Source of the DNA: Acidihalobacter yilgarnensis
GTDB lineage: Bacteria; Pseudomonadota; Gammaproteobacteria; DSM-5130; Acidihalobacteraceae
DNA: 64,000 nucleotides
Assembly (NCBI RefSeq): GCF_001753245.1
Contig: NZ_CP017415.1
Location: 2,570,501-2,634,500, forward strand
Direction of reading: 5' to 3'
Numbering within the stretch: position 1 is the stretch's first letter; each line of letters opens with the position of its first letter. The position numbers and the translations under genes are program-made. This document shows positions 1 to 64,000 of this stretch, one piece after another. A model generated the notes under the pieces. That model was not told the DNA's origin and made no database searches. It saw nothing but the letters and a program-made list of their open reading frames with translations.

Positions 1-395
1 ACAACAACACTTTAGATAAACAGCTTGTCGGCGTTGCTCGTCGCTTATTTGGAATAACCAAACGGCACTCCTCGCGTCTTGATCGGCGGCTTTTCAGTCA
101 CAACAGCATGCCGCCCAATAGTGTGAACAGACCCTAGCCCCTGACGGATCGAGCTTGTGCAATTTGCGACAAAGCGTCGTACGGCTAATCCCGAGCGGTA
201 TACCCCCGGAACCAAGTAGCGCTGCCACTTAGAGTCCAATCACCTCATCCCATGGCATGAGGCCATGAACGGAGGGACATCGACAGGAAGGCTCTCATAG
301 CCTCCGATTCCTCGCCCACTCGCGCGCGCTGAATCTGCGCGCCTTGCACACCCCTCAGGTCACTCAGTGGGACATCCGCACCACCGTAGCCGCGT
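1..395. other. no recognisable gene
   Basis: I see no supportable gene here. A 64-codon minus-strand frame (45-239) opens with TTG and matches no family I recognise. It could be the tail of a decayed mobile-element gene, but nothing confirms that. The block lies downstream of the minus-strand MFS gene, at the edge of the polysaccharide cluster. Confidence 0.4.
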
Positions 396-1562
396 TCACG
401 ACGCCCGGCGCCTCAGTCCCGCCCGCATTCCCCAAAGCCCCAGCAACGGCCCCGGCACCAGTAGCCAGATCACCGCCGTGCCCAGCGAAGCCCATAGCTG
501 GGTCGTCAGCTCAATGGCCAGCACCGTGAGCATGAAACCCAGACTGTTCATGATCGCCAACGCGCTGCCCATCGCATCGCCAGACACCTCCCCCGCCGCA
601 AGCGCAGAGAACTGTGGCGAATCCGCCGCCACGGCCATACCCCAGACCGCGAGCACGAGCCAGACCGACCACAACGGCGCGGCGCCCAATACCGGGTAGG
701 CCACGCAAACCGCGCCCGAGATCGCAAGCGCGCCCGCGGCCACCCGCGCACTGCCGAGAGACCGGCTCAGATAGCCGCCGGCCACGCAGCCCACGCCGCC
801 CAGCGCAATGAACGCGAACGACAGCATCGCCGTGGTCTGCGGTATCCAATGCGCCCTCGCCACCAGCGGCGCGATCAGCAATGGCGCCAGCGTCCATACC
901 GCGTACAGCTCCCACATATGGCCGAAATATCCCCAGGCCGCCGCGCGAAAACCAGGACTTGCGAAGGCGCGGAAGACGCCGCCCCAGTTCATGCGCCCAG
1001 GTGCCGGATGGTGGGGACCGTCACCCAGCCAGAGGATCGCAAGCCCGGCCAGCAAGGCCAACGCAGACGAAATCCAGACGACCGTATGCCACTCCAGCGA
1101 GGCGCCCAGCGCATGCACCAAATGCGGAAAGCCGGTGCCCAGCGCCAGCATACCCACCAGCCAGCCGAGGACCATGCCCTTTTTTTCCGGTGCCCAGCTG
1201 ACCACCAGCTTCATGCCCAATGGGTAGATGCCGGCCAGCGCCAACCCGGTGACGAAACGAAAGGGCAGCCCACTGGCCACCGAATGCCCCCAGCCGGCGA
1301 ACCCCGCATTGGCAATCGCACCGATCAGCGTCGACAGAAAGAAGATGCGACTCGCCCGGTAGCGATCCGCCAGACCGGACAGCGCGAACAGCAACGTGCC
1401 GGCGATAAAGCCCAGCTGTACCGCGCTGGTCAGATACCCCAAGCCCTCAGCGCCAATACCCCAGGCACGTTCGAGTTGATCGGCCACCCCATTGGCGGAA
1501 AACCACAGCGACGTGCCGCAGAATTGGGCAACAACGATGGTGACGAGCGGGAAACGTTTCAT
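396..1562 (-). CDS. MFS transporter
   Basis: Predicted 388-residue inner-membrane carrier of the major facilitator superfamily; the substrate is unknown. The sequence is almost wholly hydrophobic, with about twelve membrane-length segments, and has an MFS-like loop near residue 70 (GLADRYRASR). The open frame extends further upstream, but I chose the ATG at 1562 because it begins directly before the first membrane segment (MKRFPLVTIVVAQ) and has a GGAA element about 11 nt ahead. It lies at the end of the polysaccharide cluster, 141 bp after the O-antigen ligase gene, so it may not belong functionally. Family call firm; role unknown. Confidence 0.85.
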   Translation of the reverse strand: MKRFPLVTIVVAQFCGTSLWFSANGVADQLERAWGIGAEGLGYLTSAVQLGFIAGTLLFALSGLADRYRASRIFFLSTLIGAIANAGFAGWGHSVASGLPFRFVTGLALAGIYPLGMKLVVSWAPEKKGMVLGWLVGMLALGTGFPHLVHALGASLEWHTVVWISSALALLAGLAILWLGDGPHHPAPGRMNWGGVFRAFASPGFRAAAWGYFGHMWELYAVWTLAPLLIAPLVARAHWIPQTTAMLSFAFIALGGVGCVAGGYLSRSLGSARVAAGALAISGAVCVAYPVLGAAPLWSVWLVLAVWGMAVAADSPQFSALAAGEVSGDAMGSALAIMNSLGFMLTVLAIELTTQLWASLGTAVIWLLVPGPLLGLWGMRAGLRRRAS

Positions 1563-1703
1563 AAGGAATGCTTCCGATCGGCCGAGGAAGCCCCTAGACC
1601 GGGTGCTTTGCGCCTCGCCACCGGTATCGACCGATGTAGAGGAACGGGCGCGACGCAACCCGACACGCACCGGGGAAACTCAAGCCGCCCCGGCCACACG
1701 GTT

Positions 1704-3095
1704 TCAGGCTTGTCCGCTCGCGGCAGGCTGCGTTTGCTGCTCCAGCACGCTCCAGGTCAGCAGGAGTCCGGACATGAACATGAACATCTCCCACATGTGA
1801 TCGCGCATGATGCTATCGACCAGACTGCGGGTGAAATAATCGAACACGACCATGCCCAGCGCTGCCGCCGCTGCAAGCCGGTGGCGCGACACCCCCGTCC
1901 ACGCCCGGCGGAAAAGGGTGCCAATGAAGATCAGCCACAACACCAATCCCGGCAACCCGACGCCGTCGGTGAAATCAAGAATGCCGCTGTGGCTGTGATT
2001 CCCGCGCGCCAGGTCGGTGTGGTAGATCGCATCCACGCCATAGCCGAAGGCCTGCCCCTGAAAGCCCACACCCAAGGGATAGCGCCAAATGACATGCAGC
2101 CCCTCCTTGGCCCAGGCGATACGCTGGTAGTTTGAGACATCCACCGTTTGACCATTCGGAAACTTGGGTAATCCGCCGGTAAGCCACTCGCGGTTATGCG
2201 CCGTGTCCAGGGCGATCGGCACCGTGGCGATCAGTGTTTTCCAGCGCTGTTGGTGGCTCAGCGTATAGCCCACGAAGCCGATGCCCAGGATACCGACCAG
2301 CGCCGCGACGATTAGCTCGCGCTGCCTGCGAGCCGGCGGCGACTGGCTGATCAGCACACCAATGCTGAGCAAGGTCATCAGACCCAACAATACGGTACCG
2401 TTGCGCATGTCCTCGATATAGGAAGAAAACAGGCCGCCGGCGAACAACAACGCGATCAAAGGGTAACCCAGTCCCAGCAAGCCTTGCCGCCCCAGGCGTT
2501 TCATGATGATCTCGGCGAACAACAACGCCAGGTACATATTCGTGAGGTAATTGGCCTTATCGGGTGCCGCACCCGTCCATGAGAAGAAATCCGTACCCTC
2601 CAGCCCGCCGAAGCGACGCATCAGCTCGCCATGTTGAAGCCAGTGGATCAGGTCGACGACCACGATGAACCAGACATTCACCGCCAGCACGGCGAACAGC
2701 AGGCGCAACAGGGTCTGCCGATGATTCGGCAGGAGGCGCGCCGCCGACACGCCAATGAAAAATACAATCAGGTTGAGCAACCAGCGTCCACGAATCTCGT
2801 CCAAGACCTTGTCAGGCGCCAACGCCCAGCCGAAGACCTGGATCAGCATCCAGACCGTCAGCAGTCCGAACACCCACCACACCACGCGCGGCACCTCAAC
2901 GGGCCAACGGGCTCCACGCGGCAGCCGCCTGATGCCGACGACAACCCAGACCAGAGCGGAAAACAACAGGGCGTTGCGCAGGGCGATGGTGCCCTGAATC
3001 GGCCAGATGAACATCACCGCGGTCAGCAGCGAAAGTCCCGTCCAGACATAGGGGCGGGTCGATATCCGCTCATGGTTCAGGGGCGTACTCGTCAT
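1704..3095 (-). CDS. O-antigen ligase/polymerase family membrane protein
   Basis: Predicted 463-residue polytopic inner-membrane protein of the WaaL/Wzy superfamily. WaaL joins finished O-antigen from undecaprenyl diphosphate to lipid A-core at the periplasmic face; Wzy polymerises repeat units. About ten hydrophobic segments are visible. Near the C-terminal third, a periplasmic stretch ending in GNHSHSGILDF precedes another membrane helix, which matches the HNHF/H-x-H-x signature of the Wzy_C domain. The start at 3095 (MTSTPLNHE) leaves a short cytoplasmic tail; an upstream in-frame extension is less plausible. With an ABC exporter in the cluster, ligase is the likelier of the two roles, but sequence alone cannot separate ligase from polymerase. 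Confidence 0.8.
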   Translation of the reverse strand: MTSTPLNHERISTRPYVWTGLSLLTAVMFIWPIQGTIALRNALLFSALVWVVVGIRRLPRGARWPVEVPRVVWWVFGLLTVWMLIQVFGWALAPDKVLDEIRGRWLLNLIVFFIGVSAARLLPNHRQTLLRLLFAVLAVNVWFIVVVDLIHWLQHGELMRRFGGLEGTDFFSWTGAAPDKANYLTNMYLALLFAEIIMKRLGRQGLLGLGYPLIALLFAGGLFSSYIEDMRNGTVLLGLMTLLSIGVLISQSPPARRQRELIVAALVGILGIGFVGYTLSHQQRWKTLIATVPIALDTAHNREWLTGGLPKFPNGQTVDVSNYQRIAWAKEGLHVIWRYPLGVGFQGQAFGYGVDAIYHTDLARGNHSHSGILDFTDGVGLPGLVLWLIFIGTLFRRAWTGVSRHRLAAAAALGMVVFDYFTRSLVDSIMRDHMWEMFMFMSGLLLTWSVLEQQTQPAASGQA

Positions 3096-3226
3096 GCATT
3101 GTCTCGTAGATAGAAGAGGGTATGAACCACCACCGGCAAGGGCGCGACCACATCGGTCGCCGGCATGCCTGGCAGGCATGCCGGGTAAGACCACACACGC
3201 GTGGAATTATTTCATCGATTGGAAAA

Positions 3227-4306
<1,080 letters not shown>

Positions 4307-5716
4307 TCAATAAGCGTTGCGGTGCACGAAACCTCGCAACAAGGTCATGAAAATAATTTTCAAATCAAAACCCAGCGACCAGTGCTCGATGTAGTAAAGG
4401 TCGTGCTCGACGCGCTGCTGCATTTTCTCGACCGTATCGGTTTCACCGCGCCAGCCATTGATCTGCGCCCATCCCGTAATACCGGGTTTCACCTTGTGAC
4501 GCAGCATGTAACGATCAATCATGTCGCAATACTGCGCATTGTGCTCCACCGCATGCGGGCGCGGACCAACAATGGACATACGCCCCTGCAGCACATTGAC
4601 GAACTGCGGCAATTCATCGAGGCTCGTCCCGCGCAACAAGGCGCCCAACGCAGTAACGCGAGGATCACGCCGCGTGGCCTGCGTCACCCGTCCGGCTTCG
4701 GCATGCACCCGCATCGTACGAAATTTGTAGATGACGATCTCCTGCCCGTCCCAACCGTGCCGCCGCTGACGGAACAGTATCGGTCCCGGCGAACTCAGTT
4801 TGATCGCCACCGCAATCAGCAGCATCAATGGGCTAACGCTCAGCAGAATCAGCGCGGCAAGCAGTCTGTCCTCCAGCGCCTTGAGCAGACGGTTCACGCC
4901 CTGCATCGGGCTGGCCGACAGGTCGATCATCGGCACGCCCACGATTTCCGTCACGCCGTTATTGAGTAGCGAAAGCCCGAAAAGATCCGGTGCATAGCGA
5001 ATATTGACCGGCGAATGACGCAGCAATTCGATCACCTGACGCAGTTCGGCACCGCGCTCCAGCGGCATCGCCACCCAGACCTCCCCCACCTGATGCTCGG
5101 TCACGAAGCTCGCCAACGCATCGAGCGGATAAACAGCCAACCCATCGTCCGCATCCTGCACAGACGCCGGCACGTCAAACAGCGCCAACACCTCCAGCCC
5201 AGACCAGTCGGCCGACCGCGCGCGCGCGGCCAGCGCCCGCCCCTGCTGATCCGCGCCCACGATCACCACCGGGCGGCGATTGTAGCCACGGCGGCGCAGC
5301 GACCGCAGCAGCCAGTAGATCGCGATCCGCAGCCCCACCAGCAACATTGCCGAAAGAAGGCCCCAATACGCCAGCCAGAGACGGGAAAAAAGCGTGGATT
5401 CGCGTACCACCACGAGGATCACCAGACCGGACAGATACACCACGAACCAGCCCATCAGCGCACGCCCTGCCGGCGCGAACATGCCTTTGGCACGCCACGA
5501 GTCATAGACCGAGAATAACGGGAAGATGATGAGCACCAACAACGCGCCGATGAGGGTCAGTGCACTGTAAGCCATCGGCAATGGCGGTGACGGCTGGTCG
5601 AAAAAGCGCAGCGCGTAGGCCAGCCAGCCCGCGACGGCCACCAGCAGGATGTCCAGCGTGCGCGTCAGCAGCGAAATGGCCGAGGCATAATCCCGAAGCA
5701 ATCCGCATCTCAACAT
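4307..5716 (-). CDS. undecaprenyl-phosphate sugar phosphotransferase (WcaJ/WbaP-like)
   Basis: Initiating transferase of 469 residues that would move a hexose-1-phosphate (glucose or galactose) from its UDP form to undecaprenyl phosphate at the inner membrane. The N-terminal half holds four membrane segments and a soluble nucleotide-binding-like domain (VVIVGADQQGRAL). The C-terminal bacterial sugar-transferase domain shows YKFRTMRVHAE, the GTSLDELPQFVNVL block, SIVGPRPHA and KPGITGWAQINGWRG, all hallmarks of the polyisoprenyl-phosphate hexose transferase family. ATG 5716 is preferred over two TTG codons just upstream. Next to galE, galactose or glucose is the likely sugar. Confidence 0.92.
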   Translation of the reverse strand: MLRCGLLRDYASAISLLTRTLDILLVAVAGWLAYALRFFDQPSPPLPMAYSALTLIGALLVLIIFPLFSVYDSWRAKGMFAPAGRALMGWFVVYLSGLVILVVVRESTLFSRLWLAYWGLLSAMLLVGLRIAIYWLLRSLRRRGYNRRPVVIVGADQQGRALAARARSADWSGLEVLALFDVPASVQDADDGLAVYPLDALASFVTEHQVGEVWVAMPLERGAELRQVIELLRHSPVNIRYAPDLFGLSLLNNGVTEIVGVPMIDLSASPMQGVNRLLKALEDRLLAALILLSVSPLMLLIAVAIKLSSPGPILFRQRRHGWDGQEIVIYKFRTMRVHAEAGRVTQATRRDPRVTALGALLRGTSLDELPQFVNVLQGRMSIVGPRPHAVEHNAQYCDMIDRYMLRHKVKPGITGWAQINGWRGETDTVEKMQQRVEHDLYYIEHWSLGFDLKIIFMTLLRGFVHRNAY

Positions 5717-5786
5717 ATACGTCAACAAACAACCTGTACGTAGCCGTGCATTCTAGCAACCCGGCGCCCTGTCCAGGATAGCCGCC

Positions 5787-6959
5787 TCAAATATCGTCGA
5801 CGGCCATCGCGCGCCGGACAACCGCGGCAAACGCCGTGCGAAAGACTTGCACGGAAAAACGCTCCGCGTTGTCACGGCATTGCGCCGCTGACATAGACAC
5901 GCCAACAGCCTCGAAACGTTCCATTCCTTCGACCAATGCATCGACCGTCTGCTCATCAAAAAACAGTCCGGTCCGCCCCTCGACGACCGTCTCCCGCGCG
6001 CCACCACGGCCATAGGCGATCACCGGCGCGCCAGCAGCCTGAGCCTCGACCGGCGTAATGCCGAAGTCCTCCTCCGCTGCAAACACGAAGGCCCGGGCAC
6101 GGCCCATCAGCGCGGCCAGGGTCGCGCCGTCCTGATAACCCAGCAATTCGATATTCGAGTGATCGGCTGCCAACCGCGCGATGCGGTCGAACTCCGGCCC
6201 GGTCCCAATCACCTTGAGTTGCCGCCCCGGCATGCGTGCAAAGGCGGACACCACGAGATCAACGCGCTTATAGGGCACTAACCGGGACGCGGTCAGGTAG
6301 TAATCCTCCCGGACCGGTGCCGGGGCAAAGCCCTCGACATCGACCGGCGGCGGCACCACCACAGAATCGCGCCCGTAAGCCTTGCGAATACGCCGCGCGA
6401 TGTAGGCGGAATTGGCCACGAACACATCCACCCCGTTTGCCGTCCGTACATCCCACAAACGAATGCGATGCAACAAATAACGCGCGAGCCAGCCCTTGAA
6501 TCCACGATCCAGCCCTGATTCGCGCAAATACTGGTGCTGCAGATCCCAGGCATAGCGGATCGGCGTATGCACATAGCTGACATGCACCTGATCGGGCCCC
6601 GTCAGCACACCCTTGGCTACCGCGTGCGAACTGGATATTACCAAATCATAGCCCGACAGATCGAACTGCTCGATGGCCAGCGGCATCAATGGCAGATAGG
6701 CGCGATAGCGCCGACGCGCGCCGGGCAGGCGCTGAATGAAGCTCGTACGCGGGCGTCGCCCACCCAGAAAACCACGTTGGTCGTCGGGCAAGAAATCGCA
6801 AACCGCAAACAAGTCCGCCTGTGGATACATCAGCAAAATCTGCTCCAATACCCGCTCTGCACCCGTGTAGGTCACCAGCCAATCGTGCACCACGGCGACG
6901 CGCGTACCCTCAGGCAGCCCCGTCCCGGCAGGCATGGCATCATGCGTCACGACGGGCAT
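5787..6959 (-). CDS. GT4-family glycosyltransferase
   Basis: Predicted 390-residue cytoplasmic retaining glycosyltransferase (GT-B fold). The N-terminal half begins VAVVHDWLVTYTGAERVL, typical of mannosyl/rhamnosyl transferases of O-antigen clusters. The C-terminal half carries the donor-binding EDFGITPVEAQAAG (E-x7-E) block. The start at 6959 lies 24 bp after the gmd stop; the long upstream extension overlaps gmd in another frame and is rejected. Being coupled to gmd and the reductase, GDP-mannose or GDP-D-rhamnose is a plausible donor (inference). Confidence 0.88.
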   Translation of the reverse strand: MPVVTHDAMPAGTGLPEGTRVAVVHDWLVTYTGAERVLEQILLMYPQADLFAVCDFLPDDQRGFLGGRRPRTSFIQRLPGARRRYRAYLPLMPLAIEQFDLSGYDLVISSSHAVAKGVLTGPDQVHVSYVHTPIRYAWDLQHQYLRESGLDRGFKGWLARYLLHRIRLWDVRTANGVDVFVANSAYIARRIRKAYGRDSVVVPPPVDVEGFAPAPVREDYYLTASRLVPYKRVDLVVSAFARMPGRQLKVIGTGPEFDRIARLAADHSNIELLGYQDGATLAALMGRARAFVFAAEEDFGITPVEAQAAGAPVIAYGRGGARETVVEGRTGLFFDEQTVDALVEGMERFEAVGVSMSAAQCRDNAERFSVQVFRTAFAAVVRRAMAVDDI

Positions 6960-6982
6960 ATCCGATAACGGCGCGGCACGGC

Positions 6983-8918
<1,936 letters not shown>

Positions 8919-8994
8919 ATCATTCCTTACCCCTTATCCTTCGTTCCCGCCGCAGAATAGCGGATACCCTCGGGGGCCGTACACAAAGCCCGCA

Positions 8995-10119
8995 TCACTT
9001 CTGCGATGCGACCAAACTCTGATAGAGCCCGTGAATGTCAGCACCGACCCGCCTTGCCGAATAGCGTTCTTGCTGCACTGCTCGTCCACGCTCGCCCATT
9101 TTGCTGCGCAACGCCGCATCACCCGACAATCGCGCCAATTGCGCGGCCGCCCTCGCAGGTTGGCCAGCGGGATAAAGCAGACCACCACCGGAGGCGCCGA
9201 CCAGCTCGCGATGCCCCGTCACATCGCTCGCCACCACCGGCAGGCCCATCGCCATCGCCTCAATCACCGCCAGGGGCAGGCCTTCCCAGCGCGCGGTCGA
9301 TAGATAGATGTCTGCCATTGCCAACAACGGCGCCGAACGCTCCTGCGAGCCCAGAAAACACACGTTATCGAGGCCCTCGGATGTCGCGCGCCGCCTGAGA
9401 CCCGCCGCATCCTCACCATCTCCCGCCCACAGGAACAAAATGTGCGGCGAGGCGGCCACCACCGCGTAAGCTTCCTGCATGTTCTTCTGATAATCGAAGC
9501 GGCTCAGCGTGGCCGCCACGATCCGGTCGTCCGCGATGCCCAATTGCGCACGACCGGATCTGCGCAGGTCGGCGCGTACCGCATCGTCGACATCCTCGAC
9601 GCCGTTGACGATCACACAGGCCCGCGTGCGCGGCCACAGGCCGGCAGTCCGGGCCACCTCGCGCTCCTCGTCGGAAACATAGACCACACTATCGACCCAG
9701 CGCGCGGACAGATTCTCATAGGCCCGATACAGTCGCCGCGCCCAGGGTTTATATTGCGAAACATGCACGCCATGCGGTGTGTGGACGCTGCGACAGCGCA
9801 GCAGCATCGTCGCCAGCCGTGCATAGGCCCCAGCGCCCTTGCCGTGCGCATGGATCAGGTCGATGCGGTTTCGGCGCGCGTAGGCCACCAGTCTCAGCGC
9901 CGCGCCCAGCGTGAAGCGTCGGTGGGGAATCAAAACCACTCGCCCCCCGGTCTCGTATTCTAAGCGTGCGCGATAGGGCGGCTCGTCCGGGCAGGCGACG
10001 TGCGCCTCCACGTCTGCCGGAAGATGTTTGAGCAGGAGTTCGAGATGCCGCGGACCGCCACCGTGATCGGCGCGAACTGTAATCATCAGTACGGAGATTG
10101 GATTTTCTCCATGATTCAT
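8995..10119 (-). CDS. GT4-family glycosyltransferase
   Basis: Predicted 374-residue GT-B glycosyltransferase. It starts with a nucleotide-fold strand and glycine-rich loop (TVRADHGGGPRHLELLL) and later has DLIHAHGKGAG and the donor-site EGLPLAVIEAMAMG, all usual for GT4 enzymes that elongate O-antigen. No membrane segment is evident, so it should act on the cytoplasmic face. Its ATG overlaps the stop of the upstream GT2 gene by four bases (ATGA), showing translational coupling. The donor and linkage cannot be told from sequence. Confidence 0.88.
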   Translation of the reverse strand: MNHGENPISVLMITVRADHGGGPRHLELLLKHLPADVEAHVACPDEPPYRARLEYETGGRVVLIPHRRFTLGAALRLVAYARRNRIDLIHAHGKGAGAYARLATMLLRCRSVHTPHGVHVSQYKPWARRLYRAYENLSARWVDSVVYVSDEEREVARTAGLWPRTRACVIVNGVEDVDDAVRADLRRSGRAQLGIADDRIVAATLSRFDYQKNMQEAYAVVAASPHILFLWAGDGEDAAGLRRRATSEGLDNVCFLGSQERSAPLLAMADIYLSTARWEGLPLAVIEAMAMGLPVVASDVTGHRELVGASGGGLLYPAGQPARAAAQLARLSGDAALRSKMGERGRAVQQERYSARRVGADIHGLYQSLVASQK

Positions 10120-11060
10120 AAAACCCAGTACCAGGCCAGAGTGCGCAATACTCCTTCCTTATGTAAGCCAAGCCGTGCTGCGGATATCCGCCTTTGTAAA
10201 TCGCCTTGGCGCGGCAGGTTCAGTACCGACTCCAGTATTTTTCTTTTCTCGGAAGACATTCGATCAGCATAACGCTGGTACAGCACTTCTGCCTGGGTCA
10301 ATGCCTCCTGCCAGCCCCTGCGAACGCGCCGCTGGACGGCTAAAGGCCCTAAGCGCAGTTTTTTTGCAACGCCTGACATATCCCAGGCTTCCGCACCGAT
10401 GGTATTCGACTCATGCTGGCGATAATCCACCAAAGGCTGAGGCACACAGCGTACTTCACCCAGCGTGTGTGCTACCAAAAGCAACCACCAGTCATGCATC
10501 ACCGCCGCATCTGGTACCGGCAGGGCCACTTCCAGCAAGGCGCGGTTGACCAGCATGGTACAACCCGGCACCGTGTTTTGAATCAATTCACGTTTGAAAT
10601 CTTCACCAGTATGCGATTTAAATCCTTGCCATCTTGATGCCGATGGTGCCAAAACACGCCCGTCCGAATCGATGATACGAGCACCACTGTAAACCAGAGT
10701 GGGTAAGGAACGTCCTTGTTGCTTTTCCAAGCGCTCGGCGCAAGCCACCAGTTCGGCTACCTTGTTTTGGTGCCAGAGGTCGTCTTGATCCGCGAGCAGC
10801 GTGTAGTCGCTGGTACAGTGGGACAATATGCGTCCGAAGTTCGCAGCCGGTCCGAGCGGGCCATCATCATCCATCAGGAATTCGATCGGCATGGCCACCT
10901 TACGCTCGCGTTCAAGGATTGAACAAGTCTCGTCTATCGAACCGTCATCACGAACCTGAATACTGTCTGGCGCCATTGTCTGCCCGGCAATCGAGGCCAG
11001 CAACGCTGGCAAGAATCGGGCGCCGTTGAAAGTGGCTAAGGCGATATCAATGCGACGCAT
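10116..11060 (-). CDS. GT2-family glycosyltransferase
   Basis: Predicted 314-residue GT-A inverting glycosyltransferase, similar in layout to rhamnosyltransferases of O-antigen loci. It begins IDIALATFNGARFLPALL, followed by the QVRDDGSIDET nucleotide-binding block and the metal-binding LLADQDDLW. A conserved acidic/HxW segment (AVMHDWWLLLVAH) follows. The ATG at 11060 (MRRIDIALA) is preferred over an upstream TTG. Its stop overlaps the next glycosyltransferase start (ATGA). Confidence 0.88.
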   Translation of the reverse strand: MRRIDIALATFNGARFLPALLASIAGQTMAPDSIQVRDDGSIDETCSILERERKVAMPIEFLMDDDGPLGPAANFGRILSHCTSDYTLLADQDDLWHQNKVAELVACAERLEKQQGRSLPTLVYSGARIIDSDGRVLAPSASRWQGFKSHTGEDFKRELIQNTVPGCTMLVNRALLEVALPVPDAAVMHDWWLLLVAHTLGEVRCVPQPLVDYRQHESNTIGAEAWDMSGVAKKLRLGPLAVQRRVRRGWQEALTQAEVLYQRYADRMSSEKRKILESVLNLPRQGDLQRRISAARLGLHKEGVLRTLAWYWVL

Positions 11061-11120
11061 ATCTTCTACATGCAAGCTGATGGCAAGCGGGAAAACACCT
11101 TTGGCTTATTCAGCAATGCC

Positions 11121-12953
11121 TTAGACACACTGGCGGAGTGAGGCCCGCTTGGCCGCGAAACAATGCCACCATTCGGCCAGCATGACCACAGCGAACAACA
11201 GCCGCTCGCGGTGTATACCCGCGAGGAGGTCAGAGCCCACAATGTCAGTCAATGTCTCGTGGTCGATGCCCGGAACAGGGCGCTGAGCAAAATACGCACT
11301 GACACCACCCCAGGCACCGAACCATTCACCGATCCAGCGGCGCATTGGCAAGACAAACCCCTGTTTGGGTCGTTGTAGAATATCGTCGGGGAGCCAGCGG
11401 CTCGCCGCACGGCGCAGAGCGACTTTAGAATCTCCGGACATTCGCTCACTCGGCAGCAGCGCCAATCCTAGCGATACAACTCGTGGATCGAGGAAGGGGG
11501 CACGCCCCTCCAAGCTGTGCGCCATCGTCATCCGATCAAACTTGACCAACAGATCATCGGGCAGCCAAGTACCGATATCCGTGACAGTTGCACGTTGCAA
11601 TGGCCCATGCGACCGGCCGATCCAATCGAGCAAATCATTTTCCCAAGGGTTGACGTTGTCGACCATCTCGTGGATCAAACGGTGCCGTTCCGCACAGCCA
11701 GTTAGGAGGGGAAAACCCGATGGTGTTGTCGGCGGGTCGTTGAGCAAAAATCGATCTAGGTGGTCCAGCGGCACGTGCCGCCGGCGAAGTAGTCCGGCCA
11801 ACTTGTCCAATCGGTCACGCCAGCCGGCTGTTGTGGCGAATTGACGATAGTAGTTATAGCCCGCGAAGATTTCATCTGCCCCCTCCCCAGCCAATACGAC
11901 CGTGACATGCTTACGCGCCTCGCGTGCTAACCAATAAACCGGCAAAACAGCTTGGTCACCGATCGGCGTGTCGAGTGCCGCAGCAACTTCCGGAAGTAGC
12001 GTCATAAAATGATTTTGATCAAAGATGAACCTGTGATGGGTGCTGCCAATATGACGAGCAACGGCCGCAGCGTGTGTACTCTCATCAACTTGTGCCTCGC
12101 TGAAGCCCATCGAGAAGGTAGCGATCGCCGGGTTGGCATGAGCTGCAATCGCGGCCACCACTGAACTGTCGATGCCTCCAGAGAGGAACACTCCCACAGG
12201 TACGTCAGCGATAAGGCGTGAGGTAACGGCAACTTCTAATGCTTCGCACAACTCATCGTCAGATATGCGGCGTGAAGCCTCCAGGGGAGGTCTGTAGTAA
12301 CGTTGATGCGTGATCGTCAAGTCACCGAGCCGCACGGTCAGCCGCTCGCCTGGCAGAACCTGGCGTATCCCAGAAAAAATGGTAGACCGACCTGGAACAA
12401 AATGGAGCGCCAGATAACTGTCAAGGGCCTGCGGGTCAAACTCATCTGTCACCCAAGGCAGCGCCGACACAGCCAGTAACGTCGAGCCATAGCCAAATCG
12501 ACCAGGAGCTGCGGTATAGAACAGCGGCTTCTCGCCAAAACGGTCGCGGGCGAGATGTAGCTCGCCGGAATCGCGGTCATGAATAGCTATGGCGTACATA
12601 CCATCGATGCGAGCCAGCAACCCGTCTATGCCCCAACACGCATATCCATGTGCGAGCGCTTCTGTGTCGCTGCGTGTTTTAAAGACATATCCAGCTGCCT
12701 CTAATTCAGAGCGCATTTCATGATGATTGTATATTTCACCGTTCTGGAAAACGACTACCCTTCCCTCACGGCTGAGCAACGGTTGCCTTCCATGTGTCAG
12801 ATCAATGACTGATAGCCGCCGCATGCCCATATGCACGGAGCCGTCGTGGTGTTGGCCGTCACCATCTGGACCGCGATGGTACATACTAGCAAGGAGAGGC
12901 GGAAGCAGTTCATCGCCGAGGCCATCACCAACGTAACCAAAAATTCCACACAT
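11121..12953 (-). CDS. asnB: asparagine synthase-like glutamine amidotransferase
   Basis: A 610-residue class II glutamine amidotransferase joined to an AsnB-type synthetase domain. Cys2 is the glutaminase nucleophile (MCGIFGYVG), and the ATP-pyrophosphatase loop is SGGIDSS. Later motifs AGEGADEIFAGYNYY and LLVKFDRMTMAHSLEGRAPF are intact. Copies inside polysaccharide clusters often amidate uronic-acid sugars rather than make free asparagine (WbpS-type); that role is inferred here from context. The start overlaps the stop of the giant glycosyltransferase gene by one base (TAATG), so they are co-translated. Confidence 0.9.
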   Translation of the reverse strand: MCGIFGYVGDGLGDELLPPLLASMYHRGPDGDGQHHDGSVHMGMRRLSVIDLTHGRQPLLSREGRVVVFQNGEIYNHHEMRSELEAAGYVFKTRSDTEALAHGYACWGIDGLLARIDGMYAIAIHDRDSGELHLARDRFGEKPLFYTAAPGRFGYGSTLLAVSALPWVTDEFDPQALDSYLALHFVPGRSTIFSGIRQVLPGERLTVRLGDLTITHQRYYRPPLEASRRISDDELCEALEVAVTSRLIADVPVGVFLSGGIDSSVVAAIAAHANPAIATFSMGFSEAQVDESTHAAAVARHIGSTHHRFIFDQNHFMTLLPEVAAALDTPIGDQAVLPVYWLAREARKHVTVVLAGEGADEIFAGYNYYRQFATTAGWRDRLDKLAGLLRRRHVPLDHLDRFLLNDPPTTPSGFPLLTGCAERHRLIHEMVDNVNPWENDLLDWIGRSHGPLQRATVTDIGTWLPDDLLVKFDRMTMAHSLEGRAPFLDPRVVSLGLALLPSERMSGDSKVALRRAASRWLPDDILQRPKQGFVLPMRRWIGEWFGAWGGVSAYFAQRPVPGIDHETLTDIVGSDLLAGIHRERLLFAVVMLAEWWHCFAAKRASLRQCV

Positions 12954-15900
12954 TACTCGCTATCTCCGTTTGTGGCCATGCCGAAATTCAGAGCCAGTTC
13001 TCGCGATCGGCTGAAACGCGCTTCGAGAAAAATTTGTCCATATTTCTCGATCATCTCGTGATATGTGGTTAGACCACTTAACACCGTACGACTTGCAATT
13101 GAGAATGCCGCGCGCCGCTCGTCATCCTCCACAAGGGATGTGAGCGCATCAGCCAAGGCTTTAACGCTGCCTGGTTCGTAGATTAAAGCATTGACATTAT
13201 CCTGAACCTGTTCACGTATACCGAATACTGGTGTGGTAATTAACGGTAGGCCGCAAGCCATTGCCTCTAGAATTATGCGCGGGTAGCTTTCGATACGAGA
13301 AGTACATAGGGCAATATCCGCAACTCGGTAATAGCGCGGAACCTCGCCGGTCTCCGGTTCCACTACCAGCCTTTCACGTAGCTCACCCGGCATGCGCTCA
13401 ATTTCCAGATGCATTGCTGTGCTGTAGTCTCCGGCACGATCGCCTATGATAAAAACGCGCAATCGATTGACAATCTGCGGCGACAGGATCTGCAGCGCAC
13501 GCAGGAGATCAATTTGCCCTTTGCGGTCACAAACTGTACCCACCAGCACTACGGCGACCTCGTCAGGTTTAATGCCGAGCGCGCGACGAGCCTCCATCCG
13601 ATCAATGGCAGCGAGTCTTGTTTCGATGCGGTTTATATCTAGCCCGTTGTGAATAACTGTAAAATTGAAGCATTGCTCGACCGGAGCCCACGCTCGGCGT
13701 GTAGCATGGGCGACGAAAATTACACGGTATGGCAGTGCGAAACATTTATAGGCAATATCGCGTAGATCAGGCATTAGAAAATCGAAATAGGTTTCCCAAG
13801 GCTCACTTTCGCGTGGATTCCATATTGTAGGCAAGCCAGCTCGTTCGCCGGCTTCAATTGCCCAGAAGGTTTGAAGTGTATTCGCGTAAACTACTTCAGT
13901 ATCCAAATCACGCAAAATATCGGCTAATTCGCTTTGTCGAACCTCGAACGCGTCGCGCGTATGTATATTCTCTAATGGCAGCTTAATAATACGTACTTCG
14001 ATACCAGCTTCCGCATAATAAACTCGTAATGGCCCGTCGACAGGAGACAACACAATTGGATCAATAATCCCCATCTTAGCAAGACCAACAATCAACTCTA
14101 ATTGGCTGTTTGGTGCTCCCTCGTTATTGAGATTATGCGTCACCATGACTGCGCGGACTGGCCGCGTGATATGTGCGGGCTTATGATAAGGACGCACGCG
14201 GAAATGCTCATCATCGAGAGACAAATTCAGGTTAAACCAAGGGTCAGTTCGCCTGCTGTAATGCTCACGGAAATTTGCGACTTCACGTGGCTCATCATTA
14301 AAACCACGGCTCTTACCCTCAAAGTGGAAGAGCTCAGCCCCGGGCGCATATATGCAACGCCTGCCGGAATCGACTACACGATAGCAATAGTCAACATCGT
14401 TGTAAGCTACAGCGAAATTTTGCTCATCAAGGCCACCAAGTTCCAGGTAAAGTGCACGTGGTGTCAAAAGACATGCGGCGGTTACGGCGGAACATTCGCG
14501 TGCCACGACAGCATAGTCGAGATAACCATTATCCCACAATGGCGCGTTGCGAAATGCCGGACCCGCCATGCCGCCGTAAAAGCCGTGAACGATTCCGGCG
14601 TGCTGCACTGTCTTGTCGCCAAATAAGAGACGAGCCCCAACGACACCAACATTCTCCATAAGAGAATAGCCCATCATCTGAGATAGCCATTCCGGCGTGC
14701 GTACCTTAGTGTCATTGTTCAGAAGTAGCACATAGTCTCCATCTACCTGCTTAACCGCCGTATTGTTGATATATGCAAAATTAAATCGTCCATTTGGCGG
14801 GTTGGCAATATGCAACACTCGGTGAGGTAGGGTAGCGAGATAGGCTAATGTCTCAGGATCGTCACTCGCATTATCGATAATGACTACTTCGTAATTTTTG
14901 TACGTCGTTTGTTTCAGAGATAAGACACAGTTACGTAAGAGTTCGGTATTATTTCTGGTTGGAATGATAATGGAAACTTTTGGACCACTGTCTGGAAAGC
15001 GCAAGGAATAGACGCCACATCTAGCATCGATCGCCCATTGCGGCTGTATTACGTCGGCCTTGATCCCGCGGCGTTCTAACGCTTCAGCAACTGCTCGGCG
15101 GCCAGCATCAAAACTTGCCGGCTTAGCATCACCGGACGCAGCGGTAGAGCCAGGTACAACTCGCCAGTGGTATAGCACTTTCGGCACATGCATGATTCGT
15201 TGCGTTCGCTCACTTATGCGCAGCGCGAAATCATAGTCCTGCGCGCCCTCAAAGCCGACGCGAAAGCCGCCGAAATCTAGGAACAGCGATCGGCGCACCA
15301 CCTTGACGTGACCCATGTACATGTATGAGAGGAGTAACGTTGGCGACCAATCCGGCTTAAATTGTGGAGAGAATCTCCGACCCTCCTTATCGATCTTGTC
15401 GTCATCGCTGTAAACATAGTCTGTGTCCGGTGCATCAGCCACGGTAATCGCTATTTCAGCCAATGCATCTGCGCTCAGCTCGTCATCGTGGTCAAGGAAG
15501 GCAAGAAATCCGCCAGAGGCCAGACTAGCTGCAGCGTTAGTGGCGCGGCTGATATTACCGTTCTTTGCGCAGAAGAAGACCTTTATTCTTGTATCCCGCT
15601 GAGACCATGCCTCGAGCGCTAGAACTGTACGTTCATCATTGCTGGCATCATCCGCAATGCATAATTCCCAATCTTCATAAATCTGTTTAAGCACGCTGCC
15701 GATGGCGCGGTCGAGCAGGTGGACCGGTGTGTTGTAGGTCGGCATAATCACTGAGATGCGCGGCAAACGTTCTTTTCGCGCATCCAGAGCAGCACATAGT
15801 GTGTCCTTCTCCTCGCGGCTAAGAGTATTGAAACGCAGCCATGCGGCATATCGGGTTGGGCATGTCTCCGATTTGATGTGGCCCCTGATCGCCGTCTTTC

Positions 15901-17791
15901 CATGCCCCGTCGACTCTATAGCACTGAAGATTTTTTTGGCAGCGAGTCGCAAGCGCGGTCTAAAACTCGCCGGCAATGGGATGGTTCGATACACTTTCCG
16001 AGAGGTACGGTAAACGAGTGATCGATTTTCTGAATCAGGTTCTTGTAGCTTGGCTCTTACATTGCGTAAAACCGTAATCGTCTTACGCAGCGGTTTAGTA
16101 ACTCGCCAGGACCTTGATTTTAGTATCCCGGCTAACTGCGTCTTGGCCTGTTCGGCTTCTGCCTTGGCCTGTTCGGCTTCTGCCTTGGCCTGTTCGGCTT
16201 CTGCCTTGGCCTGTTCGGCTTCTGCCTTGGCCTGTTCGGCTTCTGCCTTGGCCTGTTCGGCTTCTGCCTTGGCCTGAATCACCAACCGGCTTTGTTGGTA
16301 GACCGCTCCCCGTAAGGCTGAAGACGCCCGCGCATCTAGTTGGGAAAGCTTGGCAAAAACATCCGGGAGGTGTTTCCCCACCTGCAGAACCCCCAATCCG
16401 TGGCTATGGAAAAACTGAAATGAGGGATATTTATTTTCCAGTTCAGACCAAAACTTCCACACACCGAAATCGTCGTGCCTCACGACAGTGTCGTGAAAGA
16501 GCACAACGGCTTTAGCGCTTAGTTTCGGCAACCAGGATTCAAAATCGTGCTTGACAGCTTCGTAGGTATGAAGACCATCGATATGAAGCAGGTCAATGTT
16601 GCCGTTTTCGAAAAAAGCCGATGCTTCATCAAAGGTTTTCCGCAAAAGTTCAGAAAACTGCGAATAACGCGAATCGTGATAATTTTTCAGCTCTGAATAG
16701 ATTTCATCTCCGTAAAAGCCTGCCTGGTGATCGCCTTCCCAGGTATCGACTCCGTAGCACCTCGTATTCAGATTAAAGCTTTGAGCGGCTTGGCAGAAGG
16801 CTGAATACGAATCGCCTTTGTGCACCCCCAGTTCGACGAACACTGCTGGCTTAACGGCTTGCATGATGACCGGCACAAAGCACAAATGTCCGCGCCATGA
16901 TTGAACATCAGTCAGCCTCTCAGGAATGAAGCCAACCGCAGGCGCTAGCAGTGGGCGTATTCTTTCTAAAGGATCATTGAGTTGCACGGCTCGCTGAGCG
17001 ATAAACGCCTTGAATTCATCTGAAGCAGTAGGCCCTTGTTCTCTTAGCGCATCTTTTAGTGAATTGATTTCGGGATCGGGAAGATTTGAGCGATTTTCTC
17101 GTATGACACCGACACCAGGCAGGTGTTGCAGACCAATCAAAGCAGCAAAATCGTCGATAACATCGTGAGAATAGGCACGTACAAAAACATTCTCGGTACC
17201 AGCCGCCCGTTCGTAGTTACCAACCAATCTGGCGTAATTGAAATCTTGAAAGCAGGGAAGTGCATCCCGGAGATGGTAGCTTTTTGCCTTGGTAATTTCG
17301 GAAACAAAATTTCTGGGATCCGTTTTACACCTCAATTCGTCAAGCGAGGCATTCTCAGTAACATCCTGAAATGATAGCTGTTTCTTGTATTCCCCATGCA
17401 AAGATACGCCATAATCGATGGGATCTCGCAGATACACGATCAGGTTTACTTGGTAATCATTTTTTCTGAATTCATCCAAAAACGACTTAAGCACATCCGG
17501 TTTATTCGAAACGCAACCGAAGTCTTCGGAGGAAAGGATTACAGATTCATGACAGATCGACGAAAGTTCATCAAACAGCTCGCGCCGTGTACCATATGCT
17601 TCCGAAAATCGCGGGTCACCACTGAGCTCCCAGGCCAAGTTGTGGTGTCCGCTCGTGTTCTGAAATGGGCGCCCCATCTGTGGAACCAGCACGCCCACAT
17701 CAAGCAGCATCGCGCTCTGCTCATGCAGCCATTTTTGTATGGACGTAGTTCCTGTCTTATGCGTGCCGACGTGCAGGTAGAGTGTTTTCAT
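12953..17791 (-). CDS. five-domain sulfotransferase-methyltransferase-GT2-GT2-GT4 protein
   Basis: A 1612-residue cytoplasmic polypeptide. Residues 1-260 are sulfotransferase-like: the PAPS loop HKTGTTSIQ (11-19) and the LRDPIDYGVS segment near 121. Residues 310-440 form a class I methyltransferase of the Methyltransf_24/CmcI type (VELGVHKGDSYS, HIDGLHTYEAV, LFHDT). Residues 507-550 are heptads of sequence AEAEQAK, a predicted coiled coil. Residues 678-890 are a GT2 domain (VIMPTYNTP, DHDDE), 938-1180 a second GT2 (IIIPTRNN, LLLNNDT), and 1211-1595 a GT4 domain with ESYPRIILEAM. I infer it both elongates and caps the O-antigen. Base composition looks lower in G+C than its neighbours, suggesting transfer. 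The gene is bounded by wzt (4 bp) and asnB (overlap). Confidence 0.88.
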   Translation of the reverse strand: MKTLYLHVGTHKTGTTSIQKWLHEQSAMLLDVGVLVPQMGRPFQNTSGHHNLAWELSGDPRFSEAYGTRRELFDELSSICHESVILSSEDFGCVSNKPDVLKSFLDEFRKNDYQVNLIVYLRDPIDYGVSLHGEYKKQLSFQDVTENASLDELRCKTDPRNFVSEITKAKSYHLRDALPCFQDFNYARLVGNYERAAGTENVFVRAYSHDVIDDFAALIGLQHLPGVGVIRENRSNLPDPEINSLKDALREQGPTASDEFKAFIAQRAVQLNDPLERIRPLLAPAVGFIPERLTDVQSWRGHLCFVPVIMQAVKPAVFVELGVHKGDSYSAFCQAAQSFNLNTRCYGVDTWEGDHQAGFYGDEIYSELKNYHDSRYSQFSELLRKTFDEASAFFENGNIDLLHIDGLHTYEAVKHDFESWLPKLSAKAVVLFHDTVVRHDDFGVWKFWSELENKYPSFQFFHSHGLGVLQVGKHLPDVFAKLSQLDARASSALRGAVYQQSRLVIQAKAEAEQAKAEAEQAKAEAEQAKAEAEQAKAEAEQAKAEAEQAKTQLAGILKSRSWRVTKPLRKTITVLRNVRAKLQEPDSENRSLVYRTSRKVYRTIPLPASFRPRLRLAAKKIFSAIESTGHGKTAIRGHIKSETCPTRYAAWLRFNTLSREEKDTLCAALDARKERLPRISVIMPTYNTPVHLLDRAIGSVLKQIYEDWELCIADDASNDERTVLALEAWSQRDTRIKVFFCAKNGNISRATNAAASLASGGFLAFLDHDDELSADALAEIAITVADAPDTDYVYSDDDKIDKEGRRFSPQFKPDWSPTLLLSYMYMGHVKVVRRSLFLDFGGFRVGFEGAQDYDFALRISERTQRIMHVPKVLYHWRVVPGSTAASGDAKPASFDAGRRAVAEALERRGIKADVIQPQWAIDARCGVYSLRFPDSGPKVSIIIPTRNNTELLRNCVLSLKQTTYKNYEVVIIDNASDDPETLAYLATLPHRVLHIANPPNGRFNFAYINNTAVKQVDGDYVLLLNNDTKVRTPEWLSQMMGYSLMENVGVVGARLLFGDKTVQHAGIVHGFYGGMAGPAFRNAPLWDNGYLDYAVVARECSAVTAACLLTPRALYLELGGLDEQNFAVAYNDVDYCYRVVDSGRRCIYAPGAELFHFEGKSRGFNDEPREVANFREHYSRRTDPWFNLNLSLDDEHFRVRPYHKPAHITRPVRAVMVTHNLNNEGAPNSQLELIVGLAKMGIIDPIVLSPVDGPLRVYYAEAGIEVRIIKLPLENIHTRDAFEVRQSELADILRDLDTEVVYANTLQTFWAIEAGERAGLPTIWNPRESEPWETYFDFLMPDLRDIAYKCFALPYRVIFVAHATRRAWAPVEQCFNFTVIHNGLDINRIETRLAAIDRMEARRALGIKPDEVAVVLVGTVCDRKGQIDLLRALQILSPQIVNRLRVFIIGDRAGDYSTAMHLEIERMPGELRERLVVEPETGEVPRYYRVADIALCTSRIESYPRIILEAMACGLPLITTPVFGIREQVQDNVNALIYEPGSVKALADALTSLVEDDERRAAFSIASRTVLSGLTTYHEMIEKYGQIFLEARFSRSRELALNFGMATNGDSE
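16142..16276. repeat. six perfect 21-bp tandem repeats plus a partial unit
   Basis: The unit cttggcctgttcggcttctgc occurs six times without a mismatch (16142-16267) and a 9-bp partial copy follows. It lies in frame in the giant glycosyltransferase gene, and each unit encodes one seven-residue heptad (AEAEQAK). Because the unit is 21 bp, gain or loss of copies keeps the frame and the coiled-coil register. Perfect identity argues for recent slippage or conversion. Confidence 0.97.
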
Positions 17792-17795
17792 GAAT

Positions 17796-18542
17796 TCAAT
17801 TTGTAGTGGTTGATAGAATTGGAGCCAGTTCTCCGACTTCGCCTACGTCTACGACGCTTCCGTGCTCCATACGAATATATCGATCACAAAACTGTGCGAC
17901 CTGATTCTGTTGATGCGACACAAACAAAAGCGTCATCCCTCCCTTACGCATTTCCTCGATACGAGACAAGCATTTTAGCTGGAAATCAGCGTCACCCACG
18001 GAGAGGATTTCGTCGGCGAGTAAGATTTCGGGATCGAGATGCACCGCAACCGAGAATCCCAGGCGGGCATACATGCCGGAGGAATAGTTCTTCACCGGCT
18101 CGTAGATGAAGTCGGCTAGCTCCGAGAATTCGAGAATCTTCGGATACAGCGCCCGCGTCTCACGGTTCTTGAGGCCGAACAGGCTGGCATTGAGGTAGAT
18201 GTTTTCCTCTCCGGTCAGCTCAGGGCTGAAGCCGACACCCAGGGCGATCATCGGCACCAGACGGCCGTGGGTGATGATACGCCCGGATGTGGGCGGATAG
18301 ATGCCAGCAATGAGGCTGAGCAGGGTGCTTTTGCCCGAGCCGTTGAGGCCCATCAGGCCCAGCGCCTCGCCGCGCTCGACGGTGAAAGAGACGTCATCGA
18401 CGGCGCGAAATGTGTGCGGCCTCGGTCGCCAGCGTTTGTGCATCAAACCTACAATCCGTTTCTTGAGGGTATCCTGGGCATTGTGGTGCAGCACGAAATC
18501 TTTGCTTACACTCTCAACAATGATCGCCGGATCTCCGCTCAT
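17796..18542 (-). CDS. wzt: polysaccharide ABC transporter ATPase
   Basis: ATP-binding subunit (248 residues) of an O-antigen/teichoic-acid-type exporter working with the permease at 18539. Walker A is GLNGSGKST, the signature is NYSSGMYARLGF and Walker B is ILLADEILSVGD, all as in Wzt/TagH proteins. It lacks the C-terminal carbohydrate-binding domain found in long Wzt proteins such as that of E. coli O9a, ending shortly after the ATPase fold. ATG 18542 overlaps the permease stop by four bases (ATGA), which settles the start over the longer frame. Confidence 0.93.
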   Translation of the reverse strand: MSGDPAIIVESVSKDFVLHHNAQDTLKKRIVGLMHKRWRPRPHTFRAVDDVSFTVERGEALGLMGLNGSGKSTLLSLIAGIYPPTSGRIITHGRLVPMIALGVGFSPELTGEENIYLNASLFGLKNRETRALYPKILEFSELADFIYEPVKNYSSGMYARLGFSVAVHLDPEILLADEILSVGDADFQLKCLSRIEEMRKGGMTLLFVSHQQNQVAQFCDRYIRMEHGSVVDVGEVGELAPILSTTTN

Positions 18543-19339
18543 AGCCGCTCGATCAGCTGTGCGCCACGGCGATAGAACAAGCTCAATCCGATAGCCAAAG
18601 ACAGCGCCGTCCAACCGGCAAACGCCGCGGTGATCTTCCATGAGGGTATGAGATTCTCCCAGAACAGGCTTTGGAAAATCAGGGAAAATTCAGCGAACGG
18701 GCTTACCTTCATGAGGGTCTGGATGAGCGAGTGGTGGATGCGGCTGATCGGATAGACAATCGGCGTCGCCCAGAACAGCAACTGGATGAAGACCTCGACC
18801 AGATGCTTGATGTCACGAAAATCCACATACAGCACGCTGAGCGTCAGCATGATGCCAAATGTGAAGCCGAAAAACAGCAGCAAGTAGAACGGATACAACA
18901 GCAGTCCCAGATGCCATGTTCCACCCAACGGGACATACAGTATCAACATGATCCCTAGCGCCATTAGCCAGAGCGTGGCATTGACCAGCATGTTCGAAAA
19001 TGGCACGAGCAGCCGAGGGAAATAAATTTTCTTCAACAGACCCGCATTGCTCACCAACAACTCGGAACTTTGCATCACCAGCATAGAAAACAGGTTCCAG
19101 TGGATGATGCCAACGACCATGAACAACGGATAATGCGGCAGGTTCGAGGGAAACACATAGGTGAATACCACCAAGTACATCAAGGTAATCATCAAAGGAT
19201 TCATCAGCGACCAAGCGAAGCCGAGCACCGCCCCCTGATAACGAATCTTAATTTCCTTGGAAACAAGGTTGCGAACCAGATCGCGGTAGGACCACCAACG
19301 CCTGAATGCCTCCAAAGGGGCCTGTGCCAACACGGTCAT
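18539..19339 (-). CDS. wzm: polysaccharide ABC transporter permease
   Basis: A 266-residue inner-membrane protein of the ABC-2 type (Wzm/TagG), forming the export channel for undecaprenyl-linked glycan with the ATPase coded immediately downstream. An N-terminal amphipathic stretch (YRDLVRNLVSKEIKIRY) precedes QGAVLGFAWSLMNPL, the usual Wzm opening, and about six membrane helices follow. The 4-bp overlap with wzt makes a coupled pair. It is the first gene of the run after a 418-bp gap, so a promoter probably lies upstream. Confidence 0.93.
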   Translation of the reverse strand: MTVLAQAPLEAFRRWWSYRDLVRNLVSKEIKIRYQGAVLGFAWSLMNPLMITLMYLVVFTYVFPSNLPHYPLFMVVGIIHWNLFSMLVMQSSELLVSNAGLLKKIYFPRLLVPFSNMLVNATLWLMALGIMLILYVPLGGTWHLGLLLYPFYLLLFFGFTFGIMLTLSVLYVDFRDIKHLVEVFIQLLFWATPIVYPISRIHHSLIQTLMKVSPFAEFSLIFQSLFWENLIPSWKITAAFAGWTALSLAIGLSLFYRRGAQLIERL

Positions 19340-19757
19340 TTCGATTCGTTTTCGTCCAGTTAATCTTGGGCTACGGTGACCTTAGCCATCATCAATCATT
19401 ACAAATAGACAGCGGAGAGTGGATTGTAAGGTATTTGCGCGGATTGTGTTCAGCCCGCACATGTGAATATGTACTCTAATTTGCGTATATGTCTGCGTAA
19501 TCTTTCCCTTGCTCAGGGCAGCAGCTCATCTGCACCATTATGACGCACGCCCATCGGATCACCTGCGAGGCAGCAACTCAGCCGAGCGATCCGCTCATAT
19601 GTGGCATCCCGTTAGATCAACGCTGCAACGCCACTATAATCCGCCTCCCGCAGCCCACTCGGAGGTTCTTGCCGACGCCATCGACCAGGACTGAACCGTC
19701 CAGCCGTTTGTTAATGCACCCCCGTAGGCACTGCTACGCGCTACCCAAGCCCATACG
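19340..19757. other. intergenic gap upstream of wzm
   Basis: A 418-bp stretch without a supportable gene. It lies upstream of wzm and downstream of the next minus-strand glycosyltransferase, and should hold the wzm promoter. The half nearest wzm is more AT-rich than the flanking genes, but I could not identify a convincing -35/-10 pair or terminator. Confidence 0.5.
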
Positions 19758-20840
19758 TCAATCCTCTATCAGGCATGCTTCAAGGGAATCCAAGGCCCGC
19801 TTCCAGGTGAACTCCTGAATGTGCTCAAAACCTGCCTGCGCGAGCCTTAACCTCAGGTCACGGTCTTGTATCAGTCGATTGATGTTGGCGGCAAGCGCAT
19901 CGATATCACCGCTAGGGCTCAAGAGCGCCGTCTGGCTATCAGTGGCGTACGCTCTGACACCACCATTGTCCGTGGAGATCAGTGCCGCACCGCAGGCCAT
20001 CGCTTCGGCACCCGGTAGCCCCCAACCCTCATAAAGGGAGGGGACGACAAAAATCATGGCGTGATTATAGAGCTGGCAAAGGACCTCATCGCTTGGTCGC
20101 CGATGATAGTTTATCCACTCTGGCAAATAGACCGGCTTGGCTCCGCCAAAAGACCAGACATCAAGCGCATTACCGAGCCTTGCATGTAACGTGGTTAATG
20201 CCGCCACCGCATCTTGGGTCCCCTTGAATCGCTCTGGCCGGGATGGAAAGCCGATCGAGATCCTTGACTCCGATTCGATGCCCACTTTCAAACCCATCAC
20301 CTTAAAATCGATCGCATTGGGTATGTACGATGCATATGACGCATTGCATATGCTCAACATTTCAATGCCTGCCGGCGAAGTGACGATATTGTGCATCCCA
20401 GCGTTGTAGGTTAAGGCCATGCGCCTGCGTGTTTCGGAGTCGGCCACTTGAAAATATTCATAATCATGGATCAAATAGAACTGACGACCTTTGCTCCGTC
20501 CGTAGGTTCGGATCCATTCGGCGGTCTGCCACGCAGTGGCGATGATTACATCCCCCTCCGGAATCCATCGCTCACTCAGTGAATACACCCACTTTACTTT
20601 CACGGCCCGATCCAGCCGGAACCATGCGCGAGGGTGATAGCTGCCATCCAGGCTGCGCTGCAGATAACGCGCCGTTTTCGCCAACAACCAGAAAGCACTT
20701 CCCGCTTTTTGCACGACTGCGGGTTGCACCACGACAACATCATGCCCACGCTGCGCCAGCCCATTCGCATATTCATAAACAACCTTGAATCCACCAACCG
20801 GGTTACAGGCCGCGCCAGGGAGAACAAAAGTGATCTTCAT
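19758..20840 (-). CDS. GT4-family glycosyltransferase
   Basis: Predicted 360-residue GT-B enzyme. The N-terminal domain begins MKITFVLPGAACNPVGGFKV with the glycine-rich acceptor loop. The C-terminal donor domain has SLYEGWGLPGAEAMACGAAL, the E-x7-E-type block of retaining GT4 enzymes. ATG 20840 is chosen over a TTG nine codons upstream because it directly precedes the first beta strand. It is 13 bp downstream of the methyltransferase stop. The donor sugar is unknown. Confidence 0.88.
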   Translation of the reverse strand: MKITFVLPGAACNPVGGFKVVYEYANGLAQRGHDVVVVQPAVVQKAGSAFWLLAKTARYLQRSLDGSYHPRAWFRLDRAVKVKWVYSLSERWIPEGDVIIATAWQTAEWIRTYGRSKGRQFYLIHDYEYFQVADSETRRRMALTYNAGMHNIVTSPAGIEMLSICNASYASYIPNAIDFKVMGLKVGIESESRISIGFPSRPERFKGTQDAVAALTTLHARLGNALDVWSFGGAKPVYLPEWINYHRRPSDEVLCQLYNHAMIFVVPSLYEGWGLPGAEAMACGAALISTDNGGVRAYATDSQTALLSPSGDIDALAANINRLIQDRDLRLRLAQAGFEHIQEFTWKRALDSLEACLIED

Positions 20841-20853
20841 GCGCTTCGTGTCT

Positions 20854-21825
20854 TTATCGCCTAACAAATACTAGGTTCAGATAGGGATAAAATACCTGTT
20901 TAGGGAAACCCCACCGCAGCAAGGTCCGATAAGGCAAAGGAATGCCTATCGGTACCCACCTACCCTGTATTTTGATTCGCTTGCCGATGAGCGTTATGGG
21001 CGGCACTTTTTCCAACGATGGAAAAACCCACTCGTCCGCAATGAAATCCATCTCGAAACCTTTAACGGCGAATAATTTTCTGATGCGCCGCAGCCCCCTG
21101 TAATAAACATCCCAAGAACCATCCTCTGAAATACAATACTGATGTCTACGCCCTCGTGTTTTCAGATACAGGAGTGCAAGCCAACGAGGCATCCAGGGCA
21201 AAAAACGCAAGCCCGTATGGTCATCTCTGATTTGCAGCTTATTGGGGACCAGCACATACAACACGCCGTGGCAAACACGGCGCAACTCCGTCAAAATGAC
21301 ATCCAGCACCTCATCGTTTAGATGTTCCAACACCACGAACATCGTGACCACATCAAAACTGTTGTCGTCGAAGGGTAGTTTGGGGCCGTGGCTTTGTACG
21401 AAGATGGACTCCGGTAGGCCATTCTCGTTCGCCAGTATTCGCGCGAGGCCCAGATGCTCGGTGTGCAAATCGATCCCTGTCGCATCAAAGCCCAGATGGT
21501 TCATCATCACGGTCAACTCACCTGTACCACACCCGAAGTCCAGAATTTTCAGCCGATGGCCAGATATATAAAATCGTTTGAGATGCGTCAGAAGTGCCTG
21601 CAGCCAGCGTCCATATCCGGATTCTGGGGAGCTCGTTTTTTGCTGGTAATCAAGAAGCTTGGCATCATAGATATGTGTTCCCTTCAGCGGCGCGATGTGT
21701 TTAATGGCCGCCTCTAGGAATCTATCCGCCCGGAGTGTCACGGCTTCATCGCCAAGTCCACTTTCAGTCCTATTCACCGGTACACCGCCTGCTTCATTTT
21801 CAACACTGATATGGAGCACACACAT
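20854..21825 (-). CDS. class I SAM-dependent methyltransferase
   Basis: Predicted 323-residue enzyme with a standard SAM-binding fold: motif I is ILDFGCGTGELTV, the acidic motif II end is GIDLHTEHL, and the post-I region PFDDNSFDVVTMFVVLEHL is typical of Methyltransf_11/23 proteins. In O-antigen loci these modify sugars or amino-sugar substituents; the acceptor is unknown here. ATG 21825 is the first ATG, though a later start is possible because the first 30 residues are not conserved-looking. It is coupled to the GT4 gene downstream. Confidence 0.85.
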   Translation of the reverse strand: MCVLHISVENEAGGVPVNRTESGLGDEAVTLRADRFLEAAIKHIAPLKGTHIYDAKLLDYQQKTSSPESGYGRWLQALLTHLKRFYISGHRLKILDFGCGTGELTVMMNHLGFDATGIDLHTEHLGLARILANENGLPESIFVQSHGPKLPFDDNSFDVVTMFVVLEHLNDEVLDVILTELRRVCHGVLYVLVPNKLQIRDDHTGLRFLPWMPRWLALLYLKTRGRRHQYCISEDGSWDVYYRGLRRIRKLFAVKGFEMDFIADEWVFPSLEKVPPITLIGKRIKIQGRWVPIGIPLPYRTLLRWGFPKQVFYPYLNLVFVRR

Positions 21826-21958
21826 GCACAATATCCCTCTTTCGGCGACAGCCCCCCTGCGAAAACATCCCCATTTTGCACGTCAATGACCTCCATACGC
21901 GTGATTTTTACTTATTGATCAGACATAAGCGCATGAGCGAAGACATAACGCCATGTGG

Positions 21959-23425
21959 CTACGATTTACTTGTCGCGCGCGCTGTTTTAATCCGCAGTGC
22001 AGTGAGCACACGGTCACGTAGCGCCAAGGGCGACACATACCATGATGCAATCAGGGACACGGCCAGTGCCAGCAACCCTACGATCAGCTTCGGTATCAGG
22101 CCGATCGGCGCCAACGCGGACCACACGGCCATCATGATCGCTGGGAAATTAGGCAGAATCGCCTTCCAGTAAAGACCCAGCGTACGCGTCGCAACAAAAC
22201 AAAATATCGCGTCCGCTGTGCTTCTGACGACCCAGGCGATGCCAGCCCCGACGATCCCCCATTGTCCCACCAAGACCCATAACAGCGCCAGGAACGGCAG
22301 CAGTTCAGCCACGTAAAATTTGGCCATCAGGTCCGGCCGTCCTTGTGCTGGCATGTAGACATTGGGCACGTAGGCCGGGCCATTGATCCAGATGCCAACC
22401 AATAGCACAATGGCAATTGGCACCATCTTGACCGCCATCTCATTCCCTAGCCATAACTGGAAAAAAGGCTGCGTCAGCACAACTCCAAGCACGACGACCG
22501 GCGTCTGGAGCGCCACCAACCCAAGTATGCTCTGATGCATGAGTCGTTCTGCGCTCTCACCCCTGAGCTGAGAGAATTTCGGAAATAATGTGGTCGCAAG
22601 ACTCAGGGGAATGTATGTCACTCGCTGGGTCAATGAAAATGGAACCGTATACGCCGTCACTGCCGCTGCACCCAACTGGACTCCAATCACCATGCGATCA
22701 ACAATGGTCAACAGTGGGATCAGCATACCGGACAGACTAATCCAACCACCGAATCGCAACAAGGACGCGATTTCGCCTCGCTGCATTCGCGGTGCTCCGA
22801 ATATCGGCAATGCTCGCACGACCGCCCAGTAGATGAAGACCAGACCCGTCAGCCGCCCGAACAAGGCAGATGACACAAGCGCAGACATACTGGCATGACC
22901 CATGGCGACCCAAATCAATGGGAATACCTGCAGAGCGATCGAACCAATGGCTTGGCCTGCGTTCAATGCAATGAAGGCTTGTTTCGCCTGCAGCGTGCCG
23001 GTGAGCACTGACAGGGTGGAGACCAGTGGCACTGTCATGGCCAACCAAGGGATAGAATCCACCACCTGGGTATGATATTCAGGGGGTATACGGAACACCC
23101 CAGCAAAAAGCCAGTGACCGAGCGCATAAAGGACGAGACCGCCGATCAGGCCAACGCTCAAGCCGAAAGTCAACGCGGTCCAGAAAGTACGATTGTTCTC
23201 GACCACGTCCTCCTGCCCCGCCACACGCTGCGCCACTGCGCGCCCTAGGCCAAAGTCGAAAGCGCCGAAGTAACCCAGCATGGTGAACGCGAGGAGCAGC
23301 ACACCATACTTCACTTCGCCGACCCAGTGCAGATACAACGGCACCGTAGCCAACGCCACGAGCGTCGGGACAACCTGACCGATCAGATTGATCACCGTCG
23401 ACCGGATAACACCACGACTACTCAT
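21959..23425 (-). CDS. Wzx-type polysaccharide flippase
   Basis: A 488-residue integral membrane protein of the MATE/MOP flippase superfamily, with 12 or more hydrophobic segments. It opens with VINLIGQVVPTLVALATVPLYL, the usual first helix of oligosaccharide flippases, and GYFGAFDFGLGRAVAQ follows in the second. Wzx proteins move single undecaprenyl-linked repeat units across the inner membrane. Its presence beside a complete ABC exporter is notable because the two routes are normally alternatives. Substrate unknown. Confidence 0.88.
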   Translation of the reverse strand: MSSRGVIRSTVINLIGQVVPTLVALATVPLYLHWVGEVKYGVLLLAFTMLGYFGAFDFGLGRAVAQRVAGQEDVVENNRTFWTALTFGLSVGLIGGLVLYALGHWLFAGVFRIPPEYHTQVVDSIPWLAMTVPLVSTLSVLTGTLQAKQAFIALNAGQAIGSIALQVFPLIWVAMGHASMSALVSSALFGRLTGLVFIYWAVVRALPIFGAPRMQRGEIASLLRFGGWISLSGMLIPLLTIVDRMVIGVQLGAAAVTAYTVPFSLTQRVTYIPLSLATTLFPKFSQLRGESAERLMHQSILGLVALQTPVVVLGVVLTQPFFQLWLGNEMAVKMVPIAIVLLVGIWINGPAYVPNVYMPAQGRPDLMAKFYVAELLPFLALLWVLVGQWGIVGAGIAWVVRSTADAIFCFVATRTLGLYWKAILPNFPAIMMAVWSALAPIGLIPKLIVGLLALAVSLIASWYVSPLALRDRVLTALRIKTARATSKS

Positions 23426-23655
23426 GCTGTTTCACCCGCTACAGACATCGGCCACACGGCCCAGCCGGTTGGGATGCCATCAGGGTGGCTGGATTCACTG
23501 GATGCCTTCATCCCACCACTCGATGAATCTAGCGAAATGAGTTCCCTTTAACACCACCGGTAACGGCGGACGATAACCGAAAACACTCCCGCCAAGCCAA
23601 GGCTCGTTGAATTCTGGCCGGAGTCCAGCTTGTAATCACTCACACGAGTTCGGTC

Positions 23656-24738
23656 TTAATTCGAACCGCCATACTGCCGCCCCACCCACTCGCGATATTC
23701 TCCGCTGAGGATGGGTTGCCACCAAGAGGCGCTGGCCAAATACCAATCGACCGTCTCGCGCAATCCGGCCTCGAAGCTGCGTGTCGGCGCGTAACCCAGT
23801 TCACCTTCCAGCTTTCGCGCATCAATGGCATAGCGGCGGTCATGGCCGGGCCTATCCTTGACGAACGTGATCTGCCGCGCGTGTGGCGCGGCTGTGGGGC
23901 GCAGTTCGTCCATGAGCGTACACAGGGCCTCGACGACCTCCAGATTGCTGCGCTCGCTGTTACCGCCGATGTTATAGGTTTCACCCGCGCGACCACCCGC
24001 GAGGATCAGCTCGATGCCCCGGCAGTGATCCTCGACGTGCAACCAATCGCGGATGTTCTTGCCATCGCCGTAGATCGGCAGCGGCTTGCCTTCCAACAGA
24101 TTGAGGATGCACAGCGGGATGAGCTTCTCCGGGAACTGGTAGGGGCCGTAGTTGTTGGAGCAGTTGCTGATCGTGGTGTCGAGCCCGTAGGTGTGATGAT
24201 AGGCGCGCACCAAATGGTCCGAGGCCGCCTTGCTGGCCGAATACGGCGAGTTCGGTGCATACGGCGTGGTTTCGGTGAAGGCGGGATCATTCGCACCGAG
24301 CGTGCCGTAGACCTCGTCGGTGGAGACATGATGGAAGCGGTGTTGTGGCAGGGGCGCCTCATTGTCCGGTAGCCAGACGGCGCGGGCGGCCTTGAGCAGG
24401 CTGTGGGTGCCGACGACGTTGGTATCGACAAACGCATCGGGCCCCGTGATCGATCGGTCCACATGGCTCTCGGCGGCGAAATGCACCAGGGTGTCGATCC
24501 CTTCTTCCCGCAACAGCTTCTCCACCAGAGCCTGATCGCGGATGTCACCCTGAACGAAGCGAAACTCGGGGCGATCCTCAGCCGCGTCAAGACTCGCACG
24601 GTTGCCCGCGTAGGTCAGTGCGTCGAGCACCACCAAGCGTCCACCCGGATGTCGGGACAGCCAGTAATGTACGAAGTTGGCGCCGATGAAGCCGGCGCCG
24701 CCGGTCACCAGCAGGCGTTTTTCATTCAATTCGATCAT
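23656..24738 (-). CDS. rmlB: dTDP-glucose 4,6-dehydratase
   Basis: Second enzyme of dTDP-L-rhamnose synthesis, 360 residues, making dTDP-4-keto-6-deoxyglucose. It shows the NAD motif LVTGGAGFIGANFVHY, HHVSTDEVYG with the catalytic T/D/E triad region, the YxxxK pair in SPYSASKAASDH, and SNCSNNYGPYQFPEK, all diagnostic for RmlB. The ATG at 24738 gives the normal N-terminus; a 10-residue extension upstream is unneeded. It is separated from rmlD by a toxin-antitoxin pair, an unusual break in the rml block. Confidence 0.96.
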   Translation of the reverse strand: MIELNEKRLLVTGGAGFIGANFVHYWLSRHPGGRLVVLDALTYAGNRASLDAAEDRPEFRFVQGDIRDQALVEKLLREEGIDTLVHFAAESHVDRSITGPDAFVDTNVVGTHSLLKAARAVWLPDNEAPLPQHRFHHVSTDEVYGTLGANDPAFTETTPYAPNSPYSASKAASDHLVRAYHHTYGLDTTISNCSNNYGPYQFPEKLIPLCILNLLEGKPLPIYGDGKNIRDWLHVEDHCRGIELILAGGRAGETYNIGGNSERSNLEVVEALCTLMDELRPTAAPHARQITFVKDRPGHDRRYAIDARKLEGELGYAPTRSFEAGLRETVDWYLASASWWQPILSGEYREWVGRQYGGSN

Positions 24739-24800
24739 TCTGGATTCCACTTGATTTGGGTACAGCACTCGATTCGTCCCATGGCATCCTGGCCAGCCAA

Positions 24801-25295
24801 CTACGCGTCAACGTGCAAATGCTCTGCCGCATATTGCCGAATCCGCAGCCAATCGTCGTGCATGACGTACGTGAATCGGCAAGCCCGGCCCAGCGCTTGG
24901 GCCAGATCGGCGGGATGCTCGATGTATTCGTGGACGAGACGGTTGCGCAAGCGCCGCATCTCGATCCAATCGTCGGCCGACTCGACCAAGCCCAGCCGCT
25001 CCATCCTGCCAAGGTTGTCGATCGCCGCCAGCACGCCCTCCCCGGCTACGCGCAGCAGCGTCGGAATCAGCTTGTCCACGACTGTATCCTGCATGCGTGC
25101 GAACTTGGCGCCGAAGGATTCGAGACGGTCGATCCCGCTAGTGTCGGCCAGCAGCGCTTCGGCGCGAGCCACGCTGACGACGCAATCATCATCCAGCAAG
25201 CGCTGCCGGACGGCGAGTAGATGCTCATCCTCCCGCGCGACGAGTGCGAGCAGGCGGCTCAAACGCTCTGCCTCTTCACGTAACGGCCCGCTCAC
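24801..25295 (-). CDS. hepT: HEPN-domain toxin (HepT-like)
   Basis: A 164-residue all-helical protein with the HEPN RNase signature RNRLVHEY (R-x4-H, residues about 117-124). In MntA/HepT modules the HEPN protein is the toxin, and the nucleotidyltransferase partner neutralises it by transferring AMP to a tyrosine near the motif. The protein is longer than many HepT proteins. Its start overlaps the partner's stop by four bases (ATGA). The pair sits inside the rml operon on the same strand. Confidence 0.82.
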   Translation of the reverse strand: MSGPLREEAERLSRLLALVAREDEHLLAVRQRLLDDDCVVSVARAEALLADTSGIDRLESFGAKFARMQDTVVDKLIPTLLRVAGEGVLAAIDNLGRMERLGLVESADDWIEMRRLRNRLVHEYIEHPADLAQALGRACRFTYVMHDDWLRIRQYAAEHLHVDA

Positions 25296-25591
25296 AGAAC
25301 AACCCCCGTGCGCATGGCCTGCAAATCGATGGGCCGCGGGGCGCTACCGCGCGGATGCACGACGATGTCGATCCGCCGGTCGCCCAGCCGACGGATCAGG
25401 CGGGCGTAGAGCTTGAGTTCGCGATCGAGCAGTGCTGCAGCATCACCTTCGGCCTCAATGTGCAGGTCGATGTCGCCGCCGCGCGCACTATCGTCCGTGC
25501 GCGAGCCGAACAAGCGCACGGTGACGTCCGGCCCGAAGGTACGGGCTGTTTCGGTCACGATGGTCTGTCGCTGGGTATCCGTTAATCGCAT
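25292..25591 (-). CDS. mntA: minimal nucleotidyltransferase antitoxin (MntA-like)
   Basis: A 99-residue protein of the DNA polymerase-beta nucleotidyltransferase superfamily. The signature RLFGSR followed by GGDIDLHIE gives the G-S-x9-D-x-D metal-binding pattern, and RRIDIVVHP supplies a further acidic position. Such small enzymes pair with HEPN toxins as AMP-transferring antitoxins. I chose ATG 25591 (MRLTDTQRQ); the long upstream extension overlaps the rmlD end and is low complexity. It precedes hepT with a 4-bp overlap. Confidence 0.85.
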   Translation of the reverse strand: MRLTDTQRQTIVTETARTFGPDVTVRLFGSRTDDSARGGDIDLHIEAEGDAAALLDRELKLYARLIRRLGDRRIDIVVHPRGSAPRPIDLQAMRTGVVL

Positions 25592-25731
25592 GGTCTGGGC
25601 AGAGGCCGTCAATACCGGCATTCTAGCGGTAAACGTGCGACGGTGCGGTTTGCAGGAACGGTCATTTCCCGCACCTACCGCGTCGCGCCATAAGTGAGCT
25701 GGCTGTCCTGCACGCGCGAGCAGGACAGCGC

Positions 25732-26610
25732 TCACTCGGCCGCCCTCGCAGCCGCCGTTTCCCTCAAGACCTCGTGCAAGGCCTCGCGCCAATGAGGTGC
25801 CGCGCCGCCCAGTGCCGTCCAGGTCTCGTGCTTGTCGAGGACACTGTACGGCGGTCGCTGTGCGGGGGTGGGATATTCAGCGGTGGTGATCGGGCGAATG
25901 GGGATTGTGCGGTCGAGCAGCCCCAGCGCGAATGCCTCATCGCGAATCGCGAGCGCAAAGTCGTACCAGGAAGCGACGCCAGCATCAGTCCAGTGATGCG
26001 TGCCGCCGAGACCGACGCCGATCATGGACCAAATGGCCACGGCCAGCCCGCTCGCGCAGGTGGGGGTGCCGACCTGATCATCCACTACGCCGAGCTGGTC
26101 GCGCTCGCGCATCAGTCGCAGCATCGTGCGCACGAAGTTGTTTCCCAGTGGCGCATACACCCAGGCGGTGCGCACGATCAGTGCGTCCGCACCCAGCCGC
26201 TCACGCACAGCGACCTCGCCTGCCAGCTTGCTCGCACCATAAACACCGAGCGGCGCGGTGGCGTCATCCGGGCGGTAGGGTCGGCTGCATTGGCCGTCGA
26301 AGACAAAGTCGGTGGAAACCTGGACGAGGCGCACGCCCTGCGCTTGCGCGGCAGTGGCGAGGTGACGGGGACCGTCGGCGTTGATGGCAAAGGCTAGGTC
26401 CGGCTCCGCCTCGGCGCGATCCACTGCGGTATAGGCCGCCGCGTTGATGATCCAGTCCGGCGCCGTCTCGCGTGCCGTCTCGCGTACGGCCGTGGCGTCG
26501 GTGATGTCCAGCTCGGCACGCGTTAGCGCGGTCACCTCGATGTCTGGCGGCACACTCGCACGCAGCGCCCGGCCGAGCTGACCGTCGGCGCCTGCGATGA
26601 GCACCTTCAC
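25732..26610 (-). CDS. rmlD: dTDP-4-dehydrorhamnose reductase
   Basis: Last enzyme of dTDP-L-rhamnose synthesis, 292 residues, reducing dTDP-4-keto-rhamnose with NAD(P)H. The N-terminus MKVLIAGADGQLGRAL carries the Rossmann motif; VSTDFVFDG and the catalytic GVYGASKLAGE follow, as in RmlD. It overlaps rmlC by four bases. The downstream gene is the MntA/HepT pair, 140 bp away, rather than rmlB. Normal length and complete motifs. Confidence 0.95.
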   Translation of the reverse strand: MKVLIAGADGQLGRALRASVPPDIEVTALTRAELDITDATAVRETARETAPDWIINAAAYTAVDRAEAEPDLAFAINADGPRHLATAAQAQGVRLVQVSTDFVFDGQCSRPYRPDDATAPLGVYGASKLAGEVAVRERLGADALIVRTAWVYAPLGNNFVRTMLRLMRERDQLGVVDDQVGTPTCASGLAVAIWSMIGVGLGGTHHWTDAGVASWYDFALAIRDEAFALGLLDRTIPIRPITTAEYPTPAQRPPYSVLDKHETWTALGGAAPHWREALHEVLRETAAARAAE

Positions 26611-27155
26611 GGATAGACCTCCGCCTCACGCAGCCGCGCACCCTCGGCGTCCTTGGCGGACACCAGCGGCGTTGCATGGGTCGGAATGAACCAGTCGATG
26701 CCTAGATCAGGGTCGTTCCAGCGGATGCAGCGCTCAAGTTCTGGGGCATAGAATTCGGTGCATTTGTAGACGAAATCTGCCTTTTCGCTGAGCACGTAGA
26801 ATCCATGGCCGAAACCGGGCGGCACCCACAACATGCGCTGGTTCTCGTCGCTCAGCTCGATACCGAACCATTGCCCGAAGCGGGGCGAGGAACGTCGCAG
26901 GTCGACGGCCACGTCGAACACGCGTCCGGTGACGACGCGTACCAGCTTGCCCTGCGGCCGCTCGAGCTGATAATGCAGGCCGCGCAGGATGCCTTGACGC
27001 GAGCGGCTGTGGTTGTCCTGCACGAATTCGGCATCGATGCCGCCCTCACGGAACTTGGACGCGTGCCAGGTTTCCAGAAAAAAACCGCGGGCATCGCCGA
27101 AGACATCCGGTTCGACGACCACGACCTCGGGTAGCACAGTCGGGAGGAAGCGCAT
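26607..27155 (-). CDS. rmlC: dTDP-4-dehydrorhamnose 3,5-epimerase
   Basis: Cupin-fold epimerase, 182 residues, acting between RmlB and RmlD. Diagnostic segments are VVEPDVFGDARGFFLETW, ILRGLHYQLE with the catalytic histidine, and WVPPGFGHGFYVLSE. It overlaps rmlD by four bases and touches rmlA by one base, so the three genes form a tightly coupled rmlA-C-D block. Confidence 0.96.
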   Translation of the reverse strand: MRFLPTVLPEVVVVEPDVFGDARGFFLETWHASKFREGGIDAEFVQDNHSRSRQGILRGLHYQLERPQGKLVRVVTGRVFDVAVDLRRSSPRFGQWFGIELSDENQRMLWVPPGFGHGFYVLSEKADFVYKCTEFYAPELERCIRWNDPDLGIDWFIPTHATPLVSAKDAEGARLREAEVYP

Positions 27156-28024
27156 CAGGCGGTCTCAATCAGGCGTTGCAGATAGGCGCCATAACCGTTC
27201 TTACGCAACGGCTCGGCCAGGCGAGCGAGCTGTTCGGCATCGATATAACCCAATCGCCAAGCGATCTCCTCCGGGCAGGCAATTTTGAGCCCCTGCCGTT
27301 TTTCGACCACCTCGATAAAATTGGCCGCCTCCAGCAGCGACTCGTGCGTGCCGGTATCCAGCCAGGCGGTCCCGCGCCCAAGCGGCGTGACGGTCAGCCC
27401 GCCTTCAGCCAGATAGTGGCGATTGATGTCGGTGATCTCCAGCTCTCCGCGCGCGGAGGGACGGATACCCTGGGCAATCTCGACCACCCGTGCATCGTAG
27501 AAATACAGCCCGGTAACCGCATAGCTAGAGCGTGGCGCGACGGGCTTTTCCTCGATATCAAGCGCCTTGCCATCGCCGTCGAAGCTGACCACGCCATAAC
27601 GCTCGGGGTCGTTGACGTGATAGGCGAACACATGCCCGCCACGCTCCAGGCGCGCGGCATCCTGTAGCTGACGGCCGAGACCGGGGCCGAAGAACAGATT
27701 GTCGCCGAGGATCAGGGCGACCGGAGCGCCATCGATGAAGGTCTCACCGATGAGGAAGGCCTGCGCGAGTCCGTCCGGCGAGGGCTGTTCGGCATAATTC
27801 AGCGACAACCCCCACTGCGAACCGTCGCCCAGCAGGGTTTGAAAGCGCGGCAGGTCGGCCGGCGTGGAGATGATCAGGATCTCGCGTATCCCCGCCAGCA
27901 TCAGCGTCGACAGGGGGTAGTAGATCATCGGCTTGTCGTAGACCGGCAGCAGCTGCTTGCACACCGCATGCGTCAGCGGGTAAAGCCGCGTGCCGGAACC
28001 GCCGGCGAGGATGATGCCCTTCAT
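27155..28024 (-). CDS. rmlA: glucose-1-phosphate thymidylyltransferase
   Basis: First enzyme of dTDP-L-rhamnose synthesis, 289 residues, making dTDP-glucose from dTTP and glucose-1-phosphate. The nucleotide-binding N-terminus is [38 protein letters not shown] and [12 protein letters not shown] are RmlA hallmarks. It is the most upstream rml gene on the minus strand, so a promoter should lie in the 113 bp before it, although I could not define one. Length is standard. Confidence 0.96.
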
Positions 28025-28137
28025 GTTGATCCATTTCCCCTGGCCAGTTTGCCCGCATCACCCCGAACCTGGGCCGGGTGAGCACGTTTTCTCAAAACGC
28101 GTGCAGTCTAGCAAACACACCGCGATGTGGGGTCAAC

Positions 28138-29040
28138 TTAGGTGCGTCCTTTCATCGCCAACCAGAAGCCGAACCTCCCCTTCATGGGTATTCGTTTCGC
28201 AACTTGTAGCGTGCGCGTGTCAATCACGACCAACTGATTGCCCCGGGTCGTGGCGGCGTATACGAAGCGACCATTATCGCTGGAACGCACGCCATGCGGC
28301 CCCGCGCCCACCTGAATGCGCCGGACAATCTTGAACGAGACCGTGCTGAGCGCATCCACGGTATTGCCACCAATGTCCGTGGTGAAGGCGAGCTTGCCAT
28401 CGGGCAGCATGTCCATGCCACCGTGGAAAAGACCGACGCGCGTGTAATGCTCCACTTGGTCCGTTTTCAGATTAATGACCGCGACGGTGCCATCCTGATG
28501 AGGTTTCGGATGGTTGCGCACCCAGAGCATCTGGCCGTTGGGGCTCACTGCAAGGTTGTGTGGCCCGTCCATGCGCTTCAAAGAGATGTCATGGAGCACC
28601 TTGTCCGAGCGCATATCGATGACCGCGGTCTCGTGGGCGCCTTGCACTGATACATAGGCGTAATGGCCTGAGCGGGAGAACACCACGTTATGCGGACTTT
28701 TCCCGACGGGGATGATATGCAGCACTTTAAAGTCATGTGTGTCGATCACATCGATGGCACCGCCGGACGTATCGACCGCGACTGCCACCTGCCCCGTGGG
28801 GCTGATGTTTACACCCTGAACAAGCTTGCCGATCTTCTTGAGCGTCGCCAGCTTGTGGCCATTGTGCGCATTGGCGAAATAGATCTGTCCGGTCTTGAAC
28901 CCGCTCAATATGAGTAAATTGCCCTTGGGGCCAATTTCGACGTAATGGCATTCGGGAAAACCATGCCATAGGATCTGTTGCGGGAACACCTCGACATCAT
29001 TGGTCTTCTGCAGGTCAACGTAGACAGTTTGCGGACACAA
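28138..29040 (-). CDS. YncE-like beta-propeller protein, probably 5'-truncated
   Basis: Predicted 300 residues of YVTN/YncE-type propeller repeats, each with a PxGxxxYV-like strand (SRSGHYAYVSV, SSDNGRFVYAA) and an IDVIDTHDFKVL-like strand. Known relatives are exported and usually carry a signal peptide. Here none is present: the frame opens with a TTG at 29040 and an in-frame TAA lies 15 bases before it. The end abuts the plus-strand defence unit that starts at 29074, so loss of the N-terminus by that insertion is likely. A weak AGGA precedes the TTG, so expression is not excluded. Confidence 0.6.
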   Translation of the reverse strand: MCPQTVYVDLQKTNDVEVFPQQILWHGFPECHYVEIGPKGNLLILSGFKTGQIYFANAHNGHKLATLKKIGKLVQGVNISPTGQVAVAVDTSGGAIDVIDTHDFKVLHIIPVGKSPHNVVFSRSGHYAYVSVQGAHETAVIDMRSDKVLHDISLKRMDGPHNLAVSPNGQMLWVRNHPKPHQDGTVAVINLKTDQVEHYTRVGLFHGGMDMLPDGKLAFTTDIGGNTVDALSTVSFKIVRRIQVGAGPHGVRSSDNGRFVYAATTRGNQLVVIDTRTLQVAKRIPMKGRFGFWLAMKGRT

Positions 29041-29073
29041 AAGAAATCCTGATTACCACAAGAAGCACCTGAG

Positions 29074-29619
29074 ATGGCAACAAAAAAGAACAACCCCAGC
29101 TGGAGCGACGTCAAAACCAAGCTGGCAGACTTCGACCGCGCCGGCTTGCTTGGCCTGGTGCAAGACCTCTACGCAGCCAGCAAGGACAACCAGGCCTTCT
29201 TGCACGCTCGCTTTGGGCTGGGCGACGATGTTCTGAAACCCTACAAGGCCACCATCGACAGCTGGCTGTGGCCCGATGTGTTCGAGAACCAGGACACCTC
29301 GGTCGCCAAGGCCAAGAAAGCGATTACGGACTACAAGAAAGCTGTAGGGCAAACCGACGGGCTGGCAGAACTGATGGTGTTCTATTGCGAGTGTGCTGCT
29401 GGTTTCAGCAACGATATTGGCCTGCAGGACGAAGGTTACTTTGATGCGCTGGTGCGAATGTTTGAGCAGGCATTGAAGACCATTGCGGCCCTGCCCAACA
29501 CGACGCGACCGGCCCTCTTGGAGCGCCTGGATGATGTTCGACGCATCAGCCACAACTTTGGTTATGGCGTGGGCGACGACATGGATGAATTGCTGGCTGA
29601 GCACGGGGTCGATGACTGA
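29074..29619 (+). CDS. unknown protein coupled to primase-helicase
   Basis: A 181-residue, charged, probably all-helical soluble protein without a family I recognise. It starts MATKKNNPSWSDVKTKLADF and ends ISHNFGYGVGDDMDELLAEH; a helix-rich middle has YCECAAGFSNDIG. No signal peptide or membrane helix is seen. Its 3' end overlaps the primase-helicase start by 8 bp, so the two are translated together. That coupling suggests a partner or adaptor role in the same conflict system. No function is claimed. Confidence 0.75.
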   Translation: MATKKNNPSWSDVKTKLADFDRAGLLGLVQDLYAASKDNQAFLHARFGLGDDVLKPYKATIDSWLWPDVFENQDTSVAKAKKAITDYKKAVGQTDGLAELMVFYCECAAGFSNDIGLQDEGYFDALVRMFEQALKTIAALPNTTRPALLERLDDVRRISHNFGYGVGDDMDELLAEHGVDD

Positions 29620-31990
29620 CCCGTCCGACCTTGCGGTGCTCCAAGCCGAAAACGCCCGCCTGATCGGGCTACTCGAGGCCCACGGCATCGCGTGGAAGTT
29701 GCCGCCGCCAGTGGAGGCTGTGGCTCAAGAATCGGAGCCGTCTCGGCTGTCCACCACAGAAAAGTTGGCACTTTTCCGGCGATTGTTTCGCGGGCGTACG
29801 GATGTCTATCCGGTCCGCTGGGAAAGCAAGACCTCTGGCAAGTCGGGCTACGCCCCAGCCTGCGCCAATGAGTGGCGCGCCGGTGTTTGTGAAAAGCCGC
29901 GCATCAAGTGCGGCGATTGCAGCAATCGTCTGTTGATCCCGATGTCCGATGCGATGATCTACGACCATCTGGCCGGCAAGCACACGGTCGGTGTCTATCC
30001 GCTGCTGGAGGATGACACCTGCTATTTTCTGGCTGTCGATTTCGACGAGGCCGACTGGCGCGACGACGCGCGAGCCTTCATAAAGTCCTGCGAAGAACTG
30101 GGTGTTCCGGCGGCGCTGGAAATCTCGCGGTCCGGGAATGGCGCGCACGCATGGGTGTTCTTCGCCAGCCGCGTTGCTGCCCGCGATGCCCGGCGTTTGG
30201 GCACGGCGATCATCAGCCATACCTGCTCGCGCACCCGGCAACTGAAGCTGGAATCCTATGATCGTCTATTCCCCAACCAGGACACGATGCCCAAAGGCGG
30301 CTTCGGCAACCTGATTGCCTTGCCGCTACAGAAGTGGCCTCGCGAGAGTGGCTTCAGCGTGTTCGTCGACGCTGAACTGCAGCCCTATCCGGATCAGTGG
30401 GGATTCCTGGCATCCATCCAGCCCATGGTCGCACACGATATCGAGCCGACCATCCTGCGGGCCGCGGGCGGCGTCCACCCGTTGGATGTGACATTCATCG
30501 ACGATGAGGACTTGGCCACACCCTGGAAGCGGCAGAGCACGTCACCCAAGAAGCTGGCCGGGCAGATGCCCAAGTCACTGGCCGTGACGCTGGCCAACCT
30601 GATCTATTTTGAGAAGAACCAACTGCCCCAGGCACTGGCCAACCGCCTGATTCGTCTAGCTGCCTTCCAGAATCCCGAGTTCTACAAGGCCCAGGCCATG
30701 CGCATGTCGGTATGGGACAAGCCGCGTGTCATCGGCAATGCGGAGAACTACCCGAAGCACATCGCCTTGCCTCGCGGTTGCCTCGATGCCGCGCTGGATC
30801 TGCTGCGGGACAACGGTATCGCCTGTGACTTGCGCGATGAGCGCTTCGGGGGAGAACCCATTGATGTCTCCTTCGACGGCACCTTGCGTCTGGACCAGGA
30901 GGCCGCAGTTGCCGGAATGCTGCATCACGACACCGGCGTGCTGTGCGCTCCGACGGCCTTTGGCAAAACGGTCACCGCCGCCGCAATGATCGCGTGCCGG
31001 GGTGTAAACACACTGGTGCTGGTGCATCGAACGGTACTACTCAAGCAATGGCAGGAACGTCTGCAGGCTTTTCTGGGCGTTGGCAAGGGCGTGGTCGGCA
31101 CCATCGGCGGTGGCAAGGCCAAACCTACGGGCAAGATCGACATTGCCGTGATGCAGTCCATCTCCCGGCAGGGCGAGGTGAACCCGCTGGTAGAAAACTA
31201 TGGTCAGGTGATCGTGGACGAGTGCCACCACATTGGCGCTGTGTCGTTTGATGCCATCCTGAAGCGGACCAAGGCCAAGTATGTGCTGGGCCTGACGGCG
31301 ACGCCCATCCGCCGTGATGGGCAGCAGCCAATCATCTTCATGCAGTGCGGGCCGATCCGATACACGGCGGCCAAGCCTGCCGGTGCGCCTCACGATCTGG
31401 AAGTGCTGCCTCGTTCACGCTTCACGCGTATCGATCTGCCCACCGATGCAGGCATCCAGGACGTGTTTCGTCATCTCGTCAATGACCAGGCCAGAACGGA
31501 AGCCATCGCCGCCGAGGTGCTTGATGCAGTCGGGCAGGGACGCAAGGTGCTGGTGCTAACCGAGCGCACGGAACACCTTGATGCGATCAAAGCGACACTC
31601 GATGGGTTGGAACCGGCGCCTTTCGTTTTGCACGGTCGAATGTCCAGGAAACAGCGAGCGGCGCTGGTCGCTGACCTGGATGCACTGCTGCCCGACGCGC
31701 CGCGCATTCTTCTTTCGACCGGCAAGCTGGTCGGCGAAGGCTTCGATCACCCGCCGCTCGACACGCTGGTGCTGGCCATGCCTGTGTCCTGGAAGGGCAC
31801 CCTGCAGCAGTACGCCGGACGACTGCACCGCGAGCACGCCAGCAAGACTGATGTGCGGATCATCGATTTTGTAGACGCCGGCCACCCAGCGTTGCTGCGG
31901 ATGTGGGACAAGCGGCAGCGCGGCTACCGCGCGATGGGTTACGGGGTGGGTTCTCTGATGTGCCTGCACAATGATGATGAATTCTCCTGA
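29612..31990 (+). CDS. archaeo-eukaryotic primase-SF2 helicase, TOTE conflict-system type
   Basis: A 792-residue protein. A zinc-like cluster (CANEWRAGVC, KCGDCSNR) lies near residue 85-110, then a primase-type domain with FLAVDFDEADW (D-x-D) and EISRSGNGAHAWVFF (the catalytic histidine region). The C-terminal half is a superfamily 2 helicase: Walker A APTAFGKTV, Walker B VDECHH, GLTATPIRRDG and motif VI QYAGRLHRE. This layout matches proteins named as TOTE conflict-system AEP-helicases. ATG 29612 is chosen because it overlaps the upstream gene by 8 bp and begins a coiled-coil-like leader. All visible catalytic motifs are intact. Confidence 0.85.
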   Translation: MTDPSDLAVLQAENARLIGLLEAHGIAWKLPPPVEAVAQESEPSRLSTTEKLALFRRLFRGRTDVYPVRWESKTSGKSGYAPACANEWRAGVCEKPRIKCGDCSNRLLIPMSDAMIYDHLAGKHTVGVYPLLEDDTCYFLAVDFDEADWRDDARAFIKSCEELGVPAALEISRSGNGAHAWVFFASRVAARDARRLGTAIISHTCSRTRQLKLESYDRLFPNQDTMPKGGFGNLIALPLQKWPRESGFSVFVDAELQPYPDQWGFLASIQPMVAHDIEPTILRAAGGVHPLDVTFIDDEDLATPWKRQSTSPKKLAGQMPKSLAVTLANLIYFEKNQLPQALANRLIRLAAFQNPEFYKAQAMRMSVWDKPRVIGNAENYPKHIALPRGCLDAALDLLRDNGIACDLRDERFGGEPIDVSFDGTLRLDQEAAVAGMLHHDTGVLCAPTAFGKTVTAAAMIACRGVNTLVLVHRTVLLKQWQERLQAFLGVGKGVVGTIGGGKAKPTGKIDIAVMQSISRQGEVNPLVENYGQVIVDECHHIGAVSFDAILKRTKAKYVLGLTATPIRRDGQQPIIFMQCGPIRYTAAKPAGAPHDLEVLPRSRFTRIDLPTDAGIQDVFRHLVNDQARTEAIAAEVLDAVGQGRKVLVLTERTEHLDAIKATLDGLEPAPFVLHGRMSRKQRAALVADLDALLPDAPRILLSTGKLVGEGFDHPPLDTLVLAMPVSWKGTLQQYAGRLHREHASKTDVRIIDFVDAGHPALLRMWDKRQRGYRAMGYGVGSLMCLHNDDEFS

Positions 31991-32062
31991 GGTCGTCTCC
32001 ACATCTTGTCACGAGACCATAAAAAGACCATATTAAGTCCTTATCAAGTTTGGAGCACGACC

Positions 32063-32338
32063 ATGCGCTACTCATCACAAGTCAAGCCCATCAGCTACCT
32101 CAAAGCCAACGCCGCCGAGGTTCTGGCGCACCTCGCTGAGCAGCGTGAGCCCATGGTCATCACCCAAAACGGTGAGGCCAAGGCTGTCCTGCAGGACGTC
32201 GCCTCGTTCGAAGAGACGCAAGAAACACTGGCCTTGCTAAAAATCCTTGCGCTGGGCAATCAGGATGTGGCCGCTGGCAAGGTCAAGCCTGTGGCTGACG
32301 TCGTTGCCCGCCTCCGCGCCAAGCGAGCCTCAATCTGA
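32063..32338 (+). CDS. Phd/YefM-family antitoxin
   Basis: A 91-residue antitoxin with the usual Phd/YefM fold: MRYSSQVKPISYLKANAAEV, then REPMVITQNGEAKAVLQD. The N-terminal part binds DNA and represses its own promoter, and the C-terminal tail covers the toxin. The ATG at 32063 is preferred over an upstream frame start. Its stop overlaps the toxin start by one base (TGATG). It lies 73 bp after the primase-helicase stop. Confidence 0.9.
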   Translation: MRYSSQVKPISYLKANAAEVLAHLAEQREPMVITQNGEAKAVLQDVASFEETQETLALLKILALGNQDVAAGKVKPVADVVARLRAKRASI

Positions 32339-32679
32339 TGAAAGGCGCACCTGCAAAGTTCGAAGTTCTGCTCACCGAAGGTGCGGCGCAGGACTTGGAA
32401 GCCATCCACGACTACATCTCAGAATTCGACTGCGTGGCCAACGCCAACCATGTGTTGGATGAGTTGATGGACGTTGTGGAGAGCCTGTCGAAATTCCCGG
32501 AACGCGGCAGCTTCCCGAAAGAACTGGTTGGCCTTGGAATCAAAGAATACCGCCAGACTTTCTTCAAGCCTTACCGCGCGATTTACCGTGTCACAGGCAG
32601 CCAAGTCATCATCTACCTGATTGCTGATGGACGGCGTGATATGCAATCGGGGCTGGCTCGCCGCCTGCTCGGTGCGTGA
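32338..32679 (+). CDS. ParE/RelE-family toxin
   Basis: A 113-residue toxin of the ParE/RelE superfamily. Visible are the helical hairpin AAQDLEAIHDYI, FPERGSFPKEL and a late strand-rich region with FKPYRAIYRVTGSQVIIYLIADG followed by RRDMQSGLARR. ParE-type members poison gyrase; RelE-type members cut ribosome-bound mRNA. This one reads closer to ParE-like PF05016 proteins. The start overlaps the antitoxin stop by one base, so the pair is translationally coupled. Confidence 0.9.
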   Translation: MKGAPAKFEVLLTEGAAQDLEAIHDYISEFDCVANANHVLDELMDVVESLSKFPERGSFPKELVGLGIKEYRQTFFKPYRAIYRVTGSQVIIYLIADGRRDMQSGLARRLLGA

Positions 32680-33116
32680 CTCACAGCAACCCGCGCCAGC
32701 ACTCATCAGCTCGGGAGGCCAGTCGGCACATGGTCAACCCATGGGGCGAGCGGAAAGGACTTGGCGCTAGGAGCCAAACTGTGGTGGAAACTTCGTGACC
32801 GGAAAAACTACCGGGAAAAACTGGCCACTGATTTCACGCGCATTCAATCAGGTGCGCTGGTCGCGACGACGTCGTTGGCGCACTCGCTTCTGAATTCAAC
32901 AGCCTCATCTGGCGAGGCGCACGCATGCGCAGCCAAGTCGCGGATAGAGCCGTATTTTTGGACAGTCATGTACACGCTTTTGGTTCGGTGCCGGCGATAG
33001 GAGTCATACCCGGCGTGGCGGTTGCTCTCTGGTTCTCGCTGCAGAGGGCGACCCTGATGCTGGGGTACCTGCATGACGACGGTGGGTAAGCATTTATCGT
33101 GTCCTCGTACAGGGTT
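32680..33116. other. gene-poor spacer after the toxin-antitoxin pair
   Basis: No supportable gene is visible in this 437-bp stretch. Short frames on both strands are low quality and lack ribosome sites. It separates the ParE-like toxin from the small membrane ORF. Confidence 0.5.
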
Positions 33117-33122
33117 TATACT
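33117..33122 (+). promoter_or_regulatory. candidate -10 box of the small membrane protein gene
   Basis: TATACT, one base from the sigma-70 consensus TATAAT, lies 25 bases before the ATG at 33147. No good -35 box is evident at 16-18 bp spacing, so the assignment is tentative. Confidence 0.4.
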
Positions 33123-33146
33123 CATCACCAAGCACAGGAGGTCATC

Positions 33147-33269
33147 ATGTCCGCACCCATCGTCATAGGCCTTATCATGATTGGCGGCACCTACTCGATT
33201 TTGGGCTTCATTTTTTTCATGAAGCACCTTGAGAATAAAGAACGCCAGCGCGAGCATTCATCGCACTAG
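33147..33269 (+). CDS. 40-residue membrane microprotein
   Basis: A short gene whose product begins MSAPIVIGLIMIGGTYSILG, continues with a hydrophobic stretch to residue 25 and ends in a charged tail (KERQREHSSH). One membrane-spanning helix is expected. A perfect AGGAGG (33136-33141) lies five bases before the ATG, which is strong support for translation. No family is recognised. It overlaps the end of the decayed topA-like gene by a few bases on the opposite strand. Confidence 0.72.
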   Translation: MSAPIVIGLIMIGGTYSILGFIFFMKHLENKERQREHSSH

Positions 33270-33991
33270 ATCGCGCACGCCTCCAGCCTCCCGCAGAACC
33301 GTACGTGACGTTCGCGCGTCATACGGCTCGCCGTTACCAACCACTTGAGCTTGCACGTCAAGGCCACGCGCTCGGCCAGTGCGCGGTCTAGTACGTAGAG
33401 GGTCCCCTCCGGCAGCCAGGGGTCGGTCCGCCACTCGACGGCGCCACCGTTGGCGAGCTTGAGCCTCGCGCCAAAGGGATTGACCGGCCCAGCCCAGAGG
33501 CGACTGACGCCGACCGCTGACGAGACCGCGCTCGACAGCGTGTAGCCGACGAGCCGATCGAGGGCACGCCACTCCTCCTGCGCGCGCACCAGGTGCCTGT
33601 CGATCTGCGCAGCCGCGTGATGGCGGCGCGGACAGCACTCCCCGTGACTTCGTGGTAGGTGACGCGCGGGCACCGAGACTCGGAGAGCTTGAGTGTTTCC
33701 TTGAGGTGCCACGCAATGGCCTTGCCCTTGCAACCCGGATCGGTCGCCAAGATGACGTTGTCAGCGCCCTGAATCATTTTGCGCAGCGGAGAGAGCACGT
33801 CCTTGCCTCGCTCTTGCCTCGCTCGGTGACCCCATCCTCAAACGCGAAGACGAGTGGTGCAACGCCCACGCTGTTGCACGGCAGATCGCGCACATGGCCG
33901 ACACTCGCGGTGACGAGGTAGTCGTGTCCCAGTATGTGCTGTGTGACTTGCGCTTTGCCGGGGACTCGACGATGACGACAGCCTTGCTCAT
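33266..33991 (-). pseudogene. topA: decayed DNA topoisomerase I-like gene
   Basis: Fragments of a TopA N-terminal (toprim) domain are readable in several minus-strand frames. It starts MSKAVVIVESPAK at 33991, then shifts; LATDPGCKGKAIAWHL (about 33700-33760) resembles the canonical TDPDREGEAIAWHL, and VRAQEEWRALDRLVGYTLS is a later segment typical of TopA. At least two frameshifts and changed acidic residues in the TDP motif show loss of function. No zinc-finger tail is present. The gene is probably a relic of a plasmid or integrative element. Confidence 0.8.
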
Positions 33992-34827
33992 GCAGGCTTC
34001 TTAGTGAATCGCTTCGCCGGCTCGCGCGACACGCGACAAAGAGCCGATCTCTATGCCGTGGCGCAAGAAGACGCCGAGGTCCGACCCACCCGCCGCCAGC
34101 CAGTCGTCAGGGAGCGACGCCGCATCCTCGCAAAGCACGGCGCCCCCATCGCGCTACCGCGACAACGTCACTCGCTGGAAGGTTGATCTCGGCCGCCATC
34201 GGCAGGTGCGCGCCGGCCGCGTCAACACACACATCTCGCGCAGCAAGCAAGCACTCACTGAGGAGCATGGCGAAGCGCACAGCGTTCGGGTGTCGTGCCC
34301 TGCGGCGCTTGAGCTCGAGGAACAGCGGGTTGATGGGCTGTTCGTCACGTTTCTCTTGAGGATTGCCCGCGTTGCTTGTCGCTCTCTGCAACGAGAACAA
34401 CGGAAGGGTAGCGCGGTGGCGACGACGCGTAATGGCATGGCAAATAAATTCCTTTGGCACCAACGTCGGATATGCGAGGACCCAGTGCGAGCACAAATTC
34501 AAACCGAGGCGAAAGGCTCCCTCGAGACCTGGCGCGGAACCAGCTCAGGGCGAGGCGCCGAGACCAGCGTCGTACCCGCGAAAAACGCCCAAAAACGCGA
34601 CACAGAAAAACGCGCTACGGACTGATTCTTTATTTAAGTTCCGCAGGAAGTGATGACCATTCATAACTTGTGGTTTTTGCGACGCTCCAGAGAGGGCTGA
34701 ATTCGACCGCCGTAGAGGGGTGTTTTTGCCATCGCGAAGTACCGAAAACGTGCAAGGATCGGCGCCTTTTCCGAGAGCCGCCGTGTCCGCCCAAGACCGC
34801 GCTCCGAGCAAGGATGGAGTGATGGGC

Positions 34828-34863
34828 AGCGGTGATCGCCGAGCGCGTAGCCGTAGCCATGAT
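34828..34863. repeat. 36-bp direct repeat, copy 1
   Basis: Begins agcggtgatcgccgagcgcg and reads on nearly identically to the second copy at 34950-34985 (one difference visible). The copies are about 120 bp apart and immediately precede the 141-bp repeat. Confidence 0.7.
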
Positions 34864-34949
34864 CGAGGGGCGATGCGCACACCGCGCCTTCGATCCAGGC
34901 CGGAGTTTGGTCTGAGTGGGTGCGCCATCACCGCTCCGCCGCCAAGCCC

Positions 34950-34985
34950 AGCGGTGATCGCCGAGCGCGTAGCCGCAGCCATGAC
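34950..34985. repeat. 36-bp direct repeat, copy 2
   Basis: Second copy of the short repeat at 34828. Its first nine bases (agcggtgat) also pair with atcaccgct at 34927-34935, giving a 9-bp hairpin. Confidence 0.7.
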
Positions 34986-34998
34986 CGAGTGCTTTCGC

Positions 34999-35139
34999 GG
35001 CAGCGCAAGGCGTCGCGGTGTTGCTGGGATTGGAGTGTCTAACGCTGTTCTGCGCGGTGTCTGGAGTCCAGATCAAAGGCGCCTCCCTGCCCGATCGCTT
35101 GCGCTCACGGTCAGTCCGGCCTGGGTTACGGGTGGCGCG
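34999..35139. repeat. 141-bp direct repeat, copy A
   Basis: Runs from ggcagcgcaaggcgtcgcgg to gggttacgggtggcgcg and matches 35582-35722 closely over its whole length, with the final 70 bp nearly identical. It lies in an area without genes. The function is unknown; it could be a species-specific interspersed repeat or a miniature-element fragment. Confidence 0.8.
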
Positions 35140-35581
35140 ATGCCATCCGATTAGCTCGCCAGATCAGGGCCGTGCCTCGTACCGGCATCGCGCGGGACGT
35201 GCACGCTTGAGACGACGCTTCTTGGCCAAAATAGCGGCGTGTTCGGGGTGTGTTGTCGGCCAAAAGACTGACTTTATCGACTCTAAAAACTCAATAGCCT
35301 ATGCGTTGAGTGGCGTCGCGCGGCGGTGAAAGCAGCGCCTTGTGCGTTGCAAAATCCGGCTCCAGCGCAGCCCATGGCGCAAAACCAAACCACCGCGCGG
35401 GCTGCCGGCAAACCCAAAGCCCCTGCCCGCAGCGCCAAGGCCAAACCGCTCGGATCTCTGCCCGGTAGCGCCAAGGCCAAACCCGCCGCCACGCCCGGCA
35501 TCCACGCAAAGCGCAAGCCCGAGAGTGGGTGTTTGCTCGCCGAAAGGCTGCGTGGCAAGGCTTCGCGCGAGGGGGTCTGGT
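35140..35581. other. spacer between the 141-bp repeats
   Basis: About 440 bp without a reliable gene. A plus-strand frame at 35374-35622 would encode a Lys/Ala/Pro-rich peptide with two KAKP segments resembling histone-H1-like tails, but no ribosome site or family match supports it. Confidence 0.4.
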
Positions 35582-35722
35582 GGCAGCGCAAGGCGTCGCG
35601 GTGTTGCGGAGATTGGCGCTGATGACGCTGTTCTGCGCGATGCCTGGAGTCCAGATCAAAGGCGCCTCCCTGCCCGATCGCTTGCGCTCACGGTCAGTCC
35701 GGCCTGGGTTACGGGTGGCGCG
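35582..35722. repeat. 141-bp direct repeat, copy B
   Basis: Second copy of the repeat at 34999-35139, same orientation, 442 bp downstream. Its end abuts the stop of a minus-strand pseudogene (35726). Confidence 0.8.
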
Positions 35723-35725
35723 GCG

Positions 35726-36100
35726 TCAGTCCTTTTCGACCGGGTCGGCGGCTCGGATCAGGGCCCGACGCATGATGCCAATCCCCCTTGCCAGCTCGCT
35801 ACGGACCTTGAAAAGACGCTGGGCTTCCTCGACAAGCCTTCTGGTTTCTGCGGCACCTGCCGCAAAATCCCCGGTCGAGTGAAGCCTCCGAAGTTGTGCC
35901 TGAATGGCGTGGGCCTGAAAGAAATGGGCCTTCACGGTGCGGCGCTCCCATCAGATCGACCACTTCAGATGCGGGCAGGTCAGGCATCCCCGCCCACAGG
36001 CATAAAGCCCAAGCGTGACGCTGCCAACCTTGACTGGCTGCGTCTCGCGCAAGCGCAAGCGGAGCTCCTCAAGACGCTGGTTGATTGGGTTGATGACGTT
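35726..36100 (-). pseudogene. small zinc-ribbon-like protein with internal TGA
   Basis: One minus-strand frame reads NPINQRLEELRLRL, then LYACGRGCLTCPHLKW, then a TGA (35951-35953) and, in the same frame, TVKAHFFQAHAIQAQLRRLH to a stop at 35726. The C-x3-C-x2-C-P-H cluster and helical tail look like a real protein family of unknown role. The internal TGA and the lack of a clear start (the 5' part runs antisense to a PIN relic) suggest a disabled gene. TGA readthrough is possible but not indicated. Confidence 0.45.
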
Positions 36101-36150
36101 CGCCGCAGACAGTGCGATCTCATGCGCGCTGGCGCGCGGTGGCGGGGCCT

Positions 36151-36343
36151 GGAATATTATTTTCGCGGCCAAGTGGACCGAACAGATCCACGACGAGTGG
36201 ATTCGTAATCTGCTGGCAAAACGTCCGGAGCTAGAGACCCAACTGGCGCACCCGAGCACTGATGGACCAGTCGGTCGAGGACTGCCTGGTTACCGGTCAC
36301 ATGCGCTTTGTCAGTGCCTTGAATCTGCCTGACCCAGCGGAAC
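36151..36343 (+). pseudogene. PIN-domain (VapC-like) toxin fragment
   Basis: Two plus-strand frames join into a recognisable PIN-family segment: FAAKWTEQIHDEWIRNLLAK in one, then LMDQSVEDCLVTG and ALNLPDP in the next. The shift lies near 36245-36255. The N-terminal catalytic aspartate region and the C-terminal conserved end (usually PDPDDRHVLAAAI) are missing, so this is a relic of a toxin gene. No antitoxin is visible beside it. Confidence 0.7.
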
Positions 36344-36439
36344 AAGCATTGGGCCGACTCTCCGCGATGTCGGGCCTAGTCGCTTCCGCTGAGTGGCTGA
36401 TTTACAGCTCAATCCGCAAGGAAGCCTTGTTGACCAAGT

Positions 36440-36729
36440 GCGCGACAAGTCCCGTCGTTCAGGGCGGGGAAGGATAGTGCTGTCGGCGTAGCCGCCTATT
36501 GTTCTTGAGGGCAGCCAAGTGTAACTTTATACTATACAATCAACGTACTAAGGGCAGGACACGCCCGGTTCGCCTGTGAAGTGAGCGGTGCAGTAATGCC
36601 GCCAGCAGCAGGAACCCACCGAAGCGACTCTGGGGCGGCTCAATGCCACCCACGCCTGAGCGCGGTAGGAATCTCCGTCCTTCCCGCGCAAGCGGTGGCC
36701 ACAAGCCAAGGGCGGGGAGGATGTTAAGT
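36440..36729 (+). mobile_element. tnpB-less IS200/IS605-type remnant
   Basis: The left end has a hairpin-forming block (gtcccgtcgttcagggcggg, 36447 on) and the right end has gaatctccgtcctt then gggcggggaggatg (about 36672-36725). These ends resemble those around the intact tnpB element at 45.9-47.2 kb in this window. Between them only about 70 bp of a leader-like stretch and a possible TnpB C-terminal tail (QDTPGSPVK, stop near 36580) remain. The transposase-accessory gene is deleted, giving a miniature element of about 290 bp. Confidence 0.65.
36580..36729 (+). ncRNA. orphan omegaRNA-like right end
   Basis: In IS200/IS605 elements the 3' end of tnpB and the right end make the omegaRNA (reRNA) that guides TnpB; its last scaffold stem is followed by a guide from flanking DNA. 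This stretch, with a GC-rich folded region and the closing stem ctccgtcctt/aagggcggggag, matches that layout. The guide would start near 36730, just before the J-domain gene. There is no linked tnpB, so it would depend on a TnpB supplied in trans. Confidence 0.45.
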
Positions 36730-36760
36730 TTTGAAGCCTGACGCTCACCGGCCAGACGAC

Positions 36761-37873
36761 ATGGAAATTTCTCTCAGTACCAGTGCCGCCACTCATCGTA
36801 GCCATCATGTCTTACAGCAGCGCTTCGACAAGCTGCGTAAGCAGTTGCAGCGGCAGGAGCATCTCAAGTGTAAGCTGGCAGCGGATTTGGACGCGCTGGT
36901 GGAGCGTTATCAGTCCTGCCTTCGAGACGCCGATCACGGGCACCTTGATCCCCTGATCCGGTTAGCGGAACGCCTGATCGAGTTTTTCTCCCGTAAAAGC
37001 CTTTGCAGCTGGCAACGCGAGGAACTCAGTGACTGGATTACCGAAACCATTCAGCGGGTCCAGCGGATGGATGCGGCTGCCGGCGAACAGTTGCACGCGC
37101 GGTTCCGCGCTTCGCTCTCGGCGTTGCTTGGTCTGAGCGAGGCAGAGATGGACGCCCAGGTGGCGGAATTTTCCGAATACGTCGAGGCTGCCTTTGAGGA
37201 AGCATTTCGTTCGACGGATTCTGGCACGAAGCCCGAGACAAGCGACGATCCGCAAGGGGATTTATTCGGCGACGAGGCCTTCACCTTATTTGATGACGAA
37301 GGCGACACCGACCACGATTGGACCGACACACCGAAAGATGTCGACAGCCGGGAGCGTACGAGGCAGTTGATGGATGGCACCTGGGCGCGTCGCCTCTTCC
37401 GGCGTGCGGCCCAGGCCCTGCATCCCGACCGCGAATTGGACCCGCTGCAGCGCCGGCACAAACAGACTTTGATGCAGCAGCTACTCGTCGCACGCGAGCA
37501 GGGCGACATCATCACGCTACTTACGCTCCATGGCGAGGCCGTCGGCAGCGATGAGTTGGCTCTGGCCGAGACGGAAATGGCGCAGGCCTGCGAATTGATG
37601 GAAATCCGGCTGGAACAACTGCGTGAAGAACGAAACGGCATCATCCACGACAATCCGTTGCGCTCGCTGGTATACCAACTTTTTTACAGCACCACCCGCA
37701 AGGTTCGTGAACAACGCTTCAAGGCCTGGGAGCGGGAAATGCGCGCGGACGTCCAGGACGTCGCGCAGTTATACGCGCAACTGCGCAATCTGGGGATATT
37801 GAAGGGCCTTCTGGCCGACCGCCGCGAACAGCGGGTCTTCAGCTCGATCGAAGACATGATTTTTGGTTTCTGA
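36761..37873 (+). CDS. J-domain-like protein, function unknown
   Basis: Predicted 370 residues, soluble, highly charged and helical. A C-terminal-half segment RLFRRAAQALHPDRE holds the HPD tripeptide (residues about 221-223) of a J-domain, the part of DnaJ that stimulates Hsp70 ATPase, flanked by helices as in that fold. An acidic stretch (near 165-195) precedes it. The N-terminal 150 residues look coiled coil. I chose ATG 36761; TTG 36731 is possible but falls in the IS right end. A terminator-like hairpin lies about 90 bp after the stop. Confidence 0.75.
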   Translation: MEISLSTSAATHRSHHVLQQRFDKLRKQLQRQEHLKCKLAADLDALVERYQSCLRDADHGHLDPLIRLAERLIEFFSRKSLCSWQREELSDWITETIQRVQRMDAAAGEQLHARFRASLSALLGLSEAEMDAQVAEFSEYVEAAFEEAFRSTDSGTKPETSDDPQGDLFGDEAFTLFDDEGDTDHDWTDTPKDVDSRERTRQLMDGTWARRLFRRAAQALHPDRELDPLQRRHKQTLMQQLLVAREQGDIITLLTLHGEAVGSDELALAETEMAQACELMEIRLEQLREERNGIIHDNPLRSLVYQLFYSTTRKVREQRFKAWEREMRADVQDVAQLYAQLRNLGILKGLLADRREQRVFSSIEDMIFGF

Positions 37874-37961
37874 GCTGCGTACCCTACCACCCGCTCGACA
37901 TCGCCGGGACTGCCCCACTGCTTATGGAGAAGGTGTCGAATTGGGGTGGCGAGCTGACGAG

Positions 37962-37985
37962 AATAGCCCGCTTTCGCGGGCTATT
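37962..37985. terminator. bidirectional hairpin terminator
   Basis: A perfect 10-bp stem, aatagcccgc/gcgggctatt, with a TTTC loop. It lies between the convergent J-domain-like gene (plus) and ssb (minus). The A/T-flanked stem would serve both strands, though the T tracts are short. Confidence 0.75.
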
Positions 37986-38021
37986 AATTAAGCACTTCTA
38001 CACTTTTAACTTTAGCGGGAA

Positions 38022-38513
38022 CTAGAACGGAATATCGTCATCAAAATCGATGGGCGCTTCCTGGTGCGCTGGCGGCTGCTGCTGGGCCGGGGCGCGGCTG
38101 CTAGCAGCCGGAGCTGGGGCTGCAGCTGGTTGGCGCTCCTGCGCGGCTGGGGCATCGAAGCCGGCCGTGCCGCCTGCGCGACCGCCAAGCATCTGCATGT
38201 CGGAGGCAACGACTTCGGTGGTGTAGCGGTCTTGACCGTCCTGGCCCTGCCACTTGCGCGTACGCAGGCTACCCTCGACATAGACCTGGGAACCCTTGCG
38301 CAGGTATTCACCCGCAATCTCGGCAAGCTTGTTGAAGAACACCACGCGGTGCCATTCAGTGCGTTCCTGGCGATCGCCGCTGTTCTTGTCCTTCCAGCTC
38401 TCGGTGGTCGCGAGGGTGACATTGGTCACCGCGCCGCCGCTAGGCATGTAACGCACCTCGGGATCGCCCCCGAGGTTGCCGATCAAAATGACTTTGTTGA
38501 CGCCTCTGGCCAT
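38022..38513 (-). CDS. ssb: single-stranded DNA-binding protein
   Basis: A 163-residue SSB. The OB fold begins [20 protein letters not shown] and runs to about residue 112, with [20 protein letters not shown] typical of SSB. A Gln/Ala/Pro-rich linker leads to the acidic tip DFDDDIPF, which recruits repair and replication enzymes. Length and features are those of the chromosomal copy. The ssb-MFS-uvrA neighbourhood is conserved in many gammaproteobacteria. Confidence 0.97.
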
Positions 38514-38579
38514 GAATCCCTGTCTCCCTGATGCACGCCCCCGGCGGCGTGCCGGCGCAGGGGGCTCAAAGCCGGCATT

Positions 38580-39974
38580 CTACGTGCTTGCCGGCGAAAA
38601 CTCACGCAGACGGGACTCGTCCAGGGCGTTACGGTCGACCTTGAGATAGGCCACGCTTTCCTCGGCCACGACCATCACCTCGGCAACCCCCGGCACGCGC
38701 GCCAATGCCGCGGCGGTGCCTGCTTCTTCACGGGCGGCAGCCTCTTCCAGATGCAGTACATAGCTCGACAGATAGCGCGGGCTTTTCATGCTGCTGGCCA
38801 ACAACAACCAGATCGCGACACCGGCGGCGCCCAGGAGGAATACGCCATCAAACCCCCAGTGGCCGTAGACGGCACCACCGGCAGCACCACCCGCAAAGAT
38901 ACCCAGGAACTGTGCGGTCGAGTACACGCCCATGGCGGTGCCCTTGCGCGCCGCCGGCGCCATCTTGGCGACCAGCGATGGCAGACTGGCCTCCAGCAGG
39001 TTGAAGGCCGTGAAGAAGATCAGCAGGGTGGCGATCATCTCAGCCAGCGAGCGATCGCTGAACAGATAGAGAATTTCGGACAGGCCGAGCACGGCGATCG
39101 CCCCGAGGAACATCGACTTCATCTTGCGGCGTTTTTCCGAGATGATGATCAATGGCACCATGATGATGAAGGCAATCAACATCACCGGCAGATACAGCTC
39201 CCAGCTATCGCCGCGCTCAATACCGGTCAACCGGGTCAGCACGAGCGGCAGGATCACGAAATTCGCGGTCAGCACGAACTGCATCATGAAAATACCGAGG
39301 TCTAGGCGCAGCAGCTGGGTGTCGCGCAGTACGGCGCCGAAGGCGTCGGCAACCACCTCGGTATCCCGGTGCAGCTTGTGCTCCCGCGGCGTCGGCACCA
39401 TCCACTGGGCGATGGCCATGCCGACCAAGCCAAGCACGGCGGTCACCCAGAAGATGCCGTCAACACCGATCCAGCGATTGAGTATCGGGCCGGCAACCAG
39501 CGCGACGCTGAAGGCAATACCGATGCTCAAGCCGATGGAACCCATGACCTTGGTACGATGCTCGTCCCGCGTCAGATCTGCGGCCAGGGCCATGACCGTG
39601 GAAGAAATCGCCCCGGCGCCCTGCAGGGCACGCCCGAAGATCACGCCATAGATCGAGTGGGACAAAGCGGCCACGATACTGCCAATGATGAAGATAACTA
39701 GGCCGCCGAGAATGATCGGCTTGCGCCCGATGCGGTCGGACAACATGCCGAACGGAATTTGCAGAATAGCCTGGGTGAGGCCATAGATACCGATGGCGAG
39801 GCCGATGAGAAAGGGCGTGTGCCCCTTGAGCTCTGCCCCGTACAGCGTGAACACCGGCAATATCATGAACAGCCCGAGCATGCGGACGGAGTAGATGCCG
39901 GCCAATGACATAGCCGTGCGTTTTTCCTGTGGCGACATGGCGTCGTCGAATCCGGATGCCTTGCGCTGCTGCAT
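38580..39974 (-). CDS. MFS transporter of the ssb-uvrA locus
   Basis: A 464-residue inner-membrane protein with twelve membrane segments and the MFS signature between helices 2 and 3 (GMLSDRIGRKPIIL). The C-terminal 60 residues form a small soluble domain (VPGVAEVMVVAEESVAYLKV) resembling a heavy-metal-associated or ACT-like fold. The substrate is unknown; multidrug efflux is often proposed for relatives. ATG 39974 (MQQRKASG) is chosen; the longer frame runs into the uvrA promoter region. It is divergent from uvrA. Confidence 0.88.
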   Translation of the reverse strand: MQQRKASGFDDAMSPQEKRTAMSLAGIYSVRMLGLFMILPVFTLYGAELKGHTPFLIGLAIGIYGLTQAILQIPFGMLSDRIGRKPIILGGLVIFIIGSIVAALSHSIYGVIFGRALQGAGAISSTVMALAADLTRDEHRTKVMGSIGLSIGIAFSVALVAGPILNRWIGVDGIFWVTAVLGLVGMAIAQWMVPTPREHKLHRDTEVVADAFGAVLRDTQLLRLDLGIFMMQFVLTANFVILPLVLTRLTGIERGDSWELYLPVMLIAFIIMVPLIIISEKRRKMKSMFLGAIAVLGLSEILYLFSDRSLAEMIATLLIFFTAFNLLEASLPSLVAKMAPAARKGTAMGVYSTAQFLGIFAGGAAGGAVYGHWGFDGVFLLGAAGVAIWLLLASSMKSPRYLSSYVLHLEEAAAREEAGTAAALARVPGVAEVMVVAEESVAYLKVDRNALDESRLREFSPAST

Positions 39975-40135
39975 CAATACGCTCCTGAGTAATTGTGTGT
40001 AGTGACTATAGGTTAGGCATGACCCCCTTCGGGTCCAAGGTTTCGACCACGATAATCGAGAAAATATCCCTCGGACTGGCAGCGACTGGAGTCCGGGCTT
40101 AAGATAACCGGCTGAATCGCGTCTTGGTAGCCTCA

Positions 40136-42988
40136 ATGGACTTTATCCGCATCCGCGGTGCCCGCACCCATAATCTCAAAAACATCGATCTTGACCTGCC
40201 GCGCGAGCGGCTGGTGGTGATTACCGGACTATCGGGCTCTGGCAAATCTTCGCTCGCCTTCGACACTTTGTTCGCGGAAGGCCAGCGGCGCTATGTGGAG
40301 TCTTTATCGGCCTACGCGCGCCAGTTCCTGTCGGTGATGGAAAAGCCCGACGTGGACTATATCGAGGGCTTGTCGCCCGCGATCTCCATCGAGCAGAAAA
40401 CCACTTCGCACAACCCCCGCTCCACCGTGGGCACCATCACGGAGATCTACGACTACCTGCGGCTGCTGTACGCACGGGCCGGCACACCGCATTGCCCGGA
40501 CCACGATCTGCCGCTGGAGGCACAGACCGTTAGCCAGATGGTCGATCAGATCCTCGCCCTGCCGGAGGGTACGCGGATCATGCTGTTGGCGCCGCTGATT
40601 TCCGGGCGCAAAGGCGAGCATGCACAGGTGCTCGACGAGCTGCGCAGCCAGGGTTTCATCCGCGCGCGGGTCGACGGCGAGATCCATGAGCTCGACAGCA
40701 CGCCCGTCCTCGATCCCAAGCGTAAGCACAGCATCGAGGCCGTCATCGACCGACTGCGCGTGCGACCGGACATTGCGCTGCGACTTGCCGAATCATTCGA
40801 AACCGCTCTGCGCCTGGGCGAGGGCATCGCACGCATCGCCTTCATGGACGACAAACAGCGGGAGGAACTGGTCTGCTCTTCGCGTTACGCCTGCCCCCAA
40901 TGCGGCTATTCGCTTGCGGAGCTTGAGCCACGGCTATTTTCATTCAACAATCCATTCGGCGCCTGCACGACTTGCGACGGTCTCGGCATACAGTCTTTCT
41001 TCGATCCAGAGCGCGTGGTCGTCAATCCCGACCTGAGTCTCGCCGGTGGCGCCATCCGTGGCTGGGACCGGCGCAACGAGCACTACTACCGCCTGGTCGG
41101 GGCGCTTGCCGCGCACTACGATTTCGACCCCGAAGTCCCCTGGAATGAATTGCCCGCCAAGATACGCCACATCATGCTCGACGGCAGCGGGCGCGAGTCC
41201 ATCACTTTCACCGAGCGCGACGCACGCGGCAAGGCGGTCAAGCGCAGCCACCCCTTCGAGGGCATATTGCCGAACATGGCGCGGCGCTACCGTGAAACCG
41301 AGTCGAGCGCGGTGCGCGAGGAACTCGGGCGGTACCTGTCTAGCCGGCAGTGCGCGGACTGCGGCGGCAGCCGTCTGAATCGTGCCGCCCGGCATGTGTT
41401 CGTGGGCGAACGCCCGCTGCCCGAATTGACCCGCACGCCGATCGAACAGGCCCTGGCCTTCTTCACGCAGCTTGACCTGCCGGGTCGGCGCGGCCAGATC
41501 GCGAGCAAAATCGTCAAGGAAATCGTGGCCCGCCTCAGCTTTCTGGTGAACGTGGGTCTGGATTACCTCACGCTGGAACGCAGTGCGGACACACTCTCCG
41601 GTGGCGAGGCGCAGCGCATCCGGCTGGCCAGTCAGATCGGTGCCGGACTGGTGGGCGTAATGTATGTTCTGGACGAGCCCTCCATCGGCCTGCACCAGCG
41701 CGACAACCAACGCTTGCTCGACACCCTCGCCCGCCTGCGCGATCTCGGCAACAGCGTGATCGTGGTGGAACACGACGAGGACGCGATTCGCGCCGCTGAC
41801 CATGTCGTCGACATTGGGCCCGGAGCTGGTCTACATGGCGGTCGCGTGATCGCAGAGGGTACGCCCGACGCTGTGGCCGCCAACCCCGCCTCGCTGACCG
41901 GACAGTATCTCTCCGGGCAACGCAGCGTCGCGGTTCCCGAGCAACGGCATATCCCGGACGAAGATGCCTGGCTAACCGTCAAAGGCGCCCGCGGGAACAA
42001 TCTAAAAGGTGTAGACATGGCAATCCCGCTGGGTCTGCTCACCTGCGTGACCGGCGTTTCCGGTTCCGGCAAGTCCACCTTGGTCAACGACACCGTGTAC
42101 CGCCTGCTTGCCAAGCACTTCTACGGCGCCAGCGAGGAACCGGCCGCCTTTGATGCCGTTGAGGGACTCGAACACCTGGACAAAATTGTGGCCATCGACC
42201 AGAGCCCAATCGGACGCACGCCACGCTCCAATCCGGCCACCTATACTGGCCTCTTCACACCCATTCGCGAGCTATTCGCGGGCACCGCCGAAGCGCGATC
42301 GCGCGGCTACACGCCAGGACGCTTCAGCTTCAACGTACGCGGTGGACGCTGCGAAGCCTGTCAGGGCGAGGGCTTTACCAAGGTCGAGATGGTCTTTCTG
42401 GCTGATATTTACGTGCCCTGCGATGTGTGCAAGGGACAGCGCTACAACCGCGAAACCTTGAGCGTGCCCTACAAGGGCAAGAACGTGCACGAAGTGCTCC
42501 AAATGACGGTAGAGGATGCACTTACATTCTTCGCACCGGTTCCCGTCGTGCACCGCAAGTTACAAACGCTGATGGACGTCGGCCTTTCGTATATTACCCT
42601 CGGCCAAAGCGCAACCACGCTCTCCGGCGGTGAGGCGCAACGCGTCAAGCTCGCCAAGGAACTGTCCAAGCGAGCCACCGGACGAACGCTTTACATACTC
42701 GACGAGCCTACCACGGGGCTGCACTTCCACGATGTGGACCAATTGCTTGGGGTGCTGCACCAACTGCGCGATCAGGGCAATACGATAGTCGTCATCGAGC
42801 ATAACCTCGATGTCATCAAGACGGCCGACTGGGTGATTGACCTTGGCCCGGAGGGCGGTGATGGCGGCGGTGAAATCATTGCGGCGGGCACCCCGGAAAT
42901 CATCGCGGCTACAACGGGCTCGTATACCGGCCAATTTCTAAAACCGCTGCTCAAACGAGGGCAAACCCGCCCGCGTAAACGTGCCTGA
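40136..42988 (+). CDS. uvrA: excinuclease ABC subunit A
   Basis: Damage-recognition ATPase of nucleotide excision repair, 950 residues. Two ABC modules are seen: Walker [14 protein letters not shown] and [13 protein letters not shown], with signatures [13 protein letters not shown] and [13 protein letters not shown]. Zinc sites include [17 protein letters not shown] and [17 protein letters not shown] 40136 (MDFIRIRGA) is chosen over a TTG 12 bases upstream. The gene is divergent from the MFS gene across 161 bp. An IS200/IS605 element follows at its 3' side. Confidence 0.97.
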
Positions 42989-43062
42989 ACGCTGACAGCG
43001 GCAGTCAGGCCAGTATTGCCACCGACGAGCCGATACCCGCGCAGAGATGAAGTCTCCCGCCA

Positions 43063-44514
43063 CTAAGCGCGTAAACGCGTTGTAGTGGGGGTTTCTTCTT
43101 GGGTCAACGACCAGAGCGCAGGCGTGTTACCACCCCCACAACTGACCACGGTCTCACCAAGCGTAGATTGCGATTCCTCGCAATCGGTTCGAGAGCCTTC
43201 CGCCCCTACCTTGTTCCTTGTGATCCTGCACCGTTTCTTGTCTTTCCGAACACACTTTCCTGACAGCAATTGCCGGACACCGCGCAGGGCGATGACTTTG
43301 GCCGCATTGTGGTCAGCATGGTCAGTATTTCCGCAGCTTAGGCAGACAAATTCGGATTGTGATACCCGATTGTCCTGGTGAATGTGGCCGCACGCGGCAC
43401 ATTCCTGCGAAGAGTAGAACGGTGGCACTTCGATAACCAACTTGCCTTGTCGGCGAGCCTTGTACTGCAAATAGGTTTTTGTCTGCCCCCAAGTGGAGGC
43501 CAGAATGGACTTGTTGAGGCCGGACTTGGCGGCAGCGCCGTTCTTGATCCAACGACCTTGCGCGTCCTGTTTAGGTTTGGCCTTTGCGGTCATGTTTTTG
43601 ACCTTGAGCGCCTCGAACACGAACAGCTTGTAGCGCGGATCAGTCGCAAGCGTGTGGCTGGTCTTATGGGCCACATCCCGGCGCACGTCGGCGCCATACC
43701 GCTGGTAACGCGCGACCTTGCGCTTCGCTTTAACCCAGCCCGCCGAACCCTTGACGCGCCGTGCCTGACGGCGTTGCCAGCGTTTTTTGTGACGTTCCTG
43801 GGCCAGCAGGCGTTTCTTCTGTACTTTCGAGAAATCAAATTCCTGCGAGTCGCTCCCGGCCAGAGGCAATTTAACGCCTCGGTCCAAGCCAACAGTCATC
43901 TTGCGCAATTCCGGTTCATCGAATCGAATCAGCCAGTCGGTGGTGTCTTTGTCGGTCGGTTCGGGTAGTCCATCGTCATAGTTGAATGAAACGTGCCAGC
44001 GTCCGGCGTGGATACTGATATGCAACGAGGCCGGCAGTTTGAATTCCTTGTGCGCCTTGAAAGCCAAAATCCCGACTGGGAATTTCTGGGTGCCCATGTG
44101 CAGTTGATGCCCGGTGACTTCACCCGTGTCGGCATCCATTACCGGGATGAACTTGAAAACTTCAGACGTGAGCCAAGCAGCCTGCTTGCCATGCTTCTTG
44201 TGAAGGGTCGGGCGACCGCCTAATTTGGAAAAATACCGCCCATAGGCTTGCTTACATAACACCGCGCCATTGCGCAACAACACGCTGGGCACTTCGGACA
44301 GGTAGGGCGTGAGTTCGGTTTTGAACTGGCTGTAGCGCTGATCTATCGGGATGGGTTGTCCGGTGTGCTGCAAAGACTTCCGCGCAAAACAGCGGAAATA
44401 CTGGTCTTCGCGTACTTTTGAATTGTAAATATGCCGCTGGCAACCGATCCACCGCAGCAGCGTGCGTTTCTGCACAGGGGTGGGATAGCAACGAAAGCGA
44501 TTGCCGATTTGCAT
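43063..44514 (-). CDS. tnpB: TnpB, RNA-guided nuclease of an IS200/IS605 element
   Basis: A 483-residue TnpB. RuvC-type acidic residues are present: D211 (VGLDRG), E301 (FVFEALKV) and D401 (DHADHNAA). The zinc ribbon is formed by C372, C375, C391 and C394 (ECAACGH, CLSCG). TnpB proteins are guided by an RNA from the element's right end to cut DNA and favour element retention. The start MQIGNRFRCYPTP at 44514 is the normal N-terminus. The protein is longer than most TnpB, with a C-terminal tail of about 80 residues after RuvC III. Confidence 0.9.
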   Translation of the reverse strand: MQIGNRFRCYPTPVQKRTLLRWIGCQRHIYNSKVREDQYFRCFARKSLQHTGQPIPIDQRYSQFKTELTPYLSEVPSVLLRNGAVLCKQAYGRYFSKLGGRPTLHKKHGKQAAWLTSEVFKFIPVMDADTGEVTGHQLHMGTQKFPVGILAFKAHKEFKLPASLHISIHAGRWHVSFNYDDGLPEPTDKDTTDWLIRFDEPELRKMTVGLDRGVKLPLAGSDSQEFDFSKVQKKRLLAQERHKKRWQRRQARRVKGSAGWVKAKRKVARYQRYGADVRRDVAHKTSHTLATDPRYKLFVFEALKVKNMTAKAKPKQDAQGRWIKNGAAAKSGLNKSILASTWGQTKTYLQYKARRQGKLVIEVPPFYSSQECAACGHIHQDNRVSQSEFVCLSCGNTDHADHNAAKVIALRGVRQLLSGKCVRKDKKRCRITRNKVGAEGSRTDCEESQSTLGETVVSCGGGNTPALWSLTQEETPTTTRLRA

Positions 44515-44550
44515 CGGTGATATGCTACCACAATTACTTAGGGCGCAAGC

Positions 44551-45006
44551 ATGGAAAGCAATAATAAATCGAGTTCTCACGCAGTATTTAACATTAAGCT
44601 ACATATCGTCTTTGTCACGAAGTATCGCCGCAAAACACTCGCGCCAGAACTATTGGAATACCTCGAAACCGCTTTTGGCGAAATACTTGAAGGATGGCGT
44701 TGCAAGTTAATTGAATTCGGCGGCGAACTCGACCATATATATCTCCTGGTTGATATCCATCCGGCACTGGATATATCGGTACTGATCAACAACCTCAAGA
44801 CCGCAAGCGCGCGTCGAACCCGGAACCGATTTGCCGAACATCTTGCACCGTTCTACCACAAACCGCTGTTCTGGCACCGGGCTTACTTCGTAGGCTCGGT
44901 GGGCGGCGTGACGCTTGAAACGATTCGGGCCTACGTGGAGGCCCAGGGAACGGAAGAACACGTACACAAGGCCAAAGCCAAGTCAAAAACCAAGTCGTCC
45001 GCTTGA
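44551..45006 (+). CDS. tnpA: TnpA transposase, HUH motif altered
   Basis: A 151-residue Y1 transposase of IS200/IS605. It starts with a disordered leader, then NIKLHIVFVTKYRRK, the standard first strand. The catalytic tyrosine Y128 (RAYVEAQ) is present. The metal-binding pair, normally H-x-H, reads DHIYLLV (H62, Y64): the codon TAT replaces a CAT. This should impair metal binding and strand cleavage. The gene is otherwise full length. It shares a short promoter region with tnpB. Confidence 0.88.
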   Translation: MESNNKSSSHAVFNIKLHIVFVTKYRRKTLAPELLEYLETAFGEILEGWRCKLIEFGGELDHIYLLVDIHPALDISVLINNLKTASARRTRNRFAEHLAPFYHKPLFWHRAYFVGSVGGVTLETIRAYVEAQGTEEHVHKAKAKSKTKSSA

Positions 45007-45544
45007 CCCCCGCTTGGCGCAAGGCTGGTGTGGAACTCGCCTAAGAAGGGGAATGCGCGGACAAGTGTTCATCACAGGCGCTCACGCAATTGGTCGCAAA
45101 TTCGACCAAGCCATTCGCATTGGTATACCAGAAGGTGGTACCCGCGAGCGCTGCGGAAAACGTCGACGCCCACGCCAGACGATACGCACTCACCCACCGC
45201 CAGCACACTGTCTCGGGACAGGTTGGCCCCCGCGCGGCCGGTCAACGTATTCCCATTGTAATATACAGTCCCCGTCTGGTAGCTCCCTACCAGTTAGTCA
45301 ACGTGACTTTTTAGATTTGTATACGTTAGAAAGCCATCGTCAAGCCGATGCGAAGTTAACTCACCCGTTGCTGGTATGCTGGTACCAGGGCGCAGCCTCC
45401 CGGAGGGTCGGATTGAAGGCGCGGGGTCACTGGGGGTGCTTTTTGCGGGTGGTTTTTTGCGGGTGGTCTTTGCGATGTGGCCCTTCCCGAGCGGGCACGG
45501 CAATGCCGGGCATGCGTCCAGAGGTGAGCCGGCAGGCGATGCCT
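45007..45544. other. debris between insertion elements
   Basis: No supportable gene in this 538-bp stretch. Weak frames on both strands resemble no family. It separates the tnpA/tnpB element from an IS21-like repeated end. Confidence 0.45.
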
Positions 45545-45683
45545 GATTCCGAGCGCAGCCGTAGGCGGAGCGTGTGCCCGACCGACGGACGGTTGTGCCG
45601 GCCGGTGGTCCTGATTCCGCGTGAAGCGATAGCGCTGATTCCGCCAAGATGATTCCGTAAGCCGATTCCGGCGTATGATTCCG
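45545..45683. repeat. GATTCCG repeat cluster, IS21-like end
   Basis: The heptamer gattccg occurs six times, at 45545, 45613, 45637, 45651, 45664 and 45677, the last five within 71 bp. IS21-family elements carry multiple short repeats inside their ends, bound by IstA. No istA or istB remains nearby, so this would be a solo end of a lost element. Family assignment is tentative. Confidence 0.45.
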
Positions 45684-45756
45684 AGTGGGGTTCAGATGCC
45701 GAAGGCTGATTATGATCGGGGTCCATGCAGCCCATTTCACCAGGGTGACACCTCAC

Positions 45757-45900
45757 CTATGCGCTACAAATCGGATTGCAAAGCGGTGCATCGGACAACA
45801 GGTTGATCACCGCCACTCCCTGCGCTATGCGCAGCAGCACCGCTTGCATCTGCCCGAGATAAGGCCCTTCGATGTCAAAGTCAGTGATCAGGTGAATCAT
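45757..45900 (-). pseudogene. truncated SAM hydrolase (DUF62) N-terminus
   Basis: A 47-residue fragment, MIHLITDFDIEGPYLGQMQA onward, matching the start of S-adenosylmethionine hydroxide adenosyltransferase/fluorinase-family proteins (ITDFG..GPYLGQMKAV). Family members are about 250 residues, so only the first fifth remains. It ends in TAG at 45757 after NPICSA, where homology breaks off. Its ATG directly abuts the right end of the tnpB-only element. A loss caused by insertion and deletion is likely. Confidence 0.75.
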
Positions 45901-45961
45901 TGACTGCTCCTCGCCCTAAAGGACGGAGATTCCCACTTCACGGAAGCCAGCCCATGCTGCA
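45901..45961 (-). ncRNA. omegaRNA 3' scaffold of the tnpB-only element
   Basis: After the tnpB stop, the right end forms a final stem (ctccgtcctt with tagggcgaggag) that would close the omegaRNA scaffold; the transcript probably begins inside tnpB. The adjoining guide would be the flanking DNA, here the first codons of the SAM-hydrolase fragment (45900 downwards). The RNA is predicted from layout, not observed. Confidence 0.45.
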
Positions 45962-47101
45962 TCACTGCAACACGGGGCTTACAGCCTCTCCATGGGCTGA
46001 TGCCGCAAGTCCTGCGGCCAACACATTACGCGCAGCGTTAATGTCACGGTCGTGCTGCGTGTCGCATTCCGGACAGGTCCAGGTGCGCACGGACAACGGC
46101 ATTGAACCTTGGGTATGGCCGCAGACCGAGCAACGCTTGCTGGACGGATACCAGCGATCGATGCCGATCAGGGTGCGGCCATACCACTGCGCCTTGTACT
46201 CAAGTTGCCTGACGAATTCAGACCAGCCCGCATCGCTGATCGACTTTGCCAGAGGGTGGTTACGTTGCAGGTCGTTCACGGAAAGCGTCTCGATGGCGAT
46301 CACTTGGTTCTCGCTGACCAACCGGGTCGAGAGCTTGTGCAGGAAGTCCCTGCGCGAATCCGTGATGTGCGCATGCACGCGCGCGACTTTGCTTTTCGCT
46401 TTCGCCCGGTTCTTGGAACCGAGCTTTTTCTTCGCCAATCGGCGCTGGAGCCTGCCCAGGCGGCTTTCGTTCTGCCTGAACGCCTTGGGCGAGGTGACTT
46501 TCTCTCCCGTGGAGAGCACGGCGAAATGGGTCAGGCCAAGGTCGATGCCGATCTGCCCCGAGACAACAGGATTTGACGCCACAGCATCATCACAGAGCAA
46601 AGACGCGAAATACCGCCCTGCCGCATCCAGGGAGACCGTGACCGTCGTGAGTTTGGCGGCCTTGGGGATTGTGCGCGACCAGCGGATATTGAGCGGTTCG
46701 CTCATTTTCGCCAACCGCAGCTCGCGCAGCGCCGGCGTCCAGCGAAATGCGCTGGTGGTATATTCGGCGCTCTGCGGTCCGTGTTTACGCTTGAAGGCTG
46801 GGTACCGTGCGCGCTTGGCAAAAAAGTGGGTGAACGCGGTGTTGAGATGGCGCAGTGCCTGCTGCACCGGCACGCTGCTCACGTCGTTGAGCCACGCATG
46901 TTCAGGCGTCTTCTTCAGCGCCGTGAGCGCGGCGGACGTCTCGTGGTAACCGACCCGCTCTTGTCGCTGCAACCAGGCGTCGCTGCGCAACCGCAGCATG
47001 TGGTTATAGGCAAAGCGCGTGCACCCAAACGTCTGCGCCAGGACTTGCGCCTGCGCAGGCGTTGGATAAAACCGGAACCGGTAGGCGCGCTTCACATTCA
47101 T
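45962..47101 (-). CDS. tnpB: TnpB, RNA-guided nuclease (IS1341-type)
   Basis: A 379-residue TnpB. It opens MNVKRAYRFRFYPTPAQAQ. RuvC residues are D187 (GIDLGL), E271 (IAIETLSV) and D353 (DRDINAARN). The zinc ribbon is C324, C327, C343 and C346 (CSVCGH, CPECD). The catalytic set looks intact, and the length is typical of compact TnpB proteins. It is distinct in sequence from the 483-residue TnpB 1.5 kb away, so the two elements arrived separately. Confidence 0.92.
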   Translation of the reverse strand: MNVKRAYRFRFYPTPAQAQVLAQTFGCTRFAYNHMLRLRSDAWLQRQERVGYHETSAALTALKKTPEHAWLNDVSSVPVQQALRHLNTAFTHFFAKRARYPAFKRKHGPQSAEYTTSAFRWTPALRELRLAKMSEPLNIRWSRTIPKAAKLTTVTVSLDAAGRYFASLLCDDAVASNPVVSGQIGIDLGLTHFAVLSTGEKVTSPKAFRQNESRLGRLQRRLAKKKLGSKNRAKAKSKVARVHAHITDSRRDFLHKLSTRLVSENQVIAIETLSVNDLQRNHPLAKSISDAGWSEFVRQLEYKAQWYGRTLIGIDRWYPSSKRCSVCGHTQGSMPLSVRTWTCPECDTQHDRDINAARNVLAAGLAASAHGEAVSPVLQ

Positions 47102-47220
47102 GGCTTACACCATAACATTTTTTGTGTAAATGTAAATGCGGCGCCTCAATCAAGAGCCAAGCGGCACCTGTCCTCCCCGCCCTGAACGGCGGGGTTTCTC
47201 GGAGCAACGGATGAGAAGGC

Positions 47221-47268
47221 GTCAGACACGCGAAGGCCGGGACTGAGCCCGGCCTTCGCGTGTCTGAC
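47221..47268. terminator. 21-bp perfect hairpin after rplQ
   Basis: Arms gtcagacacgcgaaggccgg(g) at 47221-47241 and its exact complement at 47248-47268, with a 6-base loop. It sits 24 bp after the rplQ stop and should end the alpha operon. The T tract on the minus strand is weak, so the stem itself carries most of the strength. Confidence 0.8.
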
Positions 47269-47292
47269 TTATCACAGCTGAGTACGCCCACG

Positions 47293-47658
47293 TTATTCGT
47301 CGGGGCGATCAACCAGCTCAACCAGCGCCATCGGTGCATTATCGCCTGCGCGGAAACCACACTTGAGAATCCGCAGATAACCACCAGGGCGTGTCTTGTA
47401 ACGCGGACCCAGCTCCGAAAACAGCTTGCCGACGATTTCCTTGTCGCGCAGGCGGTCAAAGGCCATACGGCGATGATGGACGCTGTCTTCCTTTGCCAGC
47501 GTGATCAGGGGCTCTGCGGTCCGGCGCAATTCCTTGGCCTTGGGCAGCGTGGTCTTGATCACTTCATGGCGCATCAGGGATACCGCGAGGCTTTGCAGTG
47601 TAGCCTTACGGTGGGCCGAGTTGCGACTCAGTTGTCTGCCTATATTGCGATGACGCAT
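47293..47658 (-). CDS. rplQ: ribosomal protein L17
   Basis: A 121-residue large-subunit protein, beginning [20 protein letters not shown] and containing [20 protein letters not shown], as in bacterial L17. It is the last gene of the alpha operon, directly after rpoA (16 bp), and is followed by a strong hairpin terminator. Length and sequence are standard. Confidence 0.98.
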
Positions 47659-47674
47659 GACTCAATTCCTAAGC

Positions 47675-48667
47675 TTAGGCCGAGGCCTTCTGATCTTTGA
47701 GACCGGCCGGCGGCCAGTTGTCCAGTTTCATCCCGAGCGAGAGCCCGTGCTGGGCCAGAACGTCCTTGATTTCGGTCAGGGACTTCTTGCCGAGATTTGG
47801 GGTCTTAAGCAATTCGACCTCGGTTTTCTGGATCAGGTCACCGATGAAAAAGATATTTTCTGCCTTGAGGCAATTCGCCGAACGCACGGTCAGCTCAAGT
47901 TCATCAACCGAACGCCGCAGAATCGGGTCGATTTCAGCCTTGGCCGTGGGCAATTCGCTATGCTCCTCACCCTTGAGGTCGACAAAAACCTCCAGTTGAC
48001 TACGCAGGATTCCGGCGGCGAGACGAATAACTTCCTCGGCATCGACTGTGCCATTGGTTTCAAGCTCAATCACCAAACGATCAAGGTCGGTACGTTGCTC
48101 AACGCGGGCACGCTCAACGGAATAGGCCACGCGAATGATCGGGCTAAAGCTTGCATCCAGCAACAATCGGCCGATGGTGTGATCGTCCGCGTCGCTATTG
48201 CGACGTGCCGCGGCGGGCTGATAACCCCGTCCACGCGCAACCTTAAGCGTCATGTTGACTTCGCCTTCCTTCGTCAGGTGCGCGATGACATGCTCAGGAT
48301 TCAGAATCTCGACGTCGTGACCCAACGTGATGTCCGCGGCAGTAATGACGCCCGGCCCCTTCTTACGCAAGGTTAGAACGGCTTCGTCCTGTCCATGCAT
48401 ACGGACGGCCAAACCCTTCAGGTTAAGGAGGATTTCGACGACGTCTTCCTGTACGCCCTCAAGCGCTGTGTACTCATGCAACACGCCGTCGATTTCGGCC
48501 TCGATAACTGCACAACCCGGAATCGAGGACAACAGGATACGGCGGAGCGCATTCCCGAGCGTGTGACCAAATCCACGCTCCAGTGGCTCAAGCGCCACTT
48601 TTGCATGATTCGGTGTGAATGCCTGTACGTCGATATGACGCGGCTTAAGCAATTCGGATGCCTGCAT
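47675..48667 (-). CDS. rpoA: RNA polymerase alpha subunit
   Basis: A 330-residue subunit that nucleates core enzyme assembly. The N-terminal domain (residues 1-235) includes [20 protein letters not shown]; the C-terminal domain has [15 protein letters not shown] and [16 protein letters not shown], which contact UP-element DNA and activators. The position between rpsD and rplQ is the usual alpha-operon order. Confidence 0.98.
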
Positions 48668-48707
48668 CTGTAAACCTCTTTCGATCGACGGGCTGAAACG
48701 CGGCTAA

Positions 48708-49328
48708 TTACTTGGAGTAGAGCTCGACCACGAGCGACTCGTTGATATCCGCGGGCAGGTCGCTACGCTCAGGTGCACTCTTGAACACACCTTCCATTTT
48801 TTTCGCGTCAATTTCGATCCACCCTGGAATACCGAACTGCTCAGCAATCGTCAGCGCGTCTTGAATACGCGACTGCTTCCGGGCACGTTCACGAATCGCT
48901 ACAACATCATTGCTCGATACTTGAAAAGACGCGATGTTGACCACTTCACCGTTGACCGTAATGGCACGATGACTGACCAGTTGGCGCGCCTCTGCCCGTG
49001 TTACCGCAAAACCCATGCGGTAGACAACATTATCCAGACGTGACTCAAGCATTTTCAGCAGGTTCTCACCCGTCGAACCCTTCTGATGCGCCGCTTTTTT
49101 GAAGTAATTGCGGAACTGGCGCTCGAGCACACCGTAGATACGGCGCAGCTTCTGCTTCTCGCGCAGCTGCGTGCCGTAATCGGACACTCGCGTGCGCCGA
49201 TCGCCGTGCTGGCCGGGCACTTTTTCCAGCTTACACTTGGACTCGAGACCGCGCGCCCGACTCTTCAGGAAGAGATCGGTGCCTTCGCGGCGACTCAGTT
49301 TGCACTTCGGACCTATATAACGTGCCAT
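48708..49328 (-). CDS. rpsD: ribosomal protein S4
   Basis: A 206-residue primary 16S-binding protein. It starts [20 protein letters not shown] and has an S4 RNA-binding domain ([20 protein letters not shown]). In E. coli S4 also represses translation of the alpha operon; whether the same holds here cannot be seen. The gene sits 17 bp after rpsK and 40 bp before rpoA. Confidence 0.98.
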
Positions 49329-49345
49329 CGATGACTACCCCAAAC

Positions 49346-49738
49346 TTATACGCGACGGCGCTTCGGCGGCCGGCAACCATTATGCGGAATCGGCGTCACA
49401 TCACTGATGCTGGTGATTTTGAAGCCGGCATTATTGAGCGCGCGAACCGCTGATTCACGACCAGGCCCAGGCCCCTTCACGCGCACTTCGAGATTCTTCA
49501 TTCCGTACTCGAGTGCCACGGTCCCTGCACGCTCCGCAGCCACCTGGGCAGCGAATGGCGTGCTCTTACGTGAACCACGAAAACCGGAACCGCCCGAAGT
49601 TGCCCAACACAGGGCATTTCCCTGGCGATCCGTGATGGTCACGATGGTATTGTTGAAGGAAGCGTTGATATGCGCCACACCATCTGTGACAACCCGCTTC
49701 GTCTTTTTGCGCGTACGCGCGACCGTAGGCTTAGCCAT
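49346..49738 (-). CDS. rpsK: ribosomal protein S11
   Basis: A 130-residue platform protein of the small subunit. Signature stretches are [36 protein letters not shown] and ending [10 protein letters not shown]. It is placed between rpsM (27 bp gap) and rpsD, as in most proteobacteria. Confidence 0.98.
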
Positions 49739-49765
49739 ATGACTTACTAACGTCCGTTCTGTCGT

Positions 49766-50122
49766 TTACTTGCGAATTGCCTTGCGGGGGCCCTTGCGCG
49801 TCCGCGCATTCGTGCGCGTACGCTGACCACGCACGGGCAGACCGCGGCGGTGGCGCAGGCCACGGTAAGAACCCATATCCATCAGGCGCTTGATCTGCAT
49901 GCTGACTTCACGACGGAGATCACCTTCGACGACGTACTGACCAACCGTCTGACGAATTGACTCCAGCTCAGCCTCGGTCAGATCCTTGATCTTCGTCTCC
50001 GGGCGAATGCCAGTCGTCTCACAAATCGCCTGGGCGCGATGACGTCCGACGCCGTAGATTGCCGTCAAGGCGATCACTGCGTGCTTCTGATCAGGTATGT
50101 TGACACCTGCTACACGTGCCAT
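49766..50122 (-). CDS. rpsM: ribosomal protein S13
   Basis: A 118-residue head protein of the small subunit. It begins [20 protein letters not shown] and has [20 protein letters not shown] near the C-terminus. First gene of the alpha operon. It follows rpmJ by 72 bp, enough room for the operon's own leader. Confidence 0.98.
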
Positions 50123-50194
50123 TCAGAAACTCTCCATAACCCTGGCGGAAAAGCCGAGCATCATACCCGCTATCCATTCCAGATACAATGTTTG

Positions 50195-50308
50195 TCAGCC
50201 CTGGCGCTGCTTATGCCGGGGTTCCGTGCAGATCACGCGGACTACGCCATTACGGCGAATAATCTTGCAATGACGGCAAATCTTCTTAATCGATGCTCGA
50301 ACTTTCAT
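50195..50308 (-). CDS. rpmJ: ribosomal protein L36
   Basis: A 37-residue protein, [20 protein letters not shown] onward, in the gap between secY and rpsM. C11, C14, C27 and H32 form a complete zinc site, so this is the zinc-binding (C+) form. It starts at ATG 50308, 23 bp after secY ends. A gene this short is easily missed in automatic calls. Confidence 0.96.
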
Positions 50309-50330
50309 CTTTCTTTCCTCACCAATGGGC

Positions 50331-51686
50331 TCAGCGACTACTTCCGCCTCGTCCGTAAGCCTTCATATTCGCCTTTTTCATCAGTCCATCGTACTGATGC
50401 GACATCATGTGCGCCTGGACCTGCGCCATGAAGTCCATGAGTACCACAACGATGATCAACAGGGACGTGCCACCGAAATAAAACGGTACGTTCCAGTACA
50501 GAATCAAAAATTCTGGCAACAGACACACCAGCGTAATGTAGATGGCGCCGACACCGGTTAACCGTGTCATAACACCATCTATGTATCGCGCCGTCTGATC
50601 GCCCGGTCTAATCCCAGGCACCAAAGCGCCTGCTTTTTTCAAATTATCTGCCGTCTCACGGGAGTTGAACACCAACGCCGTGTAAAAGAAGGCGAAAAAT
50701 ATGATCGCCGTGGCATACAGCAAAACATAAAGTGGCTGTCCAGGCGCCAATGCCGTGGAAAGGTTCTGTAACCACTGCATGCCATCCGTGCGCCCGAACC
50801 ATTGCCCCAATGTCGCAGGGAACAGGATGATGCTCGAAGCGAATATCGGCGGTATCACGCCTGCCATATTCAATTTCAGCGGCAAGTGACTAGATTGTGC
50901 CGCGTATATCTTCCGCCCAACTTGGCGTTTGGCATAATTGACTGTGATGCGACGCTGCCCGCGTTCAACGAAAACCACGAAAGCAGTCACTGCAACCGCA
51001 AGCGCGCCCAGCATGATAATCGTACCTGACGATAACTCGCCCGTGCTTGCCAACTCAAGTGTTCCACCCACCGCTTGTGGAAGGCCTGCGACAATGCCGG
51101 CGAAAATAATCATGGAAATACCGTTACCAAGACCACGCTCGGTAATCTGCTCACCCAGCCACATCAGGAACATGGTACCCGTCACCAAGGTCACCGTGGC
51201 AGTCAGGATGAATCCTATGCCGGGATGAATGGCAACGGACATACCGTTGACTTGCTGACCCTCCAACGCCACGGATACACCGATGGCCTGGAAGGTCGCG
51301 AGTGCCACAGTGGCATAACGCGTATATTGGGTAATTTTGCGCTGACCTGCCTGACCCTCTTTTTTCAACTGCTCCAAACTGGGAACGACCGATGTCAGAA
51401 GCTGAATGATAATTGATGCCGATATATACGGCATCACACCCAGCGCCAAAACACTCAGTCTCTGGAGTGCCCCACCCGAAAACATGTTGAACATTCCGAG
51501 AATCGAGCCGCTGTGTTCCGTAAAAAACCGCGACATGGCAACTGGGTTAATACCGGGCACGGGTATAAAGGTGCCGATTCGATAAACGATCAACGCCAAT
51601 ACCAAAAATATCAGGCGCTTGCGTAACTCGGCGAAACGCCCGAGCCCTGCTAATCCGCCTGCAGTGCCAGCGCCCGGGAGTGCCAT
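50331..51686 (-). CDS. secY: protein translocase subunit SecY
   Basis: Channel subunit of the SecYEG translocon, 451 residues with ten predicted membrane helices. Near the N-terminus are [19 protein letters not shown] and [19 protein letters not shown]-like ([10 protein letters not shown]) and [18 protein letters not shown] appear later, as in SecY. A Gly/Ala-rich N-terminal leader is slightly longer than in E. coli. Its start touches the rplO stop by one base. Confidence 0.97.
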
Positions 51687-52120
51687 CAGTCTTCGACCTT
51701 TCCGCCTGCTTGTTCGATTGCGATCCGTGCACCAGCCGTCACGGCCAAGCCACGCACGGTAACAGGCTTTTCGATCTTACCTGAAGCGATGACCTTGACC
51801 TTAAGCGTCCGCGGTGAAATCAGATCAGCGGCTATCAGGGCAGCCATATCGATCACGTCCGCGTTTACCTTGGCGAGTTCGTGCAGACGGATCTCGTCAA
51901 CACGGCTCGACTTGCGCGAATTGAAGCCGATCTTTGGCAAGCGGCGTTGCAAAGGCATCTGACCACCTTCGAAACCGACCTTGTGATAACCACCTGAACG
52001 CGCATGCTGGCCCTTATGACCACGACCAGCAGTTTTGCCAAGGCCGGAACCGATACCGCGTCCAACGCGAACATTTGACGGGCGGCTGCCTGGTGCGGGC
52101 TTTAACGTATTAAGCTTCAT
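51686..52120 (-). CDS. rplO: ribosomal protein L15
   Basis: A 144-residue large-subunit protein with the usual flexible basic N-terminus ([38 protein letters not shown]). It lies between rpmD (gap of one base) and secY (one-base overlap), a standard spc-operon order. Confidence 0.98.
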
Positions 52121-52121
52121 G

Positions 52122-52313
52122 TCAGGCCTCCTCTACCTGAAGCAGGTAGTGAATCTTGTTGACCATCCCGCGGTTCTCAGGTGTATCGATGACTTCCACC
52201 GAATGGCGTATACGACGCAAGCCGAGACCGCGTGCACAGGCCTGGTGAGCCTTGATGCGCCCGCTGAGGCTACGAACCAGCGTTACCTTGATGCGTTTGG
52301 TGTCGGCAGTCAT
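52122..52313 (-). CDS. rpmD: ribosomal protein L30
   Basis: A 63-residue protein, [20 protein letters not shown] onward. ATG 52313 is chosen over an upstream in-frame codon because it gives the normal length and leaves a short gap (4 bp) after rpsE. Confidence 0.97.
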
Positions 52314-52317
52314 GTGT

Positions 52318-52827
52318 TTAACCCTTAATCTCTTCGATGCTTTTGCCACGCTTGGCCGCGATCTGTTCCGGCGACGTCATTCCTAACAGACCGTTTAGGG
52401 TCGCACGAACAACGTTGACAGGGTTACGCGTACCGATGCACTTGGCCAGAATGTTGCGCACGCCGGCAACCTCAAAAACTGCGCGCATGGCACCACCAGC
52501 AATCACCCCGGTACCTTCGGAAGCGGGCTTCATAAATACCTGTGCGGCACCATGACGCCCCGTCGAGGCATAGTGAAGTGTTCCCTCACTCAGGGGCACT
52601 CTCACCATATTTTTACGCGCCTTTTCAAGTGACTTTTGGATCGCGGCCGGCACTTCTCTCGCCTTACCGTAACCCATGCCGACACGACCATTCCCGTCAC
52701 CCACGACCGTTAAGGCCGTGAAACCGAACTGGCGACCACCCTTCACCACCTTGGCGACACGGTTCACCGTAACCAGCTTTTCCTGCAAGCCGTCGCTACT
52801 CGTCGAGCTTTCAATATTCGTTGCCAT
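52318..52827 (-). CDS. rpsE: ribosomal protein S5
   Basis: A 169-residue small-subunit protein with a double-stranded RNA-binding-like N-terminal part ([20 protein letters not shown]) and [20 protein letters not shown] near the C-terminus. It acts in translational fidelity. Located between rplR (11 bp gap) and rpmD. Confidence 0.98.
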
Positions 52828-52838
52828 TAGCCGCCTTC

Positions 52839-53192
52839 CTAGAAGTCAAGTCCATTCTCGCGGGCCGCATCCGCGAGCGCTTTGACACGCCCGTGATAAC
52901 GGAATCCTGACCGGTCGAAGGCTACCGTCTTGATGCCTTTTTCGGCCGCGCGCTCGGCGACAAGTCGGCCAACTGTTTTGGCGGCCTCTATGTTGCCAGT
53001 GTATTTCTCGTTGCCACGAACTGTCGTCTCGACCGTCGAGGCGGTCGCAATGACCTCCGAGCCGTTCGGGGCGATGATTTGGGCGTAGATGTGACGAGGT
53101 GTGCGATGGATGCACAGCCGAGTGACACCGAGTTCCTTGATTTTCGAGCGGGCGCGCTTTGCGCGGCGCAGACGAGACTGTTTCTTTTCCAT
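52839..53192 (-). CDS. rplR: ribosomal protein L18
   Basis: A 117-residue 5S rRNA-binding protein. It starts [20 protein letters not shown] and ends with [19 protein letters not shown], as in bacterial L18. It follows rplF by 10 bp. Confidence 0.98.
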
Positions 53193-53202
53193 AGTTTCGG
53201 AC

Positions 53203-53736
53203 CTACTTCTTCTTGGCTTCCTTGCGGATAATATGCTCGCCCGAGTATTTCACACCCTTGCCCTTGTAGGGCTCAGGCGGACGGTACGCGCGTATCTCCG
53301 CAGCCACTTGACCGACCTTTTGACGGTCGGCACCCTTGACCACGATCTCGGTCTGACTCGGTGTTTCGATCGTTATTCCTTCTGGAATCGGATATTCAAC
53401 CGGGTGTGAGAAGCCCAGCGTTAAATTCAACGCCTTACCTTGGGCCTGCGCACGATAGCCGACGCCTACGAGTTCGAGTTTCTTCTCGTAACCCTGGCTG
53501 ACTCCGGTGACCAGATTTTGCGTGAGCGCGCGCATGGTCCCTACCATGGCGAGCTCTTGCGTGGTGCCATCTGCCCGTGCCAAGTGTAAAACCCCACTTT
53601 CTTCGCGCACGACAACATCCACGTGCAAGTCCTGGACGCCCTCACCCTTCGGACCCTTGGCCTTGATCGTTTGCCCATCGATACTCACCTGGACACCGCC
53701 AGGGATCTCGACCGGCTTATTCGCAACTCTCGACAT
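53203..53736 (-). CDS. rplF: ribosomal protein L6
   Basis: A 177-residue large-subunit protein near the factor-binding site. It starts [20 protein letters not shown], and the C-terminal signature [18 protein letters not shown] is present. It follows rpsH by 12 bp. Confidence 0.98.
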
Positions 53737-53748
53737 GATTCGGTCCCG

Positions 53749-54147
53749 TTATGCCACTACACAAATCACTTCGCCGCCGCAACCCGCCTGTCGTGCAGCA
53801 CGATCACTCATCACACCCTTGGAGGTGGAGACAATCGCGACACCCAGGCCGTTAAGCACACGGGGAAGTTCGTCTTTTTCCCGGTAAATACGAAGACCGG
53901 GACGGCTTACGCGATCAATACGCTCGATCACGCCTTTGCCTTCGTAATAGCGCAAGGTCACGACCAGTTGAGGCTTCGCCGCATTGTCGGCAACGACTTC
54001 AAAACTGTCGATATAACCTTCGTCCTTGAGCACCTGAGCAATCGCCAGCTTGCGCTTGGAGGAAGGCATCGCAACTTGCTTCTTACGTGCCTGCTGGCCA
54101 TTGCGGATGCGCGTAAACATGTCCGCGAGTGGATCGGTCATACTCAT
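53749..54147 (-). CDS. rpsH: ribosomal protein S8
   Basis: A 132-residue 16S-binding protein, [20 protein letters not shown] onward, ending [19 protein letters not shown]. In E. coli S8 represses spc-operon translation by binding near rplE; no such site was tested here. It follows rpsN by 15 bp. Confidence 0.98.
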
Positions 54148-54162
54148 TCTTTAGATCCTCGA

Positions 54163-54468
54163 TTACCAGCTAGCCATCCGGAGACCGGGCACATCACCAC
54201 GCATGGCTGCTTCACGCAGCTTATTGCGACCCAGACCGAATTTTCGGTACACACCATGCGGACGCCCGGTCAGGCGGCAGCGGCTCTGTTGGCGCACCGG
54301 GCTTGAATCGCGCGGCAGCTTCTGTAATGCGGTTACTGCGGCGCGCTTTTCTTCGTGACTCGCCTCTGGGCTGAGAATCAGCGCCCGCAGGGCTTCACGC
54401 TTTTTCGCATAGCGCTTGGCAAGTGCCTCGCGTTTGCGTTCGCGCTCAATCATCGATGTCTTTGCCAT
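54163..54468 (-). CDS. rpsN: ribosomal protein S14
   Basis: A 101-residue long-form S14 without the C-x2-C zinc pairs of the short form, as is usual in proteobacteria. ATG 54468 ([20 protein letters not shown]) is chosen; the longer frame reads into rplE. The C-terminus is [13 protein letters not shown]. Confidence 0.97.
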
Positions 54469-54481
54469 AACGGTATCTGCC

Positions 54482-55027
54482 TCAGGTCCTGAACGGAAAG
54501 TTGAAGGCTTCGAGCAATGCACGAGCCTCATCATCCGTCTTCGCGCTGGTGGTGATTACGATATCCATGCCACGCAGAGCATCAATTTTGTCGTAATCAA
54601 TTTCCGGGAAAATAATCTGTTCCTTGATGCCCATGCTGTAATTGCCACGGCCATCAAACGAGCGCGGATTGATCCCGCGAAAGTCACGAACACGCGGGAG
54701 CGCGATGGTGATCAGTCGGTCGAGAAATTCGTACATCCGCTCACGGCGCAGCGTCAATTTGGCGCCGACCGGCCAGCCATCACGGATCTTGAATCCAGCG
54801 ACAGATTTACGCGCCAACGTTTGCACACCCTTCTGTCCTGCGATCAGGGCCAGATCGCCCAAGGCGTGATCGACGATTTTCTTGTCGGACACAGCCTCAC
54901 CCAGACCCATGTTCAGGGTGATTTTTTCGATCCTCGGCACCTGCATCACACTTTTATATGCGAGGCGTTCCATCAAGGCCGGGATGACCTTTTCCTGATA
55001 ATGATCTTTCAACCTGGGCATTGCCAT
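54482..55027 (-). CDS. rplE: ribosomal protein L5
   Basis: A 181-residue 5S rRNA-binding protein of the central protuberance. It begins [20 protein letters not shown] and contains [20 protein letters not shown] and [23 protein letters not shown] 55027 is preferred; the next ATG, two codons on, is also possible. It follows rplX by 4 bp. Confidence 0.97.
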
Positions 55028-55031
55028 ATAC

Positions 55032-55349
55032 CTACGCGTCGACAACTTCATTGTTCGACTTGAAGAAACGGACCTTTCGGCCGTCATCAAGCGTCCTGTA
55101 ACCGATCCGGTCGCCCTTACCCGCTGCCGGGTTGTAGAGCATCACGTTCGAGGCATCGATCGCGGCTTCGCGCTCAATGATCCCGCCCTGAGAACCGGTT
55201 TGCGGGTTTCCACGCTGGTGCTTTTTGATCATGTTCACGTTTTGCACGAACAGTTTCCCATTCGGCATAACGCGGATGACCGTACCACGTCGACCCTTGT
55301 CCTTACCTGTGACGACCATTACGTCGTCACCTTTTCGAATTCTTTGCAT
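55032..55349 (-). CDS. rplX: ribosomal protein L24
   Basis: A 105-residue assembly-initiating protein with an N-terminal KOW motif ([20 protein letters not shown]). It lies between rplN (15 bp gap) and rplE, in standard order. Confidence 0.98.
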
Positions 55350-55364
55350 GACACCGACCTCGGA

Positions 55365-55733
55365 TCAGAGCACTTCGGGTGCGAGTGAAATGATCTTCAT
55401 AAAACGCTCCGAACGGAGCTCGCGCGTAACCGGCCCGAATATACGTGTGCCGATTGGCTGAAGCTGATTGTTGAGCAATACCGCCGCATTTTTGTCGAAG
55501 CGTATTTTCGACCCATCAGGACGTCGAACACCATGAGCGGTGCGGACGACGACCGCATTGTACACGTCGCCCTTTTTTACCTTGCCACGCGGGATCGCAT
55601 CCTTGACGCTGACCTTGATCACGTCGCCAATTGCCGCGTAACGTCGATGGGAACCGCCGAGCACCTTGATGCACTGCACCTTGCGTGCGCCGCTGTTGTC
55701 TGCGACTTCCAAAACTGTTTGCATCTGAATCAT
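55365..55733 (-). CDS. rplN: ribosomal protein L14
   Basis: A 122-residue intersubunit-bridge protein, [20 protein letters not shown] onward, with the signature [20 protein letters not shown]. It begins the spc part of the run, following rpsQ by 24 bp. Confidence 0.98.
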
Positions 55734-55757
55734 GAGCTAAATTCCCAGTCCGTAGCC

Positions 55758-56021
55758 TTACTCGGGCGAACGCTCAACGATCTCGACCAGCGTCCAGCTC
55801 TTGGTCCGCGAGATCGGACGGCATTCCTGAATCCGAACCGTATCACCGGCGCGGCCGCTGTTCTGCTCGTCATGTACGTGCATCTTGGTTGAGCGACGAA
55901 TGTACTTGCCATATACCGGATGCTTGACCATGCGCTCGATCTGAACGGTCAAGGTCTTATCCATTTTGTTACTGAGCACACGCCCGACCACCGCACGCTT
56001 TACCTTCGCTGCTTCGCTCAT
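55758..56021 (-). CDS. rpsQ: ribosomal protein S17
   Basis: An 87-residue OB-fold primary rRNA-binding protein. [20 protein letters not shown] and [15 protein letters not shown] are diagnostic. Its start overlaps the rpmC stop by four bases (ATGA). Confidence 0.98.
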
Positions 56022-56221
56022 GCCGTCTTACCCGCTTTGTCCATTTCATTCAGCACCGTCTTGACCCGCGCAATGTCTTTGCGCACCACATCAAACTGAT
56101 GTGGTTTGGCCAACTGGCCGGTACCGCGCTGCATGCGCAGATTAAACTGTGCACGGCGCAGCTCGATCAGTTCGGCATTTAGTTCTGCAACGCTCTTACC
56201 ACGTAATTCGCTAGCATTCAT
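56018..56221 (-). CDS. rpmC: ribosomal protein L29
   Basis: A 67-residue two-helix protein at the peptide exit tunnel, [20 protein letters not shown] onward. ATG 56221 overlaps the rplP stop by one base; a GTG one codon upstream is the alternative. The C-terminus overlaps rpsQ. Confidence 0.97.
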
Positions 56222-56634
56222 CACATCACCGTCCTGATCACGACTGTGGTCTTGATGGGAAGTTTGGCCGCAGCGAGCTTGAAGGCCTCGCGTGCCACTT
56301 CTTCCGTGACCCCTTCCATCTCATACAGCACGCGGCCAGGCAAAATTTTGGCCACCCAGTACTCGACATTACCCTTACCACTACCCATACGGACTTCGAG
56401 CGGTTTCTTGGTCACCGGCACATCCGGGAAAACACGAATCCAGATCTTTCCACCACGCTTAATATGGCGTGTCATGGCGCGACGTGCCGCCTCAATCTGA
56501 CGCGCGGTAATCCGTCCACGATCCAAAGCCTTCAGGCCATATTCACCAAAGCTGACCTTATCGCCAACTGTAGCCAGCCCACTATTGCGACCTTTGAATT
56601 GCTTACGAAATTTAGTTCTCTTAGGCTGCAGCAT
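56221..56634 (-). CDS. rplP: ribosomal protein L16
   Basis: A 137-residue protein close to the A-site tRNA. It begins [20 protein letters not shown] and carries [20 protein letters not shown] and [20 protein letters not shown]. It follows rpsC by 10 bp. Confidence 0.98.
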
Positions 56635-56644
56635 GCCCTACTCC

Positions 56645-57322
56645 TCAACTCGCCGCCTGACGCGATTCGGCACGTTCGACGCTTGGACCGAAAACGTCAC
56701 CCTTGTAAATCCACACCTTGATGCCAATGACACCATAGGTGGTATGCGCTTCGGCGAAACCATAATCAACATCGGCACGCAAGGTATGTAATGGGACTCG
56801 CCCTTCTCGGTACCATTCGGAGCGCGCAATTTCAGCACCATTAAGGCGACCAGCAACGTTCACTTTCACTCCAAGCGCACCGAGCCTCATCGCATTGCTG
56901 ACCGCACGGCGCATCGCGCGGCGGAACATGATACGGCGTTCCAGCTGTTGAGCGATACCCTCGGCGACAAGTTGAGAATCGATTTCGGGCTTACGCACCT
57001 CTTCGATATTCACTTTGACGCTATTGATCTCAAGCCCCATCTTTCCGGCGACTTCGCGACGAAGACTTTCGATATCCTCGCCCTTCTTGCCTATCACGAT
57101 GCCAGGGCGTGCCGTGTGTATCGTTACCACAGCGGCGCGAGCTGGCCGTTCGATCTGAATGCGGCTAACCGATGCGTGTGCAAGTTTTTTCTTGATGAAA
57201 GCGCGCACTGCAAGATCGTTATTCAACAGATCGGCATAGTTGCGGCCTTGCGCGTACCACTTGGAGGTCCAGTCACTCGAAATACCCAGACGGAAGCCTA
57301 CCGGATGTACTTTCTGACCCAT
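56645..57322 (-). CDS. rpsC: ribosomal protein S3
   Basis: A 225-residue head protein forming part of the mRNA entry site. It begins [20 protein letters not shown]; a KH domain ([20 protein letters not shown]) and [20 protein letters not shown] are present. Its start overlaps the rplV stop by one base. Confidence 0.98.
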
Positions 57323-57666
57323 TACTTATTCCTCGCTCGGTCGCCGACCGTCACTGTAATGTGACTGGTGCGCTTGAGAATGCGGTTGCCGCGACCTTTT
57401 GCACGCGCATGCATGCGTTTGAGCGTCGGACCCTCATCAATGAAAACTCGGCTGACCTTGAGTTCGTCAACGTCCGCGCCTTCGTTGTGCTCAGCGTTCG
57501 CAACTGCGGACTCAAGCACCTTGCGAATCATATCGGAGGCCTTTTTCTGACTAAAGGTCAGGAGCTGCAGGGCCTTCTCGACCGGCATGCCACGCACTTG
57601 GTCAGCAACCAAGCGAGCCTTCTGGGGCGAGATCCGTGCAAACTTCAATTTAGCTGCGACTTCCAT
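57322..57666 (-). CDS. rplV: ribosomal protein L22
   Basis: A 114-residue protein lining the exit tunnel. It begins [20 protein letters not shown] and the tunnel loop [20 protein letters not shown] is seen near residues 80-100. It lies 11 bp downstream of rpsS. Confidence 0.98.
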
Positions 57667-57677
57667 CTGAAACCTCT

Positions 57678-57950
57678 TTACTTGGCCCTTTTATTGGCCA
57701 CGTGTCCCTTGAAGGTGCGCGTAGCGGAAAACTCGCCAAGCTTATGACCCACCATGTTTTCGCTGACAAGCACCGGCACATGCTGACGGCCATTATGTAC
57801 GGCGACCGTCAAACCGACCATCTGAGGCAGAATCATTGAGCGACGCGACCATGTCTTGATCGGCCGGCGCGAATTGGCCGCAACCGCCTCATCCACCTTC
57901 TTCACCAGGTGGTGATCCACAAAGGGACCTTTTTTGATTGAACGTGGCAC
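57678..57950 (-). CDS. rpsS: ribosomal protein S19
   Basis: A 90-residue head protein, [20 protein letters not shown] onward, with [20 protein letters not shown]. It follows rplB by 10 bp. Confidence 0.98.
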
Positions 57951-57960
57951 TGGCTACCCC

Positions 57961-58785
57961 TTACTTCCGATTCCGACGACGAACGATGTGTTTATCCGTA
58001 CGCTTGTTGCTACGCGTCTTGTACCCCTTGGTAGGAACACCCCATGGGGTAACCGGATGCTTACCGAAATTACGGCCTTCACCACCACCGTGCGGATGGT
58101 CGACCGGATTCATGGCAGTGCCGCGTACGGTTGGGCGGACACCCATCCATCGTTTCGCACCGGCCTTGCCGAATTTGCGGAGGTTATGCTCGGAATTACC
58201 CACCTCACCAACAGTCGCGCGGCATTCAATCTGTATCTTACGCATTTCGCCTGAGCGAAGACGCAGCGAAGCATAGGCACCTTCGCGGGCAACTATCTGT
58301 GCACCGGCACCGGCTGAACGTGCAATTTGCGCACCTTTACCTGGGCGCATTTCGATGCAATGCACGGTGGTGCCCACCGGGATCGAACGCAATTCGAGTG
58401 TATTACCGGGCTTGATCGGGGCGCCTGCGCCCGACACGATATCGTCGCCGACATTGAGCCCCTTGGGCGCAATAATGTAACGACGCTCGCCGTCACGGTA
58501 AAGCACCAATGCAATATTCGCGCTGCGGTTAGGGTCATACTCCAAACGCTCAACGCGCGCTGGTATTCCGTCTTTCTGACGACGAAAATCCACTAAACGG
58601 TAGTGCTGTTTGTGACCGCCACCAATATGACGCTGGGTGATGCGCCCCTGGTTATTACGACCACCACTCTTCGATTTGCTTTCAACCAGGCCCGCATACG
58701 GTGCGCCCTTGTGCAGGGTCTCACGCGTTACCCGGACTTGGAAACGACGGCCAGGAGAGGTCGGTTTGGACTTGACGATAGCCAT
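57961..58785 (-). CDS. rplB: ribosomal protein L2
   Basis: A 274-residue core protein near the peptidyl-transferase centre. It begins [20 protein letters not shown], and the C-terminal [18 protein letters not shown] carries the highly conserved histidine. It follows rplW by 11 bp. Confidence 0.98.
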
Positions 58786-58796
58786 GTAGATTCCTC

Positions 58797-59093
58797 TTAC
58801 TCGGCGCCGTTGAATTCGATGTCGCTACCTTCACGCAGCGTCACATATGCCTTACGCAAACCGTTGCGCTTGCCCGGACGCCGCCCGAACATTTTGCTTT
58901 TGCCTTTGATGTTCACAACGCGCACCTCTTTCACCTGCACGCTGAACAAGGCCTCAACCGCTTTACGAATTTCCAGCTTGGTAGCATCCGGCAGAACTTT
59001 AAACACGTGCTGATGTGCGCTCTCAGCCAAGAGCGTCGCCTTTTCGGAAACGTGGGGAGCCACAAGCACTTGGAGCATACGATCCTGATTCAT
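58797..59093 (-). CDS. rplW: ribosomal protein L23
   Basis: A 98-residue exit-tunnel protein that docks trigger factor and SRP. It contains [19 protein letters not shown] and [23 protein letters not shown] 59093 overlaps the rplD stop as ATGA; the in-frame codon at 59102 is an alternative start. Confidence 0.96.
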
Positions 59094-59695
59094 GCCAGCC
59101 ATTCCTCAATCTGTTTGAGCGCGGCCACATCCATCACAACCTGCTCATGTCCCACCAAACGCACGGGGTCTAGCCCAGACACGTCGGTCACATCCACATG
59201 CGGCACGTTCCGCGCTGATAACCAGAGCGCATTGCTTGGCTCTGCGGTCACGATCAATGCGTTGCGTGTGGCCACGCCATCCAGCGATGTCAAAAACGCT
59301 TTGGTCTTGGGCTCGGTCACGGCAAATTGCTCGACAAGCACCAGACGCCCTTGCCGCAGTAACTCGGAGAAAATGGAGCGCATTGCGGCGCGGTACATTT
59401 TCTTGTTGAGCTTCTGAGTGTAATTACGCGGCTTCGCGGCAAATGCGCGCGCACCACCACGCCACAATGGGCTGCGGATACTACCTGCGCGAGCGCGGCC
59501 ACTGCCTTTCTGACGCCATGGCTTGATACCACCGCCCCGCACTTCGGAACGTGACTTCTGAGCCTTAGTGCCAGAACGCCCGCCAGCCATATAGGCAACA
59601 ACGGCCTGATGGACCAATGGTTCATTAAAATCACGACCAAACAACGCTTCCGAAACCGCGACGCTTGATCCGTTTCCGTGTATCTGCAACTCCAT
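59090..59695 (-). CDS. rplD: ribosomal protein L4
   Basis: A 201-residue protein whose extended loop ([20 protein letters not shown]) reaches into the exit tunnel. In E. coli it also represses the S10 operon. ATG 59695 ([14 protein letters not shown]) is chosen over an upstream codon inside rplC. It follows rplC by 4 bp. Confidence 0.97.
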
Positions 59696-59699
59696 GTCC

Positions 59700-60344
59700 T
59701 TAACCCTTCTGCTTGACCGCCGGCTTGACGATGACATCGCCGCCGACCGCGCCCGGGACAGCGCCCTTGACCAGGATCAGGTTTCGCGCCGCATCGACAC
59801 GCACAACCTGGAGATTCTGCGTGGTCACCCGGACGTTACCCAGATGCCCAGACATTTTCTTGCCCTTAAACACACGCCCAGGTGTCTGATTTTGACCGAT
59901 CGAACCAGGTGCGCGATGGGAAAGCGAATTGCCATGCGTGCGATCCTGGCCGGCGAAATGGTGCCGTTTGATGACGCCAGCAAAGCCCTTACCCTTGCTG
60001 ACCGCAGTCACATCGACAATCTGCCCTTCGGCAAATCGCTCGACATTGATCTCTGCGCCCGGCTCAAGCCCTTCGAGCTCGGCTGCAGTTGCACGCGACT
60101 CCCAGAGACCGCGACCCGCTGTAACATTAGCCTTGGCGAAATGCCCCACCATAGGCTTGCTTACACGCGACGCCTTGCGCACACCAGCCGTCACCTGGAC
60201 CGCCTCATAGCCGTCAACCTCGACCGACCTGATCTGCGTGACCCGGTTCGGCTCCGCCTCGATCACCGTCACCGGCACGGATACGCCAGCCTCGGTAAAA
60301 ACGCGGGTCATGCCCAATTTGCGCCCAACCAATCCGATAGACAT
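59700..60344 (-). CDS. rplC: ribosomal protein L3
   Basis: A 214-residue assembly-initiating protein. It begins [20 protein letters not shown], and [20 protein letters not shown] carries the glutamine that is often methylated. ATG 60344 lies after AGAGGTG, with a GTG one codon upstream as the alternative. A hairpin lies between it and rpsJ. Confidence 0.97.
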
Positions 60345-60405
60345 CACTACACCTCTGTACCTAACTGCCCACCGCGTTACGGCTCACGGCGCATCCGCCT
60401 GACAA

Positions 60406-60438
60406 CGCGGCCCGACACTCAATAAATGTCAGGCCGCG
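60406..60438 (-). other. hairpin between rpsJ and rplC
   Basis: cgcggcc (60406-60412) pairs with ggccgcg (60432-60438), and gaca with tgtc further in; the loop is nine bases. It falls in the 126-bp rpsJ-rplC gap. No T tract follows on the minus strand, so a regulatory or processing element is likelier than a terminator. Confidence 0.55.
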
Positions 60439-60470
60439 GAAAGCCGTGCATTATGACAGAAAAATGTTTT

Positions 60471-60785
60471 TTAGTTAAGCCTGATTTGTACGTCGACACC
60501 TGCGGCCAGATCGAGCTTCATTAGCGCGTCTACCGTTTTGTCGGTCGGGTCCAAAATATCCATCAATCGCTTATGCGTCCGGATTTCATACTGGTCGCGA
60601 GCGTCTTTATTGACATGCGGTGACACCAGGATCGTAAAACTTTCCTTACGCGTAGGCAGCGGGATCGGACCCTTGACCCGCGCACCGGTCCGCTTAGCGG
60701 TTTCGACGATCTCGCTGGCAGAACGATCGATCAGACGATGATCGAATGCCTTTAGGCGGATCCGGATTCTCTGACTGGTAGCCAT
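60471..60785 (-). CDS. rpsJ: ribosomal protein S10
   Basis: A 104-residue protein, ending VDVQIRLN, with [20 protein letters not shown] and [20 protein letters not shown]. It also pairs with NusB in antitermination complexes. First gene of the S10 block, 84 bp after tuf. Confidence 0.98.
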
Positions 60786-60869
60786 TTTCTACTTACTCCA
60801 TGGCGGCATGAGTGAACGTCACTCATGCCAGTTTCAATACGCGCGCGACAGTGGCCGAATATGGCCGAC

Positions 60870-62060
60870 TTACTCGATGACTTTGGCGACGACGCCGGCA
60901 CCGACGGTACGGCCGCCTTCGCGTATCGCGAAGCGCAGACCCTCTTCCATCGCAATCGGCGCAATCAGCGATACCTTCACCGCAACGTTGTCGCCCGGCA
61001 TCACCATCTCCGTGCCCTCAGGCAGGTCCACCGATCCGGTCACGTCCGTCGTACGGAAGTAAAACTGCGGCCGATATCCATTGAAAAACGGCGTGTGACG
61101 ACCGCCCTCTTCCTTCGACAGCACGTAGACTTCCGCATCAAACTTGGTGTGCGGCTTGATCGAACCCGGCTTGCACAGTACCTGACCGCGCTCCACTTCC
61201 TCGCGCTTGGTGCCACGCAGCAACACACCTACGTTGTCGCCCGCCTGACCCTGGTCCAGCAACTTGCGGAACATCTCTACGCCCGTCACTGTGGTCTTGG
61301 TCGTGTTGTGCAGTCCTACGATCTCAACTTCGTCGCCGACCTTAACAATGCCGCGTTCGATACGACCCGTCACCACCGTGCCACGACCCGATATCGAGAA
61401 TACGTCCTCAATCGGCATCAAAAACGCGCCGTCTATCGCGCGCTCGGGCTCCGGGATGTAACTGTCCATCTCGGCCACCAGCCTTTCAATCGCCGGCACT
61501 CCGATTTCGCTCGTGTCGCCCTCCAGCGCTTTGAGCGCCGAACCCGTCACGATCGGGGTGTCGTCACCCGGAAAATCGTATGAGGACAGCAGGTCGCGCA
61601 CTTCCATCTCAACCAGCTCAAGCAGCTCGGCGTCGTCAACCATGTCGGCCTTGTTCAGGAACACGACAATGTACGGAACACCCACCTGGCGCGCCAGCAG
61701 GATGTGCTCGCGCGTCTGCGGCATCGGACCGTCCGCAGCCGAACACACCAGGATCGCGCCGTCCATCTGCGCCGCACCCGTGATCATGTTCTTCACGTAG
61801 TCCGCGTGACCAGGGCAATCCACATGCGCGTAATGACGTGCATCAGATTCGTATTCCACGTGCGCCGTCGCAATCGTGATCCCGCGAGCACGCTCTTCCG
61901 GTGCCTTGTCTATCTGGTCGTACGCACTGAACGAGCCGCCGTGCTTCTCCGCCATCACCTTCGTCAACGCCGCCGTCAGCGTCGTCTTACCATGATCAAC
62001 ATGACCGATCGTTCCCACATTTACATGCGGCTTCTTACGCTCAAACTTTTCCTTGGCCAC
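60870..62060 (-). CDS. tuf: elongation factor Tu
   Basis: A 396-residue GTPase that delivers aminoacyl-tRNA. G1 is [11 protein letters not shown]3 is DCPGHADYV and G4 is NKADMVD. The C-terminal domains carry [20 protein letters not shown]. It lies between fusA (56 bp) and rpsJ, the usual str-operon position. Many gammaproteobacteria have a second tuf elsewhere; that copy is not in this window. Confidence 0.98.
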
Positions 62061-62116
62061 AACTACTACCTCTCAAATCAATGTCGATGAATCAGACCGA
62101 TGCCGAATCCGGCGGA

Positions 62117-64000
62117 TTACGATGCCTTCTTGATCACGGCCTCGGCGACATTGTTCGGCGCCTCGGCGTATTTCGAAAACTCCATCGAATAAGTCGCGCG
62201 TCCCTGAGTAGCGGAGCGCAAATCCGTTGCATAACCAAACATTTCGGCCAGCGGCACTTCGGCGCGCACGATTTTACCTGCGGCCGCATCATCCATACCC
62301 TGCACCAATCCACGGCGGCGATTGAGGTCGCCCATCACGTCGCCCATATAGTCCTCGGGCGTCACGACTTCGACCTTCATGATCGGTTCCAACAGCGCGG
62401 GATTCGCCTTCAACGCACCTTCCTTGAAGGCCATAGATCCTGCGATCTTAAATGCCATTTCGGATGAATCGACATCATGGTAAGAACCGTCGAACAAGGT
62501 CGCCTTGACATCCACCATCGGGAATCCGGCCAGCACGCCATTTTGCAGCTGCTCCTGAATACCCTTATCGACCGCGGGGATGTATTCGCGCGGGATAACA
62601 CCGCCGACCACCGCGTTCTCAAATTCATAACCGGTGCCACGCTCTAATGGCTCCAGTCGTATCCAAACATGTCCGTACTGTCCACGGCCGCCAGACTGAC
62701 GAACGAATTTGCCTTCCTGCTCGATGGATTTGCGAATCGCCTCGCGATAAGCCACCTGCGGCGCGCCCACGTTGGCCTCGACCTTGAATTCGCGACGCAT
62801 GCGGTCGACGATAATTTCAAGATGCAACTCACCCATACCGGAGATAATGGTCTGGCCAGACTCTTCGTCCGTGCGCACGCGGAAGGAAGGATCCTCCTGC
62901 GCCAGCTTGGACAGGGCCATACCCATTTTCTCCTGATCGCTCTTGGTTTTCGGCTCGACCGCCACCGAGATCACCGGCTCAGGGAATTCCATACGCTCAA
63001 GCGTAATCACCTGATCAGTGCTGCAAAGTGTGTCGCCCGTGGTGACATCCTTCAGGCCAACGGCCGCAGCGATATCGCCCGCACGCACTTCCTTGATTTC
63101 CTCGCGTGTATTCGCATGCATTTGCAGCAGACGACCAATGCGCTCGCGCTTACCCTTGACCGGGTTATAAACCGTGTCGCCGGAATTCAGCACGCCAGAA
63201 TACACGCGGAAGAAGGTCAGCGTGCCGACATAAGGATCGGTCGCGATCTTGAATGCAAGCGCGGAAAATGGCTCCTCGTCAGAGGAATGACGCTCGCATT
63301 CGGTCTCGTTCGCGTCGTCCAAATGCCCCTTGATTGCAAGCACATCCACCGGTGACGGCATGTAGTAGATGATCGAATCGAGCATCGCCTGCACGCCTTT
63401 ATTCTTGAAGGCAGAGCCGCACATGGCCGGGACGATTTCATTCGCCAGCGTACGCATACGCAAGCCCTTCCGGATCTCATCTATCGTGAGATCGCTCTCT
63501 TCAAGATATTTCTCCATCAGCTCTTCGTCGGCTTCTGCCGCCGCTTCGACCATATGCTCGTGCCATTCCTGGCATTCATCAGCCATATCTGCCGGAATGT
63601 CACGCTCGTCATAGGTCATGCCCATGTCGGACTCATTCCAGTAGATCGCGCGCATGCGAAGCAGGTCGACGATACCCTTGAAATTCTCTTCCGCGCCGAT
63701 CGGCAACTGGATCGGCACCGGGGTCGCGCCAAGACGAGTCTTGATCTGCTCGATCACGCGGAGGAAATTGGCGCCGGCGCGGTCCATCTTATTGACGAAC
63801 GCCATACGCGGCACTTGATATTTATTGGCTTGGCGCCAAACAGTTTCCGACTGCGGCTCTACGCCACCGACGGCGCAGAATACAGCGCAGGCACCATCCA
63901 GTACGCGCAGTGAACGCTCGACCTCGATCGTGAAATCCACGTGTCCTGGCGTATCGATGATATTGATCCGGTGCTCGGGAAACTGCTTGTCCATCCCGTA
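62117..64000 (-). CDS. fusA: elongation factor G, 5' end outside the window
   Basis: The visible 627 residues cover EF-G from just before G3 ([20 protein letters not shown]) to the C-terminus. G4 is [10 protein letters not shown]. Later domains have [32 protein letters not shown] and [17 protein letters not shown]. About 70 N-terminal residues with the P-loop lie beyond the edge; the gene is cut by the window, not broken. Confidence 0.97.

What the first reader, a model, noticed from the sequence alone, without database searches (positions are those of the whole stretch)
12953..17791. One protein joins sulfotransferase, methyltransferase, coiled coil and three glycosyltransferase domains
The 1612-residue product carries two possible cap-forming domains (sulfo, methyl) at one end and three polymer-making domains at the other, joined by a heptad coiled coil. 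In the E. coli O9a system a methyltransferase-kinase (WbdD) caps the chain, and its coiled coil is a ruler that sets O-antigen length relative to a separate polymerase. Here the same logic may be fused into one chain. The domain order is seen in the sequence; the ruler idea is inference.
Basis: partly seen in the sequence, partly recalled or inferred. Interest (0 to 1): 0.88.

Follow-up and report, generated by a model that had tools for sequence, protein, structure and literature searches.

The report
Fused sugar-chain builder, capper and ruler
One bacterial protein joins two likely chain-capping enzymes, a rod made of exactly repeated DNA units and three sugar-adding enzymes; the fused builder-ruler-capper layout is already known, but a sulfate-adding enzyme in the capping position and a rod whose repeat number differs between species look new.

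Summary
The 1612-residue frame is real. Pfam confirms a methyltransferase (MT) and three glycosyltransferase (GT) domains. The sulfotransferase (ST) part has no Pfam or NCBIfam hit; its profile reaches a solved sulfotransferase weakly, and its fold model failed.

One-chain polymerase-ruler-terminator proteins are in print (Klebsiella O12 WbbB, O7 ORF6), so the fusion is not new. Not found in my searches: (1) sulfotransferases in the terminator slot. In the 5 family genomes searched, the cap-coil-SRSWRxTxPLR protein near wzm-wzt carries ST-MT (two), another ST family (two) or another MT (one). That second ST family stands before a coil in 27 of 37 chosen frames, 21 of 27 with a GT after it; a modelled member's 10 PDB hits at E <= 0.001 are all sulfotransferases. 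(2) The coil is a perfect 21-bp array: 6.4 copies here, 4.1 and 8.8 in two relatives.

Against: this Wzt lacks the cap-reading domain, and the genome has none. Capping, sulfation and length control are untested.

The parts
12953..17791 (-). 1612-aa fusion protein: ST-MT-coil-SWR-GT2-GT2-GT4
   Evidence: frame; Pfam
16982..17791 (-). residues 1-270, sulfotransferase-like domain (P-loop HKTGTTS, YLRDPxxxxVS)
   Evidence: no Pfam or NCBIfam hit; profile hit to 3rnl sulfotransferase E 0.0016; profile-profile to the second ST family, probability 84%; fold not modelled
16322..16942 (-). residues 284-490, class I methyltransferase (Methyltransf_24)
   Evidence: Pfam 8.5e-26; model pLDDT about 79-98, nearest solved fold MeT1 6g80/6g7d
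16118..16333 (-). residues 487-558, heptad (AKAEAEQ) helical rod, about 10.7 nm if one helix
   Evidence: helix 487-582
16142..16276 (.). perfect 21-bp tandem array, 6.4 copies, one heptad per unit
   Evidence: 100% match; 6 exact copies, and no other place in the genome with fewer than 3 mismatches
16085..16117 (-). SRSWRVTKPLR motif at the polymerase-side end of the rod, start of an amphipathic stretch
   Evidence: motif in 25 of 936 frames of the fetched loci, 0 of 936 shuffled; rod-like stretch before it in 14 of 25, after it in 2 of 25; helical moment 0.55
15017..15856 (-). first GT2 domain (residues 646-925)
   Evidence: Pfam PF00535, best stretch 680-810
14192..15016 (-). second GT2 domain (residues 926-1200)
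   Evidence: Pfam PF13641 937-1161
12992..14176 (-). GT4 domain (residues 1206-1600)
   Evidence: Pfam PF00534 1398-1568
17796..18641 (-). Wzt-like ABC ATPase, 281 aa, without Wzt_C domain
18539..19339 (-). Wzm-like ABC permease
   Evidence: PF01061
11121..12953 (-). asparagine-synthase-like amidotransferase, next gene downstream
8995..11075 (-). separate GT2 and GT4 genes
6983..8918 (-). GDP-mannose 4,6-dehydratase family pair (GDP-deoxyhexose precursor genes, inferred)
25732..28024 (-). rmlD, rmlC and rmlA-like genes (dTDP-rhamnose precursor, inferred)

Best explanation
This is a one-chain polymerase-ruler-terminator for a polysaccharide exported by the neighbouring Wzm-Wzt transporter, most likely an O-antigen. 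The GT domains at the membrane end extend the lipid-linked chain. [quoted passage not shown] There it is methylated and/or sulfated on the last sugar, which stops growth. The rod is encoded by 21-bp units, so each gained or lost unit adds or removes one heptad (about 1 nm) without breaking frame or register; repeat number would therefore set modal chain length. Shown: domain order, predicted helix, repeat array, transporter neighbourhood, different cap domains in relatives. Inferred: enzyme activities, that they cap rather than decorate, O-antigen identity, ruler action, and that copy number varies within a species.
For: Pfam domains and order. Continuous predicted helix 487-582, pLDDT 84-98 up to about residue 560 and lower beyond. 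A cap-coil-SWR protein in the wzm-wzt locus of all 5 family genomes searched (G000-G004), with different caps: ST-MT in the window and G002; a second ST family in G003 and G004 (broken frame in G004); another MT in G001, where a 460-aa frame lies between it and wzt. Farther out: a stand-alone ST-MT-coil-SWR behind wzm-wzt in G159, followed by a separate GT2 gene; FkbM-type MT-coil-SWR in G338 (about 0.8 kb from wzt) and G330, and an unclassified domain with an ST-like P-loop plus coil and SWR in G129, each with a Wzt that has Wzt_C. The second ST family: of 37 chosen frames 27 are N-terminal ST plus coil, 21 of 27 with a GT after it; its profile reaches solved sulfotransferases at best 1.2e-5; model of one member pLDDT 83.8, and all 10 PDB hits at E <= 0.001 are sulfotransferases, at query TM-scores of 0.29-0.45. 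Four of 19 Wzt-like proteins in these loci hit Wzt_C (one below the curated cut-off). PAPS supply: two strong APS-kinase matches in the genome. Array: 6.4, 4.1 and 8.8 copies in three species; units nearly identical within an array but 1-3 of 21 bases different between species. Literature: terminators sit at the far end of the coil in the Klebsiella cases; coil length sets chain length in O9a.
Against: The Wzt here has no cap-reading domain and none exists in the genome; 15 of the 19 Wzt-like proteins scanned lack it too. The ST domain of the window has only remote support and no usable model. Two cap enzymes in one chain leave the order and need of each unclear; in G002 the MT motif HIDGLH reads HIGGLH, so its MT may be inactive. 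Association of ST-coil frames with wzm-wzt is incomplete: 8 of 27 immediately adjacent, 11 of 27 within about 19 kb, against 0 of 9 without coil (Fisher p 0.16, not significant). A Wzx-like gene at 21959-23425 means a second export route is possible. The rod (about 11 nm) is about half the roughly 20 nm reported for WbdD. My coil rule does not flag G002's stretch before SWR. Copy-number difference has been seen between species only, one genome each.
Confidence: 0.5

Rival explanations
1. The MT and ST domains decorate internal repeat units (or a side branch) rather than cap the chain; the coil only tethers them to the polymerase, and length is set by the balance of polymerase and transporter, as recalled for ABC systems whose Wzt lacks a cap-reading domain.
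For: Wzt without Wzt_C. A capsule with sulfate on a repeat-unit rhamnose, from a cluster with ABC-transporter genes, is known in Cobetia (PMC11766843, abstract and passages). The A. salmonicida O-antigen cluster has an ST gene next to wzt, and no sulfate was found in its structure (PMC4483657, passages).
Against: Domain order matches published terminators with the enzyme at the far end of the coil; cap domains of different chemistry fill the slot that MTs fill; ST-coil proteins also occur with a Wzt that has Wzt_C.
Confidence: 0.27
2. Ordinary multi-domain glycosyltransferase of the widespread MT-coil-GT2-GT2(-GT4) type (WsaE-like); the N-terminal domain is an inactive or unrelated P-loop domain, and the perfect repeat is a chance recent expansion in alanine-rich coding DNA.
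For: MT+GT2+GT2 in one frame in 13 of 57 scanned loci, 4 of them with GT4, from several phyla; no Pfam or NCBIfam hit for residues 1-270; repetitive DNA is a general hazard of coils.
Against: ST motif residues kept in relatives at 56-65% identity. Tandem arrays in 9 of 32 ST-linked coils against 1 of 113 other frames with a coil-like stretch in the same loci (Fisher 3.9e-6); without the three proteins that prompted the test, 6 of 29 (p 0.0003). The control stretches are shorter (5100 aa in 147 pieces against 3387 aa in 52) and partly spurious.
Confidence: 0.18
3. The protein makes a glycan other than O-antigen (capsule, exopolysaccharide or a protein-linked glycan).
For: Relatives of the GT part occur in Gram-positive Cohnella and Paenibacillus, which by recalled knowledge have no LPS; no ligase was sought here.
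Against: wzm-wzt and dTDP-rhamnose/GDP-deoxyhexose genes nearby fit an O-antigen locus but do not prove it.
Confidence: 0.25

Closest known systems
ORF6 of Klebsiella pneumoniae O7 (PMC11231755)
   Same: N-terminal methyltransferase, central coil and two GT2 polymerase modules in one chain, beside wzm-wzt
   Different: has a kinase and a predicted carbohydrate-binding module and makes a methyl-phosphate cap; no sulfotransferase; the window protein adds a GT4 and a 21-bp array; this Wzt lacks the cap-reading domain
WbbB of Klebsiella O12 (PMC11231755, passages; the PNAS 2017 paper seen only in its reference list)
   Same: terminator, coil and two polymerase GTs in one chain
   Different: the terminator adds beta-Kdo
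WbdD of E. coli O9a/O8 (PMC3482155, passages; PMC5082667, passages)
   Same: cap enzyme at the N-terminus, coil as ruler, membrane-side end; the O8 form is a methyltransferase only
   Different: the polymerase WbdA is a separate protein; no sulfotransferase; separation about 200 A
WsaE of Geobacillus stearothermophilus (PMC3898925, passages)
   Same: chain-terminal methyltransferase domain joined to sugar transferase activities, with an ABC transporter
   Different: no sulfotransferase or ruler mentioned in the passages seen; the partner WsaF is separate
NeuO of E. coli K1 (PMC3046976, passages)
   Same: glycan-modifying enzyme with a variable number of heptad-coding repeats that changes its output
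   Different: 7-bp units that also switch frame; N-terminal, not a rod between two enzymes

Membership tests
Coiled-coil terminators of ABC-exported polysaccharides (WbdD/WbbB/O7 ORF6 kind) | Terminator enzyme at the end of the coil away from the polymerase | tested here: inconclusive
   the order is right, MT (and ST-like) before the coil and GTs after it, but that they terminate is untested
Coiled-coil terminators of ABC-exported polysaccharides (WbdD/WbbB/O7 ORF6 kind) | Extended coiled coil | tested here: inconclusive
   continuous helix 487-582 in a single-chain model; oligomer not modelled; repeat core positions would be alanine, so a single stable helix is not excluded
Coiled-coil terminators of ABC-exported polysaccharides (WbdD/WbbB/O7 ORF6 kind) | wzm-wzt in the same locus | tested here: met
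Coiled-coil terminators of ABC-exported polysaccharides (WbdD/WbbB/O7 ORF6 kind) | Wzt with a cap-reading C-terminal domain | tested here: not met
   absent from this Wzt and from the genome; present in 4 of 19 Wzt-like proteins, so I say it works like this kind, not that it is a member
Coiled-coil terminators of ABC-exported polysaccharides (WbdD/WbbB/O7 ORF6 kind) | Chain length changes with coil length | not testable with these tools
   needs LPS ladders
WbbB | N-terminal beta-Kdo transferase | tested here: not met
   N-terminus is ST-like plus Methyltransf_24; no glycosyltransferase match before residue 670 among the Pfam families listed
O7 ORF6 | Kinase and carbohydrate-binding domains between methyltransferase and coil | tested here: not met
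   the MT runs straight into the helix
PAPS sulfotransferases, window domain (residues 1-270) | 5'-phosphosulfate P-loop and 3'-phosphate RxPxxxxxS-type motif | tested here: met
   sequence and alignments; motif roles recalled
PAPS sulfotransferases, window domain (residues 1-270) | Sulfotransferase fold | tested here: inconclusive
   profile hit 3rnl 0.0016; model pLDDT mostly under 50
PAPS sulfotransferases, second family in relatives (GMHRSGTS) | Sulfotransferase fold | tested here: met
   model of the L197 member: all 10 PDB hits at E <= 0.001 are sulfotransferases (query TM 0.29-0.45); from rank 11 on, weaker hits include P-loop kinases PFKFB
WsaE | Sequence homology to WsaE | not tested
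   no WsaE sequence in hand; similarity of layout only

The most novel reading that the evidence does not exclude
Sulfate is an unrecognised chain terminator for ABC-exported bacterial polysaccharides, widespread in Gammaproteobacteria as sulfotransferase-coil(-polymerase) proteins, and in this family the ruler is a variable tandem repeat that lets lineages retune surface-chain length one heptad (about 1 nm) at a time without breaking the gene.
Probability: 0.35. Interest if true: 0.82.

Novelty: new variant of a known kind. Interest (0 to 1): 0.62.

Why it matters
The terminators named in the papers read here are methyl, methyl-phosphate and Kdo. A sulfate-capping class would add a new terminal group and a testable prediction for many unassigned loci; one published ST gene beside wzt was left unexplained (A. 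salmonicida). A ruler made of exact repeats would offer natural length variants for testing how coil length maps to chain length, which in the passages seen was shown by insertions and truncations of the WbdD coil.

Tried and rejected
Rejected: fusion as the novelty (already published). Rejected: an ST found only in the window; it is in G002 (64-65%) and G159 (56-57%). The class-wide search with the window ST matched 18 of 369 genomes at E <= 0.001, the own genome included; apart from G159 these are short or weak matches. G002 was not among the rows shown there and was found. No ST was found in the 57 genome-contig loci, some of which are cut by contig ends. Rejected as unproven: significant linkage of ST-coil frames to wzm-wzt (p 0.16). 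G001's GT among flagellar genes, where I first looked in that genome, is a different place from its wzm-wzt locus. Viral-contig relatives of the window ST: none confirmed. Viral-contig relatives of the second ST family: 71 loci, mostly in frames of about 180-280 aa; one, L197, has ST, a coil-like stretch and SWR behind a weak Sulfatase match in a 703-aa frame.

Literature searches: searches returned 1, 0, 2, 11, 39, 3, 0, 5, 4 and 24 papers; of the 39 and the 24 only 10 each were listed. For most listed papers I saw the title and the start of the abstract only; none of these, nor any passage read, describes a sulfate terminator or a tandem-repeat ruler. 'Not found in print' means not found in these searches; a review of the field (JBC 2020, recalled) is not held.

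Selection and heuristics: one search matched 49 of 369 genomes (65 listed places, the own genome and several coil-only matches among them). I fetched 36 loci, chosen mainly by score and frame length, and used L100, fetched before; weaker places were left out. Two of the fetched places had a stop codon inside the match (G252, G060). The coil detector is a home-made composition rule; it does not flag the broken-frame coil of G004 or the stretch before SWR in G002. One of the 19 'Wzt-like' proteins (L192) is an ABC exporter with its own membrane domain, and one (L184) is cut by the locus end.

Full report
OBSERVATION. The frame at 12953-17791 (-) encodes 1612 residues. Pfam finds Methyltransf_24 (319-435), two GT2 domains and a GT4 domain. 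Residues 1-270 match none of the 21 Pfam families listed up to E 10 and nothing in NCBIfam when scanned alone. The sequence shows a P-loop HVGTHKTGTTS and a YLRDPxxxxVS motif, which by recalled knowledge are the two PAPS-binding motifs of sulfotransferases. A profile of 9 sequences, window included (A1), finds the solved sulfotransferase 3rnl at E 0.0016, in two weak pieces. Profile-profile comparison with a second, better-supported sulfotransferase family gives probability 84% and, with its viral-contig set, 65%. So the ST reading is likely but not proven for this domain.

ROD. Residues 506-550 are encoded by 6.4 copies of an identical 21-bp unit; six exact copies lie here, and the only other place in the genome within 3 mismatches has 3. 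AlphaFold on residues 1-606, with 31 MT relatives as further rows, gives the MT at pLDDT about 79-98 and a single helix from 487 to 582, at 84-98 up to about residue 560 and lower after. The ST part is mostly below 50; it had no relatives in the alignment. The MT model is nearest to MeT1 of Mycobacterium hassiacum (6g80, 6g7d; that MeT1 acts on a sugar is recalled). Immediately after the rod comes SRSWRVTKPLR. A loose form of this motif occurs in 25 of 936 non-overlapping frames of the fetched loci and in 0 of 936 shuffled ones; a rod-like stretch precedes it in 14 of 25 and follows it in 2 of 25. The loci were chosen as relatives, so this is not a genome-wide rate.

SURROUNDINGS. Directly upstream are wzt and wzm. 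Downstream are an asparagine-synthase-like gene, a GT2, a GT4 and GDP-mannose-dehydratase-type genes, then a GT4 and an initiating sugar transferase. Farther upstream are a GT4, a methyltransferase, a Wzx-like gene and rmlA, rmlC and rmlD-like genes. This fits an O-antigen locus (inference). The Wzt is 281 aa without Wzt_C, and the genome has no Wzt_C match at all (the same search rings in 2 of 14 control genomes). The genome has two strong APS-kinase matches.

RELATIVES. A genome scan returned 57 loci. MT, GT2 and GT2 lie in one frame in 13 of these, with GT4 in 4, from several phyla by record title; none of the 57 shows the ST domain. Three proteins found here have ST-MT: the window; G002 of the same genus, ST-MT-short coil-GT2-GT2, 1334 aa; and G159, ST-MT-coil-SWR ending there, behind wzm-wzt and followed by a separate GT2 gene. 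In the two members of another genus of the family, the gene behind wzm-wzt is a different P-loop sulfotransferase (GMHRSGTS) joined to the same kind of 21-bp-coded coil and SWR: G003 with 4.1 copies and G004 with 8.8 copies. In G004 the ST is not in one frame with the SWR part, which continues in a second frame into a GT4-type domain; phase change, decay and sequencing error cannot be told apart. In G001 (same genus) the wzm-wzt locus has another methyltransferase with a short coil and SWR, separated from wzt by a 460-aa frame and followed by a separate 1226-aa protein with GT4-type domains. So all 5 of the 5 family genomes searched carry a cap-coil-SWR protein in the wzm-wzt locus, with three kinds of cap.

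A SECOND ST FAMILY. A search of 369 genomes of the class with the G003 protein matched 49, some only through the coil. I fetched 36 loci (chosen mainly by score and frame length) and added L100. Of 37 frames, 27 have an N-terminal ST followed by a coil, 21 of these 27 a GT after that; 1 has an internal ST with a coil; 9 have no coil. Across all 44 ST-hit frames of that set, 31 pass the coil rule in the 300 aa after the ST, against 49 of 282 random 300-aa stretches of other frames (the rule is crude). Pfam on 36 of these proteins: GT2 in 24, Sulfotransfer_3 in 17, Sulfotransfer_1 in 5. The profile finds aryl sulfotransferase 1cjm at 1.2e-5. The model of one member (L197) has mean pLDDT 83.8; its 10 PDB matches at E <= 0.001 are all sulfotransferases, human TPST2 with PAP first, with query TM-scores of 0.29-0.45; from rank 11 on, weaker matches include PFKFB kinases, which share the P-loop (recalled). 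The frame lies directly behind wzt in 8 of 27 and within about 19 kb of wzm-wzt in 11 of 27, against 0 of 9 for coil-less frames; this is not significant (p 0.16). Four of 19 Wzt-like proteins hit Wzt_C: L162, L176, L189 and L190, the last below the curated cut-off. L162, L189 and L190 directly precede the ST-coil gene; L176 is about 1 kb away. In G129 an unclassified domain with an ST-like P-loop, coil and SWR also lies behind a Wzt with Wzt_C (Pfam finds nothing in that protein).

REPEATS. Tandem DNA arrays fall in 9 of 32 ST-linked coils against 1 of 113 other frames with a coil-like stretch (p 3.9e-6). Without the window, G003 and G159 proteins, which prompted the test, it is 6 of 29 (p 0.0003). 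The control stretches are shorter. Periods are 21, 33, 42, 63, 84, 96 and 129 bp. The units differ at 2 of 21 positions between window and G003, 3 between window and G004 and 1 between G003 and G004, while copies within each array are nearly identical. That pattern is expected if arrays turn over after species part. It is between-species evidence, one genome each.

MECHANISM. Published work shows that a terminator beyond a coil stops growth once the chain spans it, and that coil length sets chain length in O9a (PMC5082667 passages; PMC11231755 passages and part 1 of the Discussion). By analogy the window protein polymerises with its GT modules and caps with MT and/or ST. The spacer from cap end to SWR is 68 residues here (about 10 nm as one helix) and 44 to 542 among the ten SWR-bearing proteins measured, so predicted chain lengths differ widely.

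NOVELTY. The fused layout is known. Sulfotransferase in the terminator slot, and a ruler built of an exact repeat whose copy number differs among relatives, were not found in the ten searches listed under Tried and rejected. The nearest hints are an unexplained ST gene between wzt and wbbB in A. salmonicida and the variable heptads of NeuO. I therefore call it a new variant of a known kind.

Noticed in passing
L096 9156-13160 (G002): The MT motif HIDGLH reads HIGGLH in the same-genus relative, while the D is invariant among the 32 MT sequences of A6; its MT may be inactive, leaving ST as the only cap.
   Followed up: partly
L097 5800-8257 (G004): The ST-coil gene is split by a frame change at the 21-bp array; the ST frame stays open across the array and the SWR frame continues into a GT4-type domain. 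Phase switch, decay or sequencing error.
   Followed up: partly
window 16085-16117 and 24 other frames: A short motif S-x-S-W-R-x-T-x-P-L-R follows coils in proteins of different makeup and phyla; it may be a common membrane or polymerase dock.
   Followed up: partly
L176 3007-7755: ST-coil-GT protein with about 540 residues between cap and SWR, about 1 kb from a Wzt with Wzt_C.
   Followed up: partly
L197 2762-4870: Contig of the viral collection: 703-aa frame with a weak Sulfatase match, then ST, a coil-like stretch and SWR.
   Followed up: partly
window 29483-31990 (+): 835-aa frame with a TOTE conflict-system primase-like domain and helicase domains.
   Followed up: no
window 43063-44580 and 45962-47101 (-): Two IS605 OrfB/TnpB-type proteins 1.4 kb apart.
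   Followed up: no
window 36731-37873 (+): 380-aa open frame without Pfam match.
   Followed up: no
L101 8050-12663 (-) (G001): A large protein related to the GT2 part lies among frames that look flagellar by eye, possibly flagellin glycosylation.
   Followed up: no
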